From the IMG/VR virus record IMGVR_UViG_3300035698_022790, positions 1 to 33,226 of that record: 33,226 nt of DNA; one strand, written 5' to 3'. This stretch comes from a virus. The notes beneath the pieces are model-generated. The model was not told the origin of the DNA. It ran no database searches and was given only the letters and a program-made list of their open reading frames with translations. Below, in pieces: positions 1-33,226 of this stretch (the stretch's first letter is position 1; every line of letters starts with the position of its first letter). Made by a program: the position numbers and the translations under genes.

Positions 1-418
1 TGCAAGTGCTTTCTTTGACGTTTATCTGTTTCGCGATTGCTCGGATTGTCGGTTTATGGAAGATAAGATATTGCAAGTATAGGTGTTGTTCGTCTGTTGT
101 ATTTGTTAGGAGCAATGAAAGGTCTAGCATTGTTTGTGTTCGTTTTATTGACATGTGATCAAAGTTTGGCAGGTCTGTTGAGGTTCGTTTGTCAACTCGC
201 GTGTCTGTTGATTTGGTGTTTTGGAAGTGTCCTGTTTTGAGAAAAATGATGGCTTTGTAGTATGCACGAGTCCAGGCAAGGGCAAAATCGTCTGTTTGTC
301 GACCAATAATATAGCATTCGTTGAAAAGTTCGCAAAGTTCTCCACGTCTGCGACCAATACTGTATCCGAAACGTTTGCAGATTATTCTTGCCAAGCGTGT
401 CGACTCGCTGTTGGTCAT
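1..418 (-). CDS. Sigma-factor-like / helix-turn-helix protein, C-terminus cut by window edge
   Basis: Translating the minus strand from the ATG at 418 gives 139 codons with no stop before the edge. The ATG overlaps the TGA of the upstream gene (ATGA at 415-418), which indicates translational coupling. Residues 20-55 (GELCELFNECY, then LAWTRAYYKAI) resemble the core of sigma-70 region 2. Residues 113-137 (LYLQYLIFHKPTIRAIAKQI, then NVKEST) look like the helix-turn-helix of sigma region 4. A phage-encoded sigma-like regulator of middle or late transcription is therefore possible, but another HTH protein cannot be excluded. Shorter open frames seen here in other frames are shadows of this gene. 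Confidence 0.6.
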   Translation of the reverse strand, partial: MTNSESTRLARIICKRFGYSIGRRRGELCELFNECYIIGRQTDDFALAWTRAYYKAIIFLKTGHFQNTKSTDTRVDKRTSTDLPNFDHMSIKRTQTMLDLSLLLTNTTDEQHLYLQYLIFHKPTIRAIAKQINVKESTC

Positions 419-717
419 TTTTTGACTCCAAGGATTGCGGCACGACAATCTTCTGGTAACTTGTTGAACATTGCTTCTAGCTCTTTTGTTGCAAACTTGA
501 ATGCTTTTTTGCTCTTACGACTCGTTGCTTTCTTGGCATTCTTGTGTCGGTTGTGCAACGCTTCTTCTTTTAAGATCTCTCGTCGGGCGTGGAGTTGGTT
601 GACAATTGTTAGCTGTTCGTCGGGGGTCATTGACAGAAAGTCTTGTTGTTTTAGGTGTTGAAATGAGGATGTTGGCGTCTGAAGGGCCGGGGTGGAAGTT
701 GCAACGTTATCGCTCAT
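415..717 (-). CDS. Small basic protein of unknown function
   Basis: This is a 100-aa protein. The ATG at 717 is chosen because AGGAG lies about ten bases upstream; the open frame extends to an ATG at 834 but that part overlaps the preceding gene. Residues 1-25 are Ser/Thr/Pro-rich. Residues 25-45 hold a short motif, MTPDEQLTIVNQL. A strongly basic helical stretch (RHKNAKKATSRKSKKAFKF) follows, suggesting nucleic-acid contact. The TGA stop overlaps the start of the sigma-like gene. I do not recognise the family. Confidence 0.7.
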   Translation of the reverse strand: MSDNVATSTPALQTPTSSFQHLKQQDFLSMTPDEQLTIVNQLHARREILKEEALHNRHKNAKKATSRKSKKAFKFATKELEAMFNKLPEDCRAAILGVKK

Positions 718-745
718 GGTTTTTGGTCTCCTGTTTTTGCTTTTA

Positions 746-952
746 CTAACCCGTCCAACAACAACGTTTGAACTTTTTGCCGGACCCGCATGGACAGGGG
801 TCGTTACGACCAACACGACTTGGCGTTCTGTCAAGCTGTGCTGTTGTTGGCATTGTTGTCATTGGCTTGAAGAATTGTAATAACTCAGGTGCTTTAGCTA
901 TTATTTGTTGGTATTCTTCTTTTGAGTAAACTCTACCATTTCTTGTGTCCAT
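746..952 (-). CDS. SEC-C motif zinc-binding small protein
   Basis: This 68-aa protein ends in a textbook SEC-C zinc motif ([17 protein letters not shown]), the metal-binding module found at the C-terminus of SecA and in many small bacterial and phage proteins. The ATG at 952 is preferred over an in-frame ATG at 1039, because AGAAGGA lies about eight bases upstream and the longer form would cover the tRNA-like element. The gene ends TAG followed at once by in-frame TAA. The N-terminal 45 residues are helical and unrecognised. The SEC-C call is secure; its role in the phage, perhaps binding SecB-like or nucleic-acid partners, is unknown. Confidence 0.85.
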
Positions 953-983
953 TTTCGTTTTCCTTCTGTTGTTGTTTATTAAT

Positions 984-1003
984 AAAAGGTGTTTTAAAAC
1001 ACC
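984..1003 (-). terminator. Rho-independent terminator after the tRNA-like element
   Basis: On the minus strand the perfect 16-base palindrome GGTGTTTTAAAACACC (1003-988) is followed by TTTTATTAA. It overlaps the 3' acceptor strand of the tRNA-like element and lies just before the SEC-C gene leader. The stem is A/T-rich in the middle, so efficiency may be modest. Confidence 0.5.
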
Positions 1004-1107
1004 CAACAGGAATCGAACCTGTCCAGAGTACTCTGTCACGGAGCCATGTTTCAGGCGAAGATGATTTTAAGTCTGTCGTGAGACAACACCAGTCGTCATT
1101 GGGTGTT
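998..1107 (-). tRNA. tRNA-like element with abnormal anticodon domain
   Basis: On the minus strand AACACCCA (1107-1100) is exactly complementary to TGGGTGTT (1005-998). Next to the 3' half is a perfect T arm: stem ACAGG/CCTGT with loop TTCGATT. A D-arm-like hairpin with GG in its loop (GACG...TGTC) follows the 5' half after two bases. This is the order of a tRNA. However, 58 bases separate the D stem from the T stem, against about 23 in a normal tRNA. A CTTAAAA loop like that of tRNA-Leu(UAA) is present but its flanks do not pair. T8 is replaced by A and CCA is not encoded. It may be a decayed tRNA, one with an insertion, or a tRNA mimic. Confidence 0.5.
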
Positions 1108-1154
1108 CGGGTCGCTAAAAAAATCTTGAATTTTGCTTTTCTTTTTGAGTTTTT

Positions 1155-1321
1155 TTACGTGTCTATTAACCCATTAGTGCTGCCCTCTTTTCTACGTACC
1201 GGTTTTCTAGGCCTTGCTATTCTCAGACGCAACTTACGTATCGGCTTCTGAGGATACTTTGTCGTTAAAAGCTCATATCTGCTGCCCTCCAATCTAATTT
1301 AATAGCTTTGTCTTTTGTCAT
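1155..1321 (-). pseudogene. Small Myb/SANT-like HTH gene, apparently frameshifted
   Basis: An ATG at 1321, with GAGAG upstream, opens a frame reading MTKDKAIKLDWRAAD before stopping. The -1 frame then continues from about 1275 as YELLTTKYPQKPIRKL and RIARPRKPVRRK to TAA at 1155. Joined, the roughly 55 residues match the pattern of small Myb/SANT-like DNA-binding domains: W, acidic, LL..YP...I..L..RI.R....V..K. Either a base is missing, by mutation or sequencing error, or the ribosome shifts frame. A TTG at 1292 could also open the second frame alone (45 aa). The family match is by eye. Confidence 0.4.
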
Positions 1322-1349
1322 TTTTCTGCTCTCTTGTTGTTAGTGAAAA

Positions 1350-1457
1350 ATGAAAAGCACAACGAGTGATCTGGTCATTATCACCGCACGGCCTTGATCG
1401 TTTACGGTTACTCGAGAAAGACATGCTCGACTACCACACCACCGTTGTGCTTTTCAT
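1350..1457. repeat. Structured element closed by a 15-bp perfect inverted repeat
   Basis: ATGAAAAGCACAACG (1350-1364) is exactly complementary to 1443-1457, with 78 bases between. Inside, GTGAT/ATCAC (1366-1384) and TCGAG/CTCGA (1411-1429) form two further 5-bp hairpins with nine-base loops. The whole therefore has an acceptor-like stem with two arms. It lies just after the gene ending at 1464. The loop is far too long for a terminator and there is no open frame. No T-arm consensus was found, so I do not call it a tRNA. The transcribed strand is unknown, but genes on both sides read minus. Confidence 0.6.
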
Positions 1458-1463
1458 CAAGTT

Positions 1464-1859
1464 TTACTCAACAGGCTCGGTTGCAACCTCAGCGTTCTCG
1501 GCCAAACTGGCTGTCACGAGCTCTTGCACCTCGTCGCTGTCGATGTACTCGTCCAGAGCATCAGCCGGAGCAATGCCATTGGCGATGGCCGTTGCAAACA
1601 ACTCCTGCATCTTGTTCGGATCGTCCGCGAACGCAAGGTTGATGGCCAGGGCACGCCGAGCAGCCTTGCCAGCGGGCTTGTCGGAGAACTTGGCTCGTGT
1701 TGCATTGCAGGCGTCGGTTAGCAGTTGCTTGTTGATGACTGTCAGAATCTTCTCCGGCGTCAAATCGGCGAGTATTTCGTCTACGCTGTCGTAGCCCTTA
1801 CACTCAGCAACTCCAACAACTTTTCCCTTTGTCTTGACATCTTTCGTTACTTCTCTCAT
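1464..1859 (-). CDS. Unknown phage protein, 131 aa, acidic C-terminus
   Basis: The second of two close ATGs (1859) is chosen because AGGAG then sits seven bases upstream, whereas the first (1865) is only one base from it. The N-terminus is a short basic strand (REVTKDVKTKGKVVGVAE). Helices follow (ILADLTPEKILTVINKQLL; ARRALAINLAFADDPNKMQ) and the end is acidic (SLAENAEVATEPVE). The lack of cysteines and the regular helix pattern suggest a soluble cytoplasmic protein. Its G+C is higher than its neighbours. The family is not recognised. Confidence 0.75.
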   Translation of the reverse strand: MREVTKDVKTKGKVVGVAECKGYDSVDEILADLTPEKILTVINKQLLTDACNATRAKFSDKPAGKAARRALAINLAFADDPNKMQELFATAIANGIAPADALDEYIDSDEVQELVTASLAENAEVATEPVE

Positions 1860-1927
1860 GTTCATGCTCCTAAAAAGAAAGTTATGACAAACGCGTTTGT
1901 TTGTCTCGGTCTGGACAGTTTTGTTTG

Positions 1928-2200
1928 TTAGCCTTTACACTGAGCTCTTTTGATCATGTCTAGCATCTTTTCTCGGTCGCCTCGATAATCAGGTGACAAG
2001 TCACAAGCTCGAGCAATTTCATCCCCAAATAGTTTTGTTCGTATCAATGCTGCTGTTGTTCTTGTTATGAGAAGTATTGTTGTCATACCAAGAAGAAAAA
2101 ACACGTATCCTTTAAGAACTCAAAGGATCGCAATCACGTATGCTCCACCAGTTGCATCACCGAATGTGTCTAGAATCATTTTGAGGTGTTCTGTGTTCAT
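1928..2200 (-). pseudogene. Small membrane protein (holin-like size) interrupted by an in-frame TGA
   Basis: From the ATG at 2200, which overlaps the upstream TGA (ATGA) and has AGAAGGA upstream, the frame runs MNTEHLKMILDTF... to AYVIAIL. It then meets TGA (2122-2120) and continues uninterrupted as VLKGYVFFLLGMTTILLI followed by a charged tail to TAA at 1928. With Trp at the TGA position the product is a 90-aa protein with one or two membrane segments, a size seen in holins. The TGA lies at the top of a 7-bp hairpin (ATCCTTT...AAAGGAT, 2128-2107). A TGG-to-TGA mutation, sequencing error or readthrough are all possible. TGA is a normal stop elsewhere in this array. Confidence 0.55.
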
Positions 2201-2646
2201 TTTTCGTCCTTCTCATTTTCATCAATATACGCTAATAGGTTGTCGATCTTTTTTCGCTCAGTCTTTGCAGGAGCGACAAGGGTTTCCTGCTCAGCAACAG
2301 CGACGTCTGTGTTGATTGTTGATATCAGCCACTCAATTTTGTTGTGCAAAACAATGGCTTGCGAACGACCGAGTATATCTGTTGGTATCCGCCAAATGCT
2401 ACCGCTTAGGTCGTCGTAGCAAAGAACAAAGCGTGCTTGCATAAACACGCTTGTGTCGTGAGCACGAAGGTCTAGCAATGGGCCTTTTGCTTGGTTTTTA
2501 ATCGCTGGTGTTAGGTAGCAGATGTCGACTTGTCCGTCTTGTTCGTCTATGAACGTAAAGGCTGGAAGGCGATTGTCGAGGGGGTTTATGTAGAATTGTT
2601 TGATAAAGCGACATTGGAGAAGGGTTGATAAAAGCTGTTTTTTCAT
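2197..2646 (-). CDS. Unknown soluble phage protein, 149 aa
   Basis: The start at 2646 is the first ATG of the frame, with a weak purine-rich site (AGAAAAG) and a tandem CGGAAAA tract just upstream. The protein alternates strands and helices (VDICYLTPAIKNQAKGPLLD; FVLCYDDLSGSIWRIPTDIL) and ends in a charged helix (IDNLLAYIDENEKDEK). It has no signal peptide or metal motif. Its TGA overlaps the ATG of the membrane protein downstream, so the two are coupled. The family is not recognised. Confidence 0.7.
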   Translation of the reverse strand: MKKQLLSTLLQCRFIKQFYINPLDNRLPAFTFIDEQDGQVDICYLTPAIKNQAKGPLLDLRAHDTSVFMQARFVLCYDDLSGSIWRIPTDILGRSQAIVLHNKIEWLISTINTDVAVAEQETLVAPAKTERKKIDNLLAYIDENEKDEK

Positions 2647-2655
2647 CTTTTCTAC

Positions 2656-2698
2656 TTTCCGTTTTCCGTTTTCCGTTTTCTGTTTTCCGTTTTCCGTT
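2656..2698. repeat. Six-copy tandem 7-bp repeat (TTTTCCG)
   Basis: TTTTCCG is repeated about six times in a row, with one T variant (TTTTCTG) in the middle. On the minus strand this reads as CGGAAAA repeats immediately upstream of the ATG at 2646 and downstream of the terminator at 2748-2800. It is therefore in the leader of that gene, and copy-number change could alter spacing or expression. Confidence 0.85.
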
Positions 2699-2747
2699 AT
2701 CGTAGTCTGGGGAATGTTGCTTGTTTTGCTGTTATTGTTAGTGTTTT

Positions 2748-2800
2748 AAAAAAAGCAGCCAGTGACGATTAGCAATAGGAGTCAAGTATTGTCGCCACTG
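2748..2800 (-). terminator. Rho-independent terminator
   Basis: On the minus strand CAGTGGCGA (2800-2792) pairs with TCGTCACTG with one G.T pair, and inside it CAATA pairs with TATTG. GCTGC and seven T residues follow. It lies just after the zinc-finger gene and would end the transcript coming from higher coordinates. Confidence 0.75.
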
Positions 2801-2823
2801 ACCGCCCAACAGGAGTGGTTTGT

Positions 2824-2976
2824 CTAGGTTTGTTTCGCAAGTGCTCGGAGGGTGTGTTGACGAATGCGGTGGCGATAACCAGCTTGGTGCTTTTCGTCGT
2901 CGTTGCAGCGAATTTTCAGGTTGCAAAGCGAACAGCGACGATGTTTACTGACAGTGTTGTTGTCGGCGTGTGGCAT
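2824..2976 (-). CDS. CCHH zinc-finger-like peptide, 50 aa
   Basis: The ATG at 2976 has GGAG nine bases upstream. The 50-aa product contains CSLCNLKIRC, then KHQAGYRHRIRQH: a CxxC pair followed by spaced histidines, as in small zinc fingers. It is rich in Arg, His and Lys, so DNA or RNA binding is likely. It ends in TAG directly before a strong terminator. It is too short for a sure family call, but the SD site, the Cys/His spacing and the fit between neighbours support a real gene. Confidence 0.7.
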   Translation of the reverse strand: MPHADNNTVSKHRRCSLCNLKIRCNDDEKHQAGYRHRIRQHTLRALAKQT

Positions 2977-3083
2977 TTTTTAAATCTCCTGTTTCTTGTT
3001 GTTGCTGTTAGTTATAGTATGTTTTGTTCGTTGTTGGTAGCAGTTTTTCTTTTTAAAAATCTGTGCTCGTGTTAGTTGTTTGG

Positions 3084-3356
3084 TTAACTTTTTGTTGCTT
3101 CCGTTATGTCAGCAAACGCAAGGAGCTTTTCCGGACAAAACTTTGCAACAGTGTAAATTACATACTCTAATCCGATTAAGATGTCGTAAAACTCATCTTC
3201 GTTTTTACTAACACCATCAAGACCAAGATTTGCCAGTTTGCGGAAGAGCATTTGTATTGCTTGATGGGTGTTTTCCTCAATATATTGTTTGTTGTCTGCT
3301 TCTACGAATTTCAGTTGAAAAATAGTTTCTGTGTCGGTGAAGCTGTTTAGACGCAT
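3084..3356 (-). CDS. Unknown small phage protein, 90 aa
   Basis: AGGAGG lies eight bases before the ATG at 3356, the strongest ribosome site in the array. The protein is mostly helical, with a Phe/Leu/Ile-rich middle (FYDILIGLEYVIYTVAKF) and a C-terminal helix. There is no clear membrane segment or motif. About 107 bases separate it from the zinc-finger gene downstream, and nothing else was seen in that gap. Confidence 0.7.
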   Translation of the reverse strand: MRLNSFTDTETIFQLKFVEADNKQYIEENTHQAIQMLFRKLANLGLDGVSKNEDEFYDILIGLEYVIYTVAKFCPEKLLAFADITEATKS

Positions 3357-3435
3357 CGTTTTGTCCTCCTAGTAGCGGGTGTTGTTTGCTATTTCAATGT
3401 TTCGTTGCTATTTCAATGTTTGAAATTGACACTTG

Positions 3436-3555
3436 TTAGTATATCATTATCCAGTCTAGGAGGTCGACAACCGATGAAAATTCGAAAACTTCTGTATTTT
3501 CTTCTTCATCTTGTACTCGATTCTGAATTGCTTTCTTGAAAAGTATGCTAACTGG
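3436..3555 (-). other. 39-codon open frame directly behind a TAG stop, no start codon
   Basis: After the TAG of the gene at 3556-3852 the same frame stays open for 39 codons to TAA at 3436. It reads as protein-like (AIQNRVQDEEENTEVFEF, then VVDLLDWIMIY). It has no ATG, GTG or TTG that could start it with a ribosome site. It could be a C-terminal extension made by amber readthrough, or the tail of a gene truncated when the repeat at 3545-3561 was placed here. The rest of the 3357-3555 gap holds nothing I can name. Confidence 0.4.
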
Positions 3556-3561
3556 CTAGGA
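3545..3561. repeat. Gene-end repeat, copy 1
   Basis: ATGCTAACTGGCTAGGA on the plus strand. On the minus strand it reads TCC TAG CCA GTT AGC AT, with TAG as the stop codon of the gene at 3556-3852. It is identical over 17 bases to 3910-3926. Confidence 0.85.
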
Positions 3562-3852
3562 CAAAACAGTTTCGAGTGTTAGCGGTGACAAGCCTTTAAG
3601 CTCTCTTATTGTTTTGCCAAGGGTTGACATTTCCATCTCTAATAGTTCTAATATTAAAGTGTCTTGTTCTTTTCTGAAAGTGTCAAAATTTGTTGTTAGC
3701 TGTGTTTTTCTCTGAAAGTTTAGCAACTCGTTTTTGCTGAGCGACGAGAATTGTGCAATCAGCAAGGACAACGGTTTTGCTCGTCCATCGCCTGTGTATG
3801 TTTGTAGGTTGTCTCGAACATCTTGTACCGTTGTTGTTGTCGTTGTTGTCAT
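3556..3852 (-). CDS. Unknown helical phage protein, 98 aa
   Basis: The ATG at 3852 has GGAG eleven bases upstream. The protein begins with a run of seven Thr (MTTTTTTTVQD). Charged helices follow (SLLIAQFSSLSKNELLNFQR; ILELLEMEMSTLGKTIRELK), compatible with a coiled-coil or DNA-associated protein. It stops at a TAG embedded in the 17-bp gene-end repeat, and the same frame is open for another 39 codons. The family is not recognised. Confidence 0.7.
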   Translation of the reverse strand: MTTTTTTTVQDVRDNLQTYTGDGRAKPLSLLIAQFSSLSKNELLNFQRKTQLTTNFDTFRKEQDTLILELLEMEMSTLGKTIRELKGLSPLTLETVLS

Positions 3853-3909
3853 GGTTTCTGCTCTCCTATTGTTGTTAACTTGTTTGTCGTTTGCTACTGC
3901 TTTCCGCCG

Positions 3910-3926
3910 ATGCTAACTGGCTAGGA
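3910..3926. repeat. Gene-end repeat, copy 2
   Basis: This is identical to the copy at 3545-3561 and again covers a TAG stop codon (3921-3923), here of the 67-aa gene. The in-frame codons after it (CCA GTT AGC AT) are the same in both. Confidence 0.85.
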
Positions 3927-4124
3927 TACTTTTGTCACGCGACTATTAACAATCGTTACTCTCGCATACCAACGATGCGGTTCGGGATAATGTGGGCCTT
4001 CGACAGTTTCGTTGCCATTTTGCTTGCAATCAAAAGGTCCTGGTTGGAAAATTTCGACAAGATCGCCGTTTGCAACCGCTGTTTTGAGTGCTTTCTTGGT
4101 TTTAAAGTTTGGTGTTACATACAT
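3921..4124 (-). CDS. Conserved small phage protein, 67 aa
   Basis: The ATG at 4124 has AAGGAG eight bases upstream. The sequence VTPNFKTKKALKTAVANGD, then EIFQPGPF and VEGPHYPEPHRWYARV, resembles a small protein I recall seeing in many Caudoviricetes accessory regions; its function is unknown to me. It is probably a compact beta-rich cytoplasmic protein. It ends with TAG inside gene-end repeat copy 2. Confidence 0.8.
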   Translation of the reverse strand: MYVTPNFKTKKALKTAVANGDLVEIFQPGPFDCKQNGNETVEGPHYPEPHRWYARVTIVNSRVTKVS

Positions 4125-4173
4125 TTTGTTATCTCCTTCTGTTGTTACTCATTGCTTTCTAAGTGTCTGTTTA

Positions 4174-4184
4174 GGGGCTACGCC
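4174..4184. repeat. GGGGCTACGCC gene-end motif, copy 1
   Basis: This 11-base motif recurs at 4686-4696. Both copies lie just downstream, on the minus strand, of a small gene ending in TAG. Confidence 0.5.
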
Positions 4185-4199
4185 ATCCAATCGCCCCAA

Positions 4200-4289
4200 C
4201 TATCGTCGATTATGAAATGGCTTTGTTAGTTGTCGAACGAGAATGTAAATTACGAGTATCAGGATCGGAAGTTCGATGTTAAATGTCAT
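4200..4289 (-). CDS. Single-span membrane peptide, 29 aa
   Basis: GGAAGG sits seven bases before the ATG at 4289. The product is one hydrophobic helix (IELPILILVIYILV) with a basic end (RQLTKPFHNRR), giving an N-out/C-in peptide. It ends in TAG. Such peptides can act as lysis or superinfection-exclusion factors, but nothing here decides that. The frame is open further upstream to an ATG at 4487; that part overlaps the previous gene and is probably not translated. Confidence 0.6.
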   Translation of the reverse strand: MTFNIELPILILVIYILVRQLTKPFHNRR

Positions 4290-4374
4290 CTTTTTACCTT
4301 CCAAAAACTGGTCGCCTGAAAAAGGAGAATAATAACTGTTGTTGTCAGACAAATCGTGAGTTGTTGTGTATTTG

Positions 4375-4647
4375 TCAGCATGTTTTTGTTCTCCAACTAG
4401 GCGAGAAGAGAATTGCAGTATCAACAGAAATACAAAAACCTCGTACTTCTTTGAACAAAGCTTTTTCGCTGTTGGTGAAATTGCCATCTTTGCGTCGTTC
4501 GCTTCTGTACTCTGACCATGCGAGTTTTCGCCATATGTTACCCGTACGATTGAGGATTCTCATAATGTTTGCTGCAACTATCTCCGCTTCGCAGTTGTGC
4601 ATTGTGCTATTAAAGGGTCGTTGTGTGAAATCGCTTGGTTTTCTCAT
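4375..4647 (-). CDS. Unknown small phage protein, 90 aa
   Basis: The ATG at 4647 has GGAG eight bases upstream, in the context GGAGAAAAACAATGA, nearly the same leader as the gene at 4875. Residues 15-50 are helical (CEAEIVAANIMRILNRTGN) and basic residues follow (EYRSERRKDGNF). It ends TGA. The amphipathic N-terminal helix and basic core suggest a cytoplasmic nucleic-acid or protein-binding factor. The family is not recognised. Confidence 0.65.
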   Translation of the reverse strand: MRKPSDFTQRPFNSTMHNCEAEIVAANIMRILNRTGNIWRKLAWSEYRSERRKDGNFTNSEKALFKEVRGFCISVDTAILFSPSWRTKTC

Positions 4648-4685
4648 TGTTTTTCTCCTGCTGTTTGTTTGTTTATTGTTGCTAT

Positions 4686-4698
4686 GGGGCTACGCCCC
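4686..4698. repeat. GGGGCTACGCC gene-end motif, copy 2, forming a hairpin
   Basis: GGGGC TAC GCCCC is a 5-bp G/C hairpin just after the TAG of the 57-aa gene on the minus strand. No T-run follows on either strand, so it is not a classic terminator. It may protect the 3' end of an mRNA. Confidence 0.45.
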
Positions 4699-4701
4699 TT
4701 G

Positions 4702-4875
4702 CTAGGGATTGACAATATGTTTGTCAACAGAGAGCCAATCGGGACTTGATATTTCGTTTTCTTTCAGATATGCGGTTTTAGCCTCGTTTGCACTTTGTTC
4801 CATCGCGTGAACGCTTATGATATCGCCGCCTTCGTAATCTTCACCTCGCATCAGGATGTAAACTGTTTTTGTCAT
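4702..4875 (-). CDS. Small phage protein, DUF7336-like, 57 aa
   Basis: The ATG at 4875 has GGAG eight bases upstream. The product MTKTVYILMRGEDYEGGDII, followed by SVHAMEQSANEAKTAYL, has the layout of the small phage/bacterial family that starts with a beta strand, a D/EYEG motif and then a helix (DUF7336-like). The function is unknown. It ends in TAG. The reading frame of the upstream gene, through its own TAG and 13 further codons, is in phase with this ATG. Confidence 0.7.
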   Translation of the reverse strand: MTKTVYILMRGEDYEGGDIISVHAMEQSANEAKTAYLKENEISSPDWLSVDKHIVNP

Positions 4876-4904
4876 TGTTTTTCTCCAAGCGTCGGTTGTT
4901 GTAC

Positions 4905-4920
4905 TGCTAACAGGCTAGGG
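4905..4920. repeat. Gene-end repeat, copy 3 (diverged)
   Basis: TGCTAACAGGCTAGGG matches the copies at 3546-3561 and 3911-3926 at 14 of 16 bases and again places TAG (4917-4915) as a stop codon. Confidence 0.7.
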
Positions 4921-5172
4921 TTTGTTGTCTTGTGTTTTGAGTATCGTAACATCATCTTCATAGAGCAAAATGCCTACTGTCTTCGCCCATTCGAGTATGT
5001 CGATTTTCCAGTCGTTTATCTGAGTTGGCGGTAATGTCCAGTACTTTCTTTTATCAGTTTTCGGTAAGTTTGTTGCTTCAAGCAGTTTGACAAGTGTGCC
5101 TTTCGGTAAAACACGTCGTTCTCCTGGGTTTCCGTGTATTGTCTGCTTTGTCGTGTAAGCTAATGTTGACAT
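4915..5172 (-). CDS. Unknown small phage protein, 85 aa
   Basis: The ATG at 5172 is chosen over the one at 5217 because GGAG lies eight bases upstream. The sequence contains RRVLPKGTLVKLLEATNL, then KRKYWTLPP and ILLYEDDVTIL: a beta-barrel-like start, a W-rich turn and an acidic end. The pattern is seen in unnamed small phage proteins. It ends in TAG inside gene-end repeat copy 3. A roughly 430-base leader without convincing genes lies upstream. Confidence 0.7.
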   Translation of the reverse strand: MSTLAYTTKQTIHGNPGERRVLPKGTLVKLLEATNLPKTDKRKYWTLPPTQINDWKIDILEWAKTVGILLYEDDVTILKTQDNKP

Positions 5173-5302
5173 TGGGATTTCTCCAAATGGATTGTGTGTT
5201 AAATAAGTGTGTAACACGGTGAATGTAGTTGGCTATTGGCCTGAATAGGCGAAAACTAGGTCGCTTGGCTCGGTTATTGGGCTTAGAATGGCGTGTAGTT
5301 TG

Positions 5303-5430
5303 TTGGCACCCCCGGTGCCTTTTGTTATTAAAAAAAATAATATATAAATAAGAACAACTACTATGCACCTTAATGGCTACGTTAAGGCGGTTTTGAAACG
5401 CGATTCTAAAGGGGGTGGGGGTGCCAACCG
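5303..5430. repeat. Intergenic element closed by a 12-bp inverted repeat, D-arm-like ends
   Basis: GTTGGCACCCCC (5303-5314) is exactly complementary to GGGGGTGCCAAC (5419-5430). Each end, read outward to inward, looks like the D arm of a tRNA: GTGTAATCGGTTGGCAC on the minus strand and GTGTAGTTTGTTGGCAC on the plus strand. No T arm or anticodon arm completes either one. Smaller hairpins lie inside (GGCACC/GGTGCC; CCTTAA/TTAAGG), with an A/T-rich tract at 5330-5350. The region 5173-5549 holds no gene I can support. Confidence 0.55.
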
Positions 5431-5530
5431 ATTACACCACGTTTTTGGCCTAATAACTGAGCTTACAAAGATGGCTTTGCCCTATTGTGGTGTTAAAAAG
5501 TCCGAAATAGCCATTGTCGCTAAGCATGTG

Positions 5531-5548
5531 TTGACAGCTGTTTGTCAA
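5531..5548. promoter_or_regulatory. Operator-like palindrome TTGACA-N6-TGTCAA
   Basis: A perfect 6-bp inverted repeat with a 6-base spacer lies just downstream of a terminator and at the head of the leader of the next minus-strand gene. TTGACA is also a -35 consensus on both strands, but no good -10 was found at 16-18 bases. A repressor site is possible. Confidence 0.35.
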
Positions 5549-5595
5549 AGAAAAACACGTGCCGAGAAGCACTACAGGCATTTCTCGGCACGTGT
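5549..5595 (-). terminator. Strong rho-independent terminator
   Basis: On the minus strand ACACGTGCCGAGAA (5595-5582) pairs perfectly over 14 bases with TTCTCGGCACGTGT (5568-5555). The loop is 13 bases and TTTTTCTTT follows. It begins 13 bases after the stop of the 162-aa gene, so it ends that transcript and separates it from the genes to the left. Confidence 0.9.
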
Positions 5596-5607
5596 AACAG
5601 CAGGCGT

Positions 5608-6096
5608 TTACAGATCCCAACAGTTTATCGTCGTGTTGCAATCCCAGTTAGCAACGGCATTGTTGTTGCTGGTGTTGTGTTCTAACCAAGCGTGGCGACA
5701 ATACTGAACAATATAGTTCAGCTTTTCGGTGGGTAACAACAATGCTTTGCACGCTTCCTGTTCCATTGCTGCATTGCTGTATTCCGTTTCGGCGGCTTTT
5801 CGGTCGTAGTCTAGCTTGGTTGCGGCATTGAAAATGCTTGCCAAGCGTTTGCGGCTTTCCAAGTCGAATCCTTGCCCGAAAACTGCCTTTGCTACCTGTT
5901 TGTTGGTAAAAACGCCGGCATCAACCATCTCGGTTAGCAAGTCGCCTAAGGGCAAGTCCTTTGCCAGCATCGGTACAACAACAAAGCCAATTTGCACTTT
6001 CGCCTTTCCTGCTACGACAGTCTTCAGAACGGGCTTTTTAACAAACGCATACCCGTTGTAGGTGACTTCACTCTCTGCTTTTTGTTCGCTTGTCAT
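5608..6096 (-). CDS. Unknown phage protein, 162 aa
   Basis: The ATG at 6096 has GGAG eight bases upstream. The N-terminal half is strand-rich (VTYNGYAFVKKPVLKTVVAG; VQIGFVVVPMLAKDLPLGDL). A helical middle follows (NKQVAKAVFGQGF; SRKRLASIFNAATKL), then an Asn-rich tail. There is no metal motif or membrane span. It is expressed ahead of a strong terminator, so it ends the first transcript of the minus-strand array. The family is not recognised. Confidence 0.75.
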   Translation of the reverse strand: MTSEQKAESEVTYNGYAFVKKPVLKTVVAGKAKVQIGFVVVPMLAKDLPLGDLLTEMVDAGVFTNKQVAKAVFGQGFDLESRKRLASIFNAATKLDYDRKAAETEYSNAAMEQEACKALLLPTEKLNYIVQYCRHAWLEHNTSNNNAVANWDCNTTINCWDL

Positions 6097-6132
6097 CGTT
6101 GTTCTCCTACTGTTTGGTGGTAAAACTATGAA

Positions 6133-6375
6133 TTAGTCGCCAAGTGTTTCGGCAAACAGTGTGCCAAATTGTTCAATCAGCTTTATTCGTGTTGGCTTGT
6201 TGCGAAAGTCATCTTGGGTGTGCCAGTAGCACAGAAGTAAGGTTATCCAATCGGCTGAAACAAAGTCTTTGTTTTCGCTTATGGCAACAATTATTTGGAG
6301 CATTTTTGTGTTGTTCTCCAAGTGGTGTTGTTCTCCAAGTGGTGTTGTTGGTTGTTGGCTTTCGTTGTGATTCAT
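6133..6375 (-). CDS. Small phage protein, start uncertain
   Basis: From the ATG at 6375 the product is 80 aa. Its core (MLQIIVAISENKDFVSADWI, then LCYWHTQDDFRNKPTRIKL) is helical and looks coding. A start at 6303 (56 aa) is also possible, because two tandem 17-base copies containing CTTGGAGAAC lie just upstream of it. A third ATG at 6462 has no ribosome site. It is the first confident gene of the minus-strand array. Function unknown. Confidence 0.6.
   Translation of the reverse strand: MNHNESQQPTTPLGEQHHLENNTKMLQIIVAISENKDFVSADWITLLLCYWHTQDDFRNKPTRIKLIEQFGTLFAETLGD
6314..6347. repeat. Tandem 17-bp duplication with a Shine-Dalgarno core
   Basis: TTCTCCAAGTGGTGTTG occurs twice head to tail. 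Read on the minus strand each copy contains CTTGGAG ahead of the possible ATG at 6303. Seventeen is not a multiple of three, so if the region is translated the two copies encode different peptides. Confidence 0.8.
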
Positions 6376-6654
6376 CAATCGTCGTTCCAGGTGCTTGGCA
6401 TTAACTAATAAACCTGCCCCCCTATAGAAGGGCGAATCACGAGCGGTTACAGAACATTGCATTTACTAAGTACTTGCCATTGCAAGCGTTATGAGAGTAT
6501 AAGCAAAACGAATATAAAGAAAGATTTGCTAATGGCGAAAATAGTTATAACTACTTGTTGCAACAGTACTTACAACGGCACAACGGCACAACATACTAAA
6601 GTTTAAATCGTATGCTCGTGATTATTGTTTATAAACTAACTAACCGCCTGACGA

Positions 6655-6714
6655 TTAAGTGGCTCTGCAATGCGTGTTTGTTGTTGCAAAAGCACACAAC
6701 CAAGCGTTTGTCAT
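6655..6714 (-). CDS. Possible 19-aa leader peptide
   Basis: On the minus strand GAGGGAGGCGGGT lies directly before an ATG at 6714, and 19 codons (MTNAWLCAFATTNTHCRAT) end in TAA. The purine-rich site is strong, but the peptide is too short to judge. The ATG overlaps the TGA of the tentative open frame at 6711-6902. Confidence 0.2.
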   Translation of the reverse strand: MTNAWLCAFATTNTHCRAT

Positions 6715-6902
6715 ACCCGCCTCCCTCGTATACTTTGTAGTTGACAAGGTAACAAAAACGAAAACCCCCCAGGGGGTATGTGACAGGCGGGAAACGGACA
6801 CAGCTCTAATTTTCTAGCAAATTCAAACAATTCATAGTACTTGGGTAGGGATTGCAAGCAATAAAAATTATTTTTTCTTGCTAATCTCACCCGCCAGAAC
6901 AT
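6711..6902 (-). CDS. Tentative 63-aa open frame in the control region
   Basis: From an ATG at 6902 the frame reads protein-like (LPKYYELFEFARKLELCPF, then PACHIPPGGF) and ends in a TGA overlapping the next ATG. There is no ribosome site, and a terminator-like hairpin lies inside it. It could be a real small gene of the minus-strand array or chance coding potential. Confidence 0.2.
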   Translation of the reverse strand: MFWRVRLARKNNFYCLQSLPKYYELFEFARKLELCPFPACHIPPGGFSFLLPCQLQSIRGRRV

Positions 6903-6936
6903 ACTGTATCTAAACGCCACCCACCAACAGCGTTTT

Positions 6937-7479
6937 ATGACAAAAAATATTGACAGAACACCACTTGGAAAACAACAAATGCCGCGAGAACTAACGAAAC
7001 TAAACAACAGGCACCACAAGATACTTGATTACTGTCTGGCGGGCTACCTGCCGAAAGACATAGCGGCTCGTCTGCAAACATCCGCTGCTCAGGTAACAAT
7101 GATCATGCACTCGCCGACGTTTCAACACGAGCTGGCGTTGCGACGGGAAACGCTTCAACAAGTTAAGATTGAGCGGACAGCAGAACGCGATGATCCGGTT
7201 CTTGAACAGTTGAAACAAGGAGCACTGGCGGCCGCCTCGCGATTGGTTTTAGGCGTAGCAAGCGACAATTCTGGCGAAAGCCTCAAGAGTGCCGCCGAAA
7301 TCCTTGATCGTGTTGGTTATGGCAAGCAGACAAAGATTGATGCAACGGTTAAGCAGCAAGCAATTGTCATGACGCCAAGTGATGCCAACACGATTATGGA
7401 CACACTCAAAATGCTAGACCTGACGGCGGGCGGCAAGCAACACTCGGAAAACATTGAGCAACCAGTAGCTAGTAGCTAA
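6937..7479 (+). CDS. Terminase small subunit-like DNA-binding protein
   Basis: This 180-aa protein has an N-terminal helix-turn-helix region at residues 20-55 (LNNRHHKILDYCLAGYLPKD, then IAARLQTSAAQVTMIMHSP). That is the pattern of small terminase subunits: a recognition helix followed by a short conserved segment ending in SPTFQHEL. Residues 60-140 are helical, as expected for the oligomerisation domain. A start at 6979 (166 aa) has a better ribosome site (GGAA, spacing eight to nine) than 6937. It opens the plus-strand operon, but the large subunit is 7 kb away, which is unusual. A general HTH regulator is the alternative. Confidence 0.65.
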   Translation: MTKNIDRTPLGKQQMPRELTKLNNRHHKILDYCLAGYLPKDIAARLQTSAAQVTMIMHSPTFQHELALRRETLQQVKIERTAERDDPVLEQLKQGALAAASRLVLGVASDNSGESLKSAAEILDRVGYGKQTKIDATVKQQAIVMTPSDANTIMDTLKMLDLTAGGKQHSENIEQPVASS

Positions 7480-7487
7480 TTCAAACT

Positions 7488-7862
7488 ATGAAAAAGCAAC
7501 GACTACAACACTACTTACAAACTGTTTTGCTTGTTATCTTCTCGATGCTTTTCACCTGCATGTTGATAACAAAACCTGTTGACGCTAGTTGGAAAAGTTG
7601 GCCCACGCGATTCATGATAGGTTTGTTTCAAACGACAACTGCTGAAACTGCTCGAGAATATCTCGGCTTAAACGTTGGTGCTCCAACAGGAGCCCCCGAT
7701 TCGTCAGAAGTACAAATGGACGAAGATTACATCTACTTTGCAATTAGCGACAACCAATGGGTTCGTGTTGCGGTTGAAGAAGTTTATAATATGGCAGAAA
7801 GCGAGACAGGCGATTTGTTACTTCTTGAAACAGGAGATGTTCTGCTTCTTGAGAACAACTAA
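7488..7862 (+). CDS. Signal-peptide protein with virion-type tail motif, 124 aa
   Basis: Residues 1-33 form a signal peptide or membrane anchor (LLVIFSMLFTCMLI, cleavage near VDA-SW). The rest contains LGLNVGAPTGAPDSS and ends in repeated GDLLLLETGDVLLLE, a motif common in phage tail-fibre proteins. The LNVGAP motif recurs in the 90-aa protein at 24971-25243, which sits among neck and tail genes, so a virion role is likely. The next gene starts six bases after its stop. Function is otherwise unknown. Confidence 0.65.
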   Translation: MKKQRLQHYLQTVLLVIFSMLFTCMLITKPVDASWKSWPTRFMIGLFQTTTAETAREYLGLNVGAPTGAPDSSEVQMDEDYIYFAISDNQWVRVAVEEVYNMAESETGDLLLLETGDVLLLENN

Positions 7863-7868
7863 AACGAC

Positions 7869-10800
7869 ATGAAGAAAATGCTATTAATAGCTTTGTTGTG
7901 CTTGTTGCCACTTGCAACACTTGCTGACAATCAGAAGATCTCTGAACTAGACGAACTTGACGCTGTTGACGCTGACGATTTGCTCTATATAGTTAGTGAC
8001 CCGAATGGAACGCCTGTTAGCAAAGCGATTCCTGTTCAAGAATTTCTTCACATCTACAACGTGTTGCACTTTGGAGCAATTCCTAATGACGGTCTTGATG
8101 ACACTACAGCAATTCAAGCCGCTCTTACAGCAGCGTCGGTTTCTGGTGGTGTGGTTTACCTTCCAGCAGGTGAATATACTGTAGATACAGATGTCCTTGG
8201 GGTTCTTACTAATGATTCCATAGCAATTACCGGAGATAACGTCACGATTAGAGGTGCTGGGGCAGGTCAGGTCACAATGCAGATGACCGGGACAACTACG
8301 GGATGTAGCATCTTCTATGCCACGGGGATCAACAATCTCATCATTGAGGGGATCAAATTTGTAGGGCTCAGCGACACAGTGGTTTTTGATTCTGCGATTA
8401 ACATTGTCGGAAGTACGACAGCACACATGGATGGGTTTACAATTAAGAATTGCGAGTTCCACGACTTCAAGAGCACAGGGTGGGTCCGGTTCCTGGCCGC
8501 GTCCGGCTCGTACGATATTCGGCATATTCACATCGAGGATTGTCGGTTCTACTCATATACAGGGGACCGATACTCAGACGCAGACGGCGTAGCCAGTGGC
8601 TTTATTCGGATAGATACGAATGGGCCAGGTGGCTATGTTCGGCACGTGCTAATTGAGAATTGCTACATGGATGCCGAGTTCATGCGGCAGGGGATTTCAC
8701 TAAAGGATGGCGTTCAGCACGCGCGCGTGCGGGATTGCTATATCCTCAATACCGGAACAGACCTGGCCACTGATTCCCGTGAGTGCTACGCCATCATGGC
8801 GGGGTATGGTACCGGATGTTCGGATATCTGGATTGAGGACTGCGAACTAATCAATCCTTGGACCTGCGGAGTCTATGCAGTGTCCGCGTCGAATCTTCAC
8901 TTCAACAATAACTACATCAGCGGACAGTCTGACACCTCAGATAGTTCTCTGGCCGTCGGCGGCTATGCCCTGGGCTCGGTCTCCGACGTTTCGATCGTCG
9001 GCGGCTCGGTCACCGATTGCGCGATTGGCGTCCAAATCCAGCCCAACGGCATGGGCGCCGACATTGTTATCGACGCGCTGGCCGTGACCGATTGCGGGGT
9101 CAAGGGGATACAGATCCGCGAGCACGCCATCTACGAGGTCTCCGGCGGCGTGACCATTTCCGACTGTCAACTGACCGGATCGGACATCACGGTCTATCGC
9201 ACCACCGGCGGACACCGCCTGGCCGATGTGACGATCTCCGGCAATACCATCCGTCAGGGCTACATCCACCTGATGACCGGCGTTCTCAACGGCTCGCTGA
9301 CCGCCAATCAGATCCACGCCACCGACCAACTTCATGGTATTCGTTGTGGTGGCGGCCTGGACCTAACTATCTCATCAAACCGCATAAGTGGACCGGGGTC
9401 CTCGGTAGCCAGCAGCTATGGTATTTACGTGGCCTACGGCGTAGTAAATCCATCGATCATCACGGACAATACAATCAGCGGCTTCCAGAATGGCTTCTTC
9501 GGTCAGTACACCGCTGCGACTTTCTGCAACAACGTCCTGTTTGACGTGGCCGAACCTGTGGCTAGTAGTGTTGCCGGCGACCTGGGCCGTGACGCCCCTT
9601 CAACGATCCCCGGAACTGTCACCACTTATTGGCCGGCTGGTGTGTTTGTTGAGAATATGTATCCGAGCGCTGCAATTCTGGGCTGGAAATGCATTGCACC
9701 AACTAGCGGCGTAGGCTCCACGTACACGACGACCACAACCGCTGACATAACCGATACTGAGAGCATTATCACGGACGTAGCCGCCATTGGTCGCTATGTT
9801 CCTGGTGTTGCGATCACTCTGGCCAATGCAGCAGCGGGGCCCGCAACACTCGAAACAGAGGTCATCAGTTGGCAACTCACCTATGGCACCCTGAGTGGAA
9901 CGTTTGAGGATGGCGAGATTGTAGAGGGTCGAACTTCTAAGGCTGTTGGTGTCATCGATAACGACAATGGTAGCACTACGATGTACGTGATTGATATTCG
10001 CTTTTCCGTAGGTGCATTCGCTGCCGGCGAAACGATTGTCGGTCAGCAATCTGCTGCCACTGCTGTGGTTAGTGCTGTAGGTTTGGAAATTGCCGATGCG
10101 GCGGGTGCGACAGTAAATAACGAAACCCTTGCTTTGGTATTGCCAACATGGGTGATTGTAACTGGTGGACAGGCGGGGGACTCATATACATTCAAAGACG
10201 AGAATGCTTCACCCGATGCGGCAGGGGAACTGAAATACGACAACACCGTTACCGGCTTTGCTGATGGAGCATTGGCATTGTACGATGGTGACGAAATTCG
10301 TACAGTAGTTGACCTCGACTCCTCTGAGACGGTGGCGGCGGCAGATGATGCCAAGGTTCTGCGATATAATTGGAATGCCGGAGCAGGGTTCTGGGACCTC
10401 GTAGCACAGGCCGCTGGATACACCAATCTGACCAGCTTTGTTGACCAGACACCTTGGCGATTCTTTTACTCTGACGCCGCCGGCGACATCCAGGAAGTGG
10501 CACTTGGCACAGACGGGCAGGTTCTTACATCGACAGCCGTTGATGGTGCCCCTGGTTTTGAAGACGCTCCAGGCGCGGCTGGTGGTGACAGTATTGAGAT
10601 AGACAGTGTGGCTGTGGTTGATCCTGATTTCCAGGACACTACAACGATCAACGTGACCGATACGGCGAATGTGGTAACGCTTGATGTCAAGGCGGACAGT
10701 ATCGACTCCGCTCATTACGCAGCCGCTTCTATCGACAACGAACACCTTGCTGACGATGCTGTAAATTCAGCAGAGATCGCCACGAACGCTGTCAAGCTGG

Positions 10801-11837
10801 ACGCTCTGGATGTCTCCGATGTTTCCGACGACATTGCTGGGGATATCGCAGAGGGCGAATTGACAGACAGTTCTGTTGTCGCCGCCGACATCAAGGACGG
10901 GGAGATTGCTCTGGCCGATGTGGCTCACACGCTCACTCTGGTAGGCAATCCCGCTCTGGTAGCTGGGCAAGCATTCTGGGCCTCGACGGGGCTCATCTTC
11001 GAGGGGGCGACTGCTAATGACTTCGAGACGTTGCTTGCCGTGACCGATCCAACCGCTGACCGAACGGCCACGTTCCCCGATGCAACGGGTACGGTCGTAT
11101 TCAAGGACACTACAGACACGCTGACGAACAAGACGCTGGCAGCGGCGGATAATGTCATTGAGGCTGACACCGTCACCAATGCTACGTTGACCACCGCGCT
11201 AACCGTCAATACGGGAACGTTGACACTCACGGCCGACGCAGCGAACAACTCGGTCGTGACTATAGGAGCCGGGGCGTCGTCAGTCTCGGGAGCCAACACG
11301 GGCGACAATACGCTCTCTGCCACCTCAACGATTGTAGACGGAACGGATGCCACTAGCTTCGTACTTATCGTTGACAGTGCAACGGGCGATCTAGCATTGA
11401 AAACGGACGGCGGGTTACTCTATGCCGCTGATACAGGAACGCTCAACCCGACGATTGTGAAAACCAGCAACAACATCAAGGACGAACCGAAGCACATGAT
11501 CTTCACGATCATGGACCCACTGTCAACCCAGACGGAGGACAACGAAATCTGCCTCTGGCCGGTAACACCAGCGGCCTTGACCATAACGAAGATCGTCGTG
11601 ACCCTGGATGCAGCGGCCAATGAGGTTGCTGGTGATTTGAAGTATGCGGACGCTTTCATTGGGCTGGCTAATCCTGTTGTGGTTAACACTTTCGATACCA
11701 CTAGCGGCGTTGTCTCCGATGACTCAATTACTTCTGGGTCGGTGGCAGCGAGCAAGTGCCTATACATCGCTTTCGATTCGGCACCGAACACGGCGATCCA
11801 TCAGATGAGTGTCGATATCACTTTTGATTTTGATTAG
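7869..11837 (+). CDS. Tailspike / tail-fibre protein with pectate-lyase-like beta-helix
   Basis: This is a 1322-aa protein. Residues 1-19 are a signal peptide (MLLIALLCLLPLATLA). Residues 20-55 (KISELDELDAVDADDLLYIV) are the strand module found at the N-terminus of many phage fibres. From residue 62, VLHFGAIPNDGLDDTTAIQ and GGVVYLPAGEY mark the start of a pectate-lyase-superfamily beta-helix, which continues through repeated N-x-I-x-G turns to about residue 570. The C-terminal half is a fibre-like array (FADGALALYDGDEIR; DTLTNKTLAAADN). It probably binds or cuts a surface polysaccharide. G+C rises sharply from about 8440, inside the gene, so the body looks joined to a native N-terminus. Confidence 0.85.
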   Translation: MKKMLLIALLCLLPLATLADNQKISELDELDAVDADDLLYIVSDPNGTPVSKAIPVQEFLHIYNVLHFGAIPNDGLDDTTAIQAALTAASVSGGVVYLPAGEYTVDTDVLGVLTNDSIAITGDNVTIRGAGAGQVTMQMTGTTTGCSIFYATGINNLIIEGIKFVGLSDTVVFDSAINIVGSTTAHMDGFTIKNCEFHDFKSTGWVRFLAASGSYDIRHIHIEDCRFYSYTGDRYSDADGVASGFIRIDTNGPGGYVRHVLIENCYMDAEFMRQGISLKDGVQHARVRDCYILNTGTDLATDSRECYAIMAGYGTGCSDIWIEDCELINPWTCGVYAVSASNLHFNNNYISGQSDTSDSSLAVGGYALGSVSDVSIVGGSVTDCAIGVQIQPNGMGADIVIDALAVTDCGVKGIQIREHAIYEVSGGVTISDCQLTGSDITVYRTTGGHRLADVTISGNTIRQGYIHLMTGVLNGSLTANQIHATDQLHGIRCGGGLDLTISSNRISGPGSSVASSYGIYVAYGVVNPSIITDNTISGFQNGFFGQYTAATFCNNVLFDVAEPVASSVAGDLGRDAPSTIPGTVTTYWPAGVFVENMYPSAAILGWKCIAPTSGVGSTYTTTTTADITDTESIITDVAAIGRYVPGVAITLANAAAGPATLETEVISWQLTYGTLSGTFEDGEIVEGRTSKAVGVIDNDNGSTTMYVIDIRFSVGAFAAGETIVGQQSAATAVVSAVGLEIADAAGATVNNETLALVLPTWVIVTGGQAGDSYTFKDENASPDAAGELKYDNTVTGFADGALALYDGDEIRTVVDLDSSETVAAADDAKVLRYNWNAGAGFWDLVAQAAGYTNLTSFVDQTPWRFFYSDAAGDIQEVALGTDGQVLTSTAVDGAPGFEDAPGAAGGDSIEIDSVAVVDPDFQDTTTINVTDTANVVTLDVKADSIDSAHYAAASIDNEHLADDAVNSAEIATNAVKLDALDVSDVSDDIAGDIAEGELTDSSVVAADIKDGEIALADVAHTLTLVGNPALVAGQAFWASTGLIFEGATANDFETLLAVTDPTADRTATFPDATGTVVFKDTTDTLTNKTLAAADNVIEADTVTNATLTTALTVNTGTLTLTADAANNSVVTIGAGASSVSGANTGDNTLSATSTIVDGTDATSFVLIVDSATGDLALKTDGGLLYAADTGTLNPTIVKTSNNIKDEPKHMIFTIMDPLSTQTEDNEICLWPVTPAALTITKIVVTLDAAANEVAGDLKYADAFIGLANPVVVNTFDTTSGVVSDDSITSGSVAASKCLYIAFDSAPNTAIHQMSVDITFDFD

Positions 11838-11844
11838 GAACGAC

Positions 11845-12306
11845 ATGAAGCACACACTGATCCTGACACTACTCTTCACGGCACTCTGCATGGCCCGGCC
11901 GCTGACCGTCCTGGCTGACCCCAACGACCCGCCGTGCAAGCAGGTGTTCTACGAGCCGCCGAGCTTCGCAGATCCGAACCACGTCGTTGGGATCATCCTA
12001 CCGGGGGCATTTGATCCAGTTAGTGGCGTTCCAGTCTGGGAGCTTCCGATTGGGAAGATGAATCGTACCGGACGGGCCTGTGACCCGAACGACGATCCAT
12101 TCGTGGTAACTTCTCAGTCACCCGCCTGGACGGTAACGTACACGGAGACCACCTGGACCCTGAGCGGTAATGTCCGCCCGGGGCCTAACTATGTGCGGGT
12201 TCATGTCACTGACGAGCCAGGACCCTACAACGGGCCTCTGACGGCTCGCTATACAATCCTGATCTGGGGCCTCGTCCCGGAGAATAACGCACCCATTCTG
12301 TTCTGA
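11845..12306 (+). CDS. Secreted Ig-like or cadherin-like fold protein, 153 aa
   Basis: The ATG at 11845, with AGGAA upstream, starts a clear signal peptide (HTLILTLLFTALC, cleavage near VLA-DP). The mature part carries NDDPFVVTSQSPAWTV, then WTLSGNVRPGPNYVRVHVTD and ARYTILIWG. This is an alternating-strand pattern like an Ig-like or cadherin-like domain. Two cysteines near the mature N-terminus and mid-chain could pair outside the cytoplasm. It follows the tailspike by seven bases and may be a partner of it. No firm family. Confidence 0.65.
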   Translation: MKHTLILTLLFTALCMARPLTVLADPNDPPCKQVFYEPPSFADPNHVVGIILPGAFDPVSGVPVWELPIGKMNRTGRACDPNDDPFVVTSQSPAWTVTYTETTWTLSGNVRPGPNYVRVHVTDEPGPYNGPLTARYTILIWGLVPENNAPILF

Positions 12307-12317
12307 GGAAAGAGACC

Positions 12318-12626
12318 ATGGCAACACTGGCAGACATCGCATCTTTGCTTGACACCAACACGCAACTGAGACACCGATTCCTGGGTGGATTACTCAAGGC
12401 CGCGTGGGACGTCCTTAATGAGGCTGCTGGCACAGAGAATCATGTCAACAGGCTCGCACTGGCACGCAAGGTAGTCTTGGACCCAACGTCCATCCTGGAT
12501 GCGTACTACAACTACTACCTCTCGAATGGGACAATTCAGACGACCGGAGATGCGAGTTCGGACAACGATATTCAGTTCGTGGTCAATTCGTTCTACGACA
12601 TTGTGGCCAATCACGAGGCGACGTAA
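12318..12626 (+). CDS. Small phage structural-type protein, 102 aa
   Basis: GGAAAGAGACC precedes the ATG. The sequence begins ATLADIASLLDTN, continues with a helical DVLNEAAGTENHVNRLALAR, and ends NDIQFVVNSFYDIVANHEAT. I recall this arrangement in small tail-region proteins of diverse phages: an LL helix, a middle arginine-rich helix, and a late DIQF.VNS. It has no signal peptide, unlike both neighbours, so it is probably cytoplasmic or virion-bound. Function unknown. Confidence 0.65.
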   Translation: MATLADIASLLDTNTQLRHRFLGGLLKAAWDVLNEAAGTENHVNRLALARKVVLDPTSILDAYYNYYLSNGTIQTTGDASSDNDIQFVVNSFYDIVANHEAT

Positions 12627-12638
12627 GGAGGTTCTATA

Positions 12639-13298
12639 ATGGTTCGCAAAACGACAGCAATTCTGATGCTTGTAATCCTACTGGTGATGCTGCCGGTTGC
12701 TCTGTGGGGTGCCGTCACCAAAACCACCAGCATCAACGGAATTGATGCATGGCAGGCGGTGGCGGGTGGGGCGATGGCGGTCGGAGCGGCTGAAGACGTC
12801 AGCACCAGTTACGAGACGTTGGTGTTTATCGAGGTTGCCCTGACCGATACGGACGCTCAGGCTGGTTGTACCATCATCGTTGAGGGGTCCTATGCCGCCA
12901 ACGACTGGATCACTCTAACGACGTTCAACGGTACGGCAGAGACGCCTGCAACCACGACGCTCAACGACGCAGACGCGGCTGCCACCGATACGACAATAAC
13001 CCTGACGGATGCAACGACCGGCGACTTCGACGTGCCTAGTCGTAAGTGGTTCATTGTGGACGGCACAGTGGCTAATTCAGAGTCTGTGCGAACGGTCAGC
13101 AATTCAACACACACTGTCACACTCGCTCAGGACCTAATGCGGACACACGCCAATGGGCTTGCTGTTTGGGATCGTGTTGACGATTGGGCGGTTGTAATTC
13201 CACCGGCTATTGCCTATGTCCGCGTCCTGGTCAACAACACGGACGCGGACGCCCAAGTCCACTTCCGTAGTTTCTGTAGTATCGTGACGGGAATCTAA
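12639..13298 (+). CDS. Membrane-anchored or secreted beta-rich protein, 219 aa
   Basis: AAGGAGG lies nine bases before the ATG. Residues 5-25 are a signal peptide or anchor (AILMLVILLVMLPVALW). The remainder is Thr/Ala/Asp-rich with strand periodicity (SYETLVFIEVALTDTDA; TTLNDADAAATDTTITLTDA) and a near C-terminal AYVRVLVNNTDADAQVHF. The last segment resembles the jelly-roll or Ig-like modules of phage tail and capsid accessory proteins. The family is not recognised; extracytoplasmic location follows from the signal. Confidence 0.65.
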   Translation: MVRKTTAILMLVILLVMLPVALWGAVTKTTSINGIDAWQAVAGGAMAVGAAEDVSTSYETLVFIEVALTDTDAQAGCTIIVEGSYAANDWITLTTFNGTAETPATTTLNDADAAATDTTITLTDATTGDFDVPSRKWFIVDGTVANSESVRTVSNSTHTVTLAQDLMRTHANGLAVWDRVDDWAVVIPPAIAYVRVLVNNTDADAQVHFRSFCSIVTGI

Positions 13299-13299
13299 C

Positions 13300-14244
13300 A
13301 TGAAACGGCTATCGTTCATACTCCTGTTGTGCCTATTGTCTGTGTCGCAGGCCAACTTCCAACAGAAGCCGATGCTGGGTCTGGGACTCGATCTTGGCAA
13401 CTCCCTGAGCGACCCAGTCGGGCTCTGGCTGATGAACGAGGGCACGGGCGACAAGCTCATCAACCTGGGTGGCCGAGGGGGCGACGGAACGATTACGGGG
13501 GCGCTCTGGGCCTCTTCGTCTTGTGGCCATAGCCTGAGTTTCAACGGCTCCACTGATTACGTTGCCCTGGGTGCGCAACCGGCAATGGATGGGACGTCTG
13601 CGTTTTCGCTGGTTTCATTCTTTAAGCCGCTGGGTGCTTCAGGTAATATTGCCTCTATACTAGACAATTATCCGAGCAACGCCGCTCGTCGGACGAGGCT
13701 GTATTGGTCGGCACAGTATTCGTACGTTGGATTTTTTCTGTACAATGCATCCTATGCGTCGATGACTTGTTGGTCCGGTGCCCAGAATACGGAACCTGCC
13801 GGTGAGTGGTATTTTGTGGTGGGCACGTATGATGGTGCTAATGCGTGGGTGTATATTAACGGAGTCAAACAGGCGACAGGCGGAGCCATCTCGGGGGCCA
13901 CCGCCTCGGGCGATTATTCGACCACTCTGGGTGCAACGAAGCCAGGCGGCGATTCGTTTTTGGAGGGCGACATAGACTATGCCGCAATCTATGATCGTGC
14001 TCTCGCTCCCTCTGAGATCACTAGCCTCTACCGTGACCGATACCAGATGATCCAGAAACCAACGATCGCCCGCCTGTCAGCAGGCGCAGCACCACCGGCG
14101 GGCAACTCGCAGTTCATCCCGATCATAATGACGAACATCGTAGCCGGGCCGCTGGGTCCGGTGCCACTTATACTCACGTTGATTGCAGCCTTTTCTATCG
14201 GAGCGAGGCGACATGTCAAACGGGACAAACGGAACATTACTTAA
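13300..14244 (+). CDS. LamG / concanavalin-like lectin with C-terminal membrane anchor
   Basis: This is a 314-aa protein. Residues 1-18 are a signal peptide (LSFILLLCLLSVSQA). Residues 40-250 carry hallmarks of a LamG (concanavalin-like) domain: GLWLMNEGTGD, SLSFNGSTDYVALG, GEWYFVVGTYDGANAWVYIN, then IDYAAIYDRALAPSEI. The end has a hydrophobic helix (GPVPLILTLIAAFSIG) followed by a basic tail (ARRHVKRDKR), an arrangement like a C-terminal sorting or anchor signal. It probably binds glycans at a membrane or virion surface. The stop lies inside the next gene, which overlaps by 32 bases. Confidence 0.8.
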   Translation: MKRLSFILLLCLLSVSQANFQQKPMLGLGLDLGNSLSDPVGLWLMNEGTGDKLINLGGRGGDGTITGALWASSSCGHSLSFNGSTDYVALGAQPAMDGTSAFSLVSFFKPLGASGNIASILDNYPSNAARRTRLYWSAQYSYVGFFLYNASYASMTCWSGAQNTEPAGEWYFVVGTYDGANAWVYINGVKQATGGAISGATASGDYSTTLGATKPGGDSFLEGDIDYAAIYDRALAPSEITSLYRDRYQMIQKPTIARLSAGAAPPAGNSQFIPIIMTNIVAGPLGPVPLILTLIAAFSIGARRHVKRDKRNIT

Positions 14245-14473
14245 ACTTTCTATGGGTGCTTTGATTGGTTTGGCTTTGGCAGGTCTGGCTTTAGCGGCAA
14301 CCTGGGGCGGACAGAATGTAAAGGTTGCTCAGAATGTTGCTGCCATTTCTGAGAACAAAAGCTGTATTGGTAAGTTGCAAGAACAATATTCTGAACAGAG
14401 AACTGATTTGGCCGTTCTCAAGACACAACTAGAATCCGCGAACGAAAAACTCGACGCATTGCTTAAAAGGTAA
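14213..14473 (+). CDS. Membrane protein with coiled coil (holin- or spanin-like), 86 aa
   Basis: The ATG at 14213 has GAGG four bases upstream and overlaps the LamG gene; a longer in-frame start at 14183 is less likely. Residues 8-32 are one membrane helix (MGALIGLALAGLALAA). Residues 45-86 are a heptad coiled coil (GKLQEQYSEQRTDLAVLKTQ). This single-span plus coiled-coil layout is found in XhlA-like holin accessories and inner-membrane spanins. It is the only lysis candidate on the plus strand and sits directly before the large terminase. Base composition returns to that of the phage core here. Confidence 0.65.
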   Translation: MSNGTNGTLLKLSMGALIGLALAGLALAATWGGQNVKVAQNVAAISENKSCIGKLQEQYSEQRTDLAVLKTQLESANEKLDALLKR

Positions 14474-14477
14474 CTTT

Positions 14478-16109
14478 GTGAGTACTGCAATTTCAAATAA
14501 TGAATTAGCAACAGTCAAGCCTGATGGTGAGATGGAGTTGTCTCAAGAGGCTATTGACAAGCTACGAGCACTTTGCAAGAGCAGCTTGTTTTTTCTTGCT
14601 CGAGCAGTTCTTGGCTTTACTAACTTGACGGAGACAATTCATCTTCCAATCTGCAACGACTTGCAAGACCCAGAGAAAACACGAATTATTATTGTCATGC
14701 CAAGAACATGGTTTAAAAGTTCTCTTGGCTCGATTGCCTACCCGATCTGGAGGGCGATTAATGACAAAGAAATAAGAATCCTGATCTGTCAGAACAGTCA
14801 CAACAATGCAATTAAAAAACTTGCAAGCATCAAACAAATTTTTGAGAAGAACAAGTTGTTTCGCTTGTTATTTCCAGAACTTCTGCCTGACGGATTAGGT
14901 AGATGGTCTAGTAGTTGTCTTGAAGTAAACAGGGAAGGAACGCATCCAGAAGGGACTTTTGAGGCGGCTGGAACTGGAACTTCAACAACGAGTCGACACT
15001 TTGATCTAATCATTGAAGACGATACCGTCAGTCCTGAGAAGGACTCGATGGAGCTTGAAATGCAGACGCCAACGGCTGCTGAAATCGAAAAAGCTATCGG
15101 TTGGCACAAGCTCGCAACACCTTTGCTCATACATCCGCTTAAGAGTAAAATTGTCATAATCGGAACCCGATGGTGCGAAGATGATCTCATTGGTTACGTA
15201 CAGGAGAACTTCAAGAACTACTATGTCATCACCAGAGCGGTTCGTGAGAAAGATGGCCTTCCGACGAGCAAAGAAGAAGGTGGTTTACCAGCTTGGCCCG
15301 AACGGTTCAACGAGGCCGTTTTGGAGGAGATCGAGCGAACGCTAGGTCCATACATGTTTGCGACGTTGATGATGAACTTGCCAACATCCGCAACCAATAT
15401 GACTTTTCGGAGGGAATGGATTAGGTTTTATGACAGTATTAACAAAAATAAGCTGCTTATCGTTACCAGTCTTGATCCGGCACCAAGCGATAAAGAATCA
15501 ACAGGCGATCCGGATTACACCTCAATCGTCACAACTGGCGTTGATGTTAGCAACACAACCGTTTATGTGCTTGATGTTGTCAATGCTCGAATGAATCCAG
15601 GCGAAACAATTGACAGGTTGTTCAGTGTTTATGGTTTGTTCAAACCACTCGTTGTTATGGTAGAAACCGTTGCATATCAGCGAACGCTCAAATACTGGAT
15701 TGACAGGATGCAGAAACAGCGAAATGTTCGATTCGTGATTGAGGATGTACCGAACGCTCGGGTATCCAAGGCGGATAGAATTCGTGCTCTGCAACCGTAT
15801 TTTGCTGACAGGCTCGTTGCAATACGGCCGTTTCACGAAACGCTACAACGACAACTGTTGCAGTTTCCTGCTGTTCGTGGACACGATGATGTCATCGACG
15901 CGTTGTCGATGCAGATCAAGCATTGGAATGATTTCTTTCAACGTGCAAAGCAGGTACAAGAAGTTGAGCTTATGAACAATCCGCTTTCTGGTGCAAGCAT
16001 TTTACGAGAACTAGAATCACGACACAAGCGAGCGGCTCAATATCCCTACGACATCGGCATGCTCAAAGATCGCCTCGAAGCACTTGGCGGATCTTATCGC
16101 GTTGCTTAA
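14478..16109 (+). CDS. Terminase large subunit
   Basis: This 543-aa packaging motor starts at GTG, with AAAGG upstream. The ATPase part has an atypical Walker A, PRTWFKSS at residues 75-82, and a Walker B, LIIEDD near 177-182. A coupling-type motif IIGTRWCEDDLIGYV lies near 228-242. The nuclease part has the RNase H-fold acidic residues: SLDPA near 333, VMVETVAY near 396 and HDDVIDAL near 475. Length and motif order match gp17-type terminases. It forms the packaging machine with the portal encoded next. Confidence 0.93.
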   Translation: MSTAISNNELATVKPDGEMELSQEAIDKLRALCKSSLFFLARAVLGFTNLTETIHLPICNDLQDPEKTRIIIVMPRTWFKSSLGSIAYPIWRAINDKEIRILICQNSHNNAIKKLASIKQIFEKNKLFRLLFPELLPDGLGRWSSSCLEVNREGTHPEGTFEAAGTGTSTTSRHFDLIIEDDTVSPEKDSMELEMQTPTAAEIEKAIGWHKLATPLLIHPLKSKIVIIGTRWCEDDLIGYVQENFKNYYVITRAVREKDGLPTSKEEGGLPAWPERFNEAVLEEIERTLGPYMFATLMMNLPTSATNMTFRREWIRFYDSINKNKLLIVTSLDPAPSDKESTGDPDYTSIVTTGVDVSNTTVYVLDVVNARMNPGETIDRLFSVYGLFKPLVVMVETVAYQRTLKYWIDRMQKQRNVRFVIEDVPNARVSKADRIRALQPYFADRLVAIRPFHETLQRQLLQFPAVRGHDDVIDALSMQIKHWNDFFQRAKQVQEVELMNNPLSGASILRELESRHKRAAQYPYDIGMLKDRLEALGGSYRVA

Positions 16110-16121
16110 AAGGATAAAACT

Positions 16122-17813
16122 GTGAAAAAGAGAACAGCCGACGAATGGATGAGTGAAATCGATCACGCTCTTAACTATAGAAAGCTCTATAGTCGAGAGG
16201 AAAAGTGGATCGATCTCGAGCGAACGTTCATGCAAGATCCGCTTGGGGATGCTCTTGTTGGGCCGAACCTGATATACTCACATGGTGATAGCTTGATAAG
16301 TGATTTGACTGTCCCCGATCCTGAGTTCTTGATAGAAGCCATGAACAGCAAGGCTGTTGAGACTGCTCCGATCGTCGAACGCTTAGACAATCAACTTGTT
16401 GGGCCGATGCAACTAAAGCGGGCGGTCGAAAACGGCATCCTGAACAGCTACTTGTATGGTAATCTGATCCTGAAAATTGGCTACGACAGTCAGTTTGGTT
16501 TCAATCCGTATTTCGATATTGGCTCTGAAAAGAACTTCATGGGCATGACCATGACGATGTTTAATCGGAAGGGTCAGCGGATCGAGTTTGGGAATAATCG
16601 TCCTGGTTTTCCTTGGGTTTCTTCCGTTCTGCCCCATGATTTTGTCGTTCCGTGGGGAACTACGACGATTGAAAATGCTCCGTGGTGTGCCTTTCGCTTT
16701 ATACGACAAACGGAATACATCAAACAGGATTTGAAGTACAAGAATAAGCAGATGTTGCAGCCGTCGTTGACAATGGAAGATCACATAGCATCATATGCAT
16801 CTGTTGGTTCTAGACGAACGCGACACGAAGGCATTGTTGGAACAAGCGAACATCAGGATAGGAAAGCAATTTTTAGTGAGTGCTGGGAAATTCACGACGC
16901 AGCAACGCAACGGGTTTATGTTGTCGTGCGTGATTATGATAAGTTCATTCGAGAGGATATTGACGCTATCCAGATGGCAATTGGCGGGTTGCCGGTTGTT
17001 GCCGATAGCTTAATACGACACCCAAGAAGTTTCTGGTCAACACCCTTAGCATACTATCTTGGACAGATACAATCCGATCAACAGGATATTAGTTTCCAAC
17101 AAGCAAAGCAACGTCGGATTAGTATCTTGAAGTTCCTCGTTAGAAAAGATGTAATGACGAAAGAACAACTAACAAGAATTATGAGTGGCGATGTCGGAGC
17201 ATATGAGGAAGTTGATCTAACAACAAGCGTGCCTCTTAGTGAAGTTATTGCAACGGTTCCAACGGGGTCAATGCTTGACTTCCAAATGCAATCAAATTCC
17301 AATAGGCAGGATGCTCGGGATATGATCGGGCAGAGTAAGAATCAACTGGGCGAATACGACACAAGCAGCAGGAGAACTGCGAGAGAAGCAACAATTGTTA
17401 GTCAAGGTTCTGAGAAACGAACCAACAAACGACAGCAGATGGTCGAAGGCGTTTATACTGGCAGTGTCGAAAAGGCAAACCGTCTGATATTTGCCTTTTG
17501 GCAATCGCCACGTGAGATCATGGTTGACAACGATTGGAAAACCGTGACAGGCCCGATGCTCGCAAATGAGTATGGTTATGGTGTAAATCTCTCTGTCAAG
17601 CGTAATTTGTCCAAAGCACAACGGAAAATTGAGGCGTTCCAGACGCTCATGCAGTTTGCTCAGCTGCCTGGGATTGACCTAAATGTGTTGTATACTAATC
17701 TTGTTGATGCAGCAAATGATCCGGCTTTCGAGCGTCTGCTACCGAGTCCGGGCAGCAATCAGGGTGGACGCTCGCCAAGCGGAGGATTACCTACGATACC
17801 TGGTACAGCATAA
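16122..17813 (+). CDS. Portal protein
   Basis: This 563-aa protein starts at GTG, with AAAGGA upstream, 12 bases after the terminase stop. Its length, position and content fit a podophage-type portal: an early W.DLERTFMQDPLGDALVG region, HDFVVPWG near residue 173, a long helical stretch with many Gln and Arg (SDQQDISFQQAKQRRISIL), and a disordered Gly/Pro/Ser tail. It would form the dodecameric ring at the capsid vertex. No single diagnostic motif exists; context is the main support. Confidence 0.85.
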   Translation: MKKRTADEWMSEIDHALNYRKLYSREEKWIDLERTFMQDPLGDALVGPNLIYSHGDSLISDLTVPDPEFLIEAMNSKAVETAPIVERLDNQLVGPMQLKRAVENGILNSYLYGNLILKIGYDSQFGFNPYFDIGSEKNFMGMTMTMFNRKGQRIEFGNNRPGFPWVSSVLPHDFVVPWGTTTIENAPWCAFRFIRQTEYIKQDLKYKNKQMLQPSLTMEDHIASYASVGSRRTRHEGIVGTSEHQDRKAIFSECWEIHDAATQRVYVVVRDYDKFIREDIDAIQMAIGGLPVVADSLIRHPRSFWSTPLAYYLGQIQSDQQDISFQQAKQRRISILKFLVRKDVMTKEQLTRIMSGDVGAYEEVDLTTSVPLSEVIATVPTGSMLDFQMQSNSNRQDARDMIGQSKNQLGEYDTSSRRTAREATIVSQGSEKRTNKRQQMVEGVYTGSVEKANRLIFAFWQSPREIMVDNDWKTVTGPMLANEYGYGVNLSVKRNLSKAQRKIEAFQTLMQFAQLPGIDLNVLYTNLVDAANDPAFERLLPSPGSNQGGRSPSGGLPTIPGTA

Positions 17814-17825
17814 GGAGAAATAACA

Positions 17826-18086
17826 ATGGCGAAGTACAGAAAGAAACCAGTTATTATTGAGGCGATGCAATTTACAGAAGCCTCAAAAGATCAAGTATTC
17901 AATTTTGCCTGTGGTAATCGACATGCTGATTTTGATGCTGATGGAAAACCAGTGCTAGTCATTACGACGCTTGAAGGTGATATGACAGTGAGCATCGGCG
18001 ACTGGGTTATCAAAGGCGTTAAAGGAGAGTTTTATCCTTGCAAGCCTGATATCTTTGACCTGACCTACGAATTGGTAGAGGACTAA
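17826..18086 (+). CDS. PGDYG-type small phage protein, 86 aa
   Basis: It begins AKYRKKPVIIEAMQF and contains LEGDMTVSIGDWVIKGVKGE followed by FYPCKPDIFDLTYE. This is the standard layout of the widespread small phage/bacterial family with a basic KPV.IEA start and a GDW(I/V)..G..GE.Y.C.PDIF core (PGDYG-like). The molecular role is unknown. AAGGAG precedes the ATG. Confidence 0.8.
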   Translation: MAKYRKKPVIIEAMQFTEASKDQVFNFACGNRHADFDADGKPVLVITTLEGDMTVSIGDWVIKGVKGEFYPCKPDIFDLTYELVED

Positions 18087-18089
18087 CAA

Positions 18090-18350
18090 ATGCCACTTTA
18101 CGATCTAAAATGTCCGTCGTGTTCAGCAATTAAGCGGGATGTCTATTGTCGCAGTTATAAGGAGCAAGTGCAATGCAAACAGTGTAAGGTTGAGATGAAA
18201 CGACTTGTGTGTCGTGTAACTGCAGACACCTTTCCTAAGGATGGGTTGTTCCTCGAACACGTTGAAGCACACGGACGAAGGTTTTTTAGCAAAAAGGAGA
18301 TGCGTGATTATGAACGGGAAACTGGAACCCTAATAGGATGCTTACATTAG
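18090..18350 (+). CDS. FmdB-like zinc-ribbon protein, 86 aa
   Basis: The start MPLYDLKCPSCSAIKRDVY, then QCKQCKVEMKRLV, gives two CxxC pairs in the spacing of FmdB-type zinc ribbons, including the typical MP.Y.F/L.C..C opening. The rest (FFSKKEMRDYERETGTLIG) is charged and helical. FmdB-like ribbons are common next to phage head genes. The role is unknown, possibly nucleic-acid contact. It starts three bases after the previous stop. Confidence 0.8.
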   Translation: MPLYDLKCPSCSAIKRDVYCRSYKEQVQCKQCKVEMKRLVCRVTADTFPKDGLFLEHVEAHGRRFFSKKEMRDYERETGTLIGCLH

Positions 18351-18359
18351 GAGCTCATA

Positions 18360-18650
18360 ATGAGAACCGTTTTGTGTAAGGTTGCCGATACTGGTGGCGT
18401 GACTGTCACATTTGCGGGCGGTCACTTAAACAAAAAGGAGTTGTTAAGACTCTTGAAAGCCGTTCAAGCCGAGTATCGGCAACGAGTAAAGGAATATCAT
18501 TATCAACTTCGTATCGCTAACCAGCGACTTTTGAAGGAACACGAAAATGGAAGATCCGAAGAAAACAGAATCGACGAAAGAACCGACGGCGATGGAAGGA
18601 ATCCAGGCGACGCTCAACGAGTTGAAGGCGGCAAACGAGTTGCTGGCTAA
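18360..18650 (+). CDS. Unknown head-region protein, 96 aa, overlapping the scaffold gene
   Basis: The sequence begins MRTVLCKVADTGGVTVTFAG and continues with a basic helix (KKELLRLLKAVQAEYRQRVK). The last 35 residues lie in a region that also encodes the scaffold start in another frame. The scaffold gene begins at 18547, so the overlap is about 100 bases. AGGAGCTCATA precedes the ATG. The helix is compatible with a structural or assembly helper. The family is not recognised. Confidence 0.65.
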   Translation: MRTVLCKVADTGGVTVTFAGGHLNKKELLRLLKAVQAEYRQRVKEYHYQLRIANQRLLKEHENGRSEENRIDERTDGDGRNPGDAQRVEGGKRVAG

Positions 18651-19296
18651 GCAGAATGCTGAAATGCAACTTGAAAAGCAGCAGACGAAGCAAGCCGAGG
18701 AGCAGAAAAAGAAAGACGCAGATGCCATTAAGCTAGATGCTGATGCGGATATTCACAAAATGCTGGCCGATCTTGACAAAGAAGATAAGCCTGGGGATAA
18801 GAAAGATCTCGACGACTTGTCAAACAAAGAGCTCGTAGCTATGATTGCAGACGCGATGGATACGACGATCAAGTCGAACATGAAACAGCTACAAGGTTCG
18901 CTCGATGAGAAGCATGGGGTTCTTGACACGCAGATCAAGCAGACGCAAGGTGCCATTGGAGAGTTTTTGGTCAAGCAGGGAATTGAAGAGCTCCGTTCCA
19001 AACACGCCGACTTTGACACACTCCGACCACACATGGCAAAACTTGTTGAGCAAACGCCGGGCTTGTCTATTGAGAACGCATACAAACTTGCGAAAGCCGA
19101 GATTCTTGAGAAGTCTCCGCCTCCGGAAAGTGTGTTCTCAGAAAGACCAGAAGATGCTGCTGGTCTTGAGGGTCTTCCGATGAGCAACAGGCCAGCTGAG
19201 GGCGATAAAACTAAACGCTCGAATGTTGGCATCGTAGGCTTTAGAAATGCGTTTGACGCCGCATTTGATAGAGTCACTAACACGAAAGCAACGTAA
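18547..19296 (+). CDS. Capsid scaffolding protein
   Basis: This 249-aa protein is highly charged and almost entirely helical, with a coiled coil at residues 20-60 (LNELKAANELLAKQNAEMQL) and acidic-basic stretches (ADLDKEDKPGDKKDLDDLSN). It lies directly before the major capsid gene. Composition, length and position are those of scaffolding proteins, which assemble inside the procapsid and then leave. No protease motif is visible. The start at 18547 has GGAAC upstream. Confidence 0.8.
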   Translation: MEDPKKTESTKEPTAMEGIQATLNELKAANELLAKQNAEMQLEKQQTKQAEEQKKKDADAIKLDADADIHKMLADLDKEDKPGDKKDLDDLSNKELVAMIADAMDTTIKSNMKQLQGSLDEKHGVLDTQIKQTQGAIGEFLVKQGIEELRSKHADFDTLRPHMAKLVEQTPGLSIENAYKLAKAEILEKSPPPESVFSERPEDAAGLEGLPMSNRPAEGDKTKRSNVGIVGFRNAFDAAFDRVTNTKAT

Positions 19297-19313
19297 CTGT
19301 AGGAGATTTTTTA

Positions 19314-20378
19314 ATGGCTGCAACTTTGCCAAGTCTAACTAGAACTATTGACGACGCGTTTACTAACACGTGGTACGAGATTCGTTCCGACGTGATGGAT
19401 AACGTGCTCGGGGCTACGATTTTGTGGACCGCCATGAAAGAACATGGTTGTTTTGTCCCGCAAACTGGTGGCACCTACATCGAAAGAACAATCGGGTATG
19501 GAGAGAAAAGCACCCAACGATTTAGTAAAGGAAAGGTTCTCGATCAGAGCGTGCCACCCCTCGACACGGCCGGCTTGTGGAGCTGGCGGAACTTCCTAGT
19601 AGACGTCAACCGAACGCTTCTTGACGATGCTCAGAATGCGGGCAAGTTCAAGATCAAAAGCTATCTCGGTCGGCGGATGGAAGCTGCTCGGAATGCACTC
19701 GTTCAGGACAGCGACACGTACAGTATGCAGTGGGGAGATTATTACGATGGCGATGCTCAGTTCAACGGGCTCTATGACATCTGTCCCCTCTATACTGCTG
19801 AATCGGCTGTTGGAGACGGAAGTGCCTCCGACACCCAGGCTACTGGAACAAGCAATGGAGGTCTCAACCGAACCAACACTTGGTGGAGAAACTGGGTTGC
19901 CTATGACGGAGCCAGCGAAACCAAAGCCAGTTACATTGCCGGTCCGACAAACGAGCCTTACAACCTGAACCTCGTTCCTGACATGACGCATATGTTCAAC
20001 TCTATTACTGACAATATGGAGAGCCCCAACTTTGGCCTCATGAATCAGAATATGTTTGAGGCGTATGAAGATGAGGCGATGGACAAGCGGCAGATTGTCG
20101 AAAATGGCTTCACACAGAAGGCCATTGATCTAGGCTTTGCGGCGTTTACTTTCAAGGGTATGACGTTGTCGTGGTCCAGTAAACTAACTGAGAATCACTT
20201 GTTCATGTTAAATCTTAATCACGTCGAGTTCGTCTACAACCCGGCTGCGTGGTTCGACATGACAGATTGGAAGGACAGTGCCAATCAGCTCGAACGTGTT
20301 GCATACATTGTTTGCGTTTGCTCGGGTATGCTTACCGACCAGCCGCGTCGACATGGATGTATGGAGTATGCAAGTTAG
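19314..20378 (+). CDS. Major capsid protein
   Basis: This is a 354-aa protein with AGGAG nine bases before the ATG. Features typical of HK97-fold capsid proteins encoded after a scaffold are an N-terminal helix (AATLPSLTRTIDDAFTNTW), a GGTYIERTIGYGEKSTQRF strand region, a long helix with SYLGRRMEAARNALVQ, a variable insertion at 150-190, and a C-terminal domain ending GMLTDQPRRHGCMEY. Length and position between scaffold and a probable decoration protein support the call. Confidence 0.85.
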   Translation: MAATLPSLTRTIDDAFTNTWYEIRSDVMDNVLGATILWTAMKEHGCFVPQTGGTYIERTIGYGEKSTQRFSKGKVLDQSVPPLDTAGLWSWRNFLVDVNRTLLDDAQNAGKFKIKSYLGRRMEAARNALVQDSDTYSMQWGDYYDGDAQFNGLYDICPLYTAESAVGDGSASDTQATGTSNGGLNRTNTWWRNWVAYDGASETKASYIAGPTNEPYNLNLVPDMTHMFNSITDNMESPNFGLMNQNMFEAYEDEAMDKRQIVENGFTQKAIDLGFAAFTFKGMTLSWSSKLTENHLFMLNLNHVEFVYNPAAWFDMTDWKDSANQLERVAYIVCVCSGMLTDQPRRHGCMEYAS

Positions 20379-20413
20379 ACAACAAGCACAACAACTAAGT
20401 TAGGAGTTTTTTA

Positions 20414-20977
20414 ATGGCTAGAAAAGTATTGTTTGCAGAAGGTGGTTGCCTAACCAGTCTGCATACCACTGACATTGAGGGCCTCGGTTCGCTGTACGAA
20501 GATCAGTATGGCAACACCTATCGGTATGTCAAGAACGCCGGTGCGACAGCGGTAATTGCTGCGGGGGCTTGCTTGCGAAAGCTCGGGCAGACAACGATCA
20601 AGGCGGCTGTTCAGCGGGTGTTGCCGACTGATGCAGCGACTGGTCCTGCTACTTGTCTGATAACTATGCCCGGCGGTGTTCCTGTTACGGCTATCGCAGC
20701 AAGTGGTGCGTCTGGTGGCGATCATGGCTGGATTCAGGTTGCCGGAACGAAGAAGGTATCAATTCAGCAAGGAGCAACTGCTGTTGATCAGCAAGCCGGT
20801 TGCATTGCGATTGGAACATCAGCCGCAACGATGCCGTGGGCGAAAGCTCTTACTGGCGTAATTGCTAGTACTGTTGGCGGTCTCCGATACTTGCGTTGTG
20901 TCGAGATTGCAGAAAGTCTTGCAACTACAGGTGTCGCGACAGCGGCCAGTGCAATCGTTAACATTCGTTGCCTGTAA
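20414..20977 (+). CDS. Head decoration-like structural protein, 187 aa
   Basis: AGGAG precedes the ATG by about nine bases. The protein is Ala/Gly/Thr-rich with beta periodicity (YRYVKNAGATAVIAAGACL; VAGTKKVSIQQGATAVDQQ) and has no enzyme motif. Small beta-rich proteins directly after the capsid gene are usually decoration or cement proteins on the outer capsid surface. It is therefore a natural glycan acceptor candidate for the sugar genes that follow. Confidence 0.65.
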   Translation: MARKVLFAEGGCLTSLHTTDIEGLGSLYEDQYGNTYRYVKNAGATAVIAAGACLRKLGQTTIKAAVQRVLPTDAATGPATCLITMPGGVPVTAIAASGASGGDHGWIQVAGTKKVSIQQGATAVDQQAGCIAIGTSAATMPWAKALTGVIASTVGGLRYLRCVEIAESLATTGVATAASAIVNIRCL

Positions 20978-20989
20978 AGGATCAGTAGC

Positions 20990-21703
20990 ATGAGCGAAAG
21001 CGAGAAAGTACGGATAGGTTTAGTCACCCATGTTTTCAATGACATAGACTTTAGTGTCTATTTCAATCACCTCTGGTGTATTGGAAACTGGGCTCCACAT
21101 TATGAAATGGTGTTCCTCGGCAGGCGAGGGCTTGATGCGGCAACTGCGAGAAATCAGTTGTTTGAGCTGGCGATTGAAAAAGAATGCACGCACGTGTTTT
21201 CAATTGATGGCGATCATCTCTTTCCTGTCGAGGCACTACCATGCTTGTTAGAAAATAAAGATGAGGCGATGGTGTCTGGCCTTGTCTGCAAACGCGGCGA
21301 TGGTTATGGGCAAGTGGGTTTTCAAAAAACACCTCAAGGCAGTTATTTGCAAGTGGATTTGCCGCTTGACGGACAGGTTTATGAAGTAGCAGTTTGTGCC
21401 TTCGGTTGTACTTTGATTAATATAACGATGCTCAAGAAGCTCAATAAGCCCTGGTTTCGTGACGAGTGTCGGAAAACGGCTAACAATGATCTTTACAACT
21501 TCCGAAGTGATGTTAATTTGTGTGAGGCGTTTCGGGAAATCGGAGAGAAGTGTTGGATAGACACGCGTGTCCTAATTGGTCATCATGGCATGGACGATGT
21601 CATTTGGCCCCAAGGAGCAGAACAAAAAGCTGCGGTTGATCAGCTACAAAAAAGCATGAAAAAGCTGAAAGACGATCAGAAAGGACATTATTATGAGTAC
21701 TGA
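20990..21703 (+). CDS. GT-A-type glycosyltransferase
   Basis: This is a 237-aa protein. It opens IGLVTHVFNDIDFSVYF and contains GLDAATARNQLFELAIEKEC followed by THVFSIDGDHLFP. This is the order of small GT-A glycosyltransferases in phages: an ATARN helix followed by the nucleotide/metal motif DGDH near residue 76. It should transfer a sugar from an NDP donor. GGATCAGTAGC precedes the ATG. The stop overlaps the next gene start by 11 bases, giving tight coupling with the sugar cassette. Confidence 0.8.
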   Translation: MSESEKVRIGLVTHVFNDIDFSVYFNHLWCIGNWAPHYEMVFLGRRGLDAATARNQLFELAIEKECTHVFSIDGDHLFPVEALPCLLENKDEAMVSGLVCKRGDGYGQVGFQKTPQGSYLQVDLPLDGQVYEVAVCAFGCTLINITMLKKLNKPWFRDECRKTANNDLYNFRSDVNLCEAFREIGEKCWIDTRVLIGHHGMDDVIWPQGAEQKAAVDQLQKSMKKLKDDQKGHYYEY

Positions 21704-22520
21704 TGTACAGTTCTTCACGAATCCGGCGTATGCAAGCAGGAAGAACCGGGGCCAACAGATTCTCGACAGGCTTGGTTGCAAGATAAACGACAAACTAGAC
21801 ACTAACAACTTGCCAAAACATATTGTTTTTGTCAAATGCTTTCCTGACGAACTAGACAAGATGCTAGAAATGGATCTCACGCTCTGGTTCGACTGTATTG
21901 ATACTGACGAATACTTGTCTACTGGTGACAAGAGCCTAGAAAAGATAAAGTTCATTGCAATTGGCGATGCTGCAAAACGATACATACAAGCTCGTGTGAT
22001 GAATGAGGTTGTTGTCCTTCCGGAGCATCACTGTAACTTTGAGCGACAACAGACACCGAAACACAATCAACGTTTTCGTGTCGGCTTTGTTGGCTACAAG
22101 GAAAACTTCTGCCTTGACAGCAGCACACTACAAGATGAGCTTGCTAAAGCAGGCATTGATTTTGTTTCTGCTCTAGTTGGAGAAGACACAACAAGAGAAC
22201 ACGTTGTTGAGTTCTATAACAGCATTGATGCTCAGGTGACGTTTAGGCTTCCAAGAATTGTTCCGGACATGCCACCAGAGATGAAGAATCCTCTGAAAAT
22301 CATCAACGCGGCAAGTTTTGGTCTTGCAACTGTTGGCTATCCTGAGTGCAGTTACGATGAGTTTCCACTCATGTTTCCTGCACACGATCTTGAAGAGGTT
22401 GTCATTCAGTGCAAACGTTTGTCGGAAACCGCACCATTTTATAAAACAGAACTTATTGAACGGGCGGAACGGTATCACATTGACAACATCATCACGCTGT
22501 ATGAGGAGGTGCTGTCATGA
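21693..22520 (+). CDS. GT-B-like glycosyltransferase 1
   Basis: This is a 275-aa protein. The C-terminal half has the GT-B (GT4-like) donor-site pattern: HHCNFERQ, FRVGFVGYKENF, then MKNPLKIINAASFGLATVGY and PECSYDEF, ending in a helix with ERYHIDNIITLYEEVL. The same blocks occur in the protein at 23030-23875, so the two are paralogs. A classical E-x7-E is not obvious. The N-terminal acceptor half is short. It starts inside the GT-A gene and its TGA overlaps the acetyltransferase ATG. Confidence 0.7.
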   Translation: MSTDVQFFTNPAYASRKNRGQQILDRLGCKINDKLDTNNLPKHIVFVKCFPDELDKMLEMDLTLWFDCIDTDEYLSTGDKSLEKIKFIAIGDAAKRYIQARVMNEVVVLPEHHCNFERQQTPKHNQRFRVGFVGYKENFCLDSSTLQDELAKAGIDFVSALVGEDTTREHVVEFYNSIDAQVTFRLPRIVPDMPPEMKNPLKIINAASFGLATVGYPECSYDEFPLMFPAHDLEEVVIQCKRLSETAPFYKTELIERAERYHIDNIITLYEEVLS

Positions 22521-23033
22521 CGCAACAATACGAACCAACTGTTTATTTTGGCGAATTGCCGACAAAAGAAGATGCTGAGATTCTTGCTGGCCTGATAACT
22601 TGTTGGCCGCACCTCAAAGAGTTGTTTGCAAGCAACGGGCGGATACTTAATGGCAACATCCCATCTCACACTGTTGCTCTTCGAGATGGCGAAAAACTAG
22701 TTGCTCATTGTGGGCTACTTGAAAAATGGTTGATTGCAGACAACAATTACGCCGTACTCGGCTTGCAACAACTATTTATCATGCCAGATTATAGACATCA
22801 AGATGTTACCAAACAGGTCCTCGACGCTTGTGTTGTTTTAGCTAATCGTCTCAAACTTGACTTTCTTGTTGGATTTGCTCAGGCTGGCATTTGTGAATTT
22901 CACAGAAAAAGCCGGTTGGAGTGTCTCCACACGATTGTTCGATGAAAAACACTTCATGGTGTGGCGAGGTGCGGGTTGTCAAACAGAGTCTCTTGATCCA
23001 GATAAGATAAAACTGGAAGGGGGCCTCTGGTGA
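22517..23033 (+). pseudogene. GNAT N-acetyltransferase with +1 frameshift
   Basis: Frame 0 runs from ATG 22517 and stops at 22945. It carries GNAT features: LQQLFIMPDYRHQDVTKQVL (beta4 strand and CoA-binding P-loop region), then FLVGFAQAGICEFHRK. At the A5 tract 22906-22910 the expected continuation moves to the +1 frame, KAGWSVSTRLFDEKHFMVW. That frame runs to TGA at 23031-23033 and overlaps the GTG start of the next gene exactly, as other genes in this cassette overlap. Removing one A restores a 171-aa protein. The cause may be sequencing error, mutation or programmed slippage. Confidence 0.75.
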
Positions 23034-23875
23034 AAAAGTTACGCTTCTTTCATAATGGCCGAACAACTGGCTTGTTGAGAGCACAACAAATTGCAGATTA
23101 TCTTGGTCCAGATATTGCTACTTGCAACGAGAAGGCCGAACCGGGAGACGTCGCGATTTGTGTTAAGGGTTGTCCGGACAAAATTACTAGAGATGTTGAG
23201 TTTTACGTCGATTTTGGTGACGATGAGAATTGTCTTCACGACCTGTTTAAACACAGCACAAGAACGCACCAAGCACTAAAATATATAACATACACCTCGG
23301 CATCTGCTGACAGGATAAAACACAACTTTGGAATTGAACCTGTTTTGATTCCAGACTTTCATTGCAACTTTGAAAATGCTGTCAACAAAGAGCGACACTA
23401 CAACCGAGCATTTCATGTTGGCAACAAATTCTCTTTCGATTACAACTTTGCTTGGTTGACAACACGATTTTTGCGTGAAGTGTCGGTTGACTTTCGACAC
23501 ATCAAATTTGATAGCCCAGACGACTTGACTCGACATGATGTTTGTTCCTCATTTTTGAATAGCGATTTCTTTGTCGATTTCAGAAAGGATTACCTTTCTA
23601 CTTCTCGATCACGAATTTTTCAATCATCACTGAAACTGCTCAATGCAATGGCGTTTGGTGTTCCGGCTGTTTGTTATCCACGAGAAGGTTATCTAATGAG
23701 CGGGTTGCAGCCTGGTTTTCATCCGGCGTTCGATCTCGATGGCATAATTGCTGGCATTCGCCTGTTGCAAGAAAGCAAAGATTACTATCAACAGGTAATG
23801 TATAGTGGTTTGAAGATAGCCAAGCGATATCATATATCTGTCATTGCCAAGTTGTATAAGGAGCTCTTGACATGA
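23030..23875 (+). CDS. GT-B-like glycosyltransferase 2 (paralog)
   Basis: This 281-aa protein starts at GTG overlapping the shifted acetyltransferase stop (GTGA), with GAAGGGGG upstream. It shares the blocks FHCNFENA, YNRAFHVGNKFSF, QSSLKLLNAMAFGVPAVCYP and a final KRYHISVIAKLYKELL with the protein at 21693-22520. It probably uses an NDP-sugar donor in the GT4-like manner. Two diverged copies around an acetyltransferase suggest two different linkages of one glycan. Its TGA overlaps the aminotransferase ATG. Confidence 0.7.
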   Translation: MKKLRFFHNGRTTGLLRAQQIADYLGPDIATCNEKAEPGDVAICVKGCPDKITRDVEFYVDFGDDENCLHDLFKHSTRTHQALKYITYTSASADRIKHNFGIEPVLIPDFHCNFENAVNKERHYNRAFHVGNKFSFDYNFAWLTTRFLREVSVDFRHIKFDSPDDLTRHDVCSSFLNSDFFVDFRKDYLSTSRSRIFQSSLKLLNAMAFGVPAVCYPREGYLMSGLQPGFHPAFDLDGIIAGIRLLQESKDYYQQVMYSGLKIAKRYHISVIAKLYKELLT

Positions 23876-25062
23876 TTCCCCTTTTTAAAGTTAATATGAG
23901 CGACGAAGCTCCGAAACGAGTGAAAGAAGTTCTGAACTCTGGTTATATTGGAGAAGGCGAAAGTGTCCTGGAGTTTCAGCACGCTTGCGGAGAATTGCTG
24001 AAAAACAAATTCGTCTTGCCCGTTAACAGCGGCACGTCAGCGTTACAACTAGCCCTGACACTGGCGAATGTCAAGCCGGGTGATTTCGTTATCAGCACAC
24101 CCATGACGTGTCTGGCAACCAACATGGCGATCCTGAACGTTGGAGCTCGCATTCTGTGGGCGGATGTTGACAAGCTAACTGGAAACATTGATGTTGCTAG
24201 TGTGGAGGAATTGCTTATACGCAACCCTGATAACGTCAAGGCAGTTATGTGTGTCCATTGGGCGGGGTATCCGTGTGACATGAATGCGTTGTGGGAGCTT
24301 GGTAGACGATACGACGTTCAGATAATCGAAGACGCTGCTCACGCTTGGCTTGCAACACACGGCAACATCTTGGTCGGACAAAAAAGTGACTTTGCGTGTT
24401 TCTCATTTCAAGCAATCAAACATTTAACCACTGGCGATGGCGGCTTGCTAGCTGTCAACTCAAGGGAGGTGTTCGAGCGTGCCCGACTCTTGAAGTGGTT
24501 CTGTCTCGACAGGGGCATCAACACTGAGCTCCGTTGTCAACAGGACCCGTGTGAGAGTGGGTTCAAATACCATATGAATGACATCGCAGCCGCCATTGGC
24601 CTCGCAAATGTCCAACGATCAATTCACAGCGTTTATACGGCTCGGATGAACGCAGCACATTTTAACTACGAATTTGCTCACCTAAGACGATTCACCTTAC
24701 CAACATACGCAACGAATCGTCTTAGCAGCTATTGGCTCTATCCACTCTTGGTAGATGACAGAGATGCGTTTGTTGCTTATGCAAAAGGGGAGGGTGTGCA
24801 CGCTTCTCCAGCACATGTAAGAAATGATACCAAAACCGCTTTTCAACAATCCGTTGTTGAACTGCCAGGAGTGGATTTTTTCGACAAACATCAGGTGAAC
24901 ATTCCTGTTGGTTGGTGGCTCAGCGAGAAGGACAAAGACATCATCATTAACACCGTTAGGAGTTTTGACAATGGCAGCTACAGTAGCAGAAAATCAGACA
25001 CGGGCATTCAAAAGAGCAATGGCCATCTTGCAGCGAACTGCTGGGCTCAGTCATGCGGATAG
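23872..25062 (+). CDS. DegT/DnrJ/EryC1/StrS-type sugar aminotransferase
   Basis: This 396-aa PLP enzyme would convert an NDP-keto-sugar to an amino sugar. Family marks are IPLFKVNMSDEAPKRVKEVL, GYIGEGESVLEFQ, NSGTSALQLAL, the PLP-binding IEDAAHAW (Asp near 151) and the Schiff-base lysine in FSFQAIKHLTTGDGG (near 184), followed by KYHMNDIAAAIGLANV. The natural end is near IINTVRSF; the last 30 residues overlap the next gene by 92 bases and look out of place. With the GNAT gene it could give an N-acylated amino sugar. No dehydratase is encoded, so the keto-sugar must come from the host. Confidence 0.9.
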   Translation: MIPLFKVNMSDEAPKRVKEVLNSGYIGEGESVLEFQHACGELLKNKFVLPVNSGTSALQLALTLANVKPGDFVISTPMTCLATNMAILNVGARILWADVDKLTGNIDVASVEELLIRNPDNVKAVMCVHWAGYPCDMNALWELGRRYDVQIIEDAAHAWLATHGNILVGQKSDFACFSFQAIKHLTTGDGGLLAVNSREVFERARLLKWFCLDRGINTELRCQQDPCESGFKYHMNDIAAAIGLANVQRSIHSVYTARMNAAHFNYEFAHLRRFTLPTYATNRLSSYWLYPLLVDDRDAFVAYAKGEGVHASPAHVRNDTKTAFQQSVVELPGVDFFDKHQVNIPVGWWLSEKDKDIIINTVRSFDNGSYSSRKSDTGIQKSNGHLAANCWAQSCG

Positions 25063-25243
25063 CAAAGTTGGTGCTGCAACACCGAATAGGATCAAGCGTC
25101 GGATGTGGCTCAACGTGGGTGCTCCAGCTGGGGCAGCTCCTGATGGCATGACCGGAGGCGATTGGATTCTCGATACTACAAACGACGATCTTTATTGGTG
25201 GATCAGTGCAACAAGTTACATCCAGATTAACCAGATTGCATAA
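24971..25243 (+). CDS. Virion-type protein with LNVGAP motif, 90 aa
   Basis: The ATG at 24971 has AGGAG eight bases upstream and lies inside the aminotransferase frame. The N-terminus is a basic helix (NQTRAFKRAMAILQRTAGL). The C-terminus reads LNVGAPAGAAPDGMTGGDWI, then DDLYWWISATSYIQI. The last part is the strand pattern of phage fibre or neck modules and resembles the protein at 7488-7862 (LNVGAPTGAPD). It lies ahead of the neck genes, so a structural role is likely. Confidence 0.65.
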   Translation: MAATVAENQTRAFKRAMAILQRTAGLSHADSKVGAATPNRIKRRMWLNVGAPAGAAPDGMTGGDWILDTTNDDLYWWISATSYIQINQIA

Positions 25244-25254
25244 GGAATTGACAA

Positions 25255-25773
25255 ATGGCTAACAAAGTTATGGTCGTAAAACCCATGTCCACGTGGCATC
25301 AGCTACGAGGTGCGGTTGTAGCGGACGATACGGCCCTTGCACAATTCGATTATGCAAGCTGGCCGACGTCAAACACCTTTAATATCGTGCAGAAACTTGG
25401 GCACGTACAAACGCTTAGGATTGCCTTTTTCGGCAAAAACGCCGATAATGAGGATTTTTCCTACATCCTGTACGGGCGACAGAAGAACGGGCCGATTCAG
25501 CATCTCATCAGTGGCGTTCCGATTTGCGGAGCACAAACGGTTGTCCTGCATCCAATCACTGGCGTTGCGATAACAGCGTTTTGGGTGGACACAATTACTG
25601 CTGCTGCAGGTTTGCTCACAGCAAGTGACGTGTTGCTTGACGCGGCTGGTGGTGCTAGAATTGCACAACTCGAGATACCCAGAAACAACATTGTTGAGTT
25701 GTATTGTGAGATTCTGCTCACTGGGGGCTCAACAACAGCAGCCGAGGTTCAGGCGATAATTACAGGAGTTTAA
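25255..25773 (+). CDS. Unknown structural-type protein, 172 aa
   Basis: AAGGAATTGACAA precedes the ATG. The protein is beta-rich with alternating hydrophobics (TLRIAFFGKNADNEDFSYIL; GAQTVVLHPITGVAITAFW) and ends EVQAIITGV. It has no enzyme motif or signal peptide. It is placed between the sugar cassette and the adaptor gene, so head-completion or decoration is likely. The family is not recognised. Confidence 0.65.
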   Translation: MANKVMVVKPMSTWHQLRGAVVADDTALAQFDYASWPTSNTFNIVQKLGHVQTLRIAFFGKNADNEDFSYILYGRQKNGPIQHLISGVPICGAQTVVLHPITGVAITAFWVDTITAAAGLLTASDVLLDAAGGARIAQLEIPRNNIVELYCEILLTGGSTTAAEVQAIITGV

Positions 25774-25774
25774 A

Positions 25775-26527
25775 ATGGCAAAGACACGTAGCCAGATAAA
25801 AACTGCTGTCAACAACAACACAGGACGCGGCACGGAAAAAGCCACGTTGATTGAAACGCTCTGTGATGACGCTTTGGTTGTCGCGGGACAGATGCATCCA
25901 TTTATAGATGCAACGACGTTTGATCAGGATTTTGCGATAACGGAAGAGGCGACGAGTGTTGATTTGTCCGGAACATTTAGTGATTTACAGCACGTTGTCA
26001 CAGCATTGATCGTCGAAACTGATGGCGACAAGAACGCTCCGCTCGTTATGAAAGACGAGACGTGGTGGCAGAATAACGTTGTGAATGCGAGCGATAATCA
26101 GCAGGGCTGGCCGAGCTTTGGTTTGCGTCGTGGTACAAGCGTAATCTTAAACCGGCCATCGGACAGCGATCTCTCATTACGGGTGACGGTGTCAACGGCA
26201 CAGAGCTTTACCACTGACGCCACTGAATGTCCGATTGCGATTGCCGATCTATTCGTTGAACAATACGTGACTGCGATGCTCTTTATGTCCCTACAAGATG
26301 ACACAAGTTTTGCTCGCTGGTATTCGTTGGCGATGGGGACGAACTACAGTCGGACTGGTCACGTTGGCGGAACGCTACAACGGATCATTGACGTGGATCG
26401 GAAAGACAGAGTTGACAGTATGCAAGCAACAGGACCGCAAACTGCACAGAGCAACGAAGGCGTTTCTGTCCGGAACCTGATAACCGGGCATGACGATTAT
26501 AATAACGTGCGTTTGTGGTCAAGTTAG
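25775..26527 (+). CDS. Head-tail adaptor (P22 gp4-like)
   Basis: This is a 250-aa protein. It begins with a helix (TRSQIKTAVNNNTGR, then KATLIETLCDDALVVAGQM). A strand domain follows (FDQDFAITEEATSVDLSGTF), then WWQNNVV and a basic C-terminal segment. This is the layout of adaptor proteins that extend the portal and carry the tail hub in P22-like phages. The next genes code for fibre-like and hub proteins, as expected. It starts two bases after the previous stop. Confidence 0.65.
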   Translation: MAKTRSQIKTAVNNNTGRGTEKATLIETLCDDALVVAGQMHPFIDATTFDQDFAITEEATSVDLSGTFSDLQHVVTALIVETDGDKNAPLVMKDETWWQNNVVNASDNQQGWPSFGLRRGTSVILNRPSDSDLSLRVTVSTAQSFTTDATECPIAIADLFVEQYVTAMLFMSLQDDTSFARWYSLAMGTNYSRTGHVGGTLQRIIDVDRKDRVDSMQATGPQTAQSNEGVSVRNLITGHDDYNNVRLWSS

Positions 26528-26545
26528 TATTGTGTTGCTAATTCA

Positions 26546-26565
26546 AAGTTTGAAAAAGGAAACTT
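26546..26565 (+). promoter_or_regulatory. Hairpin containing the ribosome binding site
   Basis: AAGTTT-GAAAAAGG-AAACTT folds so that the AAGG of the ribosome site lies in the loop, just before the ATG at 26569. The preceding GCTAATTCAAA also precedes the gene at 7488. The short A/T stem may be weak. Confidence 0.3.
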
Positions 26566-26568
26566 AAA

Positions 26569-27483
26569 ATGGCTGATCACAATGACTTTAACCTGACGAT
26601 TCCGATCAACCACACGAAGATCGGAGATCTGCCAGGAGAAATCAGGGACTTGAAGTCGTCGGTTGTCAACGTGATTGCAAAGGAGCACGCGACTCCGGGA
26701 ACCGATTTGGCTGGCGGACAACATTTGAAAGGAGCAACGCGTGTCTATCTAGATAGCGATGCTCCAGTTGTTGATCCTGAAGGGAACGATCTCGACACGA
26801 GTGCCACAAGCGATAATGGACGAATTGCCTGCGTAACTGGTAACAGTAACCTGTTGAAAGTTTATGTCGGTACAAGTGCTGGCATCACTACTGGTTTTCA
26901 GAACGTTGCGGCTGGTCGCGTGTATCTTGTTGATACAATGGATGGCGGTGGGTTGCCAATTACAAACGTTGCGGCTGGAACGCAATCCGGACACGTGCTT
27001 GTGCTAGATCAAATTGACACGACGCATCTAGCAATTAACACCACTGGTTTGATCAGCCTTCCAGTTGTCGGCACATATCTTGCAGCGAGTGGAACGGTTG
27101 GACTTGCGGTGCTGACATCACGAGATGCAAAAACAGTTTCTAATGATGGTACGGTTGTTTTGAATGGCGAATCTATGGGAGGGGCCAATACTTGGCAGGA
27201 TTTAGACTTGTCTGCTGTTATTGGTGCAAAAGAGGGATTCGTTTTTCTTGAGATACAAGCAAGTGGCGCTGCCTATTTTGCAGTAAAGCCGAAAGGGTAC
27301 GGATCTGCAACAACAATATATCATGGTACGGATGGAAATGTCAATGGCGTGGGAGCGTGTCAACTTGATGTTAATAAAGTCAGATACCTGACGTGTTTTT
27401 CTGACAGCTCTGGCGTTATTCAAATTGCATCTAATAGCGGATCTATCGAATTTACGATTAAGTCGGTTGGTTTTGTGTCGTAG
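26569..27483 (+). CDS. Fibre-like virion protein, 304 aa
   Basis: It begins with a conserved-looking helix region (HTKIGDLPGEIRDLKSSVVN), then AGGQHLKGATRVYLDSDAPV, a typical phage fibre strand repeat. The C-terminal part is beta-sandwich-like (GANTWQDLDLSAVIGAKEGF; SGAAYFAVKPKGYG). No catalytic motif was seen. Its position between adaptor and hub suggests a tail-fibre or appendage that docks on the tail. AAGG lies nine bases before the ATG. Confidence 0.65.
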   Translation: MADHNDFNLTIPINHTKIGDLPGEIRDLKSSVVNVIAKEHATPGTDLAGGQHLKGATRVYLDSDAPVVDPEGNDLDTSATSDNGRIACVTGNSNLLKVYVGTSAGITTGFQNVAAGRVYLVDTMDGGGLPITNVAAGTQSGHVLVLDQIDTTHLAINTTGLISLPVVGTYLAASGTVGLAVLTSRDAKTVSNDGTVVLNGESMGGANTWQDLDLSAVIGAKEGFVFLEIQASGAAYFAVKPKGYGSATTIYHGTDGNVNGVGACQLDVNKVRYLTCFSDSSGVIQIASNSGSIEFTIKSVGFVS

Positions 27484-27498
27484 GCTGAGGAAAATGAA

Positions 27499-29109
27499 AT
27501 GGAAGCACTTCGATTAACAATTCCAGTTGCATACAACGTGCCCGGCAAACGGATTGGCGGTATCAATCTAGATGACGAATCCGTTGGCTTCGCTGGACAG
27601 TACTCGCCAAAACTGACAAACATGATTGTTGAGAAGACGCGTCTCCGAAAACGGCAGGGTTATAGCCAATTGGGCTCTGGGACGATTGCTGGCGTCGGGA
27701 TGAAGTTGATAAACTATGTTGATGCAGTTGGCACCACGCACCTGTTGTTACTAACGACAACTAAGGCATACAAATATAACTCAACGACTCTCGTTTGGGA
27801 CGACATATCAGGCAGTGGTTGGGCAGGCGATGCGGATGACAGATTTTCTTACACCATAGCAACTGACACAACGGTGTTTGCAAACAATGGCGGTTCAGCT
27901 TTGCTTGTCGTAAACAACGTTGATGACATTGAATACTTCGAAGGCGACTCAGCTGACACCTTTGCAACACTGGCTCATACTTTTCCAAACTTTACCAGTA
28001 GCGTTTCTATTGAAGAGTTTTGGAATCACCTCTTTCTGTTTGGCTTTACCGACACAGCTGTAAGAGCTCGCTCGTTGGGGTTCGCAGGGATGGGTGATGT
28101 CACCGATTGGACAGGCGTGACGGCATCAACAACGACGCTAACTGACAGCGTTGGGGCAATCATCAACAGTAAGAAGCTCGGAAATGATCTTGTCGTTTAC
28201 AGCGACCGATCAATTGCACTCTGCAAGTATGTTGGTGGAGCAAGCATTTATGTCATACCAACGGTTGTGAATGAGACGGGTTTGCTATCACATGGGGCGG
28301 TTTGCAATCTCGTGAGAACGCATTATTTTCTCGGAACAAACCAGCGGATATACTCGCTGCAACCCGGTGGCATTCTAACACCAATCGGACAACGATTGGA
28401 AAACACGCTCTTTGATGCAATGGATATTGACAACAAAACGAGAAACGTAGCAGGTTATGATGTTGGACGAGACAAGGTTATGTTTTTCGTTCCTCATAGC
28501 GGGAACGATTATCCGAAACACGGATATGTGCTAAACGCATCTCTGCAAGGAATGCCGTGGGAGTATTATGAATTCGCTCACGACGTGCGTTCGATTGCAA
28601 CACTTAGGCGAACTGGAGCAAGTGCGTATTGCGACGACACCGAATGGACGAATCGCTATTGTGATGAAGTTGCAGGCTTCTGTGACGATAGTTATGGTCA
28701 AAGCGGTTTCGATATGTGCTGCTTCCTGACATCTGATGGCGTTGTTTACAAACTAGATGAGGTATCTGGATATGACGACAGTAGCGACATTAACTGTGAG
28801 GTGCAAACAGAAGACATTGTCATTAGCGATGAGGAGAACTTCGGACGCTACACGTGGTTCTCGTTCACGGCGTACTCACAGTTTTCAGGATCAACGGCGT
28901 ATGTTCACTACTCGAAAGATGGCGGAGATACTTGGACACAACTAGCAGACTCGCCGGTTAGTTTGGAGCAAGAATGGAAGACACATAGGTTGCCTCTGGA
29001 TGTTGTCAGCAGGCGGATTCGTTTTAGAATCACGCAAAGCGGATTTGGAGACTTGCAGCTACGACAGAACTATCGCGTTCTTGCAGTTCCTCATAGCGAG
29101 AGGGATTAA
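27499..29109 (+). CDS. Tail hub / stabilisation protein (P22 gp10-like)
   Basis: This is a 536-aa protein. The N-terminus has GKRIGGINLDDESVGFAGQY and KLTNMIVEKTRLRKRQGYSQ, the opening typical of gp10-like hub proteins. Repeated beta-propeller-like blades follow (HLLLLTTTKAYKYNSTTLVW; EEFWNHLFLFGF; YFLGTNQRIYSLQPGG). A C-terminal jelly-roll-like domain (GSTAYVHYSKDGGDTWTQLA) completes it. In P22, gp10 closes the portal channel and binds the tailspike or needle. Length and gene order fit this role. Confidence 0.7.
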   Translation: MEALRLTIPVAYNVPGKRIGGINLDDESVGFAGQYSPKLTNMIVEKTRLRKRQGYSQLGSGTIAGVGMKLINYVDAVGTTHLLLLTTTKAYKYNSTTLVWDDISGSGWAGDADDRFSYTIATDTTVFANNGGSALLVVNNVDDIEYFEGDSADTFATLAHTFPNFTSSVSIEEFWNHLFLFGFTDTAVRARSLGFAGMGDVTDWTGVTASTTTLTDSVGAIINSKKLGNDLVVYSDRSIALCKYVGGASIYVIPTVVNETGLLSHGAVCNLVRTHYFLGTNQRIYSLQPGGILTPIGQRLENTLFDAMDIDNKTRNVAGYDVGRDKVMFFVPHSGNDYPKHGYVLNASLQGMPWEYYEFAHDVRSIATLRRTGASAYCDDTEWTNRYCDEVAGFCDDSYGQSGFDMCCFLTSDGVVYKLDEVSGYDDSSDINCEVQTEDIVISDEENFGRYTWFSFTAYSQFSGSTAYVHYSKDGGDTWTQLADSPVSLEQEWKTHRLPLDVVSRRIRFRITQSGFGDLQLRQNYRVLAVPHSERD

Positions 29110-29111
29110 CG

Positions 29112-29312
29112 ATGCCTGATCAGATTTACAGTCAGATTGATTGGCCCGAACTGCCAACCGATACCAGCGAAGAAATGCGACAATACTTAATTGACATGCA
29201 AGCAGCCGTTGCCGATTTCCTCACAGGGCACGTGTCAATAAGCGGCGACTTGCACGTTGATGGGTATATTTACTTGCAAGATGAAAACAGGATCAAAACG
29301 TTTTTGTCTTAG
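29112..29312 (+). CDS. Small tail-associated protein, 66 aa
   Basis: It starts two bases after the hub gene stop, with AGAGG upstream. The N-terminal half is helical (TSEEMRQYLIDMQAAVADFL). The C-terminal half has a fibre-like strand (VSISGDLHVDGYIYLQDEN). It may be a tail-needle or fibre-tip component. No family is assigned. Confidence 0.6.
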   Translation: MPDQIYSQIDWPELPTDTSEEMRQYLIDMQAAVADFLTGHVSISGDLHVDGYIYLQDENRIKTFLS

Positions 29313-29324
29313 GAGACTTAACGC

Positions 29325-30107
29325 ATGGATATTATGGGTAACATCTTTGGCAAAGAAAGTCATGTAGAACAACACGACATGCTATCGGCAGGACAGAGAG
29401 CCTTGTTGAAGCAAACAACCGATTATTTGCAGCGTGGTCTTAGTGCTGGAGCGACACCGTTCCAAACGCCTGGTTATGCAGATGCTCCAGATTATTATAC
29501 ACAAGCACTGCAAGCTCTTGGAATGGGAAGCTCGCAAATGACTGGAACGGTGCTTGAGACACTGCAACGTCAGGCGGGCGGAACGCCAACGTATAAGTTT
29601 GATCCAGGGCAGACGACTAAACAGTGGAATGAAACGTTTGCACAGCCGATGATGTCGGCGTACAGACAATATGTGCAGCCACTTGTGCAGGAGCAATTTA
29701 ATCTTCCTGGCATGAGCGGATCAAGCATTGCCGCCAAGGGCGTGTCGAATGCGGCTGGTCAGTTCTTCGGGCAGCAAGTACAGCCAACCCTCTGGAATGC
29801 TCTGCAAACGGGACAACAAAATGCTTTCCAAGCTGGAGAAAGTGCTGCCGGACGATCGCTCGGAGCAGCAGGGGCACTCGGACAAATGCCAGCACAAATG
29901 GGACAGGCTCAGTTGTCAGATCAGCAACGAATACTCGCAGCCTTGCGTGGTGACGAACAGCGAATGATGGGTGAATATAATCCGTGGCTACAACCATCAA
30001 TGAGCCTTGGGACAGCGGCAACAACGGAAAATATTGCGTTCCAAGGAAGCGAAGGAATGCTTACAGATTTGTTTGGCGATGCTGCTGCAATGTTTAGTAC
30101 AGCCTGA
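29325..30107 (+). CDS. Ejection protein 1 (P22 gp7 / T7 gp14-like)
   Basis: This is a 260-aa protein with AGGAG nine bases upstream. It is Gln/Ala/Gly/Met-rich and helical: EQHDMLSAGQRALLKQTTDY, FDPGQTTKQWNETFAQPMM, LPGMSGSSIAAKGVSNAAGQ and a C-terminal DLFGDAAAMFSTA. This composition, size and place as the first of three genes before a giant one match the smallest of the internal ejection proteins, which enter the host envelope ahead of the DNA. Confidence 0.7.
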   Translation: MDIMGNIFGKESHVEQHDMLSAGQRALLKQTTDYLQRGLSAGATPFQTPGYADAPDYYTQALQALGMGSSQMTGTVLETLQRQAGGTPTYKFDPGQTTKQWNETFAQPMMSAYRQYVQPLVQEQFNLPGMSGSSIAAKGVSNAAGQFFGQQVQPTLWNALQTGQQNAFQAGESAAGRSLGAAGALGQMPAQMGQAQLSDQQRILAALRGDEQRMMGEYNPWLQPSMSLGTAATTENIAFQGSEGMLTDLFGDAAAMFSTA

Positions 30108-30150
30108 GGTTAAACAACTTTAACTGTTTGCCTTTTCGTAGGAGATAAAA

Positions 30151-31218
30151 ATGGCAACTGTTGTACCAGCACCACAACAACGAAAATCGTCGGGAAAATT
30201 CCTTGACTTTGCCCTCAAGCTAAGGGGGCAGAAAGTTCAGGAACGACAGTTTACAGCGGAGAAAGAACTCAAAGTACAACAGCTTGAACAAGACAAGTTG
30301 CGTCTAGAATCGGATATTGCGTATCGCGTGTTACTTGGAGAACAGGCAAAAGCTCAAACAAGGGCAACACTTTCTAACACACAACGCTTAGAGGCAACGG
30401 CGGATCTTGACAAAAAGATCAAAGAAACACAAAGAGAAGCGGCTGTGTCCGGGTCGGAGATGGCGAAGCTGAATCTCGAGTTCTTTAAAAGCATGACGCC
30501 CGAACAGTTTTTTGATTACAAAACTGGTGATCAGCAACTGAAAGCATTGCAAGTACAAAACCGGATGCAACAAACGCTTTTAAACCAAGCAAATAGTGCA
30601 GTTACTAACATGCGTCAAGAAGAACAAACAAAGGCAATCGCTCAAAACACAGAACAGAGTGCTTTCAAGGCTCAGTTTGGGTGGACCGAATCGCTCCTGG
30701 TGCCTGAAAATCCATGGGCTGCGGAGGCAGCTGGTGTCATCAGTTCGCTTCGAGCTGGAAAGATAGACCCAACACAAGGACGAAAAGAACTTTCTGACAT
30801 CAACCAGAAGTTCGCAGATCACAAGATCAAAGCACTGGGGCAAGAACGACAAATTGATACCGAGGCCAAGCAGAAAGAAGTGTCGTTTAGTGAGTTCATC
30901 AAGAATGAGGATAATTGGAATCCGGAGAGCCTAGCAGAATATATTGCTGCGACAAGAGAAGGTAAAAAACTGGATGTCCGATTTGTTGAGCCAAATGTTT
31001 GGGAACAACATGCACAACACAAAGGTCCACAGCTATATACAGAAGCTCGAGCAAAGGCGGCTGGAAAGTCTTACATTGGAGATAGCGTTCATGCTCGTTG
31101 GCTCAAAGGCGAATCTTTGACAAAGTTGCAGCAACAAGCGGAAGGTTTGCAGTCTCCACAGGAACAAGGTTTGCAGAAAGACGCAAACAGCATTCTTGGT
31201 AATAAGGCAAAAAGGTAA
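30151..31218 (+). CDS. Ejection protein 2, coiled-coil internal virion protein
   Basis: This is a 355-aa protein with AGGAG seven bases upstream. Residues 15-150 are a long Gln/Lys/Glu-rich helix or coiled coil (GQKVQERQFTAEKELKVQQL; TLSNTQRLEATADLDKKIKE). Mixed helical segments continue to the end. There is no signal peptide or enzyme motif. Its place between ejection protein 1 and the giant gene matches the second internal protein of P22-like and T7-like phages. Confidence 0.65.
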   Translation: MATVVPAPQQRKSSGKFLDFALKLRGQKVQERQFTAEKELKVQQLEQDKLRLESDIAYRVLLGEQAKAQTRATLSNTQRLEATADLDKKIKETQREAAVSGSEMAKLNLEFFKSMTPEQFFDYKTGDQQLKALQVQNRMQQTLLNQANSAVTNMRQEEQTKAIAQNTEQSAFKAQFGWTESLLVPENPWAAEAAGVISSLRAGKIDPTQGRKELSDINQKFADHKIKALGQERQIDTEAKQKEVSFSEFIKNEDNWNPESLAEYIAATREGKKLDVRFVEPNVWEQHAQHKGPQLYTEARAKAAGKSYIGDSVHARWLKGESLTKLQQQAEGLQSPQEQGLQKDANSILGNKAKR

Positions 31219-31224
31219 ACTAAA

Positions 31225-33226
31225 ATGGCGATCCTGACAGAAAAGCAGCTACAAAAAGAGCTCAGTCTGCTTACAGCAGGGATGGATATTGAGCCCAAAC
31301 TAGACATTGACTTGTCCATTCCTGCTAAAGCCATTGCTGGCGAAACGATGCAGCGACACTCAGAACTTGGAATGGCAGCCAGTGTCGCTCCGGCTGGATA
31401 TCTGAATGGCATGACGCTCGGGGTAGCAGATGTTGCCATTGAAAAATTTGCAGGAGCGTATGCGGAGAGAAAGCTAACGAGCGATTTTGCTGGTGCCGAT
31501 ATTGGTGTTGTCGACAAGAAGAAAGATATCTGGACCATCAAGCGTGGTGACTCGACGATGCAAATTGATGTTAGTGAACGACTCAAACATGTCAGAAGTC
31601 TTGGTGAGGTGCTCGCGATTGGCAGTGACAAGATTGGACGAAAGCTCTACAACTCACCTGTCGAATACACGCCTGAGATGCAGGTTGCAGAAAACATTGG
31701 CGGCTGGCTCGGGTTACACAAGCAGGTTGCAAAGGGTGTTGGTAAACTGGTTGGCTCAAAAGCCCTTGCCGGGACGAAAATCGCCACACATCTAGCACAA
31801 CCTGTTGGCGGAGCCGTTACGCTTGGCACAACGGAAATGCTCCAACAACTAGAGGAAAAGTTTACGCGAGACAAACCGCTTGATTGGAAATCTGTTGGCC
31901 TGCTGACAGGTGCCGGTGCTGGTTTTGGTTTGCTCGCGAATGGTGCTGATTTTATCAAGGCACGACACTATGCAACAAAGATGCTTTCTCAGAATCCTGG
32001 CCTGCTAGAGAAGCTGCCAGCAAAAGACATTAACTATGTGCGTCGGGCGAATCAAGCAGCCAACCGTTCGTTGCACGAGTTTATGACAAAACGGGAAATC
32101 AAAACCGTTGCACAGGCGGCCGTCGAACTGGAGAAAACCGGAGCCAAGGCTGCATACGCTAAGAGTTTTGACGCGTGGCAAAAAACCTATGGTGATGGTT
32201 TGATGGCGATTGAGAAACGCCTGCAAAAAGAGGCCGTCAAGACAGGCTGGAAGCCAACAGTCTTGAATGTCAGGAAAGCTCTAACAGACTACGCAAATAA
32301 AAGCAACATGGCAGATGTGCTTGCTAAGGCGGAAAAAGGACAACTAGATGCCAAACAGGTTGCATTTAGTGTTCGAGACAGAACACTTGTCACACCAAAG
32401 AGCGAACCCTTAGCGTTGCCTCCTAGCTTTTTTGAGCCCAAAGCTCCGAAGGTTGTTGACCTGAAAGAAACTGGGCGATACAATAAACCGCTAGACGTTA
32501 AAGAACTTGGCGTCAGTAAACAGATAACACCCAAGTGGCTCGTTAACAGATTGCAAGGTGTTGAGCCAATCGTTGGAGAACTTGCACAGAAAAAACTAGA
32601 GGCGTTGTCGTATACGAAAGACATGAGCAAGTTTGTCGACAAGAGCCTGAACATGCTCGGAACGCGAGCACGAGCAGGGGATGCAATTGCTAGAACGATT
32701 TGGAACAAGCCAAGTGTCAATGTGCAGAAGCTCGCAGAGATGCTAGACAAGTACGAGTATCCGCCTAAGTGGATGTCGGCGAAAGAGCAGAAAACGTTTA
32801 TGGCCCTTCGACTAGACACTAAGGGAACGCTGGCTCTTGAGAACGCTGCTAGAGAACGAACTGGGTTACCTCCAATTAAGAATCGACAGGCGTACTTTGC
32901 ACACATCCGACAGCAGACAGTACTTGAAATGATGAAAGGTGGCGTGCATCAACAGTCGCCATACATCAGTCAGTTGATGCGAGGGTTGCCGAAAAAGCTT
33001 CCAGATAATCCCCGTGCCAAGCAACGGAAAATTGAACAACATGTTGACGGTTTGTTTTCTAAAGACGTCCGACATGTGTTTAAGATCATGCATGGCAATG
33101 CTGCACATGATGTTTATATCGAGGAACCTTGGCGAGCGGCTTGGGAAGAGGCACAACAGTTGCGAGCGGATGGTGTTTTGTCAGATGATGTGTTTGATGA
33201 CGTTAGCGAATATCTACAAAAAGACA
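31225..33226 (+). CDS. Large internal virion / ejection protein 3, cut by window edge
   Basis: From the ATG at 31225, with AAAAAGG upstream, the frame is open for 667 codons and reaches the edge without a stop. Early residues include LTAGMDIEPKLDIDLSIPAK and a glycine-rich hydrophobic helix near residue 225-245 (VGLLTGAGAGFGLLANGADF), a candidate membrane-insertion segment. The rest is long helical stretches. No peptidoglycan-lysing motif was seen in the visible part. As the last and largest of three ejection-type genes it should be the equivalent of P22 gp16 or T7 gp16. Confidence 0.75.
   Translation, partial: MAILTEKQLQKELSLLTAGMDIEPKLDIDLSIPAKAIAGETMQRHSELGMAASVAPAGYLNGMTLGVADVAIEKFAGAYAERKLTSDFAGADIGVVDKKKDIWTIKRGDSTMQIDVSERLKHVRSLGEVLAIGSDKIGRKLYNSPVEYTPEMQVAENIGGWLGLHKQVAKGVGKLVGSKALAGTKIATHLAQPVGGAVTLGTTEMLQQLEEKFTRDKPLDWKSVGLLTGAGAGFGLLANGADFIKARHYATKMLSQNPGLLEKLPAKDINYVRRANQAANRSLHEFMTKREIKTVAQAAVELEKTGAKAAYAKSFDAWQKTYGDGLMAIEKRLQKEAVKTGWKPTVLNVRKALTDYANKSNMADVLAKAEKGQLDAKQVAFSVRDRTLVTPKSEPLALPPSFFEPKAPKVVDLKETGRYNKPLDVKELGVSKQITPKWLVNRLQGVEPIVGELAQKKLEALSYTKDMSKFVDKSLNMLGTRARAGDAIARTIWNKPSVNVQKLAEMLDKYEYPPKWMSAKEQKTFMALRLDTKGTLALENAARERTGLPPIKNRQAYFAHIRQQTVLEMMKGGVHQQSPYISQLMRGLPKKLPDNPRAKQRKIEQHVDGLFSKDVRHVFKIMHGNAAHDVYIEEPWRAAWEEAQQLRADGVLSDDVFDDVSEYLQKD

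Follow-up and report, generated by a model that had tools for sequence, protein, structure and literature searches.

A predicted virion-glycosylation island at a fixed site in the head operon of a group of environmental phages

Introduction

What would a phage do with genes for amino-sugar synthesis and sugar transfer in the middle of its head operon? Phage particles are usually regarded as bare protein. Among tailed phages, those that we found cited as having proven virion glycans are mycobacteriophages, including Che8 (gp110), Corndog (gp38), and Myrna (Freeman et al. 2023, as cited in passages of PMC12363180, PMC11600133, and PMC12619734).

The question is raised by the window, the whole stretch of 33,226 bases analyzed here, a fragment deposited as an IMG/VR virus record. 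It contains a head-gene operon in the order terminase (phrog_38), portal, scaffold, major capsid protein (MCP), deco, a block of five genes, adap100, adaptor, and tail genes; the labels portal, scaffold, deco, and adaptor come from position and from homology inside the group, with no profile matches. The initial annotation had placed the five genes at 20990-25062, directly between a candidate capsid decoration gene and the adaptor genes, and had read them as glycosylating the virion rather than the host. The position is right: all five lie on the + strand between deco, the gene after that for the MCP, and adap100, with the adaptor following.

Results

The setting of the block

The upstream anchor is the MCP (19314..20378, +), identified by its match to phrog_9953, major head protein (3.7e-16). 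Among phage records it has only three unclassified relatives, at 21-23% identity, and a DNA similarity search with the structural region gave matches of only about 100 bases. The next gene, deco (20414..20977, +; 187 aa), had no match in profile searches, is called a candidate decoration protein from its position alone, and has homologs in cassette-less phages too. On the other flank, adap100 (24971..25243, +; 90 aa) is a small gene before the adaptor, and its homologs close the slot in relatives.

The junctions inside the block are, in order, -11 nt, -4 nt (ATGA), +84 nt, and -4 nt (ATGA). Overlapping start and stop codons had been said to link all five genes; this holds at three junctions, but at the GNAT/GT-B2 junction there is a gap of 84 nt as sequenced, because the GNAT gene is frameshifted. 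A promoter scan gave 16 promoter-like sites, compared with 10.0 (sd 3.3) in shuffles; terminators were near expectation. From gene order only, we infer that the cassette is expressed late.

Identity of the five genes

The first gene of the slot, and its constant member, encodes GT-A (20990..21703, +). Sequence profiles merely hint at a glycosyltransferase (Glycos_transf_2, E=0.034, under that profile's cut-off), and the match to phrog_1574 (2.7e-10) leads to a family of unknown function. The identity is borne out by structure prediction and fold search: the AlphaFold model (pLDDT 73) has a GT-A fold, with 217 Foldseek matches in the PDB at E<=0.001, of which LH3 was the best (8.5e-10), with STIV A197 (1.9e-8), COLGALT1, and GalNAc-Ts also matched. 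The nearest folds are thus those of protein glycosyltransferases and of STIV A197. A DxD metal site is present (D73-G-D75), both Asp residues being invariant across seven homologs, as is H198; two short GT-As of other cassette classes have ExD instead.

GT-B1 (21693..22520, +) gave no match in the profile search. Its AlphaFold model (pLDDT 85) has 37 PDB matches at E<=0.001, the best ones all GT-B enzymes of the GT4 type (7fga, 8.1e-8; PimA, 2.1e-7; also TarM and SdgB). In alignments read by eye, Asn205 apparently occupies the second Glu position of the GT4 E-x7-E donor site. GT-B2 (23030..23875, +) is a divergent paralog, 29% identical to GT-B1, that retains its invariant residues and is seen in this phage only; of the two GT-B-like paralogs first described, one is confirmed by fold and the other aligns with it. 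With the GT-A and GT-B1 folds, the block has the phage-encoded glycosyltransferases found in virion glycosylation systems; on the models, fold similarity would leave the acceptor of either enzyme unfixed.

Neither GT-A nor GT-B1 had a sequence match among 50,697 phage records. In a scan of viral contigs, GT-A as a single-sequence query found nothing and an alignment query found relatives. GT-A had no relative in a scan covering 84,980 genomes of bacteria and archaea, and hence no prophage or host link.

The last gene, for a DegT-type sugar aminotransferase (23872..25062, +), is certain by profile: PF01041 (DegT_DnrJ_EryC1) matches at E=2.9e-71 over profile positions 5-359 of 360. The PLP lysine, K183 of the S-F-x-x-x-K stretch, is invariant in seven homologs. 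Its last 92 nt overlap adap100 (ATG at 24971, behind AGGAG at about 24958), and the same kind of overlap, DegT into the next gene, occurs in L002. Solved relatives in the PDB are AtmS13 (2.3e-76), CalS13 (1.3e-64), and ArnB (2e-37). AtmS13 and CalS13, the closest of these and matched at full length, are antibiotic-sugar enzymes, presumably of actinomycete pathways, whereas the substrate of the phage DegT is a prediction. Between the 4- and 3-amino sugars proposed for it, the ranking of these relatives would favor the 4-amino type. The nearest cellular DegT proteins come from bacteria (up to 49%), and no GT-A or GT-B relatives were found beside the cellular DegT genes examined. The reported lack of a dehydratase holds, PF01370 being absent from all 16 records searched and from the Pfam-scanned genes of G003 and G009, relatives with exact terminal repeats; an NDP-keto sugar must therefore be host derived.

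The GNAT acetyltransferase gene (22517..22945, +) needs correction. A GNAT-type gene is where it was said to be, with an Acetyltransf_1 match that narrowly misses the Pfam cut-off (E=0.0011), but its ORF is frameshifted before the end of the domain. It departs from the GNAT pattern at CACAGAAAAAGCCGG (about 22899-22913), an A5 run; the +1 frame (22912..23033, +; translation AGWSVSTRLFDEKHF...) carries GNAT on as AGWSVSTRLFDEKHFMVWRG... to a TGA at 23031-23033, and this stop shares bases with the GTG start codon of GT-B2 (23030), as at the other junctions of the block. In this single contig, the frameshift is either recent damage to the gene or a mistake of assembly at the homopolymer, and as sequenced the gene is probably broken. 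A GNAT gene is present in 2 of the 20 slots described below, one of them remnant-like (L120, where the ORF aligns to FHRK/FYKR and then reads CGWYTYGT), and it is not a core part of the cassette. The cassette as first described is thus partly confirmed, the frameshifted GNAT ORF being the correction.

The same slot in relatives

Relatives were collected from IMG/VR by scans in which the queries were the capsid protein and alignments. In 20 distinct phages, that of the window included, the full interval between deco and either adap100 or the adaptor is covered; contig L101 was left uncounted, since it ends inside the gene that follows deco, and what is left of this gene is unrecognizable as GT-A. 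GT-A occupies the same slot in 20/20 intervals, accompanied by GT-B1 in 11 and DegT in 9. This recurrence at one site exceeds chance.

The slots are otherwise variable. Taken together they hold GT-A, GT-B, DegT, methyltransferase, GNAT, sulfotransferase, LicD, and deacetylase genes. Separate methyltransferases are found in L003, L019, L020, and L121, and in L120 a methyltransferase is fused to a sulfotransferase (PF13469, 1e-12). Seven phages have a GT-A with a C-terminal methyltransferase domain, a fusion tested with Pfam in L106 and L110 and judged by length and sequence pattern in the other five. LicD is fused to GT-B1 in L017 (PF04991, 2.1e-9), and a polysaccharide deacetylase is included in the slot of L113 (PF01522, 1.5e-8).

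A search for related phages with and without the cassette had been suggested, and it yielded both: six more distant phages (L004, L008, L010, L011, L012, and L131) have no cassette there and form a separate capsid clade with 100/100 support.

Two simpler origins for the block were considered and dropped. Recent random insertion does not fit the GT-A tree, which has a long shared history inside each cassette class, or the GC3 of GT-A, GT-B1, and DegT (0.45-0.50), which is like that of terminase and portal. Unrelated cargo does not fit the content of the 20 intervals, none of which holds a gene of any type other than glycan or methyl transfer.

Exchange of the cassette with deco

For this analysis we defined three cassette classes: GT-A plus GT-B with or without DegT, the GT-A-methyltransferase fusion, and a short GT-A alone. 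The classes follow the deco tree exactly and do not follow the capsid tree; the number of class changes needed is 2 (the minimum) on the deco tree, 4 on the portal tree (19 rows), 6 on that of the MCP, and 7 on that of adap100. After correction for the MCP, deco distance tracks GT-A (partial r 0.69, 0/2000 permutations), and adap100 distance does so weakly (0.28, 4/2000); scaffold, portal, terminase, and adaptor distances track the MCP and not GT-A. In pairs matched at capsid identity 0.45-0.62 (about 54%), deco identity is 0.44 within a class and 0.29 between classes, while that of adap100 is 0.28 in both. One pair, L125 and L127, is 89% identical in the MCP, 74% in adap100, 40% in deco, and 26% in GT-A. 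The evidence for co-exchange comprises about four exchange events, and a test for co-evolution of deco and GT-A inside a class gave no signal. The adjacent control on the other flank, adap100, behaves unlike deco.

DegT beside virion genes in other phages

We examined 56 nonredundant phage DegT loci, each cluster being named by a single representative. A GNAT gene is no more than six genes away from DegT in 25/56, an epimerase/dehydratase-type NDP-sugar gene in 24/56, and a GT2-type gene in 12/56. The pairing of DegT with GNAT on which the first interpretation drew is thus common in phages, although in the window GNAT is probably broken, and it is rare in the slot. In L024, L027, L035, L036, L042, and L090, DegT directly follows an HK97-gp10/Neck1-type gene; GNAT is the next gene after DegT in five of these, and all six have GT2-type genes nearby. 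These contigs carry HK97-type connector genes, the capsid type being verified in L024 (PF05065, 6.5e-29). A DegT gene behind a neck gene in six contigs gives independent support for tying such modules to virion genes. Elsewhere, DegT and glycosyltransferase genes are in large sugar clusters, away from recognized head genes.

Discussion

We consider it probable that the block is a virion-glycosylation island of the head operon, here carrying an amino-sugar cassette, with deco as the favored acceptor. Judging from the sequences, the product is most likely an unusual sugar, of the 4-amino type, on the virus particle. We imagine late transcription of the cassette together with the capsid genes. 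DegT would convert a host-supplied NDP-4-keto sugar to the NDP-4-amino sugar, which GNAT, when intact, would N-acylate. GT-A would prime a structural protein, most likely deco, with the first sugar, and the GT-B enzymes would lengthen the glycan, the amino sugar being added by one of these. The methyl-, sulfo-, and LicD-type transferases and the deacetylase of relatives would be other finishing enzymes, and because their slots hold these, the slot would set the type of glycan on the particle. The initial interpretation is therefore partly supported: virion glycosylation stands, and the weight given to GNAT was overstated.

Support for the virion, rather than the host, as the substrate is indirect and of several kinds. 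The enzymes might instead alter O-antigen or capsule during infection, the head operon being merely a convenient insertion site, since bacterial surface-sugar clusters typically contain DegT, GNAT, methyltransferase, and glycosyltransferase genes, the closest cellular DegT proteins are bacterial, and DegT accompanies epimerases and glycosyltransferases in many other phages. We nevertheless regard this as unlikely. The site is fixed between capsid genes in all 20 phages, with tight junctions; the cassette co-exchanges with deco and not with adap100; and a second lineage has DegT among connector genes. The proteins look soluble, and the block contains no GtrA/flippase profile, multi-pass protein, or lipid-linked module. 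Host modification would mean receptor masking and superinfection exclusion, and the former would gain little from late expression. Serotype-converting gtr loci of temperate phages combine phage-borne glycosyltransferases with a GtrA-type flippase; the block shares the former with them and differs in its head-operon site and in having no flippase.

If the particle is the substrate, the acceptor could still be another virion protein: the MCP, tail spikes with signal-like N termini, or adap100. Deco adjoins GT-A, so linkage alone could yield their co-exchange, and mycobacteriophage glycans are on capsid and tail tube subunits, according to a passage of PMC12619734. Such an acceptor seems to us quite improbable, given that adap100, adjacent on the opposite side, does not co-exchange and that the MCP moves independently of the cassette. 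Least credible, and very improbable, is DNA hypermodification, in which the glycosyltransferases would attach an amino sugar to the phage's own DNA bases. A variety of sugars can be transferred to DNA by viral glycosyltransferases (Pyle 2024, cited in a passage of PMC12619734; Thanatos, in part of PMC12838424), but a thymidylate-synthase-fold hydroxymethylase (PF00303) is absent from the 16 records and, the window being a fragment, also from the scanned genes of G003 and G009, which have terminal repeats. Moreover, the cassette is among head genes and not nucleotide metabolism, and the best solved matches to the GT-A fold are protein glycosyltransferases.

A further reading, which we hold tentatively and with some doubt, is that deco and the cassette form one replaceable surface module, a capsid "glycotype" locus, exchanged as a unit. 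Were that so, the same capsid could wear chemically different sugar coats (amino, methyl, sulfo, or phospho-type), and the locus would be comparable to bacterial serotype loci.

Virion glycosylation itself is known; a swappable amino-sugar island in a head operon would be new. In the open-licence literature we found described neither a glycosylation island with DegT in the head operon of a phage nor its exchange with a capsid surface gene. If our proposal is true, sugar-coating is a built-in, evolving trait of a group of environmental phages, and the cassette varies like bacterial surface-antigen loci and moves with one candidate surface protein. The proposal names an acceptor (deco), a sugar class (4-amino), and, for natural comparison, phages such as L125 and L127, whose capsids are close and whose cassettes differ, and would make the role of capsid glycans for phages a directly approachable question.

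Among known systems, the mycobacteriophages are alike in that phage-encoded glycosyltransferases modify virion proteins, and cluster O has three in tandem beside an O-methyltransferase gene (passages of PMC11600133 and PMC12363180). They differ in that those passages report no DegT or GNAT for them and place the Maravista glycosyltransferases near the 3' end of the genome, outside the head operon; our GT-A and GT-B1, for their part, match none of the 50,697 phage records in sequence. STIV A197 (PDB 2c0n) is likewise a small GT-A, put forward in a passage of PMC4187194 as a candidate for adding the glycans of the STIV coat protein; it comes from an unrelated archaeal virus, is 15% identical, and has a candidate activity only.

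Flagellin glycosylation islands, as presented in part of PMC4875605, belong to the bacterial flagellum and have one to eighteen genes, their own sugar biosynthetic genes included, whereas the phage slot has 1-5 genes and no NDP-sugar dehydratase. They are similarly variable, with glycosyltransferases, DegT, and N-acetyl- and methyltransferases, glycosyltransferase-methyltransferase fusions included, and they too keep to one location, next to the structural gene for a surface protein that is glycosylated.

Replacement may also occur within the glycan-type cassette that lies between the candidate capsid decoration gene (deco) and adap100. In two other viral contigs, L121 (7979-9085) and L122, the DegT sugar aminotransferase of the cassette belongs to a different subfamily, more distant than that of the other eight, which suggests that one DegT was swapped for another inside the slot. 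In contig L020, a free-standing LAGLIDADG-like homing endonuclease gene (6919-7350) lies between the capsid gene and deco and adjoins the exchange point.

Sugar-related genes were also seen elsewhere. A relative without the cassette, L004, carries a distant GT-A-like gene away from the slot, in the tail-fibre region upstream of terminase (3892-4677). In the unrelated phage contig L026, GT, GT-B, DegT, and methyltransferase-like genes form a longer series (5275-12846), which directly precedes tail proteins that bear signal peptides and resemble the spike of the window.

Signal-peptide-like or membrane-anchor-like N-termini are uncommon in phage tail proteins. Within the window, six consecutive tail-region proteins (7488-14470; at 7488, 7869, 11845, 12639, 13300, and 14213) have hydrophobic N-termini of this kind, among them the 1,322-aa beta-helix spike and a LamG protein. 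GC3 across 7869-14241 is 0.57-0.70, compared to about 0.45 in terminase and portal.

Intein-like insertions were noted in relatives. In L002, the closest relative, the terminase large subunit gene (1260-3668) is interrupted in frame by a stretch encoding about 260 aa, which resembles an intein carrying a LAGLIDADG-type motif. In L135 (G003, a relative with exact terminal repeats), an AAA-type ATPase gene (15992-17833) appears to be split by an intein-like stretch directly after GSGKG.
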